Of a stretch of DNA of 64,000 bases, positions 1 through 64,000 are shown in pieces. Each line of letters begins with the position of its first letter. Within the stretch, counting starts at the first letter, position 1. The stretch spans positions 1,287,001-1,351,000 of the forward strand of contig NZ_CP022522.1 of assembly GCF_002850255.1 (NCBI RefSeq), written 5' to 3'. Both the position numbers and the translations under genes were made by a program. The notes under the pieces are model-generated. The model saw only the letters and a program-made list of their open reading frames with translations. It searched no databases and was not told where the DNA came from. This DNA is from Pseudoalteromonas sp. NC201. GTDB lineage: Bacteria > Pseudomonadota > Gammaproteobacteria > Enterobacterales > Alteromonadaceae.

Positions 1-786
1 GTATTTCTAAGCTGCGCAATCGAAAAGAGCACATTACTTGAGCAGCTAGCGCCATATTTGAGTGAGGTGGTGCAGTATCAACTGGATAGTAAAAAAGAGG
101 CGATTCAGGGCCGGCAACAAGTTAAATATCATGCTCTGGTATTAAAAGAGCAAAACCTGAGTCAGATCCCCAAAGAAGCGTTTGCCCAATGTGTGAAGGA
201 TATTCTCACATCGGAAGGACTTGGTTTGCTCAATTGGTCGGTAAAAAGTCACGCTTGGCTCGCTCGAGCTAAATGGTTAAGTGAACAATTGAATACCTTC
301 CCACAGATATCTGAGTCAAGTTTGATAGCGCAGCTTGATACTTGGTTATTGCCCTATTTGACGGGCGTAAACACTATCAAACAACTGAAGCAACTGGATA
401 TTTTTAACCTGCTTCAAGCGACACTCACTTGGGAGCAGCAACAGCAACTCGAAGCGCAAGCACCTGAGTTTTATGTTACGCCAAGCGATAAGCGAGTCGC
501 GATCCGCTACGATGAGCACCAAGGGCCAACCGTTTCTGTGGTGTTACAAGAAATGTTTGGTCAATTGACGTCGCCAACGCTCGCCAATGGTCAAGTCGCA
601 GTGCGATTTGAGCTGTTATCTCCAGCGAAAAGGCCAATCCAAACCACCAGTGATTTAAGCAACTTTTGGCAAACTTCTTATTTTGAGGTGGCCAAAGAAA
701 TGCGTGGTCGATATCCAAAACACCGATGGCCAGATAAACCGCTTGAGGAAAAGCCCGGCCGCTCCATAAAAGCGAGAGGAAAGTAG
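1..786 (+). CDS. hrpB: ATP-dependent helicase HrpB, C-terminal part (5' truncated by window edge)
   Basis: The frame is open from base 1, so this is the last ~261 codons of a gene that begins before the window. The C-terminal region carries the end signature of HrpB DEAH-type helicases: a TSDLSNFW block followed by KEMRGRYPKHRWPDKP near the stop. HrpB proteins are about 800-850 residues; the helicase core (Walker A, DEAH box) lies outside. The cellular role of HrpB is poorly defined (putative RNA helicase). An internal TTG at base 58 could be mistaken for a start, but the coding frame clearly continues upstream of it. The protein ends in a basic tail. Confidence 0.9.
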   Translation, partial: VFLSCAIEKSTLLEQLAPYLSEVVQYQLDSKKEAIQGRQQVKYHALVLKEQNLSQIPKEAFAQCVKDILTSEGLGLLNWSVKSHAWLARAKWLSEQLNTFPQISESSLIAQLDTWLLPYLTGVNTIKQLKQLDIFNLLQATLTWEQQQQLEAQAPEFYVTPSDKRVAIRYDEHQGPTVSVVLQEMFGQLTSPTLANGQVAVRFELLSPAKRPIQTTSDLSNFWQTSYFEVAKEMRGRYPKHRWPDKPLEEKPGRSIKARGK

Positions 787-862
787 GCTGGTGGAGCAAC
801 AGGCTTGTAAAGAAGTCATAATGGCTATAACGTGAACAGTCTAATGTAGAAAGGAGTGTGAA

Positions 863-1666
863 ATGCGGTCTATTACGGGGTTCATCTTATTGGGCTTAAT
901 TGTTGCTCAGCCAACTTATAGCGGTGAGTTTGAAGTGCTTTATCAATCTGACACAGCAAAAGTCGTTAGAGATAAAAGTTATGGCACAAACATTGGGATC
1001 TTTGCAACGAAAAGGGGAGTGGTGATCATTGACCCCACAGCTGAAGATGCGGATTTGCCAAAGCTCAATGATTTGATACAGAATAGCTTTCAGACCGAGA
1101 AAAAATACCTGCTAAATACGCATAGTCATTCGGATCACACTGGTGGTAATGCTTTTTTCCAACAACAGGGTTTTACACTTATTGACAGCCCACAAGGGTT
1201 AAAGGAGCTTGGGGTGATAAAGCATACTCAAGCCGTTTCACATACCGCCAATGACAACATTCTCTATCACCCCACGAGCAATATTTTATTCACCGGGGAC
1301 ATTTACACCACAAACTGGCATCCAACATTTTATGCTGGGGGCTTAACGGGTTTTAATAAAGCGGTAGACTTACTTTTATCGATTGGCGATCAAAATACGT
1401 TGATTGTGCCAGGTCATGGCAAACCTACATCGAAAAGAGAACTCGAAGAACATAGAATTCAAACATTCGCTTTGGTTGAGCGGGTGAAGATTTTGAATCA
1501 AGCGGGTAAGTCGGTTGAGCAAATAAAGAACGATGAGGAGATTAAGCGCTTATTATCACAGTTTAATCTTGAAGGGCGACAACCCTTTCTTCCAGAGCGG
1601 GCGCTGAATACATTTGTAAAGCGGACATTATCTGTGGTAGCCAATTATCCAGAAAATCACAAGTAA
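863..1666 (+). CDS. Metallo-beta-lactamase-fold hydrolase, exported
   Basis: A 267-residue protein starting with a likely signal peptide (about residues 1-20, ending near TYSG). The metal site is visible: THSHSDHTGG (the HxHxDH motif), a later His in VSHTAND, Asp in FTGD and His in PGHG, which together make a complete dinuclear zinc site. The overall pattern resembles exported MBL-fold proteins more than true class B beta-lactamases; the substrate cannot be read from sequence. A good ribosome site (AAAGGAGT) lies 6-7 bases before the ATG. It stands alone, 76 bases after hrpB and 64 bases before the next gene, so it is probably a single transcription unit. Confidence 0.85.
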   Translation: MRSITGFILLGLIVAQPTYSGEFEVLYQSDTAKVVRDKSYGTNIGIFATKRGVVIIDPTAEDADLPKLNDLIQNSFQTEKKYLLNTHSHSDHTGGNAFFQQQGFTLIDSPQGLKELGVIKHTQAVSHTANDNILYHPTSNILFTGDIYTTNWHPTFYAGGLTGFNKAVDLLLSIGDQNTLIVPGHGKPTSKRELEEHRIQTFALVERVKILNQAGKSVEQIKNDEEIKRLLSQFNLEGRQPFLPERALNTFVKRTLSVVANYPENHK

Positions 1667-1730
1667 GATCAGTTTTAGTTAAGCTTTGTTCATCAATACT
1701 AAACCTTTAGCATTCTAGGTGTGTATGTAG

Positions 1731-2831
1731 ATGGTCTGGGCTAAAATAGGTAAATTTGTATTACTTACTATCTTGGTGGTATTAAGTTGGTCATCAGCTT
1801 TCAATCTCACCATGACGGAGTTCATTGATGGAGCGCTGCTACAATCTTCACTCGTCTATGCTTCAGCACGTACAGTAAATGGCGCTATTTCTTTGTTGCA
1901 ATCTGCCGAGGTTGGGATTGGTGTTGCAAGCATTCAGCCTGCGCAGCTACTCGATCCTATCAATGATTTAGCTGAATACATTTCTGATGTGATGCAACTA
2001 GCCATTGGCTCTTTGTTTATACAACGAATTCTCTACACCATTTCTACTCATGTATTGTTTAGTGTCGCTTTTACTGTCACGGTAATTGGATATTTCGTGT
2101 GCTGCTATCTAGGGCTTTGGCAAACGGTTAGAACTAAAATATTAGCCACGATGCTATTGATCCGTTTTGTGGTTCCCTTTGTAATTCTATCGACAGGTCT
2201 CACTAGCCAACTCTTACTGGACCAAGAAATAAATAAACAAAGTGAAGTTGTGTCGAGCAGTGTTGATCTCTTCCAATCTCAAGCAACAAAGACCAGTGCG
2301 CAAAGTGCAAAAATAAAGGCCCAAATCACCGGTCAAAAGCAAAGCCATAGTGAACAAATAGCGTTATTGACAAAACAACAGATCCGTCTTCATGGTGAAG
2401 CTACCGAGCTACATGCTGAAATTACCGCGCTGGAAGGTGATATTGAAGCGGCTCAAGCAAACCGTAGTTTATCCGAGTGGCTAACATTTACCAAAAGTGA
2501 AGAGGCTAAGCCACTGATTGAAAAGCAACAACGATTGGCTAGTGATAAGGCTAAAATTGATACTCAAATTGCACTTATTAATAGAGAGAAAGATCAACAT
2601 CAACAACAAATAGAAAGGCTCAATGAGCAGCTACACGGTAGTAATGAGGGGACGTTAAGTCGAGCAATTAAAGCCGTTTCTAGTGGTATTAACGATATGC
2701 TCGACGCTGCTGAGTCACTCTTTATCGACTTCTTAAACGTGGTATCGCTTTTGCTACTGAAGTTAGTATTGATGCCGCTGTTATTTTTCTATTTGGCGAG
2801 CAAAACCTTTAAAGCGATTTGGCGATTATAG
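1731..2831 (+). CDS. Unrecognised membrane protein with central coiled coil
   Basis: I do not recognise a family. The 366-residue protein has a hydrophobic N-terminus (about 7-25), hydrophobic segments around 98-125 and 140-165, a long Gln/Lys/Glu-rich stretch (about 180-305) with heptad-like spacing typical of a coiled coil, and a final membrane segment near 330-355. The topology suggests a coiled-coil domain held between two membrane anchors. An AGGTG ribosome site lies about 9 bases before the ATG. There is no obvious operon partner, and a 318-base gap follows. A role in envelope organisation is possible, but this is only inferred from the shape of the protein. Confidence 0.75.
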   Translation: MVWAKIGKFVLLTILVVLSWSSAFNLTMTEFIDGALLQSSLVYASARTVNGAISLLQSAEVGIGVASIQPAQLLDPINDLAEYISDVMQLAIGSLFIQRILYTISTHVLFSVAFTVTVIGYFVCCYLGLWQTVRTKILATMLLIRFVVPFVILSTGLTSQLLLDQEINKQSEVVSSSVDLFQSQATKTSAQSAKIKAQITGQKQSHSEQIALLTKQQIRLHGEATELHAEITALEGDIEAAQANRSLSEWLTFTKSEEAKPLIEKQQRLASDKAKIDTQIALINREKDQHQQQIERLNEQLHGSNEGTLSRAIKAVSSGINDMLDAAESLFIDFLNVVSLLLLKLVLMPLLFFYLASKTFKAIWRL

Positions 2832-2962
2832 TATTAGAGTCTAAGAATACCTCCACGTATATAGACATAAAATATAGTTCAATAGGGCCAGTGTTAATAT
2901 GATTAGCATCATTCTTAAAGACTTCTATAGAGTTTTAGAATTCGGTGGTCGGTGTTAAATAA

Positions 2963-2990
2963 TTGACATTGGAATTGAAATAGGTACGAT
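2963..2990 (+). promoter_or_regulatory. Candidate sigma-70 promoter for the DUF1496-like gene
   Basis: Within the 318-base gap 2832-3149 there is a perfect -35 hexamer TTGACA (2963-2968), a 16-base spacer and TACGAT (2985-2990) as a 4/6 match to a -10 box. It would give a leader of roughly 150 bases to the gene at 3150. The rest of the gap is AT-rich and shows no convincing ORF or RNA gene. Confidence 0.35.
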
Positions 2991-3149
2991 TTAAAATTAG
3001 TCAGTTTTTATTGCTTTTAAGTTGTTTTAGGTAATTTCTGAGCAGGTTGAAATGTAATAAGAGCTTGGCTGTTGCGGTTGATATACCCGTCTTAACATGT
3101 AAATGAAACACCCCATAGGCTTTGTGGGCTGAATAAAAAGGAAATTAAA

Positions 3150-3377
3150 ATGATAAAATATATTTTTTCAGTTTTGCTATTAGCACCTGTTTTTTCAATT
3201 GCTGCTGAAGCGAATAATGTTGAAGTAAATAACAAACAAGCAAAAACTTACGACTCAACAAAGTTTTGCTACTACGCAGATAAACAATTCTCTGAAGGCG
3301 CAAAACACTATATCGGCGATGTCGTGCAGCGTTGTGTTAGACGTGGGGACAATATCTTGGTCTGGAAGACACTCTAG
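3150..3377 (+). CDS. Small exported DUF1496-like protein
   Basis: A 75-residue protein with a signal peptide (residues 1-19, cleavage near SIAAEA) and a short mature domain with two cysteines, in FCYYADKQFSEGA and VVQRCVRRG, ending in LVWKTL. This Cys...YSEGA...GDV...C...LVW layout is that of the DUF1496 family found in Vibrio and Pseudoalteromonas, whose function is unknown. The two cysteines could form a periplasmic disulfide. An AAAAGGAAA ribosome site precedes the ATG. The gene stands alone between two non-coding stretches. Confidence 0.7.
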   Translation: MIKYIFSVLLLAPVFSIAAEANNVEVNNKQAKTYDSTKFCYYADKQFSEGAKHYIGDVVQRCVRRGDNILVWKTL

Positions 3378-3404
3378 TTTGCTGTAAACTTCGCGACCTA
3401 TCAT

Positions 3405-3434
3405 AGGTGTGTAGCTTACATCGGTTATACACCT
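3405..3434 (+). terminator. Hairpin after the DUF1496-like gene
   Basis: AGGTGTGT (3405-3412) pairs with ATACACCT (3427-3434), 8 pairs including one G-U, around a 14-base loop, 28 bases after the stop codon at 3377. No T tract follows, so it is either a weak terminator or a transcript-end stabiliser. Confidence 0.3.
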
Positions 3435-3506
3435 CTAACTATGACCAAGTTAAAGCGTAACTAAGAGTTACTTTCTAGACTTCCAATTCATTATTTACTT
3501 CAAAAA

Positions 3507-3544
3507 TTCCCAGAAAAGCTCTGCCACAGTCCCACTGTTGGGAA
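3507..3544. promoter_or_regulatory. Inverted repeat, candidate upstream activator site
   Basis: TTCCCA (3507-3512) and TGGGAA (3539-3544) are perfect inverted half sites about 3 helical turns apart. A second small palindrome, CCCACTGTTGGG (3531-3542), overlaps the right half. They lie 50-90 bases upstream of the sigma-54-like promoter, a usual position for binding by an NtrC-type activator such as the one encoded at 8096-9430. Confidence 0.35.
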
Positions 3545-3593
3545 AGAAACACAAACAAAAAATCAAAAAACACAATAAATCAATTGCTTAACT

Positions 3594-3612
3594 TTGGCAT
3601 GGATGTCGCTTT
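3594..3612 (+). promoter_or_regulatory. Sigma-54-type (-24/-12) promoter candidate
   Basis: TTGGCATGGATGTCGCTTT contains GG at 3596-3597 and GC at 3608-3609 with exactly 10 bases between, the defining spacing of RpoN promoters (TGGCACG-N4-TTGC). Mismatches are C to T in the -24 block and TTGC to TCGC in the -12 block. The predicted start near 3621 leaves a 20-base leader to the ATG at 3642. The operon it would drive is followed by an NtrC-family regulator, which needs RpoN. Confidence 0.55.
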
Positions 3613-3641
3613 TACGTATAAAAAATTAATACAGTGAAGCG

Positions 3642-4895
3642 ATGGATATTAAAACGACTCTGACAAAACCACCTGTCAAGGCTTTTAGGTGGCGATTAAT
3701 TGTGACTGTCACCCTAATTATACTCTTTGGTATGTTGTTCTTACCGGACAAGCACCAGCTAGATGTAGAAACACTCAAGTTTGCCTCTATTCAATCCGGG
3801 CCAATAGAATTTAGTGTTAAAGGCTATGGAAGGTTACGCTCAAAGATCAGTAGAGAGATCACGACCGCATTTGCAGCTCAAGTTGAAACCATACTGCATC
3901 TTCCAGGCAGTAGGGTAGAGCCAGACACCGTTATTTTACAGTTAACCAATCCTGAGTTAACTCAGCAACTCCACCGAGAAAGACTAGTACTCGCTAGGCA
4001 AAAGGCCAATGTTGAAGCGTTAAGGCTAAGCCAAGAAAGTGAGCGACTAGTATTGAAAGGACAAAATACCCTACTCAGCAGTGAGCTTGAAAATGCCAAA
4101 TTGCGAGAACAGGCTGAGCGCCAATTAGTTACTCAAGGCATAGTTTCAAGCTTAGATCATCAGCGCTCAAGCTTAACTGTTGCTCAGTTAAGCGAGCGAG
4201 TAAAGCTCGCTCAGCTGCAACTTAGCCAAACCAGTGCATTACACAAGCAAAGAATTGAGATTGAACTAGAACTATTAAAAGAATATGAGCTGAGCTATCA
4301 GGTCGCGCTTCAGGCGGTGGAGCAATTACAAGTCACTGCGGGGATCAGCGGCATGTTGCAGCAAGTACATGTTAGTCAAGGTCAAGCAATTACACGCGGG
4401 CAGGCGCTAGCTGTGGTGGGCAGTGAGCGAACTTTGGTAGCCGACTTACTGGTGCCAGAGCGAGAAGCAAGCGAGATTATCTTAGGTCAACGAGCAGTAG
4501 TAGACACCTTTGTTGGTCAGGTTGAGGCAAAGGTTAGCCGCATTGTGCCCATCGTACAAGACGGGCGTATTGCGATAGAGCTGGCATTGCTTGGGGAGCT
4601 GCCAAGCAATGCTCGCCCACTTTTGACTGTTGAAGGGCAAATTTTTACAGCAAAAAAGACCGCCGCACTTTCACTTATTAAGCCACCGCGTGCAACTCCA
4701 CAATCTCAGAGTCAATTATTTGTTTTAGATAAACAAAACAACATGCTTATCAAAAAAAGTTTCAAGTTTGGTAAACTAGCCGGCAATGCCATAGAAGTAC
4801 TCGAAGGCGGTGTATCCGGTGAGCAAGTGGTGGTGTCAGAAATGTCTGACTACCAGCACCTAGAAAAAATAACAATTAAATCACTCAATCGGTAA
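3642..4895 (+). CDS. HlyD/MacA-type membrane fusion protein
   Basis: The 417-residue periplasmic adaptor has one N-terminal membrane anchor (about 18-38), a lipoyl/barrel half near 60-110, an alpha-helical hairpin rich in Gln, Glu, Leu and Arg (about 110-230) that should contact an outer membrane channel, and a second barrel half (about 230-340). It starts the unit adaptor - ATPase - permease, with 11 bases to the next gene, so it should form a MacAB-like tripartite complex. No outer membrane TolC is encoded here. The substrate is unknown; relatives export peptides or membrane-active compounds. It lies just downstream of the sigma-54-like promoter. Confidence 0.85.
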   Translation: MDIKTTLTKPPVKAFRWRLIVTVTLIILFGMLFLPDKHQLDVETLKFASIQSGPIEFSVKGYGRLRSKISREITTAFAAQVETILHLPGSRVEPDTVILQLTNPELTQQLHRERLVLARQKANVEALRLSQESERLVLKGQNTLLSSELENAKLREQAERQLVTQGIVSSLDHQRSSLTVAQLSERVKLAQLQLSQTSALHKQRIEIELELLKEYELSYQVALQAVEQLQVTAGISGMLQQVHVSQGQAITRGQALAVVGSERTLVADLLVPEREASEIILGQRAVVDTFVGQVEAKVSRIVPIVQDGRIAIELALLGELPSNARPLLTVEGQIFTAKKTAALSLIKPPRATPQSQSQLFVLDKQNNMLIKKSFKFGKLAGNAIEVLEGGVSGEQVVVSEMSDYQHLEKITIKSLNR

Positions 4896-4906
4896 AGGAA
4901 GAACAA

Positions 4907-5629
4907 ATGGACAAGACAATTTTGGCATTACATCAAGTGAGCAAAGTGTTCTTTGGCGAGGATGTTGAAACTCACGCCATTAGCAACATTAACCTTGAAA
5001 TTGAAATGGGCGATTATGTTGCGATAACTGGCCCGTCAGGATCGGGAAAATCCACTCTATTGAGCATTCTTGGACTATTAGATGACATCACGTCGGGCAG
5101 CTATCGCATCCAAGATATAGAAACCAGTACGCTAGACGCAGACACGCAAGCAGAGCTGCGTAATTTGCATATCGGTTTTGTCTTTCAGTCATTTAATCTA
5201 CTGGATGGGTTAACGGTATTTGATAATGTGGCTTTACCGCTTCAGTATCGAGAGCCTGCGCTTGCGACTGACGAAATTGAGCGCCGTGTGATGGGCGCGC
5301 TTAAGCAAGTTGAAATGTCTCACCGAGCAAAACATAAACCAAACCAACTATCTGGTGGACAGCAGCAGCGAGTGGCTATTGCGCGTGCGCTTGCAGGCGA
5401 GCCAAGTATCTTATTAGTTGATGAACCAACTGGAAACCTCGATTCTAAAAATGGGGATGCGGTAATGGCCTTGCTGGGAGAGTTGAATAGGCAAGGCACA
5501 ACCATTTGCATGGTGACGCACGATATTCGCTATGCAGGTTATGCCAAGCGGCAAATTCAGCTTTTAGATGGTGTACAGGTTTCATCAAGCGTTGCAAAAC
5601 GCGATATTTGTACTGCGGAGGTGGTGTAA
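4907..5629 (+). CDS. ABC transporter ATPase, LolD/MacB type
   Basis: A 240-residue ATPase with a full set of motifs: Walker A GPSGSGKST, the signature LSGGQQQRVAIARAL, Walker B ILLVDEPTGNLD, and a switch His in MVTHD. The GNLD ending and the length place it with the LolD/MacB/FtsE group that works with long-loop permeases rather than import systems. The ribosome site AAAGGAAG is strong. The stop codon overlaps the permease start (TAATG), so the two are probably translated together. Confidence 0.92.
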   Translation: MDKTILALHQVSKVFFGEDVETHAISNINLEIEMGDYVAITGPSGSGKSTLLSILGLLDDITSGSYRIQDIETSTLDADTQAELRNLHIGFVFQSFNLLDGLTVFDNVALPLQYREPALATDEIERRVMGALKQVEMSHRAKHKPNQLSGGQQQRVAIARALAGEPSILLVDEPTGNLDSKNGDAVMALLGELNRQGTTICMVTHDIRYAGYAKRQIQLLDGVQVSSSVAKRDICTAEVV

Positions 5630-8055
5630 TGGGGTTTTTGCAACTTCGGCGTCAACTAGGGCTGGCAATCAAAAGTTTGCTTCAAGTACCGAATTTTTGT
5701 ATCACGCTAGTACTAACGTTGGCACTCGCGTTAAGCTGCTTTTTTGTCGCATTGAGTCTGTTTAGTGGCTTTTTTATTAAGCCGCTTGAGATTGAAAATG
5801 AATCGCGATTTGTGGTGGTAGAACAAAAAAACGTATACCAAGACAGGGCGTCTGAAGGGTTGCAAAGCTTTCAAAATATGCTGAACTGGTATCAGATCCC
5901 CTCCATATTTGAAAAACGAGCTTTGATCAGTAGCTTTTCCGATGTGGTTGAAAATCTAGCTGGCAAGCCAAAGCTTACGCTGACTTTTGCAAGTTCGGAT
6001 TATTTTAGTATGGTGAAAATGCCGCTAGCACTGGGGCGATACCTAACGCCGACGAAAAGTATTAGCCAGAAAAATCCAGAGGTCATTATTTCCTATAAAC
6101 TTTGGCAACAATACTTCAATGGTGATGACAATGTGCTTGGGGAGAGTTTGCGGATTGTTGGCAGACTGTACACCATCGTCGGTGTTGCTGCGCGTACGCA
6201 TATTGACCCTTACTTTTTAAGTGAAGGAAATGGGGCGCTGTGGCTTAGTTTTTCTGAAGATGAGCGATTTTTTGGTGATCAGCGCGGCGAGTATCATCCG
6301 TGGAGTAGCAGACTAAACAACTTGAAGTTAATGGCGATATTACCAGTCAATAGTGGTCAGGATATCCTCGCAGAGCAGCTATATCAAAATGCTCAACTGC
6401 ACCAAAGCGAATGGAAATCGGCTGACGAAGCGTTACTTGATATTGAACCTATAGTACGTTCGTACCGTGACGTAGAACTGGCGGGACATGACAAGCTTGC
6501 CATTATCGTGTTGTTGAGTGTGTCATGCTTGGTACTCATCGCAATTTTTAATGTGAGTAATTTGTTTATCTCTCGAGCTCACACCATCCAGCAGCAACTG
6601 ACCTTACAAGCTATGCTCGGTGCGAAGCGTAAGCTGTTGTTTCGTGGAATTTTGCTAGAAGCGCTGTTATTGGTGTCAGGCGCTGTGCTGGTGGGGTTAT
6701 TTATCGCCGCGTGGGAGCTGAGGTTAGTTAAATCGCTCACCAGTGGTTATTTGCCGCTGATTGATACCTTAACCTTAGATACCACTGTACTGCTCAGTGC
6801 TATCCTAACCGTACTGTTATTGGCTTTATTGTTTGCGTTTGTCACCTCACGCATGATTGATTTTAGCCAGCTTAAGCAAAGCATGCAGTCGTCAGGTAAA
6901 GGCAGCGTAAAAGCGGTACGCATAGCGACGACAAAAACACTGGTTGCGGTACAGCTGTTTTTTACCACTGTGTTGGTGCTTGGGGCGACCTTAGTGTTGT
7001 GTAAAAGCGCCGATACCTTGCTTAGACCGCTCGGAACAAAGTTGGACAATATGTATAGCGTGATGCTACATATTCCCGCAGATCCCACTCCATTTCCCGC
7101 GCGTTACGCCAATATTGAAAGATTCAAACTCGCGCTGACTAACATTCCGGGCGTGTTAGGCGTAGCCCATGGAGAAAGTCCATTACAAAGCGATGTCCCT
7201 GTGGTTGCTATGCAAGATATGGCGGGTGAATGGACACCGAGCATGGTTAGAGGTAACGTTGGGCCGGATTATTTTGCATTAACTGGGCTTGAGCTCGTTG
7301 CCGGGCGCACTTTTAGCGAAGCTGCAATTCGAGGCGAAAAGGAAGAGGCTATTGTTTCTTGGGCTGCGGCACAGGCGTTAAAACCAGATGGGGATGTGAT
7401 TGGTGAAACGTATTTTATTTTTAACCCAGATGTACCTGCTGAAATCGTAGGTATTTCAAAAAACTTCAATTACCCTAAACGTCATCATGAACTTCAAGGT
7501 AAAACCGTTTGGCTACCCGCGCTGCCTTTGGGTTATCCATTTATGATAGAAATGGAACCGGGAGCATCACTTACTCGCGCTCAGATCCAAAATGCCATCA
7601 GCGCCGTGAATGGTCAGGCGGGAATATGGCGTTTTTTAAACTTAACAAAGACATATCAGAGCATTACCTATTTGGAGCGCCTGACTTTACTGCTAAGCTT
7701 TGCGCTTTGTGGTTTTTGTTTGTTGTTATCTGGGGTGGGCATTTACGGTGTGCTTAACTATAGCTTTCAACAAAGACGCTACGAGTTTGGGATGCGAATG
7801 GCACTTGGTGCCAAACGACACCGCTTATATCGGTTGTTATTGTCAGATACCATCGCGCCGATGCTAGTGGCGATGTTGGCTGCCATTATGGTTGTTGCGG
7901 GATTTTATATAAGTGTTTCGTCAGATTGGTTGTTGGCAAAATCCAGCTGGTTGTTTGTAGTGATTGTTACCATGTTGGCTTTTGCGTTAGCCACGGCGAT
8001 TTACCCAATGAGACAGTTAATAAACTCGACACCAATGCGAGCATTAAAACATTAA
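5629..8055 (+). CDS. MacB/FtsX-family ABC permease
   Basis: 808 residues from the ATG at 5629, which is preceded by GGAGG and overlaps the ATPase stop. A longer reading from 5506 would run 124 bases into the ATPase gene and is not needed. The layout is one N-terminal membrane segment, a large periplasmic MacB-type domain (about 50-280), three membrane segments (about 285-430), a second periplasmic domain (about 470-670), and three terminal segments with GVYGVLNY-like and RRYEFGMRMALGAKR motifs typical of FtsX domains. It is a duplicated two-FtsX permease without a fused ATPase, which is supplied by the gene before it. Confidence 0.88.
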   Translation: MGFLQLRRQLGLAIKSLLQVPNFCITLVLTLALALSCFFVALSLFSGFFIKPLEIENESRFVVVEQKNVYQDRASEGLQSFQNMLNWYQIPSIFEKRALISSFSDVVENLAGKPKLTLTFASSDYFSMVKMPLALGRYLTPTKSISQKNPEVIISYKLWQQYFNGDDNVLGESLRIVGRLYTIVGVAARTHIDPYFLSEGNGALWLSFSEDERFFGDQRGEYHPWSSRLNNLKLMAILPVNSGQDILAEQLYQNAQLHQSEWKSADEALLDIEPIVRSYRDVELAGHDKLAIIVLLSVSCLVLIAIFNVSNLFISRAHTIQQQLTLQAMLGAKRKLLFRGILLEALLLVSGAVLVGLFIAAWELRLVKSLTSGYLPLIDTLTLDTTVLLSAILTVLLLALLFAFVTSRMIDFSQLKQSMQSSGKGSVKAVRIATTKTLVAVQLFFTTVLVLGATLVLCKSADTLLRPLGTKLDNMYSVMLHIPADPTPFPARYANIERFKLALTNIPGVLGVAHGESPLQSDVPVVAMQDMAGEWTPSMVRGNVGPDYFALTGLELVAGRTFSEAAIRGEKEEAIVSWAAAQALKPDGDVIGETYFIFNPDVPAEIVGISKNFNYPKRHHELQGKTVWLPALPLGYPFMIEMEPGASLTRAQIQNAISAVNGQAGIWRFLNLTKTYQSITYLERLTLLLSFALCGFCLLLSGVGIYGVLNYSFQQRRYEFGMRMALGAKRHRLYRLLLSDTIAPMLVAMLAAIMVVAGFYISVSSDWLLAKSSWLFVVIVTMLAFALATAIYPMRQLINSTPMRALKH

Positions 8056-8056
8056 A

Positions 8057-8076
8057 GTTTGGGCGTAAGCCCAAAC
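8057..8076 (+). terminator. Perfect hairpin between permease and regulator genes
   Basis: GTTTGGGC (8057-8064), loop GTAA and GCCCAAAC (8069-8076) form an 8-bp perfect stem with a tetraloop, two bases after the permease stop. There is no T tract on the plus strand, so it may attenuate transcription or protect the upstream mRNA rather than stop it fully before the regulator gene. Confidence 0.4.
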
Positions 8077-8095
8077 AGAATATAAGTAGGAAGTG

Positions 8096-9430
8096 ATGAC
8101 GCCAGTTTTAATCATCGACGACAACCCTGACGTGCGAATGTCAGCCACCATAGTGCTACAAAGTCATGGTTTTATGAGCCTTGAAGCCGCACACCCTGAT
8201 GAAGCTAAAGCTATTTTATCGCAGCAGCCCGTTGCGCTTATTTTGCTTGATATGAACTTCAATAGAGATACAACCTCAGGAAAAGAAGGGCTGCAATTTC
8301 TTAGTTGGCTGAGACAAGCGCAAATGAGTGTGCCTGTGGTTGTTATTACTGCGTGGGCCAAAGTTGAACTTGCGGTCCAAGCAATGCAGTTGGGCGCATG
8401 TGACCTCATTGAAAAACCTTGGCACAACCAGCGACTGCTGAACACCGTTAGACGTTACACCAAAAGTGATAAAGCGCTATCGTCATCACATGAACCACAC
8501 ACAGACAATAACGCAACCACTCAGTTGTTTCAGCAAGCTCAGCGCGTTGCAAAAACCAATGCTAACGTACTTATTTTGGGAGAAAATGGCTGCGGAAAAA
8601 GTCAGTTGGCTAAATATATTCATGATAATAGCGGTCGCTCTGAGCACGCTTTTGTGAGCGTGAATATGGCCGCTATTCCAACGGAATTATTTGAAAGTGA
8701 GTTATTTGGCCATTGCAAAGGCGCATTTACCGATGCAAAAGCAAACCGCACTGGACGGTTTGAAATGGCTGAAAATGGCACTTTGTTTTTAGATGAAATC
8801 GGCAGTTTGCCGTTGTCACTTCAGGGCAAGCTATTACGCGTGCTCGAAACGGGTGAATATGAAGTCGTGGGAGATTCTGAAACGCGCCGCAGTAACGCGC
8901 GGATTGTTTCTGCCACTAATACGGATTTGTCAGAAGCGATTAACACCGGGCAGTTTCGTCAGGACTTACTCTATCGCTTAAATACGGTGGTGCTAAGGGT
9001 GCCACCACTCAGAGCGAGATTAGCAGAGCTTCCAAGCTTAGCAGCCCATTTTTTAACAAAGCACACCCTACGCCATGGTAATGATACTGGACGGGAGCGC
9101 TCGCTAACTGCTGCGGCGCTAGACAAATTATTGAGTTACAGTTGGCCTGGGAATATTCGTGAGCTATCTCATGTCATTGAACGGGCCGTGATCTTAGGAC
9201 TTCAGCCTGAGGTAACCGCGGATGATATCGAGCTTGAGGAAGGTGTACTAGAGCAAGAGCTCCCACTTTTGAGCCTGGAAGAAGCCGAAAAACGCATGAT
9301 TGCAAGAGCGATCCGCCATTTCGATGGCAATGTAGTGGCCGCTGGAGAATTTTTAGGTTTGAGTAAATCTGCAATTTATCGACGCCTAGAAAAGTACGAT
9401 ATTAGCCCAAAGGCAGAGCTTGATGGCTAA
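8096..9430 (+). CDS. NtrC-family sigma-54 response regulator
   Basis: 444 residues from the ATG at 8096, spaced correctly from AGGA; a GTG one codon earlier sits too close to it. Receiver domain about 4-120 with the phosphoacceptor Asp52 in LLDMNF. AAA+ domain about 140-370 with Walker A GENGCGKS and Walker B TLFLDEIG. Fis-type helix-turn-helix at the C-terminus (about 400-440, AAGEFLGLSKSAIYRRL). The sigma-54 contact loop reads GAFTDA (209-214) instead of the usual GAFTGA. It probably activates the export operon upstream through the promoter at 3594, with the kinase at 9423 as partner. Confidence 0.9.
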   Translation: MTPVLIIDDNPDVRMSATIVLQSHGFMSLEAAHPDEAKAILSQQPVALILLDMNFNRDTTSGKEGLQFLSWLRQAQMSVPVVVITAWAKVELAVQAMQLGACDLIEKPWHNQRLLNTVRRYTKSDKALSSSHEPHTDNNATTQLFQQAQRVAKTNANVLILGENGCGKSQLAKYIHDNSGRSEHAFVSVNMAAIPTELFESELFGHCKGAFTDAKANRTGRFEMAENGTLFLDEIGSLPLSLQGKLLRVLETGEYEVVGDSETRRSNARIVSATNTDLSEAINTGQFRQDLLYRLNTVVLRVPPLRARLAELPSLAAHFLTKHTLRHGNDTGRERSLTAAALDKLLSYSWPGNIRELSHVIERAVILGLQPEVTADDIELEEGVLEQELPLLSLEEAEKRMIARAIRHFDGNVVAAGEFLGLSKSAIYRRLEKYDISPKAELDG

Positions 9431-10691
9431 GCTGGCATCACTTGAGCACAAGTTACTTGTTGGCTTTGCGATACCTATAATCACACTTGCTATGCTCGCG
9501 CTTGGGTTGATCTGCTATTTTGAGCTTACGTTGTTAAGTGCAATCACTTTGTTGCTCGGTGTGATGATCCCCTCTGTATTAGCACTGAGTTACGGCTATC
9601 AATCAGTAATGCAGGTGCTTGAAAGTTTGGCGGTCCAGTTGGACGGTGTAACCAATGAAGAGTTTGGTGTATGGCAGTTAGCGCAATACCGCAAGGGTCG
9701 GGTTGAATTGCTCAAGGCTGAGCTCAAAGAAGCTGCCAAGCGATTACAGCAAAAGCGTCAAGAATATGGTCAGAATGAAGCTTTTGTATTTAATTTTATG
9801 AGCGAACTCACCCTGCCAATCGTGGTACTTGATGCGCATCATCATGTGTATTTTGCCAATCATGCCATGAATACAGTGTATCCAGAACAGGTGTTACATG
9901 GTGCACATGCTAAAGCTCTGGCGCTTCAGTATGTGGATGAACAATGGCAGCATACGCAGCACATCTCTCGATTTAGCATTGCGGCTCATAAACTATATCG
10001 GGGGCAGCGAGCCTATCAATTATTGGTGTTTTTCTCGGTGGAGCAAGCGCTGCGAGATAATGAAAAGCAGGTATGGCAAAAGCTACTATCGGTACTCAAT
10101 CATGAAGTGCGAAACGCCTTAACTCCGGTGTACTCAATGGCGCAATCCCTGCAACAAGATGGCAATATCATTTCACCTGAGATGCAGCAAACTATGCTCG
10201 GTGTAATAGAAAGTCGTGCAGCTCATTTACAGCAATTTGTTGCAAACTACGCACAAGTAGCGCAGCTTCCACCCGTTGATATGCAAAACATTGAGGTGGA
10301 GTTGCTGGTATCGCGCTGGCAAGCTTTATTTCCCAGTGTTGAGATAAAGGCGCTTAATAAGGGCTTGGTTTATTGTGATGAAGCTCAGCTAACGCAGGCT
10401 ATGATCAACCTTGTCAATAATGCTGAGCAAGCAAATCAATCTGCGGGGAATGATGGCATAACACTAACCATAGATAGACCAAAAAATTGGCGCTTTACCC
10501 TAGAAGATAACGGCGCTGGTATCGCCAATCCAGATAACCTTTTTGTACCATTTTATTCTACTAAACCAAAGGGATCGGGTATCGGCTTGGTGTTGAGCCG
10601 GGAGCTTATTCGTAATCAGCAAGGGGAGTTGCATTTAGCGAATTTACCGGACAATAAAGGGGCTCAAGCTGTGGTTACTTTGCATTTCTAG
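9423..10691 (+). CDS. Sensor histidine kinase, partner of the NtrC-type regulator
   Basis: 422 residues from ATG 9423, overlapping the regulator by 8 bases. Two adjacent N-terminal membrane segments (about 10-55) with almost no periplasmic loop suggest that it senses within or near the membrane. A helical linker and a PAS-like region follow, then a phosphoacceptor His227 in LNHEVRNALTP, and an ATPase domain with NLVNNAEQA (N box), EDNGAGI (G1) and KGSGIGL (G2). With so little periplasmic part, a membrane-active compound or the transporter itself may be the signal; this is inferred. Confidence 0.9.
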   Translation: MAKLASLEHKLLVGFAIPIITLAMLALGLICYFELTLLSAITLLLGVMIPSVLALSYGYQSVMQVLESLAVQLDGVTNEEFGVWQLAQYRKGRVELLKAELKEAAKRLQQKRQEYGQNEAFVFNFMSELTLPIVVLDAHHHVYFANHAMNTVYPEQVLHGAHAKALALQYVDEQWQHTQHISRFSIAAHKLYRGQRAYQLLVFFSVEQALRDNEKQVWQKLLSVLNHEVRNALTPVYSMAQSLQQDGNIISPEMQQTMLGVIESRAAHLQQFVANYAQVAQLPPVDMQNIEVELLVSRWQALFPSVEIKALNKGLVYCDEAQLTQAMINLVNNAEQANQSAGNDGITLTIDRPKNWRFTLEDNGAGIANPDNLFVPFYSTKPKGSGIGLVLSRELIRNQQGELHLANLPDNKGAQAVVTLHF

Positions 10692-10745
10692 TAAATTTAG
10701 AAAAACTTCGCAATATTTGAATATTTATCTTTCTTTGGAATTTGT

Positions 10746-10786
10746 AACCTCAGGTTAAGTAGTTTTACCTTGCCATATTATGGCAA
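10746..10786. promoter_or_regulatory. Two palindromes, candidate operators of the MATE gene
   Basis: AACCTCAGGTT (10746-10756) is a perfect 11-base palindrome. TTGCCATATTATGGCAA (10770-10786) is a perfect 17-base palindrome and ends 16 bases before the MATE ATG, just upstream of its GAGGAG ribosome site. Both lie where a repressor or activator dimer would control the promoter. The AraC-type protein encoded downstream usually binds direct repeats, so another regulator is also possible. Confidence 0.45.
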
Positions 10787-10802
10787 CTGAGGAGTAGTTT
10801 AC

Positions 10803-12176
10803 ATGAAAGATAAAAATCAATTAGGGCTCGTGCAGCTCGCCGAGATGCCCATATTAGTGCTGTTTATTCGAACCTGTATTCCCATTTGTATCGGTTTACT
10901 CGTTGTGGGTTTATATGCCTTGGTTGACGGCTGGTTTATTAGTCGCTACGTGTCAGAGATGGCATTTGGTGCCGTGGCTATGGTTTACCCGCTGCAGGTG
11001 TTAATGATAGCGCTAACCGCTATGGTATCTGCAGGTATGGCGGCCACAATGACAAGATTAATCGGAGCAAAGCAAGTAGGTAAAGCCGCAGAGGTTATCG
11101 GTCATGGACTGATAATTGGCGGTATAGTTAGCGTGGTATTCTTGGTACTTGGTTGGCTTTATCCACTTGAGCTCTTATCACTTTTGCAAGTGGAAGCGGT
11201 TTTTGTAAAGGATGCGCTTAGCTACATACAGCCGTTATATCTTTGTGCCATTACCGGAGTTTTATTACCTATCGTGGCTGATATGTTCCGTGGTCAGGGT
11301 AAACCGCAGTTGATGATGCTGTTGTTATTAGTCTCGGCTGTGCTCAATATACTGCTTGATTATCTATTTATCGCGCAATTTGGTTTGGGGGTTGCAGGTG
11401 CGGCATATGCGACAATCGCAGCGCAATTGGGGGCATTGATTATTGCGCTTCAGCTAAAAAGAAAGCGTACTGACTTGCTTGCGGTTAAGGTGTGTTGGAA
11501 ACCTCGTGCTTGGCTACCGATCCTCGCAATCGGGATGCCTATCTTGATCACGCAATTTTGCCTTGGCGTGCAAACTGCGGTGGTTAACTGGCAGCTGTTG
11601 TCTTTTGCAAACGAAAATTGGGTAGTCGCCCACGGCATGCTGGGACGTATCATTAATTTTGCAATTCTACCCGCGATTGCAATGTTGATCGCATTTCAAA
11701 CTATCGTCGGCTATAACTTAGCGGCAGGACATAGTGGGCGAGTAAGAGCGTGTACGCGAGTTGCTTTTTTGGGTATGACAGGATTTGCACTGCTATTGAC
11801 GCTAGGGTTGATGGGATTGCCGAGGCTATGGCTGAGCCTGTTTACCGAAGCGAGTGAATTTCTCGAAATAGGAGAGCGCGTTTTTCGCTCAGCCCTTTGG
11901 GGGATGCCGCTATTTGGCGTGGTAATTTTAGCATCTGGATTTTATCAAGCAAAAGGTGATGCCAAACGCGCTTGTTTTTACAGTGCCTTGAAGGTGATGT
12001 TTATTCTAGTTCCATTAATCGTTATTGCACCGCACTACTTTGGCTTAAATGGTGTATTTATGGCACTTGTAGGGGCTGATTTTATAGCCGCAGGGTTAAC
12101 ATTTATACTGTGTTGGCGGCACTATCAACAGGCTAAGAGCCAATCGGGAGAGATACAGCTTGCATCAATCAACTGA
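10803..12176 (+). CDS. MATE-family efflux transporter
   Basis: 457 residues with twelve hydrophobic segments arranged as two similar halves, as in MATE (DinF/NorM-like) sodium- or proton-driven antiporters. Recognisable pieces are MFRGQGKPQ between segments near residue 165 and the matching FYQAKGDAKRA in the second half near residue 385. It should export cationic drugs or metabolites across the inner membrane. The ribosome site is GAGGAG. The 3' end overlaps the next gene by 17 bases, so pump and regulator share a transcript. Confidence 0.9.
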   Translation: MKDKNQLGLVQLAEMPILVLFIRTCIPICIGLLVVGLYALVDGWFISRYVSEMAFGAVAMVYPLQVLMIALTAMVSAGMAATMTRLIGAKQVGKAAEVIGHGLIIGGIVSVVFLVLGWLYPLELLSLLQVEAVFVKDALSYIQPLYLCAITGVLLPIVADMFRGQGKPQLMMLLLLVSAVLNILLDYLFIAQFGLGVAGAAYATIAAQLGALIIALQLKRKRTDLLAVKVCWKPRAWLPILAIGMPILITQFCLGVQTAVVNWQLLSFANENWVVAHGMLGRIINFAILPAIAMLIAFQTIVGYNLAAGHSGRVRACTRVAFLGMTGFALLLTLGLMGLPRLWLSLFTEASEFLEIGERVFRSALWGMPLFGVVILASGFYQAKGDAKRACFYSALKVMFILVPLIVIAPHYFGLNGVFMALVGADFIAAGLTFILCWRHYQQAKSQSGEIQLASIN

Positions 12177-13134
12177 GCAAAAGTTAAGCGCTGAAGAGAT
12201 ATATTTAGGGCGGTTACAACCTGTCATTGAGTGGGTGCATAGTAATCCAGAGTCGCCGCTTTCGTTACAGCAAGCGGCGAGCCTGAGCCATTTTTCTAAG
12301 TTTCATTTCCAGCGCATTTTTGCAGCTGTGATTGGTGAATCTTTGAGCCAGTACACTAATCGCGTGAGGTTGGAGCGCGCGGCCAATATGTTGTTGCTAG
12401 CCGAAGAGTACAATGTGACAGATATTGCGCTACAGTTTGGTTTTTCTGGTAGCGCAAACTTTTCGCGAGCGTTTAAAGAGCACTTTGGTGTGACTCCTTC
12501 AAGTGTGCGAAAAACAGAACAACTACGTAAATTGGTGACAAAAAATAACATTGAGCCGGCCCTTAACACGACACAACTTACCCGAATACACGCATTAAGA
12601 GCTGAGCGACACAGTGTTATCCAGCCGGTTAAACTACACTCCATTTCACAGCTACCCTTATGTACATTACGCGCGTCACAAGGCTACCAATTGCAAGGAA
12701 TTAGCGCCTGTTGGCAGCAGCTTGCAGCGTGGGCTAGTGCACATGGACTGGATTATAGCCAAGTACAAAAGTTTGGTTTTGGTCATGATAACCCCGTTTT
12801 TACGCCACTAGATAAAGCGCGTTACGATGGCGCAATTGTGATTAACGACGAGTTAAAATCTGCGGTGACTCGGCCATATCAACTCAATGTGCTCAGCGCG
12901 GGAATATACGCAATTTTTGATTACCGTGGAGCAATTAAAGACTTGTTGAGTTTCCAATTAGATATTTTCGCAAAGTGGCTGCCACAAAGCGGATACGAGC
13001 CAGAAGATGCGCCCTTAATTGAACATTATCCTGAAGTAATTTCACAAGAAAATGGAGGCTCGCCAAGTGAAAAGGTGATTGCGCTGGAAATTTGGTTAAA
13101 GGTCAAGCCGCTAAAATTTACTAAATCAATCTAA
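12160..13134 (+). CDS. AraC-type regulator with GyrI-like effector domain
   Basis: 324 residues from a TTG inside the MATE gene, with GGGAG upstream. The two helix-turn-helix units of an AraC domain lie at the N-terminus (about 20-115; LQQAASLSHFSKFHFQRIF and VTDIALQFGFSGSANFSRAF). The C-terminal half (about 160-320) looks like a GyrI/SOUL-type small molecule-binding domain, the layout of Rob- and BmrR-like multidrug sensors. Coupling to a MATE pump suggests drug-responsive control of that pump. Confidence 0.85.
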   Translation: MHQSTEQKLSAEEIYLGRLQPVIEWVHSNPESPLSLQQAASLSHFSKFHFQRIFAAVIGESLSQYTNRVRLERAANMLLLAEEYNVTDIALQFGFSGSANFSRAFKEHFGVTPSSVRKTEQLRKLVTKNNIEPALNTTQLTRIHALRAERHSVIQPVKLHSISQLPLCTLRASQGYQLQGISACWQQLAAWASAHGLDYSQVQKFGFGHDNPVFTPLDKARYDGAIVINDELKSAVTRPYQLNVLSAGIYAIFDYRGAIKDLLSFQLDIFAKWLPQSGYEPEDAPLIEHYPEVISQENGGSPSEKVIALEIWLKVKPLKFTKSI

Positions 13135-13200
13135 AAACTTCACAATTCGCCCACAAACTTTAAGCATGATCAACCGTACACCAAGCGGGAGATTAAAAAA

Positions 13201-13617
13201 GTGGTTGAACTAGAGTTAATTCGAGTTGATAAATACAGCGAGCAGACTTTTACACATTTGCTAGAAGCGAGCCATTATCAAAAGCAAGTGGGCTCGTTTG
13301 AACTGTGTAGCGCAACCAATATCGCTTATCTTTTTTATGCAGATGGTAAGCTGGTTGGCTTTACCGTAATAGGTATTTCAAACCGCCGAGAGTTTGAAGT
13401 CTGTGCGCTTTATATTACTCCTGCCGAGCGCAGAAAGCGTTACGCCACCGAGTTTATGGCACACATTTGGTCAGTATACAAAGGTCGTTGGAAAGTGCGT
13501 ATGCAAGATAAGCTTGAAAGTTCGTGCGGTTTTTGGCGCAAAACCTTGGCTGAGATGACCAATCAACCGCAATCGCATAGACGAGAAAGCGAGTTTGAAC
13601 ACGCTTTTGCAGTGTAA
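13201..13617 (+). CDS. Probable GNAT-family acetyltransferase
   Basis: 138 residues from a GTG, preceded by GGGAG. The middle has the GNAT layout: GKLVGFTVIG as a central strand, then a FEVCALYITPAERRKRYATE stretch that resembles motif A (acetyl-CoA pyrophosphate loop, R-x-x-G/Y-x-G/A variant) followed by a helix. The C-terminus matches the usual FWRKT part (here GFWRKTLAEM) seen in small GNAT proteins. The substrate is unknown. It converges with the HugZ-like gene, with only 8 bases between stop codons. Confidence 0.6.
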   Translation: MVELELIRVDKYSEQTFTHLLEASHYQKQVGSFELCSATNIAYLFYADGKLVGFTVIGISNRREFEVCALYITPAERRKRYATEFMAHIWSVYKGRWKVRMQDKLESSCGFWRKTLAEMTNQPQSHRRESEFEHAFAV

Positions 13618-13625
13618 CACCTACG

Positions 13626-14078
13626 TTAGTACCATTCCTGTTTTTCTAGCCAAAATGCACGGCCAAAACCGCCTACATATCGAACCCTAGCCACTTCAAT
13701 TCGCCATAGGTGGAAGTCACAGAGCATGGCATATTGCTGAGCTTTTTCGTGCTTTATTACGAATTGTGCAATCAGGCTTTCGCTATCCGCTCTTGGTAGT
13801 TTGTGTGCATGCCCAAGAATAGTAACTCGCGCATTTTCAACGTCTTCAACCGCACCATCACCGAGCACCATAAACGAAAGTGCCGGGTGCTTGGCTAAAT
13901 TCTTGGTGTGCTGGGCGATATCACTAATAAAGAAGTAAAAGTGATTATCTTCAAGAAAAACATATTGAGCGATAGAAGAAAAAGGAAAGCCCTTTTGGTT
14001 GTTAGAGAAGGTAGATAAAAATGCGCTCTTATGGTTTTGGCATAAGGCCTTTGCTTCGTTGATTGCGGTTTCTCTCAT
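13626..14078 (-). CDS. HugZ/HutZ-like pyridoxamine oxidase-fold protein
   Basis: 150 residues with the split-barrel flavin/haem fold typical of the HugZ and HutZ haem utilisation proteins: an N-terminal helix, then AFLSTF, GFPFSSIAQY, FYFFISDIAQHTKNL and SFMVLGDG. Family members bind and degrade haem, or protect from haem excess, in the cytoplasm. Its presence 2.6 kb from a haem oxygenase gene on the same strand fits iron scavenging from haem, although the chemoreceptor gene lies between them on the opposite strand. It is shorter than Helicobacter HugZ (about 250 residues) and so resembles the single-domain HutZ type. Confidence 0.75.
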   Translation of the reverse strand: MRETAINEAKALCQNHKSAFLSTFSNNQKGFPFSSIAQYVFLEDNHFYFFISDIAQHTKNLAKHPALSFMVLGDGAVEDVENARVTILGHAHKLPRADSESLIAQFVIKHEKAQQYAMLCDFHLWRIEVARVRYVGGFGRAFWLEKQEWY

Positions 14079-14276
14079 CTTGTTATGCTCTTAAATAATA
14101 AAAGACCTAACCGCAATGATCGCTAAAACTAAAAATAAAATCAAAAACTAAGTAAGCAAAACCGCAAATTTGAAGCTACATTTTTAAAAGGTATGTTGGT
14201 AATTTTTAGAGTATTTACTTGGTTTTTTATCCCATTTGTAACATAGTTTGTTTACTCAAAATAGAGCAATGACATT

Positions 14277-16301
14277 ATGCTAAGTAAACTAACAATAAAA
14301 CAAAAAATTACTTTAGGCTTTAGTGCATTAGGCGTGCTGCTGTTACTTGCGTGCGTGCTTGCCTATTTAGCATTGGCGCAAATAAAGTCCGCTAATCAAA
14401 ATATGGGGCAAATTACTTTGCCTATTCAGCGCAGTGCTGACGCCTTGCAACTTGAACAGCTTAAGCTCAGCAAGTTGGTTTCTCAAGCTTATACCCTCGA
14501 AAGCGAGCAAGATATCAATCGGGCTCGACAGCAATTTACCACACAGCAGCAACTGTATGTTGAGCGCCAGCGGCACTTAACGTCATTGACGCAAGCCATG
14601 CCTGAATTTGTCACACCATTAAAGCAAACTCTGGCGCTGGGTGAGCAGCTCAGTCGTGCCGCAGAACAAATGTTGCAGGCTAAGGCTGATGTTGTACAAG
14701 CGCAGCAACGGATCCAATCACAATATCAAGCACTTAAACAGGATAAAGAACAGGCCAGCAATGCCATGCTGGATCTTGAGTTAATCGAGACAGACAAAAC
14801 ACGGCAGTTGGAAGAAATGGTCGGGACTGGCGTTCGTATTGATGACATGTTGTTTACACTGGAAAACAACAGTCAGCGGATCAGCGGTTTAACGCTAGAG
14901 CAAGTAGATCAGCACCAGCAAGATATGTTGTTTTTGTTAGATAATATTGAAAATAACCTAACGTTTTTGAAGCGCCAAGCCTATGGCATGGATGCAGATG
15001 ATTTGTTAAATCAGTTTAGTGAGGGCATGACTAAGCTCAGGGAAAAGCTGGGTGAGCCCGGTCATCTTTATGTCGCGGTACAAGAGAAACTGCGTCAGCA
15101 ACAGCAAGCTGCAATGTTATATAAGCAATCAGAGCAGCATGCGTTTGCCATTTTAACCGAGCTTGAGAAAATGCAGCAAAGCGCTAATGCGGCGTTTAAT
15201 CGTTCTCAAAATAATGCTGAAACCCTTATCGAGCGAGCGCAAAATACCGCCATTTTATTGGTGATTGTCTTTATTGCTTTAGGTGCGTTTATCTCGGTTT
15301 CAACTAGCCGGGCAATGCTTGGGCCGTTGGCTGCGGTGAATAAAATGCTCAAATACCTTGCTGCTGGAGACTTTTCGAAGCAAATGAGTAAGCGCAGTGA
15401 TGATGAATTTGGTCAGTTAATTGATAATATTAATCAGGTGAAAGACAATCTCCGTGCTTTGCTAGAGTCAATCAATAATCAGGTTCATGAGTTAGAAGGA
15501 CTATCGGAATCATCATTAAGCGAAAGTAAACAAATAGCCAATAATGCGACTGAGCAAATGCGCCGCATGGATAATGCCAATCGCTTAGCACAAAGTATTT
15601 CAGCTAGTGCTTTGGCGGTTTCCGAACGCTCGTCAGATAGCCTCGCGAGCATCCATACCGCTAACCAGCATAAAACCGAGGTCAGTAAATACACACAAGA
15701 CAATAAAGAACATATTCTATCGCTCAGCACGCGCATGAGTGAAGCGGTAGAGAGTATGACCAAATTGACCACACATAGCGAGAATATCGGCAGTATCTTG
15801 GATACCATTGTTTCTATTGCTGAGCAAACCAATCTGTTGGCGTTAAACGCAGCAATTGAGGCGGCTCGAGCTGGTGAGCAGGGAAGAGGGTTTGCGGTGG
15901 TCGCCGATGAGGTTAGAACGCTTGCGTCAAGGACGCAAGAGTCGACTAATGAAATTAACCAAATGATCGCAGCTCTGAGACAGGATACACATAGCGCCTC
16001 TGAGGCCATTAACTCCGGCCAACGTGATGTTGCCTCATGTGTTAAACAAAGTGAGGCGCTTGCCAGTGCCATGGATGAAATTGCCAACGCTATTTTACAG
16101 GTTACGCAGTTGAGTGAAGAAGTCAGCCAAGCCGCTGATCACCAAGCGACGGATTGTCAGCAAATTGAGCAGGTGATGCTAGATGCACAAAGTACCGCAA
16201 ATGAGAATGCTCAGGCGATGCAAAGCTTGGCTAAAGGCAGCGAGTCGCTCAGTAGCTTCTCGCATCGTCTAGCAACACTGGTTGAGCGTTTTAAATTATA
16301 A
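14277..16301 (+). CDS. Methyl-accepting chemotaxis protein
   Basis: 674 residues: membrane segment about 12-35, a long mostly helical periplasmic sensor (about 36-320, rich in Gln and Leu), second membrane segment about 322-342, HAMP domain (about 343-395) and a cytoplasmic signalling hairpin with the near-universal tip [20 protein letters not shown] followed by [15 protein letters not shown]. There is no C-terminal pentapeptide for CheR/CheB docking. The ligand is unknown. The 198-base upstream gap holds no clear promoter motif that I could name. Confidence 0.95.
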
Positions 16302-16316
16302 GAATGTAAACTGGTA

Positions 16317-16706
16317 TTACACACGCTTTGATGGTCTGGAATAAATATAAGACATTACTGCGATCTTTATACTGCCAACTACACAGGCCAACCAGGCTGC
16401 TGGTGAGAGCAAAATAAGTAAAGCATAGCTCGCTGTCATGCCCACTGTTGCCATGACTTTGGCCTTGAGCGGAATAACCCTGTATTGCTTCCATTGCGTT
16501 AATGAAGCGCCAAACCTTGGGTGATTTAGCAGCCACAAGGCAAGCCTAGGAGAGGCTTTTGAAAAGCACGCCAAAGCCAGAATAAAAAACACAGTGGTTG
16601 GCATGACGGGCAAAACAATACCAATAACACCGAGGGCTACAAATAGATATCCGCATAGCAGTAGGGCTATTTTTTTATAGTTGGCTAAGGCGGCTTTAAA
16701 CATCAT
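16317..16706 (-). CDS. DUF454 (YbaN-like) inner membrane protein
   Basis: 129 residues with three or four membrane segments and the family signature around GIVLPVMPTTVFFILALACF followed by SKASPRLALWLLNHPRFG. DUF454/YbaN proteins are small inner membrane proteins of unknown function that often sit beside haem or iron genes. The start overlaps the haem oxygenase stop by 4 bases (ATGA), so both are translated from one message. Confidence 0.85.
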   Translation of the reverse strand: MMFKAALANYKKIALLLCGYLFVALGVIGIVLPVMPTTVFFILALACFSKASPRLALWLLNHPRFGASLTQWKQYRVIPLKAKVMATVGMTASYALLILLSPAAWLACVVGSIKIAVMSYIYSRPSKRV

Positions 16707-17293
16707 GAATAAACGTGTGCCTGGAATGCTTGGAAACGGGTGAATGCCTGACGAGCACCTTCAATTAGCGCCTGTTCTTGCTGTTCGCTCAATTCAATTG
16801 CGTCTATGATTTGCACAAGCTCTCGCCAAGCGCTGCCGCGACCGGCTCCTGGGCCTGCTAAATATCGAGCGCCGTGCTGCGCATCAAAATTGAGCTTGGC
16901 CCCAACTTGTTTACCCAGCATGGCTGCACCGACCTTTGAGCCCTCAACCACATATAGCCAGCCGAGCGCTCTGGCGACGTCGGTATTATTGGTTACTTCT
17001 GGCATTAAGTAGGGAGTAGGGATGGTGGTTTCAAGGTCGATAAAGTCTTGCTCAAGCAAACCTAAGCGGCGGCGCGTGGCCAAATCAGGAATAAGCGCTA
17101 ATAATTCTGGGTGTTCATAAAGAGCGCTCACATCTTTTAAAAAATAAAACTGTAGTCGTAAGAAATCGAGATAGCTTTGTGTATTGGCGAATGGGTCTTG
17201 CGCCATAATGGATTTGTCTACATTGTCGTGGGTATCTGCAGTTGCATGTTTTAAGTTTTGCGCTCGAGAAAGTGCAGAGGTAACGGTAGTCAT
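16703..17293 (-). CDS. Biliverdin-producing haem oxygenase
   Basis: 196 residues from the ATG at 17293, which has GGAG 5-6 bases upstream; a 15-codon longer reading lacks such a site. The haem-binding part is visible: LKHATADTHDNVDKSIM, where the His before NVD is the expected proximal ligand, and a distal helix WLYVVEGSKVGAAMLG with the Gly-rich kink of bacterial HemO/BphO enzymes. It opens haem to release iron, CO and biliverdin in the cytoplasm. It lies 67 bases downstream of the receptor gene, in the same direction, and completes a haem import and degradation unit. Confidence 0.88.
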   Translation of the reverse strand: MTTVTSALSRAQNLKHATADTHDNVDKSIMAQDPFANTQSYLDFLRLQFYFLKDVSALYEHPELLALIPDLATRRRLGLLEQDFIDLETTIPTPYLMPEVTNNTDVARALGWLYVVEGSKVGAAMLGKQVGAKLNFDAQHGARYLAGPGAGRGSAWRELVQIIDAIELSEQQEQALIEGARQAFTRFQAFQAHVYS

Positions 17294-17360
17294 TGATGCT
17301 CCAAGGTGATGTAAAAATATAGCGCTGTCTTTAAGCAAAAGTACAGCGCCTAAGTGTTGA

Positions 17361-20090
17361 TTAAAGTTTGAGTTCTAAGCCAATCGAAATGGTTTGGCCA
17401 GGTTCTGGCATCGCGACGATTGAGCCGCTTGAAACTTTATACTGATCGGTCAAGTTGGTGATCGCTAGGTTGCCTTTGATGCTGTCGCTAAAGATATAAT
17501 CAAGATAAAAGTCGAGCTGATAGCCTGCTGGAATATACTCAAGCGCAGTTACTCCAGTCCCTGCCAAAAAGCCGCCCGGGTGATGTTTCTCAGCGTGTTT
17601 TTTGTAAGTAAAACCCGTATCAATTGTGTCGTTAAAGAGTGTCATACCAAGCGTTGCGATATAGCTTTTTTCAGGAGGCACACGAAGTGGTGTTAAACTC
17701 CCCGCAAAGCCGGTCGTATTACAAGTATCGACACCTGCAGCCTCGGCCATTAAGCGTGAGCACATTTTGACGTCGGTGTACTTTGTGTAAGATAACCTGC
17801 TGTAAAATAAGTCGCTTTGGTAATGAAGGCCAAATTCCGTGCCGGGGAGTTCAAACTTATCATAGTTGGTAAAGGTGAACTTTTGATCCCATGAAGGTGC
17901 GTCGGGTTTGGGCAAGAAGCCTGTTGCCAACATACTTTCAATATTCGTGTAGAAGTACTCCGCCGAGATAATTAGCTTATCCCCGTGGCTGAGTAAGTTG
18001 CTAAAGTCACTCTCAAAGCCAATATCATACGATTTCGTTTTTTCAGGGGTGATCGGGTAGTCACTAGAGTAGGAAAACACCTCATTAGAAACTGTTGTTT
18101 CGTACAGGTTTGGCATTCGATATGCGTTGCTATATTTGGCTTTAATAACTGTATTATCAAGCAGTTGATAATTTGCTTGTACAGTCACATCCGCTTTGGC
18201 ATCAAATGTAAGTTTTTCGCCTGTTTGATAGTCCTCGTTGACCGAGTCATGAAGGTTTACGTTCAGTGCAAACTCTACAGGCGCAAGATCGATATTGGCA
18301 TTGGCGAATAATGCACGTTTTGTTTGTTTGCCATGTCGTGAAGTGGCTTTTAAATTGAAGTCAGCAGGGTACCAGTCTCGATTAAAATTATCTTTCCAGT
18401 CTTTATGAGGGCTTAATTTTTCAACCTGCCAGGATAGGCCGTACGTCAAAGTAATCGGTGTATTTGCCAACGATAATGCAGAGGTATTGAACGCACTTAT
18501 CCCATGACGCTTATTGTTATAACGGTGAAAATATTGCCCCGCATTTGCTCCTAGGTTACTGCCAAGCGCATTATATTGCTGTAACCTTGCGCTGGTACGC
18601 CAAACGTTAACACTGAGGTCGACTAATGAGTTATTACTCGGTAAAAAACGGTATAACGCACTGGCACTGTTTACCAGAGCAGAGCCTGGAGCCCACTGCG
18701 GCATGGTTTCTACGCCTTCTGGAATTTCTTCGGACATCCATTGTTCTTGGCCATTTTCATCTATCACCTTCCAAAACTTGGTGTCACCGGCTCTTTGTTT
18801 ATACCAGTAGGTGGCCAGCATTTCTCCCGCTTCTTGCTTATGGTAACGTGTATTCACCTCTAACGATTGTTCGTCCGTAAACGCATAAGTTAGTTTGGCA
18901 AGATATGAGTCGCTTTCAAAGCTTGTATTGACGACTTCGCCATTTTGGTTAACTGGAGGTGGGATCTGGTCGACTACTGTTACTTCGTCATATTGCCCCT
19001 CATGATCAGTTGAAGGCACCCAACGCACGTACTCCACGGTTTCAACAAAGTCGTCAAAGCTATTTTTACCAGCAAAGTAGTTACCAACCTTTTTCTTACT
19101 ATAAGCGAGTACCGCTTGTAAGTTATCCTGTTGATAAGCGGTTGCTAGCGTAAACCCGCCGCCTGCAAAGTCGAGTGTGTCATTGTGGTTGCTGATTTCA
19201 TAATAACTTTGCAGGCCAAAGCTCTCTGGTACTTCAGGTGTTTTATTGTTGTTATGCGTATTTACCTTAACTAAAGCGCCAAAACGCTTACCGTCTTGGA
19301 GAATATCTTGCGTGCCCAATGTTCGGATATTGACTGTTCCGCCGATTGCACCTGAGCCAAAAGGTGATGCTTTGGCCGATGCGCCTTTTTCGACATTAAC
19401 CGAGCTTATCAAGTTTGAATCGATATAGGTTCTGTCAGACGAGCCCATATAGCCGCGGTTTGTGTGCGTTGATTGCAAACTACCGTCGATGAAAATCGGC
19501 ACTCGACCTTCGCCTTGCATGCCGCGAATACCAATATCAAGTGCGCCAGCTTCGTTTCGAATATTGTTTGCCTCTATACCAGAAAACGTTGAGAAAATAT
19601 CCGAGTTAGATAAACCCTTGGTTCGAGCAATCTGTTCACGATTAAGATTGAGTTTATCGCCTTTGACCGTGATAACTTCAATATTATCTTGCGGATTTGG
19701 TGTTTGGCTGTGCTTTGCCTTTTCCTGAGTATTATTGGTTTTGCTTTTTACAGGCGCTGACCCGTTAATCGCCGCTTTAATAACGATGTTGTTGTCGATA
19801 ATGCTCGCTGTTAGCTGGCTACCTTTTAGTGTGCGTTCTAGTGCCTCGGTTAAACTTACCTCTCCTTTAAGTGCTGGGGCTTGCAGGCCATTTAATAGTT
19901 TCGCATCGGCAATTAGATTCATACTCGCAGCTTCAGCTACCTGCGTTAAGGTATGGCTAATAGGTTGCTGCGTAAGATTAAATTGATATAAAGCAACATG
20001 ACTCTGCGCGGTTGCAGGCAGGCTCAGGCTAAGCCCGAGTGCAAATGCTAAGGGAGTGAGTCTTGTGTTTAAAACAGAGCGAGTTCTCAT
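17361..20090 (-). CDS. TonB-dependent receptor with STN signalling domain, probable haem/haemoprotein receptor
   Basis: 909 residues: signal peptide (1-28), STN domain about 45-110 that contacts a FecR-type anti-sigma factor, plug domain about 140-260 (DIGIRGMQGEGRVPIFIDGS), then a 22-strand barrel ending in a terminal ISIGLELKL strand. The barrel contains AYRMPNLYET, resembling the FRAP/NPNL region of haem receptors but not identical to it. The link to haem comes mostly from the neighbouring haem oxygenase. It should import haem or a haem carrier under control of the FecIR pair just upstream; a Fur-like site precedes the gene. Confidence 0.85.
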   Translation of the reverse strand: MRTRSVLNTRLTPLAFALGLSLSLPATAQSHVALYQFNLTQQPISHTLTQVAEAASMNLIADAKLLNGLQAPALKGEVSLTEALERTLKGSQLTASIIDNNIVIKAAINGSAPVKSKTNNTQEKAKHSQTPNPQDNIEVITVKGDKLNLNREQIARTKGLSNSDIFSTFSGIEANNIRNEAGALDIGIRGMQGEGRVPIFIDGSLQSTHTNRGYMGSSDRTYIDSNLISSVNVEKGASAKASPFGSGAIGGTVNIRTLGTQDILQDGKRFGALVKVNTHNNNKTPEVPESFGLQSYYEISNHNDTLDFAGGGFTLATAYQQDNLQAVLAYSKKKVGNYFAGKNSFDDFVETVEYVRWVPSTDHEGQYDEVTVVDQIPPPVNQNGEVVNTSFESDSYLAKLTYAFTDEQSLEVNTRYHKQEAGEMLATYWYKQRAGDTKFWKVIDENGQEQWMSEEIPEGVETMPQWAPGSALVNSASALYRFLPSNNSLVDLSVNVWRTSARLQQYNALGSNLGANAGQYFHRYNNKRHGISAFNTSALSLANTPITLTYGLSWQVEKLSPHKDWKDNFNRDWYPADFNLKATSRHGKQTKRALFANANIDLAPVEFALNVNLHDSVNEDYQTGEKLTFDAKADVTVQANYQLLDNTVIKAKYSNAYRMPNLYETTVSNEVFSYSSDYPITPEKTKSYDIGFESDFSNLLSHGDKLIISAEYFYTNIESMLATGFLPKPDAPSWDQKFTFTNYDKFELPGTEFGLHYQSDLFYSRLSYTKYTDVKMCSRLMAEAAGVDTCNTTGFAGSLTPLRVPPEKSYIATLGMTLFNDTIDTGFTYKKHAEKHHPGGFLAGTGVTALEYIPAGYQLDFYLDYIFSDSIKGNLAITNLTDQYKVSSGSIVAMPEPGQTISIGLELKL

Positions 20091-20123
20091 TGTTATGCGT
20101 CCAAATAAATTACCTAAGATGAA

Positions 20124-20142
20124 AACGAATGAGAATGAGAAC
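20124..20142 (-). promoter_or_regulatory. Fur-box-like site upstream of the receptor
   Basis: AACGAATGAGAATGAGAAC, 34-52 bases before the receptor ATG (20090), contains tandem AATGAG hexamers like those of Fur sites (GATAAT repeats). The gene order (FecI, FecR, TonB receptor) makes iron control likely. Confidence 0.45.
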
Positions 20143-20174
20143 TCCTCAATAAAAATTTGAATATTTTTATCTCA

Positions 20175-21140
20175 TCATCGAGAATTAACTATAACTATAT
20201 GATTGTTATACTCTTTAACTTCTACAGGGAGAACATGTGGAAGTAAGTTTAAAAAGCTTTCGAGCTCTGATGCTACAAAAGTACCCGAAATAACCAATTG
20301 CTCAGTTGATTGAGCGCTTAAGGTGTAACTTATCGCATGATGTCGTTTAAATTCCTCAAGTGCTTCGTTAAGTGGTGTATTGTCGAACACGAGTCGTCCT
20401 TGCTTAAACGCATCAACGAGATTGAGGTTTGGATCAAACTCAGCCTTGACAATGCCGTCACTGTCCACGACCGCCATTTGACCTTTTGTCAGCGTTATTT
20501 GCTGATGTTGGCTTTGCACGTTTACACGGCCATGATCCACCACAATGCGAACGCTATTGGGTTTTTTATCAACAGAAAAGCGGGTACCTAATACGGTAAT
20601 TTTTGTGCTACCGGCGCTGATAACAAATGGACGGCTTTTGTCACTGGCAACGTCAAACAATACGCGTCCACTGAGTAGTTTATTACTACGCCGATTGCCA
20701 TCAAAATCAATAGCGAGGGAAGTTTTGGCATCTAAGGTCAGTCGAGATTGGTCGGGCAGTGAGATATTGCGTAATTCGCCTCGTGCTGACTGATAGCTGG
20801 CGTGAAAGGTGTCTTTGTTTACTTGAAAGAACCACGTTTGATAGCCAAAGAAACTCAACGCAAAAAGTGCAAAGCATGCAGCAATGGCGAAGTACCGCTG
20901 AGTTGTCTTTGATTTAAGCTTCGAGTGTGTAATTGGATTCTCTAATTGTGCAATGTCTTGATCTGAAAATTGCGATAACAGTCGCTCAATCTGTTTACTT
21001 TCTTGATAGGCTGTTTGGTGCGCACGGTTCTCACCAAGCCAACGATTGAGCGCTTGCTGCTGCGTTTTACTGAGCCCTTGCCTTTCGAGTTCCAGCCAGT
21101 GGTTTACTTGCTGCTGTATTGATACATTATGACGGTCCAT
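20175..21140 (-). CDS. FecR-type anti-sigma factor
   Basis: 321 residues. N-terminal cytoplasmic helix bundle (about 1-80, WLELERQGLSKTQQQALNRW), one membrane segment about 95-112, then a periplasmic FecR domain with GELRNISLPDQSRLTLDA and SGRVLFDVASDKSRPFVI and the VLGTRFSV motif, and a C-terminal STN-like subdomain (about 255-320). It passes the ligand-bound state of the receptor to the sigma factor encoded before it, 10 bases upstream. It lies in the order sigma, anti-sigma, receptor, as in fec-type cell-surface signalling. Confidence 0.92.
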   Translation of the reverse strand: MDRHNVSIQQQVNHWLELERQGLSKTQQQALNRWLGENRAHQTAYQESKQIERLLSQFSDQDIAQLENPITHSKLKSKTTQRYFAIAACFALFALSFFGYQTWFFQVNKDTFHASYQSARGELRNISLPDQSRLTLDAKTSLAIDFDGNRRSNKLLSGRVLFDVASDKSRPFVISAGSTKITVLGTRFSVDKKPNSVRIVVDHGRVNVQSQHQQITLTKGQMAVVDSDGIVKAEFDPNLNLVDAFKQGRLVFDNTPLNEALEEFKRHHAISYTLSAQSTEQLVISGTFVASELESFLNLLPHVLPVEVKEYNNHIVIVNSR

Positions 21141-21150
21141 TGCGATTCTC

Positions 21151-21621
21151 TTATTGTTTTTGTAATGCGTTACGGCAAGCGAGCATGGCAGTTGCCAAGT
21201 GTTTTTCGACCATGCTGACAGATATCCCCATTTGCTCTGCTATTTGTGGCTGGCTTAAGTTTTTAAATTTATAGAGCACAAATGCTTGCTTAGTTTTTAG
21301 GGGTAAGGAGTCGATACTTCGATTAAGTAATGCCAGTTGTTGTTGACTTGCAAGCTTAGCCTCAGGCTCATAATAACTTGGCGCGACTAATTCGAAGTCG
21401 TCGGGCTCAGCAACGGTTTGATTTTTGCGATACTGATCAATCACAATGTTTTTTGCGGCTTTAAAAAACAGCGCGCGCTCTTGCGTGTTATCCTGCTTTG
21501 GATTGCTGCTTTTATAACTTAGTATTCGGGTATACGCCTCTTGGACTATATTTTGAGCCTTATCTTTGCACCCCACTGAACGAGCGATATAACTTAATAC
21601 TTCTGAGTAATAACGTTCCAA
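21151..21621 (-). CDS. ECF sigma factor, FecI type
   Basis: 156 residues with region 2 (QNIVQEAYTRILSYKS, then ALFFKAAKNIVIDQYRK) and region 4 (LPLKTKQAFVLYKFKNLSQPQIAEQMGISVSMVEKHL, given here in two parts: the QIAEQMGIS helix-turn-helix and the VEKHL end). The start is a TTG; an in-frame stop lies seven codons upstream, so no much longer protein is possible. It should direct transcription of the receptor and haem oxygenase genes. A Fur-like site lies 47-65 bases upstream. Confidence 0.9.
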   Translation of the reverse strand: MERYYSEVLSYIARSVGCKDKAQNIVQEAYTRILSYKSSNPKQDNTQERALFFKAAKNIVIDQYRKNQTVAEPDDFELVAPSYYEPEAKLASQQQLALLNRSIDSLPLKTKQAFVLYKFKNLSQPQIAEQMGISVSMVEKHLATAMLACRNALQKQ

Positions 21622-21667
21622 AATACACCAGTTTGCTTTTCAAAAGTCGCGCATACTAGCATTAAAA

Positions 21668-21686
21668 ATTGTTATTGAGAATTGTT
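21668..21686 (-). promoter_or_regulatory. Fur-box-like site upstream of the sigma factor gene
   Basis: ATTGTTATTGAGAATTGTT resembles the iron-box core AATGAGAATTATT type sequence and lies at a promoter distance from the fecI-like start. The match is imperfect; the call leans on gene context. Confidence 0.4.
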
Positions 21687-21829
21687 TTTGTTTGCGTTTG
21701 TCGACTTTTAACTGTTCGTTAATAGGTTTTATGTTTTTAGTGCTTTCACTTGATGGTTTTTTATAAAGCTTTGAAAAGTTTGGGTTTATTTTAAATTTCT
21801 TTGAGTCCAAACACTAAACGAAGTGCTTA

Positions 21830-23032
21830 TTAAGGCGTAGGAGCGATACCTTTTATAATGCGTTGGCAGGCGCAGGGATCCATAAAATGGGGCACCGGAT
21901 AATCTGGATGTGCTTCTTTTAGCGCCAGCTCTGCGAGTAGCGCGGCATCATCAGGAAGTACTTCGGCGAGCGTGGTTTGGATCTGTAAATCAAGCAATAA
22001 GCGCTTGATGTGCTCCAACAGGTCATCCGCTTGGCGTTCGACGGGATAGTCTAACGAGGTTAATCCACAGTATCTGGCGATGAGCGCGAGTTGCTGGTTA
22101 ATGCGCTCGCCATACCAGGTTAGCACGGGCATGAGTAACACCGCATTGGCAAGCCCGTGTGGCGTACCATATTGAGCGCTCAATTGGTGTGAAATTGCAT
22201 GTACGTAGCCGACAGAAGTTCTGGTAAAAGCTTGTCCTGCGTAATGGGAAGCGAGTAGTAGTTGCGCCCTTGCTTCTAGATTTTGTGGGTCTCGTTGTGC
22301 TTTGGGTAAATATTCAAAGATGGCTCTACAGGCCTCAAGAGCACGGCCGCGGCTAAACTTAAGACAGTTAATGCTCAGTAGTGCCTCAATGGCGTGGGTT
22401 AGTGCATCAATTGCCGTAGTCGCGGTGATATGTGCAGGCATACTTGTGGTTAATTCCGGTAATAATACGGCATGGTGCGGCACTAAACAAAAATCAGTCG
22501 CGGCATACTTGGCGTGATTGCTAGGATCGTTAACAACGGCGGCAACGGTGGTCTCCGAGCCGGTTCCTGCGGTTGTTGGGATCGCGATATTCGGCGGTAG
22601 GCGTTTTAAGACTTTAAACAACCCTTTGAGTTTAGTCACCGGTTTGTTCGGCTTGACAGCCCGAGCACCGATCAGCTTGCCCGTGTCGAGTACCGAGCCA
22701 CCGCCAAGCGCGATAATTGCTTTACACTGATGCTGTTGGTAGACCTTTAGACCATCTTCAACGTTTGTTATGGTTGGGTTGGGTAAAACATCTGCGTAAT
22801 AATGCGTGACTAACTCTGACTCACGTAGTGTGTTTTCCACAACCTGATGCAAGTTGAGCTTGAGCAGCACTTGGTCGGTCACGACTAAGACGTTATCTCC
22901 ATTTTTTAACCCCAGCGCCTTAATGGCGTCTAACAGCCCCGTTTTTCCCTGATGTAATTTGGGATTCGGGATCCCGATAAAAATAACAATGCACTTTAGG
23001 GCAAAATGGTAAATACGGTAAAACCAACTCAT
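21830..23032 (-). CDS. Iron-containing alcohol dehydrogenase
   Basis: 400 residues of the group III Fe-ADH family. NAD(P) binding is seen as ALGGGSVLDTGK and IPTTAGTGSETT, and the metal site in the region HALTHAIEALLS and HAISHQLSAQYGTPHGLANA. It should interconvert a primary alcohol and aldehyde; the substrate cannot be told. The N-terminus is hydrophobic (FYRIYHFALKCIVIFIGI), longer than in most relatives, and may touch the membrane. It lies 78 bases downstream of the GH63 gene in the same direction. Confidence 0.88.
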   Translation of the reverse strand: MSWFYRIYHFALKCIVIFIGIPNPKLHQGKTGLLDAIKALGLKNGDNVLVVTDQVLLKLNLHQVVENTLRESELVTHYYADVLPNPTITNVEDGLKVYQQHQCKAIIALGGGSVLDTGKLIGARAVKPNKPVTKLKGLFKVLKRLPPNIAIPTTAGTGSETTVAAVVNDPSNHAKYAATDFCLVPHHAVLLPELTTSMPAHITATTAIDALTHAIEALLSINCLKFSRGRALEACRAIFEYLPKAQRDPQNLEARAQLLLASHYAGQAFTRTSVGYVHAISHQLSAQYGTPHGLANAVLLMPVLTWYGERINQQLALIARYCGLTSLDYPVERQADDLLEHIKRLLLDLQIQTTLAEVLPDDAALLAELALKEAHPDYPVPHFMDPCACQRIIKGIAPTP

Positions 23033-23110
23033 TGCGATCCGTCTAATTTTGTTTTTGTATCATTTAAAAAATGTAGACGGATCATCACTGAATTGCTAGC
23101 AAATTTTCGG

Positions 23111-25528
<2,418 letters not shown>

Positions 25529-25546
25529 TCAGTAGCAAACGATGAA

Positions 25547-26293
25547 TTACTCGTCAATGGGGCAGCCGACATCAACCTTTTTGCGTTGCATCTGCACCCG
25601 TTCAGCGGCGGCGCGTAGCCGATTTATATACTCTGGAGGGGCGCTCGGGTTGGCGGTTAAATAGAGGGTTTTACTTAACTCAGGGACTTCTAGCACTTTG
25701 TCCCATTGCTCCACTAAACCCATTCTAGCAGCCATTCTATCTACAAAGTTTTCGGCACCAAAAATAAAGTCTATTCTGCCTCTTTCAAGCAGCTCACCTG
25801 CACGACTAAAACTGGTTACTGATAGCATATTCTTATCGGCGACAAAGCCTTGTGCTTTTAAATAGTTTTCGGAGAGCTGATCAGCCGCAACAGCGACAAC
25901 ATGTTGTTTGATTTTCCATATTTCCCACACCTGCTGATCGGCAATATCAGCACGCTTATAAAAGGCGACCTTTAGCTCACAAAGTGGCGCAATCCAGATA
26001 TGGTTTTCTTCACGTTGCTCCGTTCTGGCGATCGAGTAGAGCAATGAATAAGGGGATTTTTTGGAGAAGGCTTTTGCGCGAGTCCAAGGCAACATATAAA
26101 TTTGATAGCTTAGCTCTGCTTCCCACATAATGAGGCGCACGATATCAGTGGCAAGCCCAGTAATGGTGCCGTTCTTTTGCTCTATCTGGTACGGAGGAAA
26201 ATGCTCGGTATAGATATCTACTTTTGTTGGTGCTGCGGCTAAGGCACTGAATACACTAAATATCCCTATAACGCTCCCAATTATATACTGCAT
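25547..26293 (-). CDS. Orphan family 3 solute-binding protein
   Basis: 248 residues with a signal peptide (1-20, ALAAAPT) and the SBP_bac_3 (PBPb) fold opening VDIYTEHFPPYQIEQKNG, TGLATDIVRLIM and YQIYMLPWTRA. The family binds amino acids or acts as a periplasmic sensor domain. No permease or ATPase is adjacent, so it may serve as a stand-alone sensor or scavenger. The gene is 78 bases upstream of the GH63 ATG in the same direction. Confidence 0.85.
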   Translation of the reverse strand: MQYIIGSVIGIFSVFSALAAAPTKVDIYTEHFPPYQIEQKNGTITGLATDIVRLIMWEAELSYQIYMLPWTRAKAFSKKSPYSLLYSIARTEQREENHIWIAPLCELKVAFYKRADIADQQVWEIWKIKQHVVAVAADQLSENYLKAQGFVADKNMLSVTSFSRAGELLERGRIDFIFGAENFVDRMAARMGLVEQWDKVLEVPELSKTLYLTANPSAPPEYINRLRAAAERVQMQRKKVDVGCPIDE

Positions 26294-26408
26294 ACCACAT
26301 TCTCAAGATCGTTTTTAATAGTATAACTCATAATTTGTTATTGGTTTTAGTTAAATTAATGTACCGATTAAAACTTCAGATTGGTGCTTAAATGGCAATT
26401 ATTATATG

Positions 26409-26449
26409 GTCTTTTGGTGTCTTTTAAGAATTAAATAACGGCGTAGAAT
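26409..26449 (+). promoter_or_regulatory. Direct-repeat activated promoter candidate for pagL
   Basis: GTCTTTT occurs twice (26409-26415 and 26419-26425), a 10-base period. The second copy overlaps a poor -35 region (26421-26426), with TAGAAT (26444-26449) as a -10 box after a 17-base spacer. Direct repeats in phase with one helical turn that replace the -35 are typical of OmpR/PhoB-family activators. The pagL ATG is at 26474. Confidence 0.4.
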
Positions 26450-26473
26450 TGCTCTTGTTGTAGAGGAGTCGTT

Positions 26474-26989
26474 ATGCGCTTAGTTTTATTCTTGCTTATG
26501 TTGTTTGTGTCTACTTACTCACATGCTAGTGAAGTTGCAGTTGATTATGTGATGGGAGAGGGGGATGTAAAAGGACTGCGGCTTGGGTATCGTCCCTTGC
26601 ATTATAGTTTAGCGGATTATGGTTTTGGAGAAGGTGCCTATGTTTATTTTGAGCTGAGCACCAACTATTGGGAATACGGCAAACCAAAACGCTCAGACAC
26701 GACGTTTGCTATTGCATTGTCACCAGTGCTTAGTGTTCCACTGAATGAGTTTGCTGGAAAGCCGGTAAATTTTGAGTTTGGAATTGGCATGACCTACGTC
26801 AGTGATACTCGATTTGCGGGTAAAGACATTGGTGTTCACTATCAGTTTGAAGACCGCATTGGACTTAGTGTTAATTTGAACCCCAGTACTAAAGTTGGGA
26901 TCCGATATCTACATTATTCTAATGCTGGTTTGAGCGACCACAACCCCGGTCTTGACTTTTTTAATGTGTTCTACGTTAAGCGGTTTTAA
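26474..26989 (+). CDS. pagL: Lipid A 3-O-deacylase PagL
   Basis: 171 residues: signal peptide (1-18, THA-S), then an eight-strand outer membrane barrel with the PagL active-site stretch RYLHYSNAGLSDHNPGLDFF, where His and Ser of HYSNAG are the catalytic pair, ending in the aromatic strand FFNVFYVKRF. PagL removes the 3-O acyl chain of lipid A at the outer leaflet, lowering endotoxicity and changing membrane packing. The ribosome site is GAGGAG. It is monocistronic, with its own candidate promoter. Confidence 0.88.
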   Translation: MRLVLFLLMLFVSTYSHASEVAVDYVMGEGDVKGLRLGYRPLHYSLADYGFGEGAYVYFELSTNYWEYGKPKRSDTTFAIALSPVLSVPLNEFAGKPVNFEFGIGMTYVSDTRFAGKDIGVHYQFEDRIGLSVNLNPSTKVGIRYLHYSNAGLSDHNPGLDFFNVFYVKRF

Positions 26990-26996
26990 CGCTTAA
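26976..26996 (+). terminator. Hairpin over the pagL stop codon
   Basis: TTAAGCG (26976-26982) and CGCTTAA (26990-26996) pair perfectly around a 7-base loop that includes the stop codon region; TTTC follows. A modest terminator candidate. Confidence 0.35.
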
Positions 26997-27158
26997 TTTC
27001 ATTGAGTTAGTTTTATCTCCCTTTGTGATTTCAAGGATGAAATTTTTTCTTCATAAAATTCCAGTATCCAAGATAATAGAATGCAGTTAAACGCTTGACC
27101 TAAACTAAGGTTTAGGAATTAGGGTTCTGTGTAAACCAATAATAATCAAGGAACATCA

Positions 27159-28394
27159 ATGGAGAATAGCTCTGCAATTGAGCGGTTAAAGCGCTTTACA
27201 CCTTTAGTTTGGGTAATGCTTGTTGGTAACTTTTTCGTTCGCGCTAGTTACTACATGGTATGGCCTTTTTTGGCTGTTATTCTTTACGAAAATTATGGAC
27301 TGAGTGCAACAGAGGTCGGTTTATTGCTGACGGTGTCAGCGACTTTCGCCGTATTTTTGGGGTTTTATACGGGGAATCTCGCTGATCGCTTTGGTCGCAC
27401 CAAAATGCTCTACACGGCAGTGTTTGTTGGTGTGATTTCTTTTTCTCTGTTGGCTGTGGCTGAGTCGTTGTGGTTGTTTGCAACCTCAGTGTTTTTAGCT
27501 TGTCTACCTAGGACGCTTTGGGATGCGCCTAGTAAAGCGTTACTTACTGAAGAACTTGCCGACGCAAAAGACAGAGAGCTTGCACTGCATTTACTCTATT
27601 TTCTCGTGAATGTGGGAGCGGCTTTAGGACCATTGTACGGGCTATGGGCGGGGCTTAATGGTGAGCAGTTTAGCTTTATCTATACTGGCATTTCGTATAT
27701 TGGTTTGTTGCTCGCGCTGCTTTACTTTAGACCTAAACTGAGTGAAGCGCAGACTTTCGCTTTGCAGTCTGCCGCTCAGTCGGTACCCAAGTTTGCAAAG
27801 TGGCTGAGGATCTTACGAAAAGATAAAGTTTTTTTAATTGTGCTCATCGCTACAACTTTAGTGTATTTGGTTTATGCGCAATGTGACTCTAGCTTAGTGC
27901 AGTATTTGACGCGTGCAGAGGTCCCCGATCTAGCTTGGCTAATTTCTAGCTTAATCATCGCAAATTCTAGTGTGATCATCGTTTGTCAGTTTCCATTACT
28001 ACATCTGATGCGTAATTGGCGCATTGAAAATAGGCTTTATGCGGGTGGTGTGATATTGATTATTTCACAAGTCATGATGGCCTTGAATGATGTACACAAT
28101 ATTTGGGGATGGATTGCAGCCATGATGGTGTTGAGTCTGAGCGAAGCAATTATGTTTACTAACATCAATGTCTATATTGACAGGTTGGCACCAGATAACC
28201 TGAAAGCTAGCTATTTTGGTGCTGCTGGCTTATGTTCATTGGGGTATGCATTAGCGCCCATTTTAGGTGGGCTTATTTTAGATTTTTACTCCGGTATGAT
28301 GCTGTTTATCATCATGACCTTAGTATCTATCACCGCACTTGGTTTTTATCGTATTGCTGAGCTGAGGCCTAAGACGACGGCTGAAGCGATATAG
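27159..28394 (+). CDS. MFS transporter
   Basis: 411 residues with about twelve membrane segments and the MFS loop 2-3 motif GNLADRFGRTKML. The pattern fits drug/metabolite efflux pumps of the MdtH/YceL kind. The substrate is not evident. AAGGAA lies before the ATG. It stands alone and ends at a strong bidirectional terminator. Confidence 0.88.
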   Translation: MENSSAIERLKRFTPLVWVMLVGNFFVRASYYMVWPFLAVILYENYGLSATEVGLLLTVSATFAVFLGFYTGNLADRFGRTKMLYTAVFVGVISFSLLAVAESLWLFATSVFLACLPRTLWDAPSKALLTEELADAKDRELALHLLYFLVNVGAALGPLYGLWAGLNGEQFSFIYTGISYIGLLLALLYFRPKLSEAQTFALQSAAQSVPKFAKWLRILRKDKVFLIVLIATTLVYLVYAQCDSSLVQYLTRAEVPDLAWLISSLIIANSSVIIVCQFPLLHLMRNWRIENRLYAGGVILIISQVMMALNDVHNIWGWIAAMMVLSLSEAIMFTNINVYIDRLAPDNLKASYFGAAGLCSLGYALAPILGGLILDFYSGMMLFIIMTLVSITALGFYRIAELRPKTTAEAI

Positions 28395-28405
28395 CTTAGC
28401 TAACT

Positions 28406-28428
28406 CGGTGACCTAAAAAGGGTCACCG
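28406..28428. terminator. Bidirectional terminator between convergent genes
   Basis: CGGTGACC (28406-28413) and GGTCACCG (28421-28428) form a perfect 8-bp stem with loop TAAAAAG, followed by TTTAATTAT on the plus strand. It sits between the MFS gene and the convergent gene ending at 28459. Confidence 0.7.
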
Positions 28429-28458
28429 TTTAATTATCCAAAGCAAAGGTTAGTTGCT

Positions 28459-29529
28459 TTACTTACCTGCCATTTTTTGCAAGTAACCTAGACGTTGACG
28501 CTCGGCAGCCGAGGGCTTATATGGGCGCTTCTCCAGTGCGTCAAAGTAGAAATCAGTGATGTGGTATTCGGTTATTTTGCTATCACCAAACTGCGCAAGC
28601 TCTCCCGGCATTGGCGACATTCTCTCAATCACAAATGTCTTTAACGTGAACTGGGATGGGCCGGATTTAGCTGAAAAAGGAGCAAGCACCGACTGATGTG
28701 CTTTTAAGTTGAATACCTGTTTCCCTTCGCTTAACTTTTGCTTTTCAACCAAATGACTGATTGGTGTGCCATCGGGAGTAAATAGGTTTGCACGGATACG
28801 ATAAGTACCACTTTGCTTTACTTCAAGTTGCAATGGAATTATCAAGTCAGCTTGCTCGGGGTAAGGTTCAGCAATGGCGAGCAGTGTGGCGCTGGGCTGG
28901 TAATAGCGGATACTTGCTGTTAATGCAACGGCCTTAGCCGAGTTTGGTTTAGCACGCACAACAACATTCAGCTCTTGAGGCCATGTCGTCTCGCCATCGA
29001 CTGCGCCAAGCCAAATACCATTAGACTCTTTGAGGCGGGTGGTAGATAAGGTTTGCTGCGATGTAGGGTCAAGTATCGTTGCGGTTGCATTAGAAAATTG
29101 ACTACCAGATAAACTTATCTCGATAGTAGCGGGGTGTACAAAGCGATATTGATTCAGCGACAAAGATACTTGTTCGTTGTTTTCTTCAATTGGCATTTCG
29201 ATGGCATAGAAATGATTTGGATTGAGCCTATCAAAATCACCTTTGCCAAGGGGCTGTGAATAAGGCGGTAGAGAAATAGTATATTCATAGTGTGCCGCAG
29301 CTGATTGCGCAGCTTGTGCCAGTGGTAGCGATTCGATCAGTGATTGTTTTTGTGTTATCGCAGTTTTAGGTGTGACTGGTGGTGTTGTTGGTGGTGTCAA
29401 AATAGGTGTGGTGACTTGTGGTGTTGCTGCTAACTCAGGTGAGGGCAGAGCTTCGCGCTGCAAGGCAAAATATCCTGCAGTGATACAGATCACAATAAGA
29501 ATGGCGCTAATCAACAAAAACTTTTTCAT
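28459..29529 (-). CDS. Unrecognised membrane-anchored beta-rich protein, next to the lipase
   Basis: 356 residues that I cannot assign to a family with certainty. It has an N-terminal membrane anchor (4-24), a Pro/Thr-rich linker (about 28-60) and a large periplasmic part rich in beta strands (about 80-330) that may hold two Ig-like sandwiches, ending TDFYFDALEKRPYKPSAAER. Anchor plus proline-rich linker plus periplasmic domain is the layout of lipase-specific foldases (Lif), and it sits directly downstream of a secreted lipase, but the Lif motif RxxFDY and its helical character are absent. A partner role for the lipase is an inference from position only. Confidence 0.7.
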   Translation of the reverse strand: MKKFLLISAILIVICITAGYFALQREALPSPELAATPQVTTPILTPPTTPPVTPKTAITQKQSLIESLPLAQAAQSAAAHYEYTISLPPYSQPLGKGDFDRLNPNHFYAIEMPIEENNEQVSLSLNQYRFVHPATIEISLSGSQFSNATATILDPTSQQTLSTTRLKESNGIWLGAVDGETTWPQELNVVVRAKPNSAKAVALTASIRYYQPSATLLAIAEPYPEQADLIIPLQLEVKQSGTYRIRANLFTPDGTPISHLVEKQKLSEGKQVFNLKAHQSVLAPFSAKSGPSQFTLKTFVIERMSPMPGELAQFGDSKITEYHITDFYFDALEKRPYKPSAAERQRLGYLQKMAGK

Positions 29530-29548
29530 AGCAATACTCGGTTAATAT

Positions 29549-29573
29549 AAGGAACTGCATGGAGCAGTTCCTT
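29549..29573 (-). terminator. Strong hairpin downstream of the lipase gene
   Basis: AAGGAACTGC (29549-29558), loop ATGGA and GCAGTTCCTT (29564-29573) make a 10-bp perfect stem between the lipase stop (29605) and the next start (29529). No long T tract follows on the minus strand, so it may be partial, letting some transcription run on into the anchored protein gene. Confidence 0.5.
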
Positions 29574-29604
29574 GGGTATAGAAATTAGCAAAATAACCGT
29601 TAAG

Positions 29605-30657
29605 TTACAGTGAGTTTAGTATTAACTGTGAAAAACTTTGTGAGTTAGACTCGCTAACATAACGGTAAGTTTTTTTCCAAAACCAGCTACCCGTTGTTTC
29701 TTCATAGGTGTTGTAGCTAATCGTTTTATAACCCGCGTTAAACTGAGTACGAGCCGCTGTTACTTTGCCTTGGTATCCAGCATCTGGCAGGTTACCGTGG
29801 CTATATTCCGCGCTCATTAGTAGTGGATAGTGATATGGCATAAAGCTAGTTACTGCATCATCTTGGGAGGCTAACTGACCGTTGATAGCAACGCTTGTAC
29901 TACAACTACCAAAGTCACCTTTTGCTGATGCACCACAAGAAGAGTGCGTTGATACAACACCATCGTCGTTACCTGGTAAGAAGCCTGAAGTTAGGCCGTA
30001 ATAGTCGCTTGCATCAGCAACAAAGCGTAGGCGAGGCGCATTGTCACTCGGATACTGAGCAACTTGTCGCGCATTATTTACTTTTAAATCCCACATGATA
30101 CCAAACTCTTCAGGCATGCTGCCCAGCCATGCCTCAACTGCTTGGCGAGTTAGTTCACCTACTACACCACCAGAAGTCGCAGCGTTGATAGCTGTGTCTG
30201 CGAGTTCGCTTCCGCCACCCGCGCCTGCAAGGTCGAAAGTAGCAACGATATTAAGTGGTTGAAGGCCCGCATTTTCAAGCCAAGTTGCTTGGTTATCTAA
30301 GATATAGCGCGCGACTAAATCACCCGTTGAGTGGGTAACAAAGACACAGCCAGGATTACAAGTGCCATTTTCTGCAAATGCTTTTAGCTTTGGCCAAATA
30401 TAATCTGTTGCGATTTTGCCTTGCAAACGCTCATAAGAAGGCCAATCAATACGCTCATCAGCGTGGTTTATCCAAAAAGATGACCAGTATTCTTCACCTT
30501 CAAGTTCGACATTGGTGCTGTTAGGGCGGTTAAGTTGGTCCGCTTGAAAGCCATGAATTAGAATTGTTTTATATTCTGAGGCCTGTGCGGGAGTTGCAAG
30601 TGCAGTGCCTGTTAATAACGCTGAAAGTGCAGCAGTGTATACAAAGTTAGTTTTCAT
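29605..30657 (-). CDS. Secreted alpha/beta-hydrolase lipase
   Basis: 350 residues with a signal peptide (1-27, AQAS). The oxyanion region ILIHGFQAD lies near residue 33 and the nucleophile elbow THSTGDL puts Ser110 in a HSTG-type box (variant of GxSxG with Thr for the first Gly). NDDGVVSTHSS and PYHYPLL supply candidate Asp and His residues. The fold is that of secreted lipases/esterases; the substrate is presumably lipid or ester. The gene is 191 bases downstream of the halogenase, separated by a hairpin, so membership in the lipopeptide cluster is uncertain. It has AAAGGA before the ATG. Confidence 0.8.
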   Translation of the reverse strand: MKTNFVYTAALSALLTGTALATPAQASEYKTILIHGFQADQLNRPNSTNVELEGEEYWSSFWINHADERIDWPSYERLQGKIATDYIWPKLKAFAENGTCNPGCVFVTHSTGDLVARYILDNQATWLENAGLQPLNIVATFDLAGAGGGSELADTAINAATSGGVVGELTRQAVEAWLGSMPEEFGIMWDLKVNNARQVAQYPSDNAPRLRFVADASDYYGLTSGFLPGNDDGVVSTHSSCGASAKGDFGSCSTSVAINGQLASQDDAVTSFMPYHYPLLMSAEYSHGNLPDAGYQGKVTAARTQFNAGYKTISYNTYEETTGSWFWKKTYRYVSESNSQSFSQLILNSL

Positions 30658-30807
30658 TGTCTAAGTCCTTTAAAGCGCCAAGTGCCACATCTATGGTCGG
30701 CCTACAACAAAATTCCCCACTTTGTTTAATCGCAAATAAGGGAAACTATAGGCATCGCACAACTACTTTCACTACTACTGAAACGCATCTTTGTTAGTAT
30801 ATTATGT

Positions 30808-30831
30808 GGCGTGAGAAGCTATTCCCACGCC
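30808..30831 (-). terminator. Hairpin after the halogenase gene
   Basis: GGCGTGAGAA (30808-30817), loop GCTA, TTCCCACGCC (30822-30831). On the minus-strand transcript the single mismatch (A14-C25) becomes a G-U pair, so the stem is best formed there, as expected of the end of the minus-strand biosynthetic message. A T tract is missing. Confidence 0.5.
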
Positions 30832-30848
30832 GGTCTCAAAAGCTAAAA

Positions 30849-32087
30849 TCACGCCATTTCAGGGTTATTATGGAGATCAGATAGCAAGTTCAAAGTTTTC
30901 TCGCTGCGGTTCACAAATGGGTTAGTCTCATCCCATACATAACCCGCAAGCACAGAAGTGATTTGGCTCTTAATTTTTTCAGGCTTGTTGTTTGAGAAAA
31001 ATAAACGGCGCAAGCGCCCGTCGTACCAGCCTTCAATATAGGTGCGCATGACAGCAATCCCTTTAAGCATATGCGCTTCATATTCTTGCTGCCAATTTGC
31101 TTCTTCGCCATTTAACTGCGCAACAATGAGAGCAGCAGCGCGTGCGCCTGACTCAATGGCAAACATAACACCGGCTGAAAATACGGGGTCAATAAATTCG
31201 CTGGCGTTACCGGTTAGGACAAAGTTTTTACCAAACAGTTGTTTGATACCTTTAGAGTAGCCTTTGATCTCCTTTGGTTCCATACACAGCGCCATTCCTT
31301 CCAACATTGCAGAGGCATGTTGATCGCGAGCAAGGTAGGTTAAAAAGCGCGCTTTAGCATCGCCTTCTGCACTTTCCAAATACTCAGGGTTACCAACAAA
31401 GCCGACTGAAACACGACCGTCAGAGAAAGGTATTAGCCAAACCCATACATCCTCTTCGTGAACCAGAATCGTTACTTTATTGTTTTCAGCCCCAGTTTCT
31501 ATGCCATCAGCTGGTTTAAATTGCGCGAACAAAGTTGCCCGAGTCGGTGCTGACGAAGGTTCATTTAAGTCAAGTAGATTTGCTAGTACTCGGCCATAGC
31601 CGCTTGAGTCAACAACAAATTTGGCTTGGATCTCCTGCTCGTCGCCAGCCTCATTGACTACCTTAATGATAGGTTCTTCTAGATCCATGTTGGCATCGAC
31701 TACGGAAGTGCCAAATTCGATGGGGGCACCCATTTTTTGCACTTCTTCAGCCAGTACATTGTCAAAGTCATCTCTTGGAACTTGCCATGTCCATGTCCAG
31801 CCGTCGGTGTAATTTTTAGAGAAATCGAAAAACTCTTGGAAGTCATCTTGTTTAAAATTAGCACCGATTTTCTTTTGGTAATTGCGTGCGACTAACGCAT
31901 CCATAAATCCAGCATCTTCTAAATGCTGCATACTTTGTGGTAGAAGACTTTCACCGATAACATAGCGTGGAAAGTGGCTACGTTCAACGATCTTCACGGT
32001 TAACCCTGCTTGAATTAGCTTTGCAGCGGTCATTGTCCCAGCAGGTCCAGCGCCGATAATAAGTACATCTACATTTTCCTTAGCCAT
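30849..32087 (-). CDS. altN: FAD-dependent halogenase (AltN-like)
   Basis: 412 residues of the flavin-dependent halogenase family: GAGPAG FAD-binding loop (12-17), a Lys at position 79, WTWQVPRDDF near 98-107, and WVWLIP at 215-220, the WxWxIP motif that marks halogenases rather than monooxygenases. It lies at the end of the NRPS operon, and by homology to the alterochromide system it should add bromine to the phenol ring of the aryl-polyene tail, perhaps while carrier bound. It needs FADH2 from a separate reductase, which is not encoded here. AAGGAA precedes the ATG. The 128-base gap from the NRPS holds an inverted repeat. Confidence 0.88.
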   Translation of the reverse strand: MAKENVDVLIIGAGPAGTMTAAKLIQAGLTVKIVERSHFPRYVIGESLLPQSMQHLEDAGFMDALVARNYQKKIGANFKQDDFQEFFDFSKNYTDGWTWTWQVPRDDFDNVLAEEVQKMGAPIEFGTSVVDANMDLEEPIIKVVNEAGDEQEIQAKFVVDSSGYGRVLANLLDLNEPSSAPTRATLFAQFKPADGIETGAENNKVTILVHEEDVWVWLIPFSDGRVSVGFVGNPEYLESAEGDAKARFLTYLARDQHASAMLEGMALCMEPKEIKGYSKGIKQLFGKNFVLTGNASEFIDPVFSAGVMFAIESGARAAALIVAQLNGEEANWQQEYEAHMLKGIAVMRTYIEGWYDGRLRRLFFSNNKPEKIKSQITSVLAGYVWDETNPFVNRSEKTLNLLSDLHNNPEMA

Positions 32088-32138
32088 TTTGTAATTCCTT
32101 AATCATATATTGTGAGAAAATGTGGCAATTAATTAATC

Positions 32139-32179
32139 CTAGAGTGAAGAGGGGAGCTCCCTTTAATGCCTCACTCTAG
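32139..32179 (-). other. Inverted repeat in the NRPS-halogenase gap
   Basis: CTAGAGTGA (32139-32147) and TCACTCTAG (32171-32179) form a perfect 9-bp stem enclosing a 23-base loop that itself contains the palindrome GGGAGCTCCC. It lies between the third NRPS and the halogenase and may attenuate, process, or bind a regulator; no T tract is present. Confidence 0.45.
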
Positions 32180-32215
32180 AAAATCTAATTTAACATTATA
32201 TTAACGAATAAAATG

Positions 32216-35200
32216 TTAAAGAGTGTTCATAATTTCTGACATTTTTATTAAGTCTTCCGGTGTTTTTACCCAACTGTTGTGCGACCCTTTCATGGTGAAC
32301 ACTTGAACCTGACTGGGTTGCATTGCTTCTTCGATAAGATTTTGATTCTTATCAAGGTATCGGTTGATTATATGACTGGAAAGTTGTAACTCTAGGCTAT
32401 CCGACTGAGCCACTTCAACCGCACAACCAGCACTAAATAGCGTCACCTTTGCGGTGCTAGAAAATGCCGGATCATTTTGGTAGTGATAATTAATTCTATC
32501 GGGCTCAAGATGACTGAACTCTGGGTGTAGAGCAAAAACTTCATCATGCATCGCGGCATAGTCAAAACAAGGGTCGACGAACACCAAGTGTTCGACTGTG
32601 TCCCCCTCATTTTGCAGCAGTTTGGCAACCTCAAGTGCCAGCGTTGCGCCAAAACTCCAACCAAAAATCCGATAAGGACCACTAGGCTTTAGCTTTTTAA
32701 GATGAATAGCATACTGCAACGCCAATGTTTGGAACTGATAATAGTCATAGGCGAGCGAGCCCTTTGGTTTTTCCTGTGCGGCATAGATGTTATTGAAGCA
32801 ATAACAAGGCGCGGAAATCTTGGGAGCAATGGATTGCAAGTAACTCTCAGCACCACCGCCACCCGGAGGGAAGAAAAACCATTCAATAGGGGCATCGGCT
32901 TCATTCACCAATACGCCGATCTCAATATCGCTTAGGGTTTTTATGCCTTGGGGATTTGCGGCTGTAATCGAATGTGAAACGACGGCTCGAAGGGCAGCAT
33001 CGAACTGCTCTATGAATGCGGTGGTTTGCGTCTCATCTAACTGACTTGCAATGCTCACTTGTAGTCGCATTTGACGCACTTCGGCGTTCACGATGAGTGC
33101 CATTTCATCCTGATTATTCTTGCTGCTGGCATCGCCTGAGTGTGCATTTAGCATTCGTATGCCCTGATCTTGTGCATCGCTATTGCTATCAAGTTGTCCC
33201 AAGTAATTAAAGCTAACTTTAGGTAATTGATTGAAGGAAAATTCCCCACGTCTGACCAATTCGCTGAAACCTAAACCTTTATCTGGAATGGCACGAAGCG
33301 TTTCTTTGCTTTGAATAATCAGCGTCGATAAATCCGTGTCATTTTTCAGAGCAACCGGAAACATACTAGTAAACCAGCCTAGTGTTCTTGACGTATCAAT
33401 ATGGTCACTCAGATGTTCTCGGCCGTGGCCTTCTAACGTGAGGTGGCAATAGTTTGTAGCAAAGGTATTGCACCAAGCCCGAGTAAACGCACTCATTAAG
33501 AGATCATTGATTTCTGTGTTAAATCCAGCAGGAGCAAGGCGTAGCAATTGCTCAGTAAGCTGAGTATCAAATTGATGCGTAAGACGCTGTTGTGATTTAC
33601 CGTAAGGTATGTTTTGTTGTGTGCTTAGCACGTTTTGCCAATACGGTATTTGTTGTTCAAAAGGATGCTGGGCCACAACGTCTGACCATTGGCGATAACT
33701 GCTGGTTTTGTCGCTTAAGGTGTCGCCTTGTAGCAAGCGGCTTAAGTCTTCGACCAAAATACGCCACGAAACACCATCAATCACAAGGTGGTGAACGATA
33801 AGTACGAGTCTAGTTAGCGGCGTATCATCGCTGAGTAAAACCGGGTGCCACAAAGCACCTGAACCGAGTTCAAAACGGGCGTGTATTTTGCTCAACGCCA
33901 GTCCAGTTTGCTGCTCATCAAGCCCCAAGGTGTCCAGATGGATAAGCTTTGGTGCTGGGCACGCTTCAATACTTTGATATTGGGATTGCCAAGTCTCGGT
34001 TTTGCTAAACTGAGCGCGCAACATGTCATGTTGTTGATGCAGCTGCGCAAGTGCACGCTCCAAAGTATCCAGCGTGGTATTGTGCGGAAGTGCGAGCATG
34101 ACCGACTGATTAAAATGCGCTTTATGACGGTAGTGGGAGTTGAGGAACCATTGCTGGATAGGTAATAACTTGATTTCTCCGCTGAGCTCACCTTGTTCAG
34201 CCTCGATTTCTACCCGTTCATTATTTGCCAAAAATGCACAAAGCGCTTCTAGGGTTGGATACGTAAATATGTCTTTGGTCGACAGCGAATAGCCAGCACG
34301 TTTGAGAGCTGACATGAGCTGAATGCTCATAATTGAGTCACCACCAATATGGAAGAAGTTATCTTCCAAGCCAATCTGCTTAATTCCCAATACAGCACAC
34401 CAGATTTTAGCGATATGCTTTTGCTGTTCTGTGTTTGGAGCATGGTGAGTCTCAGTTTGGCTAAAATCGGGCTGCGGTAGTGCTCGGGCATCAATCTTGC
34501 CATTAACCGTAACGGGTAGGGCGTCTAATGTGACGTAAGCACTTGGCAGCATATAACTCGGTAGCATGTGAGAGAGTGCTTGCTTGAGCTTTGCCTCATC
34601 TAGTGACTCAGCATTTGCCATGACCAAATAGGCTACGATACGTTTAATCCCATCTTGTTCATTCACGTTTACAAACGCAGTATGAATTTGCGGTTGTTGC
34701 TTAATTGCAGTTTCAATCTCGCCAAGTTCGATGCGGTAACCACGAATTTTCACCTGAAAATCATTACGACCAACATACTCTAATAAGCCATCTTCACGCC
34801 ATTTAACCAAATCTCCCGTTTTATACATTTTGTTCCAACCGCTTGCGAGGTATCTATCCGATGCGAACGGATTAACTAAGAATGCTTGTTCGGTTAAATC
34901 TGAACGGTGTAAATAGCGTCTTGCCATACCCGCGCCGCCAATATAAAGCTCTCCTGCCACGCCCGGTGGAAGTATTTTGCCAGCAGGTGACAACACGTAA
35001 GCAGATTTATTGGCAATAGCGCGGCCAATAGGTGCTCCGTGATTTACAGAGTTGAGTAAGCAGCAAGTCGCATAAACGGTGGTCTCTGTTGGGCCATAGG
35101 CGTGGTAAAGCATCAGCTCTGGCGCTTGATGCTTTACTCGCTCAACCATAGCTAAGTCGACCGCCTCTCCACCAAAATTAATCTGTTTAAGTCCGGCGTG

Positions 35201-38200
35201 TAAGAAGAAGTCTTCGTTAGCTAAACGATTAAATAGCGCAGTGGTTACAAAACACGTATCAATCTGCTGTGCTTGGCAGTATTCAATCAGTCGTTCTGGA
35301 TCAAGTTGAGTCTGTTTATCTATCAGGTGTAGTGCTGCGCCATTACTGAGTGTGACAAAGCAGTCAAAAATAAACGCGTCGAAGCTAATACTCGATAAGC
35401 TAAGGACTTTGCTCAGTTGTGTGGGATCGATAAAGTGGTCGTCAGTGGCATAGTTTAATAGTGCCTCATGGTTGATTTCTACGCCTTTAGGGTTACCTGT
35501 GGTACCAGAGGTATAGATAATATAAGCCAAATCAGACGGGCTCACCGATACCGCTTGGTCTAAGCTTGTTTCCTCCATTGGTGCATCGCTGAGTACATGT
35601 GTCAGTGAGGCAAGTGTTGTACTCGCAACTCTATCCATTAATCCCGATTGGGTGACCACGATTTTCGCACCACAGTCCTTGGCAATATATTCAATCCTTG
35701 AGTCAGGAAATTCCGGTGATACAGGAACATAACCACCGCCTGCTTTAAGAATAGCGAGGATCGCAACGATAGAGTCCAACTGTTTTTCATGCAGCAACAA
35801 GACTGGAAAATCACCTTGATACTCGTCGCCATAAATCTCAGCCTTAATCACCAATAATTGCTGGGCAAGCTGGCAAGCCTGGCGGTTGAGTGCTTGATAG
35901 CTTAGTGCTTCATCTTGCCAGAACACAGCGGCTGCATCCGGGAATACAGCGACTCTTTCACTAAATAAGTCGTTGAAGTTCTCGAAGCCACATGACTCGC
36001 GCTCGGTTTTATTCCACTCGTTGAGAATACGGGCCTTTTCCACTGTATTAGCAATTTCAATGTGCTGATGAGGTAAGAGAGTATTGTCAGCGACTTGCTT
36101 GAGGATAAGTAGCAGTTGAGATTGCAGTTGTGCGGCACGTGCTGGCGAAAGCAAACTGGCGTCGTACATCAGCTCAAGTTGCAGCTCTCCTTGCTCCTTT
36201 GCTATCAATGCAAGTGGGTATTCAACTTGCTCTGGTGCGGCGTCAAACTGCCAGCGAGCTTGTTGTGCCTCTGCTTGTTCATTTTCAAGGCTTGGGTAGT
36301 TTTCGAAAACGACTAGGCTTTGGAATAGCCGATTACCACCTTGTTGCAGTGACGCGAGTGACACATTCGCATGGCTATTTAAGTCCAAAATGGCAGTTTG
36401 GATCTTCTCGAGTTGTTGCGCGATGGTAGCATCTGTAGGCCAATCAAGATAAAGCGGTAGCGTATTGATGTAAGCTCCAACACTTTGCTCTATGCCGTCA
36501 ATTGGTAAGTCGCGACCTGCGATAGTTGTACCTACTAAAGTAAATTCGTCGCGAGTATGGATTTGGATAAGCTTATGCCAGGCAAATTGTACCGCAGCAT
36601 TGAGCGTGACAGAATGTTGCTGACATGCTTGCTGCAACTTACTTAACATCTCGTTTGGTAGGGCAAAATGCAGCGCCTGCGGGTCATGATTATGACGGAG
36701 CGTTTCTAAATCTGTTGAGTGACTAAACAGGGTGTTAAGATCGTTTGCTTGTGATAAATCAGCGACATGATATTGCCAAAATGCTTTGGTGGCGGCCTGA
36801 TTATCTCTTAGGTAAGCATGGGCATCTAAATAGGCGTTGTCCACCTGTAAAACAGGTTCTTGACCTTGTAGTAATTGCGTATAGTTCTGGTGAACGGTCT
36901 GCATAACTAACGGGCCACTCCAGCCATCACAAATGCTGTGATGCTCTGTTTTTATTAGGTGATAATGCGCTTCACCGCGTTTTACCAAATGCAGTGTAAA
37001 TAACCCCGGTCTTGCAAAATTAAAGGGCTGATTTAGCACTTGGTTTGCAAGCTTTTCTATGTGTGCTTGTTGTTCTGCTTTTGAATATTGACTGATATCA
37101 ATCACGCTAAAGTTATCTTCATCAACACAGGTGTGATCCACGATAAGTTGCAGCATGGTTTCTTCAACATCAAAAGCACAGCGCAGCGCTGGATATTGCA
37201 GCGAGGTTAGTTGCCACGCACGACAGTAAAGCGCAGTGTCAATTTTATCGAAATACTGCATCTGTGACTGCACCCGATAGGCGGTATCTTCTGGACTATT
37301 AAGCTGGTGGAAGATAAAACCTTGCTGCAAGTTTGTTGCGGGATAAAGCGCGGCTAGGTCGTAGCGTGTGCGCAGTGCATCTAAGTGGGCGAAGCTGACG
37401 CCTGTCAGGTTATAGTCGCTCGGCGTTTGTTTGGCGCCAAGCGCTTTGGTATGTAATGCCGTGTCCAGCACCGCTTGCAGACTGGCAGTGAACTGACTTT
37501 GGAATAGGGCAAATTCGGTTTCAGACAATGCCGTGGTGCAATTTAAGACAAGCTGACCATGAATAATAGCCGCGTTGATATCAAGAACGTAATGACCATT
37601 ATTTTCGCTTGCGACTGGTTGACCTGTAATGGCTTCAGTTAAGTAGAAGTCACCACTGGGTTGCTGCGTTTTTGTGCCACCGATTTGGCCTAAATAGTTG
37701 AATGCAACGGTTGGTAAAGTCCCCGTCACTTGTTTGGAAAAATAGAATTGACCAAAACCAACGCCATTGTCTGGCAATTTACGCAGCTGCTCTTTGGCAT
37801 TGACAATAGCGCTTTCGAGACTAGAACCCGCATGGAGTGCTAGTGGATATAATGACGTAAACCAGCCCACGGTGCGTGAATGATCTATATCTTCGGCGAT
37901 GTGTTCACGACCATGTCCTTCAAGCGCAATAACCTGATCATTACTACCAGTGATATGAGCTAGAGTTAGTGAAAGCGCAGCGACGACAAGGTCTCGAGGC
38001 TCTGTGTGGTAGCCTTGATTAGCGTCAAACAGCAACGTTTGTGTAAATGCAGAGTCAAGTTTAATTACTTGGTTTCTCGGTGTACTATTCGCTGTTAAGT
38101 GTGTTTGACAAGTATCAAGTACTTCTTGCCAGTAATCGATTTGTTCGGCTTGAACATGTGCGTATTGGTTTAAGGTCTCAACCCATTGACGGTAGCTTGA

Positions 38201-41200
38201 GGTTTTTTGCGCCAATTTTTTGCCTTGATAAAGGCTATTTAAGTCCTCAATTAGGATCCGCCAAGAGACAAAGTCAATGATCAGGTGGTGGAAGGCCAAT
38301 ACCAATACATCTTGGCTTTGGCGTTTGACACGAATTGGCTGCCATAGAGGGCCTGAATTTAACGCAAACTGTGACTGCAAACGGGTTAATTGCTTGGCAA
38401 GCTCGTCGTCACTGAGTGTGTCTGCATCAAGTTTAACTAGAGGCGCCATGGTATTATTTTGTTGGTACTGCTGGGTAATGTGCGCCGTCTTTTGATTGAA
38501 AACAAGGCGGAGCACATCATGTTGCTCAGCAAGCTCGGACAATAGCTCAACTAATCTCTCATCACTGATTGCGCTTGGCATTACAGTGGCAAAAGTTTGG
38601 GCAAAGTGTGCGGGGTTAGCAAACTGATTTGCGAAGAACCACTGCTGGATAGGCAGCAGATCGAACTCGCCTTCAAGCTGGCCTTGTTCGGTTTTTATCG
38701 TAACCTTCTTGTCGCCATTCGCACTGATAAGCTTTGCCAGCCGCGCGGGAGTTGGGGCGGCAAATATCTCTTTAACTTGTACCGTTAACCCAGCTTCTCT
38801 TAAGCGTGAAACCAGCTGAATACTGACAATTGAGTCGCCGCCGATTTGGAAGAAGTTATCCTCAATCCCCACTTGTTCTAGGCCAAGTACCTGTTGCCAA
38901 ATCTCACAAAGCTGGGTCTCTAAGGCATTGCGTGGTGCCACATAGAGGTTGTCGGCTTGAAGCTCTGGCACGGGGAGTGCTTTGCGGTCAAGCTTACCGT
39001 TACCCGTGAGTGGAATATGCTCGATTAGAGTAAAGTGACTGGGCACCATGTATTCAGGTAAAGCAGCACTTAGGGCGAGCTTTACCTCGGTAATTTCAAG
39101 GTCAGGCTCTGCGACAAGATAAGCGGCCAGCGCTTTGCCTTGCGGTGCAGGCACGTCAATCACTACCGCGTTTTGTACGCCTTGTTGGTCGACAATAGCA
39201 GCGGCAATCTCGCCTAGTTCGACACGATAACCACGAATTTTCACCTGCTCATCGTTACGACCGAGATACACCAAGTCGCCGTTGTCTAGGAAGCGGGCAA
39301 GGTCACCGGTTTTGTACAGCTTGCTATGGGCGGGGTCGTGACTAAATGGATTATCAATAAAGCGCTCAGCATTGAGTTCAGGGCGGTTTAAGTAACCCCG
39401 GGCAACCCCAAGGCCTGAAATATATAACTCACCCGGCGCACCAATGGGCATGGGCTGCAGCGACTCAGACAACACATGAAGATTAACGTTAGGGTAGGCT
39501 TTACCTATGCCTTGATGAAGACGTGGGTAGGCCTGTGCTAGCATCGCACCGACTGTGGCTTCCGTTGGGCCATATTCATCGAAAATAGCGTTCACATGGT
39601 CGCTTAATGCGGCGATGGCCAGCTCGGTCAGCGCTTCACCACCGAGCATTAGGGCATCGACTTGTGCGTCGCTGCCAGGCAATAGCGCCATGGCAAGACT
39701 GGGTGTGGTTTTCACAAAGCCAACGTTCGCGGTATTTAGATGAGCTCTAAAGGCGGCGGCATCAAGAATATCGCCTTCATAAACACACACCGTTTGTCCA
39801 GCAAGGAGCGGGCATAAGGTGGTCGTCACCGACAGGTCAAAACAGTAGTTAGAAGAAAAGTCGATATTACGATACTTGTCACCTAACTGGCTGGTTAAGG
39901 CATGAAGGTAGTAAAGCACATTGTGCTGCGTGAGCATCACGCCTTTTGGTAGTCCGGTTGTCCCTGAGGTGTAGATGATATAAGCCAAGTTAGCCAACGC
40001 GGTTGGACGCACTAAGTTCTCATGCTCCACCGCCAGTGCAGGGGTGTTTACGCCGAGCGCTGTGGCTTTTCCAAGCACAGGCTCAAGTGAAGGCAAGTGG
40101 CTTTCCTGGGTTAGCACTAAGTCGGTGTTGGTGTCAGTTAAAATAAATTCAACCCGAGCTTCGGGGTAATCTGGTGAAACAGGCACATAGGCACCACCGG
40201 CTTTGAGCACGGCCAAAATAGCAATAAGCATCTCGCTACTGCGAGAAAAGTAGAGGGCGATAGGGGTATCGGCAGGCAATAGGCCAGCTTGGGCTTTGGG
40301 GTGCTGAGCAATGATTTGCTTCGCAAGGGCATTAGCTTTACCGTTCACTTCGGCATAAGACAGCGTTTCACCGCTGCTGGTTAACATGGCCGCTTGCTCT
40401 GGGGTGTTAGCGGCGTGCTGCTCTACTAAGCTGGCCAGATCTTTGTCGGTAGCAAACGACTCGGCGTTGTTGTGCCAAGCACGGAGTGTGTCAGTCTCAG
40501 TTCTATTTTGTAGGGCTACTTTTGCAAGTGGCTGTGCGGTTCTGGCGATCACCTGATCGATAATATTGATAAAGCGCTCAGCAAGAGTTGCGATCCAGTC
40601 ACTTGGAAATAGTGCGGTGGCATAGTTAATATCACCAAATACTTCTTCGTCACCATTTTGTAGCAGTAAACTAATGTCGAACTTAGCCACTTTATGTAGC
40701 GCTTTTACTTGTGACTCATCCACAGGCGTAAACAGCTGTTGGCTGCTGTCGTCGCTGTTATTTTTAAATTGCTCAAGCGCAAACATCATTTGAAATAGCG
40801 GGTGGCGAGACGGATCCCGTTGTAATTTTAGGGCGTCGACCAATTTATCAAATGGCAGATCTTGGTGCGCCTTTGCCGCTTTTAAGGTTTGGTGCACTTG
40901 TTGGATTAAGGTATTAAAGTCGAGTGCGTTATCAATATGAACTGGCAGGGCTAAGCTATTGACCAAAAAGCCAATAAGATTTTGTGTCTGGCTTAGGTGA
41001 CGGTTGTCAGATGGCGTACCTATGACTAAATCTGACTGACCGCTGGTTGCTTGTAATGTCAATGCCCAGCTGCTGAGCAGTACTACATAAAGACTGGTTT
41101 GTTGCGTTTTGGCTATGGCCTTGAGGGCTTCGCTTCGTTCCTGACCCAAATGAATACGGTGGTCGGCACCGTGATATTGATATTCATTTGGCCTTGGTAG

Positions 41201-42013
41201 TGGCGAATGTAATTCAAGCTGCTCAGCACCTGCAAGTGCATCAGTCCAGTGGTCTAAAAGCTTAGTTAAGGTATCGCCGCTGAGATACTCGCGCTGCCAC
41301 CTTGCGTAATCTTGGTACTGTAACTCAAGCGCTGGTAGCTCAGGCGTTTTGCCTGAAGCTAGCATAAAATAGGCTTGGTGTAGCTCACGCATAAAGATTT
41401 CGGTGGACCAGCCATCAAACGCAATATGGTGCCACATAAATAGCACGTAACGTTCAGCGTCTAATGTCCAACAGCAAACCTTGAACATAGGCTCATTGGC
41501 TAAGTCAAATGGTGTACTGATCGCTTGTTTAACAGCCGTATTAAGCGCAGCTAAGTCAGCCACAGGGCTAGGCGTAATCTCAATACAAGCGCTCAACACT
41601 TCTTGATAGTCGAGGCCTTGCTCGTCTTGACGATAGACACTGCGAAGGACTTCGTGCCTATCTAACACGATATTCAACGCCTGTTCTAAGTGTGCAAGCT
41701 CGGTGTGCTCAGCGAGTTTAACCAAAAACGGAATATGATAAGCGTTGGTGCCATTTTCTAACCGTTCGATAAATAATAAACGCTCTTGCGCAAACGAAAG
41801 CGGATAGCGGTTTAATTCTGGCAGTGTATTAAACGCATCCTTTGAAAAAATTGCTTTTGCTTCAAGGTAATCCATTAGCTGCGTTTTGTTTGACTTTAAC
41901 TTTGCAACAAGCGCAGCATCTGGCGCTTGCGCGCCAAATGACAGCTCTAGTCCGCCGTCTTGCAACCAGATTGAGAGATTGTGATCTTTCAGTTCAGCGA
42001 GCAATGACAACAT
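32216..42013 (-). CDS. altM: NRPS, modules 4-5 with thioesterase (Asn, Leu/Ile)
   Basis: 3265 residues. Order: TubC-like docking domain (1-60), C (66-500, HHIAFDGW), A (513-1030), T (~1040-1105, IGGDS), E (~1120-1555, HHLIIDFVSW), C (~1570-1990, HHSICDGW), A (~2010-2510), T (~2525-2600), E (~2610-3040, HHLVIDGVSW), TE (~3060-3265, GWSFG with Ser3120, His in KGSHNSW). My reading of the specificity pockets is D-L-T-K-M-G-E-V-G for the first (Asn type) and D-A-F-F-N-G-A-V-Y for the second (branched aliphatic, Leu/Ile like). So it adds D-Asn and D-Leu/Ile, then the TE releases and probably cyclises the peptide. The first C looks like LCL (LSFAQERLLF), the second like DCL (LQQGFIFH). A GAGG site precedes the start, two bases after the previous stop. 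Confidence 0.95.
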   Translation of the reverse strand: MLSLLAELKDHNLSIWLQDGGLELSFGAQAPDAALVAKLKSNKTQLMDYLEAKAIFSKDAFNTLPELNRYPLSFAQERLLFIERLENGTNAYHIPFLVKLAEHTELAHLEQALNIVLDRHEVLRSVYRQDEQGLDYQEVLSACIEITPSPVADLAALNTAVKQAISTPFDLANEPMFKVCCWTLDAERYVLFMWHHIAFDGWSTEIFMRELHQAYFMLASGKTPELPALELQYQDYARWQREYLSGDTLTKLLDHWTDALAGAEQLELHSPLPRPNEYQYHGADHRIHLGQERSEALKAIAKTQQTSLYVVLLSSWALTLQATSGQSDLVIGTPSDNRHLSQTQNLIGFLVNSLALPVHIDNALDFNTLIQQVHQTLKAAKAHQDLPFDKLVDALKLQRDPSRHPLFQMMFALEQFKNNSDDSSQQLFTPVDESQVKALHKVAKFDISLLLQNGDEEVFGDINYATALFPSDWIATLAERFINIIDQVIARTAQPLAKVALQNRTETDTLRAWHNNAESFATDKDLASLVEQHAANTPEQAAMLTSSGETLSYAEVNGKANALAKQIIAQHPKAQAGLLPADTPIALYFSRSSEMLIAILAVLKAGGAYVPVSPDYPEARVEFILTDTNTDLVLTQESHLPSLEPVLGKATALGVNTPALAVEHENLVRPTALANLAYIIYTSGTTGLPKGVMLTQHNVLYYLHALTSQLGDKYRNIDFSSNYCFDLSVTTTLCPLLAGQTVCVYEGDILDAAAFRAHLNTANVGFVKTTPSLAMALLPGSDAQVDALMLGGEALTELAIAALSDHVNAIFDEYGPTEATVGAMLAQAYPRLHQGIGKAYPNVNLHVLSESLQPMPIGAPGELYISGLGVARGYLNRPELNAERFIDNPFSHDPAHSKLYKTGDLARFLDNGDLVYLGRNDEQVKIRGYRVELGEIAAAIVDQQGVQNAVVIDVPAPQGKALAAYLVAEPDLEITEVKLALSAALPEYMVPSHFTLIEHIPLTGNGKLDRKALPVPELQADNLYVAPRNALETQLCEIWQQVLGLEQVGIEDNFFQIGGDSIVSIQLVSRLREAGLTVQVKEIFAAPTPARLAKLISANGDKKVTIKTEQGQLEGEFDLLPIQQWFFANQFANPAHFAQTFATVMPSAISDERLVELLSELAEQHDVLRLVFNQKTAHITQQYQQNNTMAPLVKLDADTLSDDELAKQLTRLQSQFALNSGPLWQPIRVKRQSQDVLVLAFHHLIIDFVSWRILIEDLNSLYQGKKLAQKTSSYRQWVETLNQYAHVQAEQIDYWQEVLDTCQTHLTANSTPRNQVIKLDSAFTQTLLFDANQGYHTEPRDLVVAALSLTLAHITGSNDQVIALEGHGREHIAEDIDHSRTVGWFTSLYPLALHAGSSLESAIVNAKEQLRKLPDNGVGFGQFYFSKQVTGTLPTVAFNYLGQIGGTKTQQPSGDFYLTEAITGQPVASENNGHYVLDINAAIIHGQLVLNCTTALSETEFALFQSQFTASLQAVLDTALHTKALGAKQTPSDYNLTGVSFAHLDALRTRYDLAALYPATNLQQGFIFHQLNSPEDTAYRVQSQMQYFDKIDTALYCRAWQLTSLQYPALRCAFDVEETMLQLIVDHTCVDEDNFSVIDISQYSKAEQQAHIEKLANQVLNQPFNFARPGLFTLHLVKRGEAHYHLIKTEHHSICDGWSGPLVMQTVHQNYTQLLQGQEPVLQVDNAYLDAHAYLRDNQAATKAFWQYHVADLSQANDLNTLFSHSTDLETLRHNHDPQALHFALPNEMLSKLQQACQQHSVTLNAAVQFAWHKLIQIHTRDEFTLVGTTIAGRDLPIDGIEQSVGAYINTLPLYLDWPTDATIAQQLEKIQTAILDLNSHANVSLASLQQGGNRLFQSLVVFENYPSLENEQAEAQQARWQFDAAPEQVEYPLALIAKEQGELQLELMYDASLLSPARAAQLQSQLLLILKQVADNTLLPHQHIEIANTVEKARILNEWNKTERESCGFENFNDLFSERVAVFPDAAAVFWQDEALSYQALNRQACQLAQQLLVIKAEIYGDEYQGDFPVLLLHEKQLDSIVAILAILKAGGGYVPVSPEFPDSRIEYIAKDCGAKIVVTQSGLMDRVASTTLASLTHVLSDAPMEETSLDQAVSVSPSDLAYIIYTSGTTGNPKGVEINHEALLNYATDDHFIDPTQLSKVLSLSSISFDAFIFDCFVTLSNGAALHLIDKQTQLDPERLIEYCQAQQIDTCFVTTALFNRLANEDFFLHAGLKQINFGGEAVDLAMVERVKHQAPELMLYHAYGPTETTVYATCCLLNSVNHGAPIGRAIANKSAYVLSPAGKILPPGVAGELYIGGAGMARRYLHRSDLTEQAFLVNPFASDRYLASGWNKMYKTGDLVKWREDGLLEYVGRNDFQVKIRGYRIELGEIETAIKQQPQIHTAFVNVNEQDGIKRIVAYLVMANAESLDEAKLKQALSHMLPSYMLPSAYVTLDALPVTVNGKIDARALPQPDFSQTETHHAPNTEQQKHIAKIWCAVLGIKQIGLEDNFFHIGGDSIMSIQLMSALKRAGYSLSTKDIFTYPTLEALCAFLANNERVEIEAEQGELSGEIKLLPIQQWFLNSHYRHKAHFNQSVMLALPHNTTLDTLERALAQLHQQHDMLRAQFSKTETWQSQYQSIEACPAPKLIHLDTLGLDEQQTGLALSKIHARFELGSGALWHPVLLSDDTPLTRLVLIVHHLVIDGVSWRILVEDLSRLLQGDTLSDKTSSYRQWSDVVAQHPFEQQIPYWQNVLSTQQNIPYGKSQQRLTHQFDTQLTEQLLRLAPAGFNTEINDLLMSAFTRAWCNTFATNYCHLTLEGHGREHLSDHIDTSRTLGWFTSMFPVALKNDTDLSTLIIQSKETLRAIPDKGLGFSELVRRGEFSFNQLPKVSFNYLGQLDSNSDAQDQGIRMLNAHSGDASSKNNQDEMALIVNAEVRQMRLQVSIASQLDETQTTAFIEQFDAALRAVVSHSITAANPQGIKTLSDIEIGVLVNEADAPIEWFFFPPGGGGAESYLQSIAPKISAPCYCFNNIYAAQEKPKGSLAYDYYQFQTLALQYAIHLKKLKPSGPYRIFGWSFGATLALEVAKLLQNEGDTVEHLVFVDPCFDYAAMHDEVFALHPEFSHLEPDRINYHYQNDPAFSSTAKVTLFSAGCAVEVAQSDSLELQLSSHIINRYLDKNQNLIEEAMQPSQVQVFTMKGSHNSWVKTPEDLIKMSEIMNTL
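38862..40477 (-). repeat. Direct repeat copy A: Asn adenylation domain DNA
   Basis: 1616 bases matching 42233-43848 (offset 3371) with one difference found by eye, base 38954 (G) versus 42325 (A), which is silent. Identity stops abruptly: one border is in the carrier-protein core just before IGGDS, the other in the C-A linker (WHNNAES). It encodes residues 513-1051 of this NRPS. Confidence 0.97.
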
Positions 42014-42015
42014 GG

Positions 42016-45000
42016 TTAAATCCTCATGCTATTAGTTTGTTCTTGTTGTGATCCGGAGTCTGCTTTAATCTCGATATCCACGCTCAGCGTCTCTAAGTTG
42101 TCGACGATTGCGGCAATATGGGTATGCTCAAACAAGGCTGAAATTGGGATGTTTAAATCCAGTGCTTTATTACACGCATTCATCAACCGGATAGCCGAGA
42201 TAGAGTCCCCCCCGATACTGAAGAAATTATCTTCAATCCCCACTTGTTCTAGGCCAAGTACCTGTTGCCAAATCTCACAAAGCTGGGTCTCTAAGGCATT
42301 GCGTGGTGCCACATAGAGGTTGTCAGCTTGAAGCTCTGGCACGGGGAGTGCTTTGCGGTCAAGCTTACCGTTACCCGTGAGTGGAATATGCTCGATTAGA
42401 GTAAAGTGACTGGGCACCATGTATTCAGGTAAAGCAGCACTTAGGGCGAGCTTTACCTCGGTAATTTCAAGGTCAGGCTCTGCGACAAGATAAGCGGCCA
42501 GCGCTTTGCCTTGCGGTGCAGGCACGTCAATCACTACCGCGTTTTGTACGCCTTGTTGGTCGACAATAGCAGCGGCAATCTCGCCTAGTTCGACACGATA
42601 ACCACGAATTTTCACCTGCTCATCGTTACGACCGAGATACACCAAGTCGCCGTTGTCTAGGAAGCGGGCAAGGTCACCGGTTTTGTACAGCTTGCTATGG
42701 GCGGGGTCGTGACTAAATGGATTATCAATAAAGCGCTCAGCATTGAGTTCAGGGCGGTTTAAGTAACCCCGGGCAACCCCAAGGCCTGAAATATATAACT
42801 CACCCGGCGCACCAATGGGCATGGGCTGCAGCGACTCAGACAACACATGAAGATTAACGTTAGGGTAGGCTTTACCTATGCCTTGATGAAGACGTGGGTA
42901 GGCCTGTGCTAGCATCGCACCGACTGTGGCTTCCGTTGGGCCATATTCATCGAAAATAGCGTTCACATGGTCGCTTAATGCGGCGATGGCCAGCTCGGTC
43001 AGCGCTTCACCACCGAGCATTAGGGCATCGACTTGTGCGTCGCTGCCAGGCAATAGCGCCATGGCAAGACTGGGTGTGGTTTTCACAAAGCCAACGTTCG
43101 CGGTATTTAGATGAGCTCTAAAGGCGGCGGCATCAAGAATATCGCCTTCATAAACACACACCGTTTGTCCAGCAAGGAGCGGGCATAAGGTGGTCGTCAC
43201 CGACAGGTCAAAACAGTAGTTAGAAGAAAAGTCGATATTACGATACTTGTCACCTAACTGGCTGGTTAAGGCATGAAGGTAGTAAAGCACATTGTGCTGC
43301 GTGAGCATCACGCCTTTTGGTAGTCCGGTTGTCCCTGAGGTGTAGATGATATAAGCCAAGTTAGCCAACGCGGTTGGACGCACTAAGTTCTCATGCTCCA
43401 CCGCCAGTGCAGGGGTGTTTACGCCGAGCGCTGTGGCTTTTCCAAGCACAGGCTCAAGTGAAGGCAAGTGGCTTTCCTGGGTTAGCACTAAGTCGGTGTT
43501 GGTGTCAGTTAAAATAAATTCAACCCGAGCTTCGGGGTAATCTGGTGAAACAGGCACATAGGCACCACCGGCTTTGAGCACGGCCAAAATAGCAATAAGC
43601 ATCTCGCTACTGCGAGAAAAGTAGAGGGCGATAGGGGTATCGGCAGGCAATAGGCCAGCTTGGGCTTTGGGGTGCTGAGCAATGATTTGCTTCGCAAGGG
43701 CATTAGCTTTACCGTTCACTTCGGCATAAGACAGCGTTTCACCGCTGCTGGTTAACATGGCCGCTTGCTCTGGGGTGTTAGCGGCGTGCTGCTCTACTAA
43801 GCTGGCCAGATCTTTGTCGGTAGCAAACGACTCGGCGTTGTTGTGCCATTGGCTAAGCGTTGTCTGCATTTGGTTATTGACCAAGCTAATGCTTTGATGG
43901 CTTTGTGTCAGTCGCTCCCCAAGCTGAACCAAAATAGCTTGTACTTGGTCAAGGATCCACTCTGCCCGTGCGGTGCTCAGCCATTCCCCGTTGTAATGCA
44001 TCACAAAGTCTAAGCGGTCTTGTTCGCTTTGGACCACCACAGAAAGCGGATAGTCGCCTTTTTCTATTGATTCTCTAAACTTCCAACTGCCGGTATTTTC
44101 TGGAGTCGGGTAGTTTTCAAATACAAATAGGGTATGGAACAAGCGTTGACCATCACGTTGCAGTTTCGACAAGCTCATGTCGCTGTGGCTATTGAGTGCA
44201 GCTACGCCTTTTTGAATGGCTTTGAGAATGTCATTACAACTTGCTTCTGCTTGCCAATTCACCACTAAAGGTAAGGTATTGATGAACAAACCGACCGCTT
44301 GTTCAATCCCATTGACTGGAATTTCACGACCGGAAACTGTGCTACCAACAATCGTTTGGCTATCACCAGAATAGGTTTGCAGTAACTTATGCCAAGCAAA
44401 TTGCAATGCAACGTTGAGGGTTACGCCAGCTTGTTGACAAGTATGTTGTAGCGACCTAAACGCCTCGCCTTGAAGACTAAACTGCACCGATTGCACTTGC
44501 TCAACGATTCGACTTTGCGATAAGTCATACTGACCACCAAGCAACAAGTTAATATCGTTTGCGGTATCAAATTCGGCTTGTTGTTGCTGCCAGTAAGCCT
44601 GAGTTTGCTTGGCATTTTTAAGGTAATAAGCTTGCGCCTCTAAATAGGTTTGCTGCGCTTGCACCTCTGGTGTTTTCCCTGCACAAAGCTGGCGATAATA
44701 CTCAGCGACTGCTTGCAGGATTAACGGTCCACTCCAGCCATCATTAATGGCATGGTGCTCGGTTTTAATAAGTGTGTAGAGGTTTTCACTGCGCTTAAAT
44801 AAGGTGAAGCGAATAAGCCCCGGTTGACTTAGGTCAAACGGAACTTGTCGGTCTGCGGCTTGGGCTTTGCTGATGGCTTGCTGTTGGCCGTGCTCGTCAA
44901 GGGATGACAGATCTACTTTGGTGAAGTGGCTGTCATCGATACTGGCATCGCGACACACCACTTGGAGTAGACACTCTTGCCAATCAAAAGCGGTGCGAAG

Positions 45001-48000
45001 AATAGGGAAGCGAAGCGATGCTAAACGCCAGGCATGAATAAAGTGTTCAACCTCTAGCGCTTGTTCAATATCCATGACCAATTGCACTCGGTAGGCATCA
45101 TCCGTTGGGAAGTTAACAGCATGATAGATAAAGCCTTGTTGCAAGCTATTAGCCGGGTAAAGTGCTTCGATATTATAGTGCTTGCTCAGCGCTTGATAAT
45201 GCCCATAAGACAAGTCGCTTAATCCCAAATCGCTAGGGGTTTGCTGTGGTGTTTGCGCGGCTAGTTCACAACTTGCATTAATGACCTGATGAAGCGCCAT
45301 TTCAAAGTGCTCAACAAATGCCAACGACTGTGATTGGTTCAACCTCGAAACCACATCAAAGTGAAGCTTGTCACCGCGAACTGCGCCATTGATGTTGAGT
45401 AGCAGTGCATTGTCAGCCTGAGCGTTTGCCTCAGTCATCACATAGCCTGCTTGAGTATCATCCAGCTGCCAATCTCGGTTTTGCTGTTGTTGCTGATTCA
45501 ATTGACCTAGGTAGTTAAAGCTCACCTGAGGGCGAATTGCGCTGACTTTGTCTGCTTGCACAAAAGCGCCATAACCCACGCCTTTATCCGGGATTTGGCG
45601 CAGCATTTCTTTGGTGTTTGCGATGGTTGCAATAACGTCGTCGTGGTGTTCAAGGCGCACAGGATACATACTGGTAAACCAGCCTAAGGTTTGCGACACA
45701 TCCAAGCGCGGATCTATATTTTCACGACCATGACCTTCAAGTTGAATATGATTAACGGTACTGTCAAAAGTGCTGTGTAGGGCAATATTGAGTGCCGCCA
45801 AAAGCAAGTCGTTAATGTCAGTATTCAAACCAAGATTGGCATCTCGTAGCAATTTAGCGGTCGTTTCTTGCTCAAACGTGATGCTGTATTGTGATTGTGC
45901 TGAGTAAGTGGGTTGGCTAGTAAAGCCTTTTTGTACCCGCTGCCAATAGTACGCTTGCTCAGGGTGAGCCGAAGGGTAGGTGGCAATGGCATCCACCCAC
46001 TGACGATAGCTGGTAAGCTTGTCTGTTAGTGCTTCACCATTTAATAGGGTTTGTAAGTCTTGGCTTAACACCCGCCACGATACCACATCAATAATGGCAT
46101 GATGGAAGGCAAAGAATACCTGACTGCCCTCGGCCGTTTTCACCAACGCTGCCTGCCACAGGGGGCCATTGAATAAATCAAATTGGCTTTGTAGTTTGGT
46201 CAATTCGTTAAATAACGCGTCTTTACTCAGAGCCGTTGCATCAAGTAATGGGACTTCAAGCTCTATTGCCGCTTGGTACGCTTGTTTTACCCCGTTGCTG
46301 GTCTGAACAAAGTGACAACGTAGCATGTCATGATGCTCGCTCAGCGCTTGAATAGCTTGAGTCAGCCCCGGGTGTTCAATGTGTTCAGGTAAGTTAAGGG
46401 TAAATGCTTGGTTCCAATGGTGTGGATTTGGTAGCCCTAAATCGAAAAACCACTGTTGGATAGGCAGTAGTGCAAACTCACCACTTAACCTACCTTGCTC
46501 CGTGATAAGTTCAATGGTTTCAGTGCTAACGTGTTGAATTAAATAGGCCTGCGCTGCCACGCTTGGGGCGTCAATGATGTCTTTAACCTGAAGGTTAAAG
46601 CCAGCTTTACGCAGCGCAGACACAAGTTGAATACTGACAATAGAGTCGCCACCGACTTTGAAAAAGTCATCATTAACGCCCACTTGTTCTAGACCCAATA
46701 CTGACTGCCAAATACCACACAATTGTTTTTCTAATTCGCTGCTCGGGGCTTGATAGTTGTCTTCATCCACCACGGTTGGAATAGGCAGTTGCTTGTGATC
46801 CAGCTTACCATTGTTGTTAAACGGTAACGCCGACATCACTTCAAAGTAGCTTGGGATCATATAGCTAGGTAAAACCTGAGCCAGTTCCTGTTTTACTGCA
46901 TTGAGGTCTAACTCGCCGTGCTCTGGTACCACGTATGCAGCAAGTTGCTTGTTGCCCGCTTGTTCGAATACCACCACAGCGGCGACTTTCACTTGCGCCA
47001 ATTCGTTGAGTTGAGCTTCTATTTCAGCAAGCTCAATCCTAAACCCGCGGATCTTCACTTGGTGATCGTTACGGCCTAAAAACTCTAGTACGCCAGACTC
47101 GGACCAACGTCCTAAGTCTCCCGTTTTATACAGTTTATCTAGCCCGAGTTGTTTGGCCTTTGCGCTTGCAAACGGGTTATCGATAAAGCGCGCAGCACTC
47201 ATTTCTGGTTTATTAAGGTAGCCACAGGCAAGTCCGGCACCCGCTATAAATATCTCGCCTGTCGCGCCGTATGGCACTGGATTAAGATGTTTATCAAGCA
47301 ATAATACTTGGCGATGATTAATGGCTTGGCCGATGGGCACCGGGCCATCAATATTGGCACATGGATAGAAAGTGGTAAATGTCGTGCTTTCAGTTGGACC
47401 ATATGCGTTTATCACCAACTCAGGTCGCGTATCTCTGGCGAGAATGCGTTTAACTATGCTTGGAGTGATTGCCTCACCGCCTGTTAGTACGCAGCGGACA
47501 TTGTCATAAATATCAGGTTGTTGTAAATACAGCGAATCAAACAGTGTGCGCGTTAGCCAAAGTACACTAACACCGTGTTGTTTAATTAACCTTGATAGGC
47601 TGTCAGGATCCGCGCCTTGTTGCGCACTTGCTACAACCAATTTGCAGCCGTTTATCAGTGGTGTCCAAATTTCAAACGTTGCGGCGTCAAAATTTGGATT
47701 AGATAGGTGAATAAACACGTCGTTTTCTGACGTGTTTATTAAATCAGTATCTTGTACCAAAGAAACAACGCCACGGTGTGGAACGACCACGCCTTTTGGC
47801 TCACCTGTCGTACCGGATGTATAGATCACATAGGCTTCGGTTTGCGCATGTGCGCCTGATAGTACGGGCGCTGCATCAGACAAAGACAAGCTATCTAAGC
47901 AGGTAATTTGCGGCTCTGCATCACAACTTACAACGAGTGTTTCGATACGCGGGCGCAGCTCGCTTTGTGTTAAAATCAAACCAAGTTGCGTGTCGTTGAG

Positions 48001-49860
48001 CATATACTCTATGCGCTGATCTGGATAATCAGGGTTAAGCGGTACATAAGCACAACCCGCTTTTAGGATAGCCAGTTTTGCGATTACCATTGCAATAGAG
48101 CGTTCACAGAAAAGCCCAACAAAGCGATGGCTGCCAACGTCCACATGATCTTTAATGTAGGCGGCAAGATTATTCGCGCTTTGTTCTAATTCTTGATAGG
48201 TCAGCTGCATTTCGCCTTCAACCAGCGCTATTCGAGTTGGCGTTTTTTGTACTTGCTGAGCAACCAATTCATGGATAGTAGAGTGCAAATAATCCGCATG
48301 CTCATCTACCTCAACCATTGGTGCTCGCTCATCATTACTTAACAAAGAAATTTGGCTATGCGGCTGGTTCTCATCAGCAATAATGGCATCTAACACCAAT
48401 GTCATTTGGGTGAGCAATCGCTGTGCTTTGCTTGGTGCCAACATGGTTTCGCAGAAGCTTAACTTAAGTAGCAAGATATCTTGTTGTTCAACAATGCTGA
48501 TGGTGAGCGGATAGTCTACTTTTTCAATCATCTTATCGAACGACCATTCGAGTACGTCTTGTCCCGCTGGCGTCGGATAGTTTTCAAATACAAATAGACT
48601 GTTGAACAGGCGAGTATTCGGCTCTTGTAGTTGCGACAGTGAAACACTGCTGTTGCCGTTAAGTTCTGCAATTTTTTCTTTCAGCGCTGTAAGCTGGGTG
48701 CGAATACTGGCCGTTTCTTGCCAATCAAGGGAAAGAGGTAGGGTGTTGATATATAAACCAACACTGGCATGGATCCCGTCAATGGGGAGTTCACGACCCG
48801 AGACCGTTGTGCCTACTATGGTTTGCTCAGCGTCGCAGTAATATTGCAGTACTTTATGCCAAGCAAATTGCATTAAGACGTTCAGCGTTAGTCCGTGTTG
48901 TTTAGCAAATGCTTTGAGCTGTTGATGGCGCTCTGAAGAGAGCTTTAATTCGCTCGCCGCTGCTTTTTGGATCTGTGACGAGCCAGATTGGTCAATATTT
49001 TTACTCAATAAGCGGTTGATATCATTGGGCTCACCAAATTGTGCCTTTTGGGTTTGCCAATAGCTATCGCTAGATTTTTGATTTTGCTGATAGCGCGCTT
49101 GTGTTTGTAGGTAAGCCGTTTCTTCTTCAACAATGACCGGCTCGCCTTTGGTTAGTTTGGCGTAGTTTTGATGCACGGTTTGCAGCATCACCGGAAAGCT
49201 CCAACCATCGCTGATGCTGTGGTGTTCTGCTTTAATTAGGGTGTAATGTGCATCGGCGCGTTTAACAATAGCAAAACGCATTAATCCAGGTTGAGTCAAA
49301 TCGAAAGGCGTATTACGGTCGTCGTGAATGAGCTTATCGATACGCGTCTGTTGTTCAATGTGGTCTAACGTGCTGAAGTCGTGAAAACTGAAGTGATTTG
49401 GGGTAAATCCGGCCCCTCCTTTGATCACTTGGATGATTTCATTTTCCCAGTTGAACGCGGTACGTAGCGCAGGGTAACGCATTGATGCCAAGATCCAAGC
49501 CTGTTGGTAAGCATCGACATCAAGTGCTTGATGGTAATCGATGACTAACTGAACGCGGTAAGCATCGTCATTTGGTTGGGCAAGGTGATGATAAACAAAA
49601 CCTTTTTGCATACTGTTAGCATCAAAGATGGCACGGATCTCAGATGCCTTTTTATGCTCAGTCGCTAGCAACTGTTCAAAGTCTTGTTCGGAAAAAACTT
49701 GTTGCGATACAAGGTAATCTAATAATACGGCTTTATTCGCTTTGAGGTAGTCAACCCATTGTTGGCTGAGTCCTTGCTCACCATGGACAATCTTAAGTTT
49801 GTCTCCATTGGCCCAAAGCGCAATGTTATCCTTTGCAAGTGATTGGCATAAATTCAACAT
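42016..49860 (-). CDS. altL: NRPS, modules 2-3 (Val, Asn)
   Basis: 2614 residues. Order: TubC-like docking domain (1-60), C (~78-510, HHSISDGW), A (~530-1040), T (~1050-1115), E (~1135-1570, HHAIIDVVSW), C (~1585-1990, HHAINDGW), A (2005-2530), T (~2540-2600). Pocket readings are D-A-F-W-L-G-A-T-F (Val type) and D-L-T-K-M-G-E-V-G (Asn type). It should add D-Val then L-Asn; the last carrier has no E partner and differs (IGGDSISAIRLMN) from the E-linked carriers. Both C domains have the QxGFxYH pattern of DCL domains, fitting an upstream E each time. The C-terminal tail is Gln/Ser/Glu rich, ending NSMRI. Confidence 0.95.
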   Translation of the reverse strand: MLNLCQSLAKDNIALWANGDKLKIVHGEQGLSQQWVDYLKANKAVLLDYLVSQQVFSEQDFEQLLATEHKKASEIRAIFDANSMQKGFVYHHLAQPNDDAYRVQLVIDYHQALDVDAYQQAWILASMRYPALRTAFNWENEIIQVIKGGAGFTPNHFSFHDFSTLDHIEQQTRIDKLIHDDRNTPFDLTQPGLMRFAIVKRADAHYTLIKAEHHSISDGWSFPVMLQTVHQNYAKLTKGEPVIVEEETAYLQTQARYQQNQKSSDSYWQTQKAQFGEPNDINRLLSKNIDQSGSSQIQKAAASELKLSSERHQQLKAFAKQHGLTLNVLMQFAWHKVLQYYCDAEQTIVGTTVSGRELPIDGIHASVGLYINTLPLSLDWQETASIRTQLTALKEKIAELNGNSSVSLSQLQEPNTRLFNSLFVFENYPTPAGQDVLEWSFDKMIEKVDYPLTISIVEQQDILLLKLSFCETMLAPSKAQRLLTQMTLVLDAIIADENQPHSQISLLSNDERAPMVEVDEHADYLHSTIHELVAQQVQKTPTRIALVEGEMQLTYQELEQSANNLAAYIKDHVDVGSHRFVGLFCERSIAMVIAKLAILKAGCAYVPLNPDYPDQRIEYMLNDTQLGLILTQSELRPRIETLVVSCDAEPQITCLDSLSLSDAAPVLSGAHAQTEAYVIYTSGTTGEPKGVVVPHRGVVSLVQDTDLINTSENDVFIHLSNPNFDAATFEIWTPLINGCKLVVASAQQGADPDSLSRLIKQHGVSVLWLTRTLFDSLYLQQPDIYDNVRCVLTGGEAITPSIVKRILARDTRPELVINAYGPTESTTFTTFYPCANIDGPVPIGQAINHRQVLLLDKHLNPVPYGATGEIFIAGAGLACGYLNKPEMSAARFIDNPFASAKAKQLGLDKLYKTGDLGRWSESGVLEFLGRNDHQVKIRGFRIELAEIEAQLNELAQVKVAAVVVFEQAGNKQLAAYVVPEHGELDLNAVKQELAQVLPSYMIPSYFEVMSALPFNNNGKLDHKQLPIPTVVDEDNYQAPSSELEKQLCGIWQSVLGLEQVGVNDDFFKVGGDSIVSIQLVSALRKAGFNLQVKDIIDAPSVAAQAYLIQHVSTETIELITEQGRLSGEFALLPIQQWFFDLGLPNPHHWNQAFTLNLPEHIEHPGLTQAIQALSEHHDMLRCHFVQTSNGVKQAYQAAIELEVPLLDATALSKDALFNELTKLQSQFDLFNGPLWQAALVKTAEGSQVFFAFHHAIIDVVSWRVLSQDLQTLLNGEALTDKLTSYRQWVDAIATYPSAHPEQAYYWQRVQKGFTSQPTYSAQSQYSITFEQETTAKLLRDANLGLNTDINDLLLAALNIALHSTFDSTVNHIQLEGHGRENIDPRLDVSQTLGWFTSMYPVRLEHHDDVIATIANTKEMLRQIPDKGVGYGAFVQADKVSAIRPQVSFNYLGQLNQQQQQNRDWQLDDTQAGYVMTEANAQADNALLLNINGAVRGDKLHFDVVSRLNQSQSLAFVEHFEMALHQVINASCELAAQTPQQTPSDLGLSDLSYGHYQALSKHYNIEALYPANSLQQGFIYHAVNFPTDDAYRVQLVMDIEQALEVEHFIHAWRLASLRFPILRTAFDWQECLLQVVCRDASIDDSHFTKVDLSSLDEHGQQQAISKAQAADRQVPFDLSQPGLIRFTLFKRSENLYTLIKTEHHAINDGWSGPLILQAVAEYYRQLCAGKTPEVQAQQTYLEAQAYYLKNAKQTQAYWQQQQAEFDTANDINLLLGGQYDLSQSRIVEQVQSVQFSLQGEAFRSLQHTCQQAGVTLNVALQFAWHKLLQTYSGDSQTIVGSTVSGREIPVNGIEQAVGLFINTLPLVVNWQAEASCNDILKAIQKGVAALNSHSDMSLSKLQRDGQRLFHTLFVFENYPTPENTGSWKFRESIEKGDYPLSVVVQSEQDRLDFVMHYNGEWLSTARAEWILDQVQAILVQLGERLTQSHQSISLVNNQMQTTLSQWHNNAESFATDKDLASLVEQHAANTPEQAAMLTSSGETLSYAEVNGKANALAKQIIAQHPKAQAGLLPADTPIALYFSRSSEMLIAILAVLKAGGAYVPVSPDYPEARVEFILTDTNTDLVLTQESHLPSLEPVLGKATALGVNTPALAVEHENLVRPTALANLAYIIYTSGTTGLPKGVMLTQHNVLYYLHALTSQLGDKYRNIDFSSNYCFDLSVTTTLCPLLAGQTVCVYEGDILDAAAFRAHLNTANVGFVKTTPSLAMALLPGSDAQVDALMLGGEALTELAIAALSDHVNAIFDEYGPTEATVGAMLAQAYPRLHQGIGKAYPNVNLHVLSESLQPMPIGAPGELYISGLGVARGYLNRPELNAERFIDNPFSHDPAHSKLYKTGDLARFLDNGDLVYLGRNDEQVKIRGYRVELGEIAAAIVDQQGVQNAVVIDVPAPQGKALAAYLVAEPDLEITEVKLALSAALPEYMVPSHFTLIEHIPLTGNGKLDRKALPVPELQADNLYVAPRNALETQLCEIWQQVLGLEQVGIEDNFFSIGGDSISAIRLMNACNKALDLNIPISALFEHTHIAAIVDNLETLSVDIEIKADSGSQQEQTNSMRI
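42233..43848 (-). repeat. Direct repeat copy B: Asn adenylation domain DNA
   Basis: Partner of 38862-40477, with one silent difference. It covers residues 2005-2543 of the second NRPS. Flanking sequence diverges at once on both sides, so the duplicated unit is the A domain plus the front of the carrier protein. Confidence 0.97.
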
Positions 49861-49863
49861 GGT

Positions 49864-52800
49864 TTAAATCTCTAATTCTTGTGTTTTTTCAGACTGAGTC
49901 GTGGTTTGTTCTAGTTGTGTTTCACTTAACTGAGATTGCAGTGCAGCTAGTTGATCCTGAGAAAGCGAGCCCGCGCCAAAGTCGCTAGGGGTGCTTACAC
50001 CGCCGCGCTTTTTCGCCTCGAGCGCCGTATCCAATACGTCATGTAGCGCTTGTGTTAAGTGAGTAGCGAAGGCATCGGTAAGATTGCCATCTAGTAATGA
50101 ATCCACTTTGATCCTGAGTTGTTCGCCCTGAACTAGCGCATTGATATCGAGGATCAGATCCGAGCCGTTTTGTGCAGAACTTGTCTCGGTTTGCAGTTGG
50201 TTGTCTATCTGCCAAAGCGCATCGCTTTGCCCACCCATTTGGCCCAGGTAGTTAAAGCTGATACTTGGCAACGTTAAGCTGGTGTCTTGCAGTTGTGCAC
50301 TACCAAAACCAAGACCTTTATTCGGGATCTGGCGTAGCGCTTCTTTGGCATCAATAATGGTGTCGCTTAGTGTCGCTTGTTGAGTCAGGCGTAGCGGGTA
50401 CAAACAAGTGAACCAGCCAATTGTTTGGTTGATATCAGCATCATCACGCCACATTTCACGACCATGACTTTCCAACGTGATAGCATGCTGAGTTTGCTTA
50501 AAGGTTTTACTCAATGCTTGGCACAAAGCAGCCAGTAGTAACTCTTCACCTTGCGTATTGAAGCCTGCATTCGCGTCACGTATGAAGCGGGCCGTGGTGT
50601 GCGCGTCTAGCTCTAACCAAGCGGTTGACGGTGTTGCAGCCATGCTTGGCGGATAGCTTGGCAAGTTGGTTGCTAAACGCTGCCAAAATGCCATTTCTTG
50701 CGGGTGTGCTGCCGGGTACGCTTGCATCATTTCTACCCACTGTCGATAGCTGGTGCGTTTACTCAGCAACTCTCCTTGTGCTAAAAGGGTTTGCAGATCT
50801 TGCGCGATGATCCGCCAAGAAACCGCATCGATGATTAAGTGGTGAAGTGCAAAGTGAAGCAGGTCGTAGTCTTCACAAAATGCTTCGATATGTGTAACTT
50901 GCCAAAGTGGGCCATTACAAATATCGAACTGGCTTTGTCGCGCGTTGAGCTCTGCTTGTACATCGTGTGACTTGCCGTTAAGGACGTTGAGTGGCGCCAT
51001 GGTACTCACATCGTTATATTCTTGCGTAATATGGCCTTCAAATTCCATAAAGGTTGTGCGCAACATATCATGTTGATCACTTAAACTGTGTAGCGCCTCT
51101 TGTAATTGAATTTGGCTAAAGCCGCTTGGGATCCTGATTGCAAATGCCTGATTCCAATGATTCTCCTCCGGTAGTGCTTTATTGAAAAACCATTGTTGAA
51201 TTGGCAGTAGATCAAAGCGTCCGCTCAGCAGGCCTTGCTCCTGTGTTATCTCTCGTTGATTCGCTTGTACGCTAACAATACGCTGACTTAACGCCGCTGC
51301 AGTTGGACAATCAAAGATATCTTTCACTTGCAGTTCAATGCCTTGCTTTCTGAGCAAAGCAACGAGTTGAATCGTGAGAATAGAATCACCACCGATAGCA
51401 AAGAAATCATCTTTGGTGCTCACTTGCTCAACACCAAGCAAAGTTTTAAATGCTTCACACAGTTGCGCTTCCGTTTCGTCTTGCGGCGCCACATATTCGC
51501 TTTGGCTTACCAGTTCAGGCTCTGGCAACGCTTTACGGTCTAATTTACCGTTGCCAGTCAAAGGTATTTCCGCAAGCTCAGTCCACGTTTTTGGCTGCAT
51601 ATAACTGGGTAGCGCTTGACTCACATGGGCTTTCACTTGGGCAGTTTGGCCGTGATGTTGTGGCTTAAACTTGATATAAGCGGCTAGGTAGGGAACACTT
51701 TGTAGGGTACGGTCGATAACCACCGCTTGGGCAACTTCTGGCAATTGGTTGATCACGCTTTCGATTTCACCCAGTTCAATACGGTAGCCACGGATCTTCA
51801 CCTGATTATCGTTACGACCGATATACTCCAACTCACCATCCGGCAGGCGTCTTGCCAAGTCACCGGTTTTATACAGTCTGGCTCGTCCTTGTTGAATATC
51901 TTGTTCGCTTGCGTACGGGCTGCTAATAAAGCGTTCTTGACTGAGCGCTTCGCGGTTTAAATAACCACGAGCAAGACCTGCACCGCCAATATATAACTCA
52001 CCGCAGGCACCGGGTTCGACCAACTGCAATTTGGAATTTAGTACGTACGCTTTCATATCTAATATGGGTCTACCGATATGAGAGGCTTTAGAACTTGATT
52101 GTTGCGTGAGTGCTTTATAGGTGACATGCACCGTGGTTTCAGTGATCCCATACATGTTGACCAATAGCGGCTGTTCATCGCCGTAGCAGTTCCACCAAGG
52201 GTTGAGCATTTCGGGGTTAAGTTTGTCACCACCGAAAATCACATACCTCAGTTTGTCAAAATTCAATTTTGCGCTTAGTGCCGCTGCACTAAATTCATAG
52301 AATGCGGCAGGAGTCTGATTAAGCACAGTCACTTGATTATCTGAGCAGTAGTCTGCAAAGGCCTCAAAATCGCGGATCAGGTTGTTGTCAGGAATACAGA
52401 GTTTACCGCCATAAAGTAGGGCACCCCACATTTCCCATACACTAAAGTCAAAAGTATTGGCATGGTAAAGCACCCAAGTATCGTGATGGTCAAAGCCATA
52501 ATCTTGTTCCGTTGCCGTGAACAATCGAGCGACGTTTTCATGAGTTTGCATCACGCCTTTTGGTTGGCCTGTCGTACCCGAGGTATAAATGATGTATACC
52601 AAATCCTGCGGTGATTGGTTTATGACAGGGGCTGTGTCGCTTTGTTGCTGGGCATTGAGTGGTGTAACTAATGGGCAAGCCACCTCCGCCAAACGGCATT
52701 TTTCTTGTGCAGCGGCATACTCTTGCTCATCGACAATCAATAGGCTTGGGTTAGTATCACTTAGAATAAAGGTTGTTCGCTCGCTGGCATGGTCGGGAGA

Positions 52801-54417
52801 CAGCGGCACATAAGCCGCACCCGCTTTAGTGACAGCAAGAATTGCAATCAGCATCTCGATAGAAGGCTGCATGTACAGCGCAATTAACGTATCTGCAGTG
52901 AGGGGTTGTTGATACTGAGACTGATATTGCTCCCGTAAATGCAAGGCAAGGGCGTTGGCTCTGGCGTTAAGGGTTTTATAATCGATAGATTGTGTTTGGG
53001 TTTGTAGCGCGATTTGATCTGGGTGTTTACTTACCGCTTGTTCAAACCAGTGATTTAAAGTGGTGTCGGAAAAGAACGTTTCATTATCTTGATTGCTGCG
53101 CGCCAAGATCAGCTTTTGCTCTTCTTCATCCAGTACAGGCAGCTCGGCGATATTAAGATCGCTAGAGTGGGTAAGTAATTCAATAAAGCGCGCCTGAATA
53201 TCGGTGATCCGTGTCATTGCCACGCGAGAAAAGACAGACTTAGCGGCGACCACTTTACGACAAAGGCCACCTTCGGTTTCAAAATGCGTAAATTCGATAT
53301 CAAATTGTGAAACACCAGGCTCAATGGATACCCCTTTGATAATGGTATCTCCCGCTGTGCCCAAAGCAAGTTCGTACCCTTGGCGACCAATCATCAACGG
53401 GGTGATCCCTGGACGAATGCCATTGCTTTTTAGTTTGGCTAAGTAGTTACAGGTGACATTAATATGCTTCGCAGCGTCTTTATTATTATTTCCTGACAGC
53501 AGTAATTGGGTGAGCTGGTTACTGACTTCACTGATAAGCGATGCGCCTGTGTACTGCTCAATATCGCAAATAGAAACCGTTTCAACGTCTGAGTAATGAC
53601 CTAAGATCGCACGGGTTTTACGGGTGCGGCGAGCCATCGGGATCCCTATGGTCAAATCGGTTTGCCCAGTGGTATGAAATAAAGTCAAAAAGACGCTGGC
53701 AAGCACGACGCTAAAACTCGTGACGCCAGCTTGAGAGGCTACCTGTTTTACTTGTTTGAGTGCCTCTGGGTTTTCTTCACGAAACGCGATGCCGTCATAA
53801 TGGTGCGCTAGTGCCTCAGTATTACTCTGGTAAAAATCGATAGGATAGAGTTCGCTCTGTTGTGAAGTTGCTGCACGCTCAGGCTTTTCTTCAAACATCA
53901 CTTGATAATCAAGGGGGGCGAGATCAAGTTCAGAGTTATCAAGCACCGCTTCTATACATGCGAGTAAATCGCTCATCAGTACTTGCAATGCCCACTGGTC
54001 ACAGTTGATGTGATGCCCTTTGATGGTCAATAGCAAACGAGTTTCTGAGCTACAAGCGTAGAATTGAAAGGTCTCTTTAGTGATATCGATAGCTTGCTCA
54101 ATTAAGGTTTTGGCGGTGACAGAGTCACTAAAAGCGGCAATCTCATCAGGCACGGCTAATAACTTAGGGGCACTGGCTAATAATTCGAGTTGTGGCTCGC
54201 CATGAGCCTCATCAATACGACTCGATAAAACAGGGTGTCTTGCAAATAGCAACACTAAGGCTCGCTCTAGCGCCTCGGCTGTGAGCCCGCCGGTAAATTG
54301 TACCGCGCAAGCGATGTTATATACTGGATTTGCCAAATCAAGCTGTTGGGCTTGCCATACGTGAAGTTGCCTCGTTGTCAGTGACTTGAAATTGGCGGAA
54401 TTGGACTGTGAGTTCAT
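49864..54417 (-). CDS. altK: NRPS, starter module 1 (Thr)
   Basis: 1517 residues from the ATG at 54417 (AAGGA upstream); a GTG ten codons earlier overlaps the thioesterase gene and is less likely. Domains: C (about 8-435), A (452-970), T (975-1050, IGGDS), E (1065-1490, HHLIIDAVSW). The C motif is HHINCDQW, with Gln for the usual Gly, as may suit a starter C domain that takes an acyl chain. The A pocket reads D-F-W-N-I-G-M-V-H, the classic Thr code. It should join the aryl-polyenoyl group to Thr and epimerise it. The C-terminal tail is rich in Gln, Thr and Glu, ending TQELEI, and may dock to the next NRPS. Confidence 0.94.
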   Translation of the reverse strand: MNSQSNSANFKSLTTRQLHVWQAQQLDLANPVYNIACAVQFTGGLTAEALERALVLLFARHPVLSSRIDEAHGEPQLELLASAPKLLAVPDEIAAFSDSVTAKTLIEQAIDITKETFQFYACSSETRLLLTIKGHHINCDQWALQVLMSDLLACIEAVLDNSELDLAPLDYQVMFEEKPERAATSQQSELYPIDFYQSNTEALAHHYDGIAFREENPEALKQVKQVASQAGVTSFSVVLASVFLTLFHTTGQTDLTIGIPMARRTRKTRAILGHYSDVETVSICDIEQYTGASLISEVSNQLTQLLLSGNNNKDAAKHINVTCNYLAKLKSNGIRPGITPLMIGRQGYELALGTAGDTIIKGVSIEPGVSQFDIEFTHFETEGGLCRKVVAAKSVFSRVAMTRITDIQARFIELLTHSSDLNIAELPVLDEEEQKLILARSNQDNETFFSDTTLNHWFEQAVSKHPDQIALQTQTQSIDYKTLNARANALALHLREQYQSQYQQPLTADTLIALYMQPSIEMLIAILAVTKAGAAYVPLSPDHASERTTFILSDTNPSLLIVDEQEYAAAQEKCRLAEVACPLVTPLNAQQQSDTAPVINQSPQDLVYIIYTSGTTGQPKGVMQTHENVARLFTATEQDYGFDHHDTWVLYHANTFDFSVWEMWGALLYGGKLCIPDNNLIRDFEAFADYCSDNQVTVLNQTPAAFYEFSAAALSAKLNFDKLRYVIFGGDKLNPEMLNPWWNCYGDEQPLLVNMYGITETTVHVTYKALTQQSSSKASHIGRPILDMKAYVLNSKLQLVEPGACGELYIGGAGLARGYLNREALSQERFISSPYASEQDIQQGRARLYKTGDLARRLPDGELEYIGRNDNQVKIRGYRIELGEIESVINQLPEVAQAVVIDRTLQSVPYLAAYIKFKPQHHGQTAQVKAHVSQALPSYMQPKTWTELAEIPLTGNGKLDRKALPEPELVSQSEYVAPQDETEAQLCEAFKTLLGVEQVSTKDDFFAIGGDSILTIQLVALLRKQGIELQVKDIFDCPTAAALSQRIVSVQANQREITQEQGLLSGRFDLLPIQQWFFNKALPEENHWNQAFAIRIPSGFSQIQLQEALHSLSDQHDMLRTTFMEFEGHITQEYNDVSTMAPLNVLNGKSHDVQAELNARQSQFDICNGPLWQVTHIEAFCEDYDLLHFALHHLIIDAVSWRIIAQDLQTLLAQGELLSKRTSYRQWVEMMQAYPAAHPQEMAFWQRLATNLPSYPPSMAATPSTAWLELDAHTTARFIRDANAGFNTQGEELLLAALCQALSKTFKQTQHAITLESHGREMWRDDADINQTIGWFTCLYPLRLTQQATLSDTIIDAKEALRQIPNKGLGFGSAQLQDTSLTLPSISFNYLGQMGGQSDALWQIDNQLQTETSSAQNGSDLILDINALVQGEQLRIKVDSLLDGNLTDAFATHLTQALHDVLDTALEAKKRGGVSTPSDFGAGSLSQDQLAALQSQLSETQLEQTTTQSEKTQELEI

Positions 54418-54440
54418 TGCGTGATCCTTGTTTTTTCGCC

Positions 54441-55196
54441 TTAACACAACGGCTTTTGCCAGTTTGCTTTTTGGTATTTTGTTTGCTGCAAGCGTGCTAG
54501 GTGTCGCGCTACTGCGGCGACAATCACCTCACACGCCAGCGTTGGGCGTTGTTGTAAATACATATGACCGCCATCGACATGATGGTATTGAAAATAGTTC
54601 TCGCAGTACTCAGACCAAGCTTGGTGTGACTCAGGCTTAACCAAGTGATCTTGTGTGGCGAGGATCAGTTCGACCGGCATCGTTAACGTAATGTCAGTAC
54701 TGACGGGTTGCTCGGCTAACATAAAGTCGTCTTTAAACATGGCGGCCACAACCGCTTCTACGTCCTTCGTTAAACGATGTTTAGGCAGCATGTCGAGATG
54801 ATATAAAGTCGTGAGCAAGTCCGAGTCAGTCAATTTTGAGTACTGGGTAGCCGAGGGAATACTTGGCGCGCGACACCCTGATAGACAGAGTAAATCCGGT
54901 GTTGTCAGTGCGTGTTTAGCAAGATGATCGGCAAGCTTATAAGCCACCATCCCGCCAAGACTGTGACCAAAAAACACGCACAACCGCTCACTACGCGGCT
55001 GAAGTTGCGTGCTACTACTTAGGTGACTAAGTGCCTCATCCCAGTCCCGTAAAGATTGCATGCCTGCTTTAGTACCACGGCCCGGTAAGTCGATGCCGTG
55101 GAGTTGCCAATGCGCAGGTAAATGTTTGGCCCATTCCCTAAAAAACAAAGAAGAGCCACCTGCGTGATGGAAACAGTATAAGTCAACCGGCATCAT
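54441..55196 (-). CDS. Type II thioesterase
   Basis: 251 residues of the GrsT/TEII family: nucleophile Ser79 in GHSLGG, Asp in LATQDHL, and His in DGGHMYLQQ. It hydrolyses stalled or wrong acyl groups off carrier proteins, keeping the assembly line running. Start overlaps the previous stop by 4 bases; 23 bases separate it from the first NRPS. Position J if the lyase gene is A. Confidence 0.9.
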   Translation of the reverse strand: MMPVDLYCFHHAGGSSLFFREWAKHLPAHWQLHGIDLPGRGTKAGMQSLRDWDEALSHLSSSTQLQPRSERLCVFFGHSLGGMVAYKLADHLAKHALTTPDLLCLSGCRAPSIPSATQYSKLTDSDLLTTLYHLDMLPKHRLTKDVEAVVAAMFKDDFMLAEQPVSTDITLTMPVELILATQDHLVKPESHQAWSEYCENYFQYHHVDGGHMYLQQRPTLACEVIVAAVARHLARLQQTKYQKANWQKPLC

Positions 55197-55900
55197 AGCT
55201 TGAGCTCCAGCGTTGGTGTGAATGCGATGGATTGACCGGTGAGCATGGTGTTGGTTTTCATAAAGTTGACTAGGTATTCCACCAAGTCTTGATAGCTGTA
55301 TACCGCAGGTCGTGCACCCAATACGCCTCCTTTTAGGTTGCGCTTTTGGATTCTTGCGGCTTTGCTATCGGTAGCCAGTAGCGGTAACACAAAACTGTTA
55401 ACTGCCAGCTTGCTACCTTGATACTCGCGCGCGAGCGTCATCATCAACGCATTATGAGCGTGGTTACAGACACTGGCGGTGGCTTCTAATTCGTAATTTA
55501 AGGTGTCTGATTGAGTTAAAAAGACGAGGTTTCCACCACTTACTCTGAGGTTGTCCGCGATGACTCTGAGGACCGAAAATACGCTTTCTAGACGCGCAAT
55601 CACTTGCTCGCCAACGGCAATGTCTTCGAGTAGATTGCTTTCATCAAGGCGATTGGCACAATGCAGTACCATCACTTCTTGCTGATTATTATTGAGTTCA
55701 AACCAATCTAGTAATGTATTGGTATTTAACTCCGAGAGGGGAGCGTTGAGGTGGATATGGCTCGCTTCTGGATTATGCTCGAGCACCTCAGCACTTGCAT
55801 TGATAAGGAGTAACGGATGTTTTTGCGACAGCAAATGGGTAACGAAGTGGCTATCAAACTCACTTGTTGGATAAAGTAAAATAAACGCTTGAGCATTCAT
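55193..55900 (-). CDS. Degenerate short-chain dehydrogenase-like protein
   Basis: 235 residues with the length and end-to-end helix/strand rhythm of an SDR next to an intact ketoreductase, but key motifs are lost. The TGxxxGxG loop is replaced by LLYPTSEFD; the NNAG position reads HCANRLDE; the YxxxK pair is replaced near VCNHAHNALMMT, where Cys and His stand about where Tyr and Lys should be. It is flanked by 4-base overlaps with its neighbours, so it is kept in frame and is not a pseudogene. It may be a structural subunit or a scaffold for the ketoreductase. This SDR origin is inferred. Confidence 0.65.
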   Translation of the reverse strand: MNAQAFILLYPTSEFDSHFVTHLLSQKHPLLLINASAEVLEHNPEASHIHLNAPLSELNTNTLLDWFELNNNQQEVMVLHCANRLDESNLLEDIAVGEQVIARLESVFSVLRVIADNLRVSGGNLVFLTQSDTLNYELEATASVCNHAHNALMMTLAREYQGSKLAVNSFVLPLLATDSKAARIQKRNLKGGVLGARPAVYSYQDLVEYLVNFMKTNTMLTGQSIAFTPTLELKL

Positions 55901-56628
55901 ACCGCAAGCCCTCCATCCAAACGAAGCACATTTCCAGTTTGGTAGTTAGAGGCGCTAGAAGCGAGATATAGCGTGGCATCAGCAATTTCTTTGACACTCC
56001 CAACACGACCTAGTGCGGTATGTTTAAGCACCGGGTTGATAATGCTTGCGGGGATATCATCAATCATATCGGTTGCAATAAACGTCGGAGCGAGTGCGTT
56101 ACAGTAAACACCACAGTGACCATATTGCCGTGCAATAGTCCGAGTGAGGCCAATAATTGCGCCTTTTGAGGTCGCGTAGTTGGCTTGGCCTTCACGTCCG
56201 CTTATTCCACTTTGCGACACCATGTTGATGATCTTGCCTGCACCTTGCTTAGTCATGACTGGTAACACCGCTTGGCAACACAGCAATGTACCCTTGAAGT
56301 TGATATCTAACACGTTATGAAAAGCGTCGTACGACATCTGAGAGAACAAGCTATCATTCGTGATCCCAGCGTTATTCACTAACACATCAACCCGACCCGT
56401 GTCGCTTATCGCTTGGCGAATAGCGGAGTTGACGAACTCGCTGTCGGTAATATTGCCGCTTTGTTGAGTGAAACGAGCTTGATACTCAGGTTTGTGTAAC
56501 TCCGCGATGGGGGTTTGTGTGCGACAAATACCGTATACTCGAGCACCACCTTGCAAAAAGGCGAGTGCGATGCCTTTGCCTATCCCTTTGGATACGCCAG
56601 TCACTACTACTGTCTTTCCAGTAAACAC
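55897..56628 (-). CDS. FabG-like ketoreductase
   Basis: SDR of about 243 residues. The cofactor loop TGVSKGIGKG, the NNAG motif (LVNNAGIT) and the catalytic Ser...YATSK set are all present. It reduces beta-ketoacyl-ACP to the hydroxyacyl form during polyene chain growth. The start is chosen at a GTG (56628), since AAGGAA sits 7 bases before it; a TTG two codons earlier is only one base from that site. It follows the dehydratase gene closely and overlaps the degenerate SDR by 4 bases. Confidence 0.9.
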   Translation of the reverse strand: MFTGKTVVVTGVSKGIGKGIALAFLQGGARVYGICRTQTPIAELHKPEYQARFTQQSGNITDSEFVNSAIRQAISDTGRVDVLVNNAGITNDSLFSQMSYDAFHNVLDINFKGTLLCCQAVLPVMTKQGAGKIINMVSQSGISGREGQANYATSKGAIIGLTRTIARQYGHCGVYCNALAPTFIATDMIDDIPASIINPVLKHTALGRVGSVKEIADATLYLASSASNYQTGNVLRLDGGLAV

Positions 56629-56639
56629 AACCAAGTTCC

Positions 56640-57038
56640 TTAATCCGTGTAAACAATCGTGAGTTCGGCTTTTGCAACCAACTCATCTTCAACGTGTGCT
56701 TGTGCTTTAAAGCGCGCCATCGCACCAAATTCAGTTTCTAGTTTTGCCGTTACTTTAATGATTTCGCCGGGGCGAACAGGGCGACTAAATTTGGCTTTTT
56801 CTATGGAAGACAGCATGCCTCCTTTGTGCGTGTTGTTGCAGCACAAGCCGCTGATCTGCGCCATGGTCTCAATGATTAACACACCCGGGAAAATAGGCTC
56901 ATCCGGAAAATGTCCTTGGAGGCCTGGTTCGTTATGCGAGACAAACTTTAGTCCAACAATCATCTCTCCCGGTGAATGTTCGATTATCTTGTCTGCAAAC
57001 TTAAATGGTGCCTTGTGCGGCAAGTTATCGGTGATCAT
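56640..57038 (-). CDS. FabZ-like hydroxyacyl-ACP dehydratase
   Basis: 132-residue hot-dog-fold protein with the FabZ active site: GHFPDEPIFPGVLIIETMAQ, giving His43 and Glu57. It removes water from beta-hydroxyacyl-ACP to form each trans double bond of the polyene. No enoyl reductase gene is in the cluster, so the double bonds would be kept, as required for a pigment. The start overlaps the permease stop by 4 bases. Confidence 0.9.
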   Translation of the reverse strand: MITDNLPHKAPFKFADKIIEHSPGEMIVGLKFVSHNEPGLQGHFPDEPIFPGVLIIETMAQISGLCCNNTHKGGMLSSIEKAKFSRPVRPGEIIKVTAKLETEFGAMARFKAQAHVEDELVAKAELTIVYTD

Positions 57039-58150
57039 GATTTTTCATCTCCCCAGTCAAAGCAGAAGTAAACGATGAGGAAGAACACCACGCTGGTGAC
57101 GCCTAAAATAATCAGTTGACGACTTACCGCAGCCAGTTCAACGCCTTGGTTTGCGACTAAGCGCAGTGCATCCAAAAACGCAGTGGTTGGCAGTAACGAA
57201 ACTATTTCTCGCAGTAGAGTGGGGAAGTTAGCGGTGTCGAAATAGATGCCCGATAAAAACATCAACGGAAAGTAAAGTAAGTTAGCTATCCCTGATGAGA
57301 CTTCAACCCGTTGGCTACGGGCGCCGACTAACACGCCGAGCATACAGATACAAAATGAACCGAGTGCCATTACTGCAATGATATCCAGCACGTTTCCTTG
57401 CAGCGTGTAACCAAATAAAAAGTGAAATGCGACGAACAGAATCAGCATTTGGAACACCAGCAAGAATAAGCGTGCGAGCACGATCCCAATGATGTAATCA
57501 CGGCGTTTGAAAGGAGAAAGGCGTAGACGTTTAAAAAAGCCGTTTTGTCTGTCCGAAACTAAACTGTTGGCAATCGACACCAGTGCTAAACCAAGGACTT
57601 GTAACACGATGATCCCCGGGATCAACCAGTCAGTGTAACGATAACCTTTGACGCTAATGACATTGCTTCGCATCTCTTCGCCGTTAGCTTGCGCTTTAAG
57701 ACGCAATAGATAGTTACGTGCCATTAACGATTCATCGGAGTTATGAGTAGAAAACATAGCGTTGGGGGCAAGGTAAACTTCAGGGCTCACCTCATTTTGC
57801 AGCTTACGTAGCACTGAGCCTGGTGAGCTGATCACTTCCGCCAGCTGAGCAGAAGCAAAGCTGTCTTCCAGCACAATTGAATCGGTTTGTGAGAGGCGGG
57901 TAACGGTAACGAGTGGATCTTCTTCCATCGCTTTAAGCCATTTCTGTTCAATTTGCTCGCCATGCATCACCACCACATTCATAGGAGACATTTTTGGTCC
58001 ACCGGAGAAGGCTTGGATCAACAATAGGGCGATAAAAATAGGTAAACCGAATGTCCATAGCAATACCGCTTTATCACGGAAAAAAGGTCGAATATTGACC
58101 ATCATTAATTGCCAAAATGGATATAACTTAGTTTGACTTAACTCAGGCAT
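57035..58150 (-). CDS. ABC-2 type exporter permease
   Basis: 371 residues: one N-terminal membrane segment (about 25-45), a large extracytoplasmic loop (about 50-175), then five membrane segments in the C-terminal half (WLIPGIIVLQVLGLALVSI onward, with FLSGIYF near residue 295), the YhhJ/NodJ layout. It should export the finished lipopeptide together with the ATPase whose gene it overlaps by 8 bases. Confidence 0.9.
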   Translation of the reverse strand: MPELSQTKLYPFWQLMMVNIRPFFRDKAVLLWTFGLPIFIALLLIQAFSGGPKMSPMNVVVMHGEQIEQKWLKAMEEDPLVTVTRLSQTDSIVLEDSFASAQLAEVISSPGSVLRKLQNEVSPEVYLAPNAMFSTHNSDESLMARNYLLRLKAQANGEEMRSNVISVKGYRYTDWLIPGIIVLQVLGLALVSIANSLVSDRQNGFFKRLRLSPFKRRDYIIGIVLARLFLLVFQMLILFVAFHFLFGYTLQGNVLDIIAVMALGSFCICMLGVLVGARSQRVEVSSGIANLLYFPLMFLSGIYFDTANFPTLLREIVSLLPTTAFLDALRLVANQGVELAAVSRQLIILGVTSVVFFLIVYFCFDWGDEKS

Positions 58151-58910
58151 AACTTTCCCTCTCCATCGTGGAACCTGTGAGTTTCAAAAATACGTCGTTG
58201 AGTGTGGCTTTTCTGGGTTCTTTAATCACCGGAGTCTCAAAGGTGCGATTAATAATGTCGCTTGGCGCGCCTGACTCTATGATTTGACCTGAATTAATGA
58301 TGGCTAAGTTGTCGCATAAGAACTCTGCCTCATCCATGTAGTGCGTCGTTAACATCACACAGGTACCAGCTTCTTTGAGATCTTTAATGATGTGCCAAAA
58401 CTCCTGGCGACTCGTGGGGTCAAGTCCCGTAGTTGGCTCATCTAAAAACACCAACTTGGGCTGGCCAACCACTGCCATCGCCAAAAATACGCGTTGCTTT
58501 TGTCCACCGCTGAGTTCGCTTAGCCAAGCGTCCTTTTTCTCGCTTAAATTGAAGCGCTCAAGCAGCGTATCAATTGGCGTGTAGCTTGGGTAAAAGCTGG
58601 CAAATAGCTCGACGCACTCTTTTACTTTGAGTTTTTCGTAGAGGTTATTGTGTTGCATCACGCCACCCATAAGGCTGCGAAGTTTGGTTTCGTGTTGCTT
58701 CCAATTAAGACCGAATAACGTCACTTCACCTGACGTTGCACTACGCAAGCCCTGAAGTATTTCCAACGTCGTGGTTTTTCCGGCGCCATTGGGCCCAAGG
58801 AGTCCAAAACATTCGCCTTCGCTAACGCTAAAAGAGACGTCATCGACGGCAACTTTTCGTGTTCTTTTGTAGACCTTCCTTAAGTTCTTCACTTCGATCA
58901 CGGTCGTCAT
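58143..58910 (-). CDS. ABC exporter ATPase, ABC-2 (DrrA-like)
   Basis: 255 residues with Walker A GPNGAGKTTT, signature LSGGQKQRVFLA, Walker B LVFLDEPTTGLD and the switch THYMDEAE; the last is typical of drug-export DrrA/NodI ATPases. It pairs with the permease immediately downstream and probably provides export and self-protection. It starts one base after the ketosynthase gene ends. Confidence 0.92.
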   Translation of the reverse strand: MTTVIEVKNLRKVYKRTRKVAVDDVSFSVSEGECFGLLGPNGAGKTTTLEILQGLRSATSGEVTLFGLNWKQHETKLRSLMGGVMQHNNLYEKLKVKECVELFASFYPSYTPIDTLLERFNLSEKKDAWLSELSGGQKQRVFLAMAVVGQPKLVFLDEPTTGLDPTSRQEFWHIIKDLKEAGTCVMLTTHYMDEAEFLCDNLAIINSGQIIESGAPSDIINRTFETPVIKEPRKATLNDVFLKLTGSTMERESYA

Positions 58911-58911
58911 C

Positions 58912-61095
58912 TTATTTCCTTACTGTTCGTAAAATACATCCCGTCATACTTCCCGCGAGATTAACGCTTAGGAGTAGGGTTTGATCTAACTCGGTATCAC
59001 CAGCTGGGGTGTTGAGTGCATGCATTAGCGCACGCACTGCTAATTCTGTACTGTGTAGAGGCGTGGTTTGTGGCTGATATTTTATAAGTTGGGCCTGTGG
59101 TAAATGGCTGTCCAAGCTTGCTGCAATGGTGGCAAACGCTTCATCGTGATAAGTACTTAACACGACATTGCCCACTTGGCTCAGCTTCCTAGCATGGCTT
59201 GCTAATAATCTGTCTAGTGCTTGATGTTCCTGCGCATCATTGATTTGAATAAAATCAATGATTTCTGCGAGAGGTTGGTAGCCTGCCGGTAACACTTCGC
59301 TGGTTGCCAAGAGCGCCGCGCTGGAAAAATGACCGATATCTGCTTGGAATTGATGTGCAGCCCAGACTTGCTGCGAGAGTGCAGTATCGTCTTGCGAGCT
59401 ACATACCATCGCATATCGACTTCGACCTTCACGCATATCAAGTGCTGCGCTCCAAAGCGCATGTAAAAAGTCATTGCCTAAATCACTCACACAAGTGGCC
59501 GAGTTTTTAAAGCTGAAGCCGAGTGCCAGTTGGCCTAATGTGGCATTGACGACGGTATTGGGGAAATGCGTACTTTTTAGCTCTGCAATGCCATCTTGAA
59601 ATGATGCGAGGTTTTTATCTAAGGTTTCCAGCGAACCAATGGGATTAGCATAGTAGGCTGCGAATTCTGGCAGTGGTAATTGCGCAAGATCGAGATCGCT
59701 GTCTTGTAAGGTAAATTGGCAGGCACCCAAGGCAAATTGTGCAACACACGGTGTACGGCGCTGGAAAAGTGCAGGGAACTGCTGTTTTAAGTTAAATTCA
59801 GCAAAGTGGTCGGTGCTATTTTGTCTAGCATTGTATACTTCAGTATCAGACAGGCTGGTGGCAGCAAGTAGGTACACCGGATTTGGCGCCGTGTTAATCG
59901 ACGTTTTCTGATGTTTACTGAGTAGCATGCTGGTGTTGTGGCCACCAAACGCTGAGTTAGTCACTGCAAAAACATCAACAACCTGAGGTTTCGCCTGATT
60001 GGTCACTAATTGATATGCTTGGCAACAAGACCTTATTGAGTCGACACCCAGTGTTGCTGGTAGAAGCCCTTCATCCTGACTGACCAAAGTTGAAATAAGT
60101 TCTACGGCACCAGCGGCACCAAGGGTATGACCAAAGTAAGATTTACTACTTGAAACCGAGACGTCGCGCATGGCCTGTTCACCAATGGCTGATTGGATCC
60201 CTTTTAGCTCTGCGCCATCATTTGCTGGCGTACCAGTCCCGTGGCTGTTGATATATTCAATATCACTTGCTGCAACGGGCGCATAGGACAATGTCTGCGT
60301 AAAAGCGCGGCGTACACCATCGCCCTCGGGGTTAGGCGCTGTAGCGTGGTGAGCATCTAAGCTCGACCCTGTCGCGAGCAACTGATATCGCAGCGTTGCG
60401 TTACGCTTATTAGCATGTGTTTGCGATTCAAAGACTAAAAAACCTGCGCCTTCACCTAAACTTAATCCCATTTTTTCGCTGTACGGAGCACAAGGTTCAG
60501 GACTCAAGGACTGTACCGACTGAAAGCCGCCGTAAACTAGCTCGCTGAGGGCATCTGCACCGCCAGCAATGACAACATCTGCTTGGTCATTTTCGATAAG
60601 TTGCTTAGCAAAAGCAATGGCACTGCTACTTGCGGTACAGGCCGAGGTGAAAGTCATTACAGGGCCCTGAATATCGAAGTGGCGGCTGACATCGGTTGCA
60701 ATTTGATGTGGTGGATAAAACTTAAACCCTAGTTGATGCTGACCTTTAAGGCTCTCCATCAATGAAAACATACCGCAGTTTGCATTACCGAGAATAAATG
60801 CCACACGGGTACTGTCCATCTCAGTTAAGGCTAAATTTGCATGCTCAAGTGCTTCTGTAACGGCATGGATAGCGTATTGGCTCGCCAGATCCATATCAAA
60901 ATGTTCTGCGCTGTGGTGCTCGTAGTTGATAGCGAGCGCCCCAACATTGTGTGTTAGTCCCTGTGTGTCGAAACGATTAATGCGGTCAATACCAGTGCGG
61001 TTTTCCTTGATGCTAGTTAGCAGCGCTTGGCGATTTTCGCCCGCTGCACAGAGCACACCATAACCAGTAATGAAAGTTTGTTGTTTATTATTCAT
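58912..61095 (-). CDS. Ketosynthase fused to a second thiolase-like half
   Basis: 727 residues from the ATG at 61095 (AGGA upstream), overlapping the ligase stop by 8 bases; a reading 73 codons longer would cover the ligase gene. Residues 1-395 are a complete FabF-like ketosynthase: Cys153 in FTSACTASSS, His285 in NSHGTGTP and His323 in KSYFGHTLGAAG. Residues about 410-727 have no KS motifs but keep a rhythm that resembles a degraded second KS (TCVSDLGNDFLHALWSAALD and RYAMVCSSQ align with the usual nucleophile-helix region). It is best read as a fused KS and chain-length-factor-like partner, doing three rounds of elongation on the coumaroyl starter. Confidence 0.82.
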   Translation of the reverse strand: MNNKQQTFITGYGVLCAAGENRQALLTSIKENRTGIDRINRFDTQGLTHNVGALAINYEHHSAEHFDMDLASQYAIHAVTEALEHANLALTEMDSTRVAFILGNANCGMFSLMESLKGQHQLGFKFYPPHQIATDVSRHFDIQGPVMTFTSACTASSSAIAFAKQLIENDQADVVIAGGADALSELVYGGFQSVQSLSPEPCAPYSEKMGLSLGEGAGFLVFESQTHANKRNATLRYQLLATGSSLDAHHATAPNPEGDGVRRAFTQTLSYAPVAASDIEYINSHGTGTPANDGAELKGIQSAIGEQAMRDVSVSSSKSYFGHTLGAAGAVELISTLVSQDEGLLPATLGVDSIRSCCQAYQLVTNQAKPQVVDVFAVTNSAFGGHNTSMLLSKHQKTSINTAPNPVYLLAATSLSDTEVYNARQNSTDHFAEFNLKQQFPALFQRRTPCVAQFALGACQFTLQDSDLDLAQLPLPEFAAYYANPIGSLETLDKNLASFQDGIAELKSTHFPNTVVNATLGQLALGFSFKNSATCVSDLGNDFLHALWSAALDMREGRSRYAMVCSSQDDTALSQQVWAAHQFQADIGHFSSAALLATSEVLPAGYQPLAEIIDFIQINDAQEHQALDRLLASHARKLSQVGNVVLSTYHDEAFATIAASLDSHLPQAQLIKYQPQTTPLHSTELAVRALMHALNTPAGDTELDQTLLLSVNLAGSMTGCILRTVRK

Positions 61096-62584
61096 GTACG
61101 CATTCCTGTAGTGCCGAGAGGGTGATTTTGCCGAGCTCGTTTTCTGGAAATTGCGCCAAAAAATGAACCTGCGGCGTGGGTAAATCTTTAAACCAACTTC
61201 TGATGTCCTGAAGTGTAGGGATGCAAGATAGTCCTTCGACAAAGGCGACCAGCTCGCCCCCTTTATTATTGTTATTGTCCTCGATAAAAAACACGCGATG
61301 GCGAAGTCCCGCAAAGCGTTCTTGGAGGATTTTTTCTATACTTTGTAGCGAGTAGCGTTTACCTGCATACTTAAATATTTGGTCTGCGCGCCCACCGTGT
61401 GTGAATTGGTTTTCATTGCTGAAAATCAGCTTATCTTTGAGCTCAAACTCTTCACAATTAGCCACTAAAAACGGCGATCTCAACATGGTTTTACGCTCGG
61501 CATTTTGATAAATGTCGACCGCAGTGAACTTAGTAAAGTGTGTTTCGTTGTTGCCTAATGGACGATAGCCGATACCGCCGGTTTCAGTGCTGCCTAGTAC
61601 CTCAAAAGCTTGTATTGAAAGCGATAGGGAAGAAATAAGGTCGGCAAGCTTTTGCTCTTTCTCACCTTTGAATGGTGCACCTGAGCTTATTAAGTAACAG
61701 TGGTTTTGACTTAACTGATCGGCCACAAAATCAAACATAGTTGGCGTTAAGATCACACCTACCTGTTTATCTCTTACTGGTTGTAAATCCGGTGTAGAAC
61801 CAAGTTCGTAACACACCGGTTTGCCAAGTTGCAGAGGGAGCATAAATGCCCAAATAAAACCGAACATGTGGCGGATATCAACGCAGGCACAGAAATAATC
61901 TACTGCGTCAAACGAGAAAGTGTCAGCAAAGGTGACAGCTTCTGCATGGAGTGAGGCGATGGATTTATGCCAAGTTTGTGGCTTGCCTGTGCTGCCTGAC
62001 GTTTCAAAGCCAATTGTCTTATCGCTATGCTGTTGTAAAAATGCCGTCATGGAATGAAACGGAACTTCTACCTCTTGATTGGCAAGCGGGAGTTCTCGCC
62101 AGCTAAACGCATTGGCGTTCGCGGCCGCATTCGCACTTAATACCGGAGTGATATTGTGCGCTAATAACACCATAGTGCTCACAATGATATCGCAGGGCGT
62201 GCTGTCTTTGATAAGGCGAACCTGACCGTTGATCTCGCACTCTAGACTACGCTGTATCAGTGCTAGTAAATCGGTCTCGTTGAGAGAGGTGACTTGATCT
62301 GCCCAAGTCTCCAAGGGTGTTGCTTGTTTTTGTTGCGTTAAGTTTAACGCTATTTGACGTGTTAGAGTCGCCAAAGTTACAGTGCTCAATTCGCCCAAGT
62401 CTTTTAATTGGAACGCTTTTTTACATGCAGCAGATAACTGCATAAGGTCGACCGAGTCGAGAAACAGTGGCGCCTCAATTAAATTGGCGTCGTCACTTAG
62501 TACGTCTAGTTGTTCTTTATCTACTTCTAACTCAGCTTCAATCAGTTGCATGAGTGTTGAACGAATGGCACTGTATGTTTGCAT
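61088..62584 (-). CDS. ACP-like domain fused to acyl ligase (adenylating enzyme)
   Basis: 498 residues from the ATG at 62584 (GAAGGA upstream; longer frames would overlap the ACP gene). The first about 85 residues look like a carrier protein, with Ser44 in LDSVDLMQL standing for the phosphopantetheine site. The rest is an ANL-type adenylating domain with FETSGSTGKPQTW (P-loop), LGSTETGGIGY and HGGRADQIFKYAGKRY (A8 region), and a short C-terminal domain with Lys in LGKITLSAL. It should activate the aromatic starter (coumarate) and load it onto a carrier. The position is C if the lyase gene is A. Confidence 0.8.
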   Translation of the reverse strand: MQTYSAIRSTLMQLIEAELEVDKEQLDVLSDDANLIEAPLFLDSVDLMQLSAACKKAFQLKDLGELSTVTLATLTRQIALNLTQQKQATPLETWADQVTSLNETDLLALIQRSLECEINGQVRLIKDSTPCDIIVSTMVLLAHNITPVLSANAAANANAFSWRELPLANQEVEVPFHSMTAFLQQHSDKTIGFETSGSTGKPQTWHKSIASLHAEAVTFADTFSFDAVDYFCACVDIRHMFGFIWAFMLPLQLGKPVCYELGSTPDLQPVRDKQVGVILTPTMFDFVADQLSQNHCYLISSGAPFKGEKEQKLADLISSLSLSIQAFEVLGSTETGGIGYRPLGNNETHFTKFTAVDIYQNAERKTMLRSPFLVANCEEFELKDKLIFSNENQFTHGGRADQIFKYAGKRYSLQSIEKILQERFAGLRHRVFFIEDNNNNKGGELVAFVEGLSCIPTLQDIRSWFKDLPTPQVHFLAQFPENELGKITLSALQECVHE

Positions 62585-62618
62585 GGTGTCCTTCCAAGCG
62601 AAAATGGTTACGGTCAGG

Positions 62619-62912
62619 TCAACAAGCTTCAGCTGTTGTTTGTGCTTCAACTTGTTCGTGAACAAAGCTAGCTAAGGTACTGACGTTTTTCATTTTTTCT
62701 TGAATGGTTTGTTCTGGGTAATCTTTGAACTTAAGGTTGTATTTTTTCTCGATAGATACCACAAGATCGAGCACCTCGATGCTGTCTAGATCTAGACCGT
62801 CACCGATAAGTTGAGCATCATCTTCGATTTCATCAATGCTATCTACCACTTCTAAATTGTCTACAATGATGTCTTGTTTAATAAATTGTGTTATTGATTC
62901 TAAGCTACTCAT
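62619..62912 (-). CDS. Acyl carrier protein
   Basis: 97 residues from the ATG at 62912 (AAGGAT upstream). Acidic four-helix protein with the phosphopantetheine Ser44 in LDLDSIEVLDLVV. It should carry the growing aryl-polyenoyl chain for the ketosynthase, ketoreductase and dehydratase. It lies 34 bases before the ligase gene and 137 bases after the lyase gene. A phosphopantetheinyl transferase to activate it is not encoded in the window. Confidence 0.92.
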   Translation of the reverse strand: MSSLESITQFIKQDIIVDNLEVVDSIDEIEDDAQLIGDGLDLDSIEVLDLVVSIEKKYNLKFKDYPEQTIQEKMKNVSTLASFVHEQVEAQTTAEAC

Positions 62913-63049
62913 TTTTATATCCTTTTTAGTTTCTCTGGTGTGTAGTTTACGTCTCATTAGCGGTTTTTGAGCAACAACAAGCCCTAGCTGGCTGCAGTGA
63001 AGCTGCCAGCTATAGCGTTATCGTCATCTCAAAAATGACTTAGAGAGGG

Positions 63050-64000
63050 TTACTGCTCATTAAATAGGGCGTTAACCATATTGTTGATTTCGACATCCAT
63101 CGGCCTATCTTCAATGACTGGTTGGAAGTTGCTGCTAATTTCGTCGAAAAACTCGCGAGAAAGTGCGTTGAGTTTCTCTGCTTTTGCATCTTTCCCATCA
63201 ACATAAAATGCCTGGCGGATCGCCATTGCCTGAATAGCAATAACTGGCTTGATAAGATCTGTAATACGACGAAGGTCACGTGCGGCGATGGTGCCCATGC
63301 TGACGATGTCTTGGTTTAGTGCTTCTGTTGTGCGTGAAAATACTGACATAGGGCCTGCATTTTTCAGTGCTTCTGCAACAAGAGAAGAAGAGGTAATTTG
63401 CATTGCTTTGAAACCGTGGTGTACCCAAGCTTTGTCGCCAAGATCTTCACGCGCAACCAAGTTGTTAGAAATTCCACCGTTAAGACGGTCGTCAACCAAA
63501 ATGCCTAATTCACGCTCTAGTAAGGCGCCCATGTTTGCAACGAGTGGCTTGAGGGTATCGCACACCGCTGCAACGTGACCACCGTAGAAGTGACCCGCGT
63601 TGAGGATAAGGTCGTTCTCATCATCAAATAGTGGGTTATCGTTCACAGAGTTGATTTCAGTCGTTAGGATCTGTGATGCCCACATCTCAGCATCAATTAA
63701 TGGACCTAACACCTGCGGAGAGCAGCGAATTGAATAGCTATCTTGTAACCTGAACGTTTCTTGCTTGCCAAACTCAATGTTGTCATCGGTGCGGTTTCTG
63801 CGACCTAAACGCTGATCGACGTTAGTTAAGCGTTCTAGAATTTTCTCTGCGCAGATCTGCTGTCCGCGGTGTGGTTTGAGTTCGTGTACGCGTTTATGGA
63901 ATGGCGATGCACGACCTTCGATAAGTTCGACATAAAGCGCGATCAGTTTACAGCTTAAATCAATGCCGCGGCGGATGTCTTTTAGCGCATTCGTGGCGAT
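63050..64000 (-). CDS. altA: Aromatic amino acid ammonia lyase, C-terminal part (5' end outside the window)
   Basis: The frame stays open to the window edge, so about 317 C-terminal residues are seen of an enzyme usually about 510-530 long. DSYSIRCSPQVLGP (around 63700), MWASQILTTEINSVNDNPLF and NAGHFYGGHVA are signatures of the histidine/phenylalanine/tyrosine ammonia lyase family. The MIO-forming Ala-Ser-Gly and the selectivity residue near position 89 are beyond the edge, so Tyr versus His cannot be decided here. In this cluster a tyrosine ammonia lyase making p-coumarate would fit best. It probably opens the operon. Confidence 0.88.
   Translation of the reverse strand: MATNALKDIRRGIDLSCKLIALYVELIEGRASPFHKRVHELKPHRGQQICAEKILERLTNVDQRLGRRNRTDDNIEFGKQETFRLQDSYSIRCSPQVLGPLIDAEMWASQILTTEINSVNDNPLFDDENDLILNAGHFYGGHVAAVCDTLKPLVANMGALLERELGILVDDRLNGGISNNLVAREDLGDKAWVHHGFKAMQITSSSLVAEALKNAGPMSVFSRTTEALNQDIVSMGTIAARDLRRITDLIKPVIAIQAMAIRQAFYVDGKDAKAEKLNALSREFFDEISSNFQPVIEDRPMDVEINNMVNALFNEQ

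Follow-up and report, generated by a model that had tools for sequence, protein, structure and literature searches.

How do two adenylation (A) domains in neighbouring NRPS genes come to be almost identical at the nucleotide level? We asked this of a 64,000-nt stretch of the Pseudoalteromonas sp. NC201 genome (the window; genome G000), in which direct repeats of 1.6 kb each, with starts 3371 nt apart, lie in modules 3 and 4 (M3 and M4) of an NRPS system. Each block consists of an Asn-type A domain and the front half of a carrier (T) domain. The features, by window position, are as follows.

30849..32087, minus strand: FAD-dependent halogenase (AltN-like), adjoining the NRPS genes; Trp_halogenase match at 3.8e-26
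32216..42013, minus strand: NRPS gene 3 (AltM-like), C-A(Asn)-T-E-C-A-T-E-TE, E told from C by eye
38849..38861, minus strand: M4 counterpart of the final 13 nt of homology, FF before Q-IGGDS
38862..40477, minus strand: copy M4, the equivalent block in the first module of NRPS gene 3; code pattern D-L-T..E..V-G
38954..38954, minus strand: sole difference between the M3 and M4 copies, silent
40475..40477, minus strand: 5' border of the M4 copy, Trp codon in the C-A linker
42016..49860, minus strand: NRPS gene 2 (AltL-like), C-A(Val code)-T-E-C-A(Asn)-T, E told from C by eye
42220..42232, minus strand: end of the homology in M3, a 13-nt run that differs from M4 by two silent mismatches and closes with FF ahead of S-IGGDS
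42233..43848, minus strand: copy M3, Asn A domain and front half of T in the last module of NRPS gene 2; code pattern D-L-T..E..V-G
43846..43848, minus strand: 5' border of the M3 copy, Trp codon in the C-A linker (WHNNAES)
49864..54447, minus strand: NRPS gene 1 (AltK-like), C-A(Thr code)-T-E, E told from C by eye
54441..62665, minus strand: upstream alt genes, namely a thioesterase, an SDR reductase, an ABC transporter pair, a ketosynthase, an AMP-binding protein and one gene without a Pfam match

Over their 1616 bases, the blocks at 38862-40477 and 42233-43848 show a single mismatch (G/A at 38954), which is synonymous (1.0 synonymous and 0 non-synonymous differences between the copies); an aligner counted 4 differences in this pair owing to a 15-nt repeat, and the ungapped count is 1. 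Outside the blocks, in-register identity falls to 20-50% in 50-base windows. Both the lone silent difference and the sharp divergence beyond the copies had been part of the original prediction, and both hold. Chance likeness of the two copies is excluded by length and identity. A search of the source genome (40 of 47 first-look candidates scored) gave 13 matches, comprising the 2 full-length copies and 11 short ones (longest 207 bases, 66-93% identity), and the block had no match in the plasmid collection searched.

In the coding direction (minus strand), the block begins at a Trp codon (SQ/WHNNAES and RA/WHNNAES, the slash marking the border). Past its other end lie 13 nt more of homology with two silent mismatches, ending in TTCTTC (FF), after which the copies diverge just before IGGDS. 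Both borders are sharp, one within the C-A linker and one within the carrier core, and between them lies a complete Asn-type A-domain cassette, as was first proposed. The back half of the carrier keeps its own type in each module, again as proposed, with one refinement to the case described as C-linked: the module 3 carrier is the last domain of its gene, and its partner C domain sits in the next protein.

Five modules lie in the three NRPS genes, with a terminal TE and an E domain in all but the third module; domain counts come from Pfam stretches, C and E belong to one Pfam family, and both the domain order and the E domains were read by eye. The A-domain codes, also read by eye, are DFWNIGMVH (M1), DAFWLGATF (M2), DLTKMGEVG (M3 and M4) and DAFFNGAVY (M5). 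From the specificity code, we take M1 to be Thr, M2 Val, and M3 and M4 Asn; M5 is presumably, and only roughly, Leu/Ile-like. Architecture, codes and neighbouring genes fit the alterochromide (alt) cluster, with a predicted product order of Thr-Val-Asn-Asn-Leu/Ile in which both Asn modules would serve the same marine antibiotic. Five named Pseudoalteromonas records, among the matches listed, reach 90-98% amino acid identity in the best gene 2 segment. The published cluster has three NRPS genes, altKLM, and the halogenase gene altN, with TVNNL/I as its peptide and an E domain in each module bar Asn-1 (PMC5577590, PMC7333567); as far as the accessible parts of these accounts go, the window cluster is like it in its three NRPS genes, its halogenase and its E domain in every module except Asn-1. 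Those same parts make no mention of near-identity of the two Asn modules (PMC5577590, PMC7333567), and a literature search, with most subscription journals outside its coverage, found no paper linking alterochromide A domains with gene conversion or concerted evolution.

Is the pair peculiar to this strain? Six Pseudoalteromonas genomes have a cluster without a break at this site, and all six carry both copies in the same position, their borders agreeing to about 20 nt: G000, G073, G045, G046 and G040 (P. peptidolytica), which are the alt five, and the distant G009. The G009 cluster is syntenic (NRPSs at 53-60% amino acid identity, halogenase at 75%, ABC ATPase at 86%); its linker motif is WNNTE, where the alt genomes have WHNN, and relative to the window its 3' borders are equal to within a base and its 5' borders lie within 12 nt. 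In G040, M3 has M4's CAA ATC GGC GG after FF, which places its border 11-20 nt further downstream and suggests an event of its own in which M4 was the donor.

A very recent copying of one cassette into the other module of this strain, replacing a different A domain, would account for one difference in 1616 nt. It does not account for the same pair with near-equal borders in all six unbroken genomes, the very distant one included, or for the D-L-T..E..V-G pattern in 12 of 12 copies across both modules, and we consider it very improbable. The original prediction had named the comparison with relatives beforehand as one that could overturn it, and both copies were found at the same place with near-equal borders in 6/6; the claim of a new duplication or swap caught soon after the event falls with that result. 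As an origin a new event is refuted, and it survives only as a recent last conversion in this lineage.

Nor does the pair look like an assembly artefact, a collapsed or duplicated repeat. In the remaining 4 of 10 genomes, which are draft relatives, contigs end inside the block; the repeat is hard to assemble, and its near-identity explains why draft assemblies of the alt cluster break here. However, the window genome is in 2 contigs (100% complete), and three other two-contig genomes contain both copies with 41-100 differences between them, which is impossible for a collapsed repeat. We regard an artefact as extremely improbable.

In a tree of the block, copies pair by genome, not by module, in 5 of 6 genomes, and an M3 clade is rejected by the AU test (p 1.2e-6 with 12 rows; 1.45e-4 with the 10 alt rows); the adjoining C domains divide by module at 100/100. 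Across the five alt genomes, 139 block sites are genome-fixed and 0 are module-fixed (not counting 211 mixed variable sites and 66 columns with gaps), compared to 0 and 236 in 600 nt of upstream flank and 1 and 221 downstream. Silent-site divergence (dS) between the copies within a genome is 0.003 in G000, 0.072 in G073, 0.230 in G045, 0.158 in G046, 0.119 in G040 and 0.013 in G009; between orthologous copies of the five alt species it is 0.24-0.56, and to G009 it is saturated. Paralogues are closer than orthologues at silent sites, only barely in G045 (0.230 vs 0.24 or more). The two G045 copies are 93.8% identical, hardly closer to each other than to their orthologues, and are not joined in the block tree, so that conversion there is old or partial. 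Differences between copies are patchy in G073, G045 and G046 (shuffle P 0.0022 or less); their clustering is not significant in G040 (P 0.056) and G000 (P 0.068).

These patterns, with copies alike by genome at silent sites, uphold gene conversion as the process named in the original prediction, and we think it very probable that the locus reflects concerted evolution, with recurrent gene conversion of an old pair in two consecutive Asn modules. What stands of the claim of a very recent event is the last conversion in G000, which looks recent given a dS of 0.003 against 0.24 or more between species; the pair itself is old and repeatedly converted. The need for both copies to bind Asn might be thought to keep them alike through purifying selection alone, but synonymous sites are homogenised too, with dS values of 0.003 and 0.013 within G000 and G009 and saturation between them. 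Silent sites refute this explanation, and its probability is practically nil.

The same dS values, with deep history erased by saturation, would be compatible with the cassette having been copied independently in the alt clade and the lineage of G009, with the same borders and conversion after each. This would, however, require the same module to have received the cassette twice, with agreement to a base at the 3' borders and to 12 nt at the 5' borders. Moreover, among 290 A domains (from the at least 72 loci listed, G009 and the window, a set chosen by likeness to the window's protein), the two Asn domains of G009 are nearest to the window's among the matches listed, at 65% amino acid identity, with the next at 51%. 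We give independent copying little chance; the pair was probably already in the ancestor shared with G009.

Base composition gives a weaker signal. In 6/6 genomes the block has a higher raw GC3 than any other tile of 1.6 kb in the NRPS genes (0.52 vs a mean of 0.44 in G000). Matching amino-acid boxes at 4-fold sites leaves a smaller GC excess of +0.04 to +0.09 (z 1.2-3.0). By this measure both copies stand above all remaining tiles in G000 and G040, only M3 does in G073 and only M4 in G046, and neither copy does in G045 and G009. Polarised changes shared by both copies number 21 W>S and 19 S>W, and those in one copy 19 and 41, so that the shared ones are less AT-biased (Fisher P 0.06); the ratio for the entire block is 40:60 vs 195:231 in the flanks (P 0.32). 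These data are suggestive at most of GC-biased gene conversion in the block.

Among the four close species, silent divergence is higher in the block (0.24-0.34) than in the opening 4.5 kb of gene 2 (0.08-0.12) or in the C domains next to the block (0.12-0.18; 0.08-0.24), though part of the stretch that follows M4 (0.16-0.39) matches or surpasses it. Such raised divergence is not expected from conversion alone, so import from other strains may contribute. Inside the block, shared module-specific sites are as rare as crossed ones (8 vs 9, G045/G046) and give no direction of conversion.

Under concerted evolution, an ancestor of the alt lineage would have gained an identical Asn cassette in both modules, and the direct repeats have since been homogenised repeatedly within each genome, presumably by homologous recombination without crossover, as gene conversion of the RecA type. 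Conversion tracts would end where homology ends, upstream in the C-A linker beside C domains of different type, and downstream in the carrier core where the E-serving T domain departs from the gene-terminal T domain. Because both copies, judging from the A-domain code, would load Asn, conversion would be functionally neutral and tolerated. Since the two modules it joins have the same Asn-type code, conversion here is maintenance, not diversification; no specificity-changing swap is seen in any of the six genomes, the state before copying not being visible.

A more speculative reading, which we hold to be unlikely, is that the homogenised unit is set by the enzyme as well as by the DNA, as a natural A-halfT unit with conversion slightly favouring G+C. 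With similar doubt, selection on the C-A contact and on the carrier-E/docking contact might remove overrunning tracts. Tentatively, tracts crossing the linker Trp or running past the carrier GGDS might be eliminated, and it is conceivable, if doubtful, that fixed nucleotide borders are kept in this way across divergence that saturates silent sites.

Concerted evolution is a mode already described for NRPSs, and the Asn pair is a clean instance whose borders can be placed to the nucleotide. Medema et al. 2014 (PMC4256081) report NRPS/PKS domains under concerted evolution by internal recombination that group by cluster and not by position, including the A domains of daptomycin, A54145 and CDA, and the model in their Figure 4, where duplicated modules keep cycling between divergence and recombination with no way out, describes the window's Asn pair. 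The alt cluster does not appear in the accessible part of that account, and compared with it the present case adds two modules in six genomes with exact borders, silent-site measures and one shifted border. As far as its accessible text goes, Baunach et al. 2021 (PMC8097286) find that inter-module NRPS recombination targets the A domain, as a rule by exchange of the A core that leaves both the native C-A linker and the Asub-T interface in place; the window unit, in contrast, is a whole A domain with the front half of T, and specificity is unchanged. It resembles their exception BP18, in which Asub, much of the A core and part of T were exchanged, in that both take in part of the T domain.

Breakpoints at sites used in engineering had also been claimed. 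The XU unit (A-T-C) has its junction in the C-A linker at WNATE (PMC11546977), and the XUT unit runs from half T to half T (halfT-C-A-halfT; PMC11355689). As these sources describe them, the natural borders lie near such junctions: one is the Trp in a linker motif resembling WN (WHNN in the alt genomes and WNNTE in G009), and the other falls within the T domain; the block is A-halfT, unlike either unit (XUT being compared without exact fusion points), and no single scheme uses just these two sites. Internal repeats (at least 400 nt, at least 85% identity) occur in 11 of the at least 72 loci listed, and borders were inspected in 9 (all but L021 and L031, and for L016 one of six listed repeats). 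The carrier-core border recurs in L010 (the alt locus of P. peptidolytica, same genome as G040), L024, L029 and L040, and in the other inspected loci the repeats end elsewhere. L024, L029 and L040 are from Pseudomonas, perhaps one family.

The locus is an unusually clean natural record of sites where an NRPS tolerates repeated cutting and joining, namely the C-A linker Trp and the stretch leading up to the carrier serine, both near the XU/XUT engineering junctions. Deletion between the repeats, 3.4 kb apart, would be predicted to fuse genes 2 and 3 with loss of one Asn. The pair is also a warning that near-identical modules within one genome do not date a duplication.

The repeat lies in three consecutive NRPS genes whose coding strand is the minus strand. 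Because E and C domains fall in one Pfam family, we distinguished E from C by eye in all three:

49864-54447, minus strand, NRPS gene 1, C-A-T-E
42016-49860, minus strand, NRPS gene 2, C-A-T-E-C-A-T
32216-42013, minus strand, NRPS gene 3, C-A-T-E-C-A-T-E-TE

By the specificity code, the adenylation (A) domains of modules 1-5 (M1-M5) are consistent with Thr, Val, Asn, and Asn in M1-M4 and, only roughly, with Leu/Ile in M5. The neighboring genes encode a flavin halogenase, an ABC transporter pair, a thioesterase, an SDR reductase, and a ketosynthase. Alterochromides are TVNNL/I lipopeptides, as outlined in PMC5577590; the cluster description in PMC7333567 gives the NRPS genes altKLM and the halogenase altN, with an E domain in each module except that of Asn-1, Asn-1 being L and Asn-2 D. 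The arrangement here is the same as the one described there, which, judged from sequence, makes this an alterochromide (alt)-type cluster, with the repeat spanning the A domains of its two adjacent Asn modules.

The two copies, at 38862-40477 (M4, the first module of gene 3) and 42233-43848 (M3, the last module of gene 2), are each 1616 bases long and in an ungapped comparison differ only at 38954, where the change is silent; outside them, in-register identity drops to 20-50%, in line with the sharp divergence noted in the original prediction. A self-search of the NC201 genome (5.38 Mb, two contigs; the window is C1:1287001-1351000) returned 13 matches: the two full-length copies and 11 short ones, the longest of 207 bases. 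In the coding direction, the 5' border is exactly a Trp codon in the C-A linker (SQ|WHNNAES and RA|WHNNAES). The block's last base is followed by 13 nt with two silent mismatches and FF at the end, and the copies then diverge at (S/Q)IGGDS in the carrier (T) domain. After IGGDS, M4 reads IVSIQLVSRLREAG, resembling the other E-preceding modules (M1, M2, and M5), and M3, which closes its gene, reads ISAIRLMNACNKAL. These borders, and a carrier split at IGGDS with its own type of T sequence beyond, had been described correctly in the original prediction; the one refinement is that the C domain partnering M3 sits in the next protein. Among the loci listed, three from Pseudomonas (L024, L029, and L040) have 2.7-kb internal repeats of 87-91% identity running from inside a C domain to FFELGG, where HSLL- and DSII-type T domains diverge, similar to the alt border in the carrier core.

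We searched 108 genomes of the genus, scoring three candidates per genome. Any match at all was found in 54, mainly short and to other A domains; 10 genomes had one of 280 nt or longer with 69% identity or higher. The cluster is unbroken over both copies in six: NC201, its close relatives G073, G045, and G046, P. peptidolytica DSM 14001, and the distant G009, whose cluster is syntenic with NRPSs at 53-60% on the amino-acid level. All six carry both copies, and the code pattern D-L-T..E..V-G is identical in all 12. In P. flavipulchra NCIMB 2033, parts of both sit together on a 4.2-kb contig, and its two ends match each other exactly for 849 nt; in Pseudoalteromonas sp. HM-SA03, P. piscicida 36Y, and sp. 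S2755, copy number is unreadable because contigs stop within the block. Another P. flavipulchra NRPS among the loci listed (L015) has a 1445-nt internal repeat (13934-15378 and 18458-19902, 99.8%) that extends to the contig end and spans the late A domain into a C/E-type domain.

M3 and M4 of the same genome are 99.9% identical in NC201 (ungapped), 97.5% in G073, 93.8% in G045, 95.4% in G046, 96.1% in P. peptidolytica, and 99.6% in G009, with dS values of 0.003, 0.072, 0.230, 0.158, 0.119, and 0.013, respectively. Orthologous copies are 92.3-93.7% identical among the four close species (NC201, G073, G045, and G046; dS 0.24-0.34), 87-89% to P. peptidolytica (dS 0.46-0.56), and 61-62% to G009, where dS is saturated (nine of ten comparisons not computable, one 2.78). 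In the five alt genomes (the four plus P. peptidolytica), 139 of the block's 350 variable ungapped sites are genome-fixed, meaning that both copies agree in each genome and genomes differ; none is module-fixed, with each module holding a base of its own, and the remaining 211 are mixed. In the same genomes, the 600 nt upstream have 0 genome-fixed and 236 module-fixed sites, and the downstream stretch has 1 and 221. In the block tree, copies pair by genome in five of six cases, the exception being G045; support for the P. peptidolytica pair is 91/100 with 12 rows and 100/100 with 10, and an AU test rejects an M3 clade with or without G009 (p = 1.2e-6 and 1.45e-4). The adjoining C domains split by module with 100/100 support.

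The M3/M4 differences are patchy in G073, G045, and G046 (shuffle P ≤ 0.0022), with clustering P values of 0.056 in P. peptidolytica and 0.068 in NC201. In the first three genomes, identity between the copies dips toward the block's 5' end, as expected if conversion tracts less often reach the edge. A very recent duplication or conversion had been proposed, with equally identical copies at the same place in related strains named as the finding that would count against it. The observation is confirmed and this reading supported in part: the presence of the pair in every unbroken cluster argues against a recent origin, and what looks recent, at a dS of 0.003, is the last conversion in this lineage.

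The borders are nearly the same in all six genomes. The G009 block opens about 12 nt farther upstream than in the alt genomes, an interval with one mismatch, and its 3' border is at the alt position to within one base. M3 of P. peptidolytica has M4's CAA ATC GGC GG after FF (FFQIGGDS) and retains its own SAIRLM further on. Because Q-I follows FF in M4 of all six genomes and M3 has different codons there everywhere except in P. peptidolytica, these sequences are most simply read as an M4-to-M3 conversion that shifted the border by 11-20 nt.

Direct repeats of such size and spacing are good substrates for RecA-type recombination, and these 1.6-kb repeats, with starts 3371 nt apart, could serve as such. 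Conversion without crossover would preserve both genes, and a crossover would lose one Asn module; no such deletion was seen among the six unbroken clusters. Tracts would be unlikely to extend into flanks of 30-50% identity, so borders could stay stable with no need for special selection; selection on domain contacts may also sharpen them. Since both modules carry the Asn code, conversion should leave the product unchanged. The A domains of M1, M2, and M5, which have other codes, have not been pulled into the homogenization, as no other long direct repeat was found in the window.

Inside the Asn A domain is a 15-nt tandem repeat (40046-40060 and 43417-43431, minus strand; one unit in NC201) with units near GCGCTCGGCGTGAAG, peptide ALGVK/N, and variable copy number; the length difference between M3 and M4 is 30 nt in G073, 45 nt in G045, and 15 nt in G046, and there is none in NC201, P. 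peptidolytica, and G009. In all six genomes, no other 1.6-kb tile of the NRPS genes reaches the third-position G+C of the block (in NC201, 0.52 against a tile maximum of 0.469; the five relatives show the same trend). Matching amino-acid boxes leaves only a modest excess, and polarized changes give P = 0.06 for both copies versus one and no difference for the whole block versus its flanks (P = 0.32). This amounts to no more than a hint of GC-biased conversion.

Among the four close species, block dS of 0.24-0.34 compares with 0.08-0.12 in the first 4.5 kb of gene 2, roughly a two- to threefold difference; the adjoining C domains have 0.12-0.18 and 0.08-0.24, and the stretch after M4 0.16-0.39. 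This increase is not expected from M3/M4 conversion by itself and could reflect import from other strains or different old copies fixed in different species. Separately, about 400 nt of M1, covering Asub and the front half of T (about 51380-51790, minus strand; also in L101, L116, and L106), occur in two forms. One is common to G073, P. piscicida 36Y (97.8%), and P. peptidolytica (89.5%); the other (~78%) is found in NC201, G045, G046, HM-SA03, S2755, and P. flavipulchra. The flanks differ by only a few percent and the 3' border falls directly after IGGDS, a pattern that looks like allele exchange between species.

Natural exchange, as summarized in Baunach et al. 2021 (PMC8097286), mainly involves the A core, with the native C-A linker and Asub-T interface retained; the alt block includes Asub and the front half of T and resembles the exception stated there rather than the rule. 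Its 5' border is near the XU engineering site WNATE as given in PMC11546977, and its 3' border near the XUT site within T as given in PMC11355689. The alt pair fits the model of Medema et al. 2014 (PMC4256081), who described concerted evolution of NRPS domains and pictured duplicated modules as caught in repeated rounds of divergence and recombination. This mode is already described for NRPSs, and the alt pair is an added case of concerted evolution.
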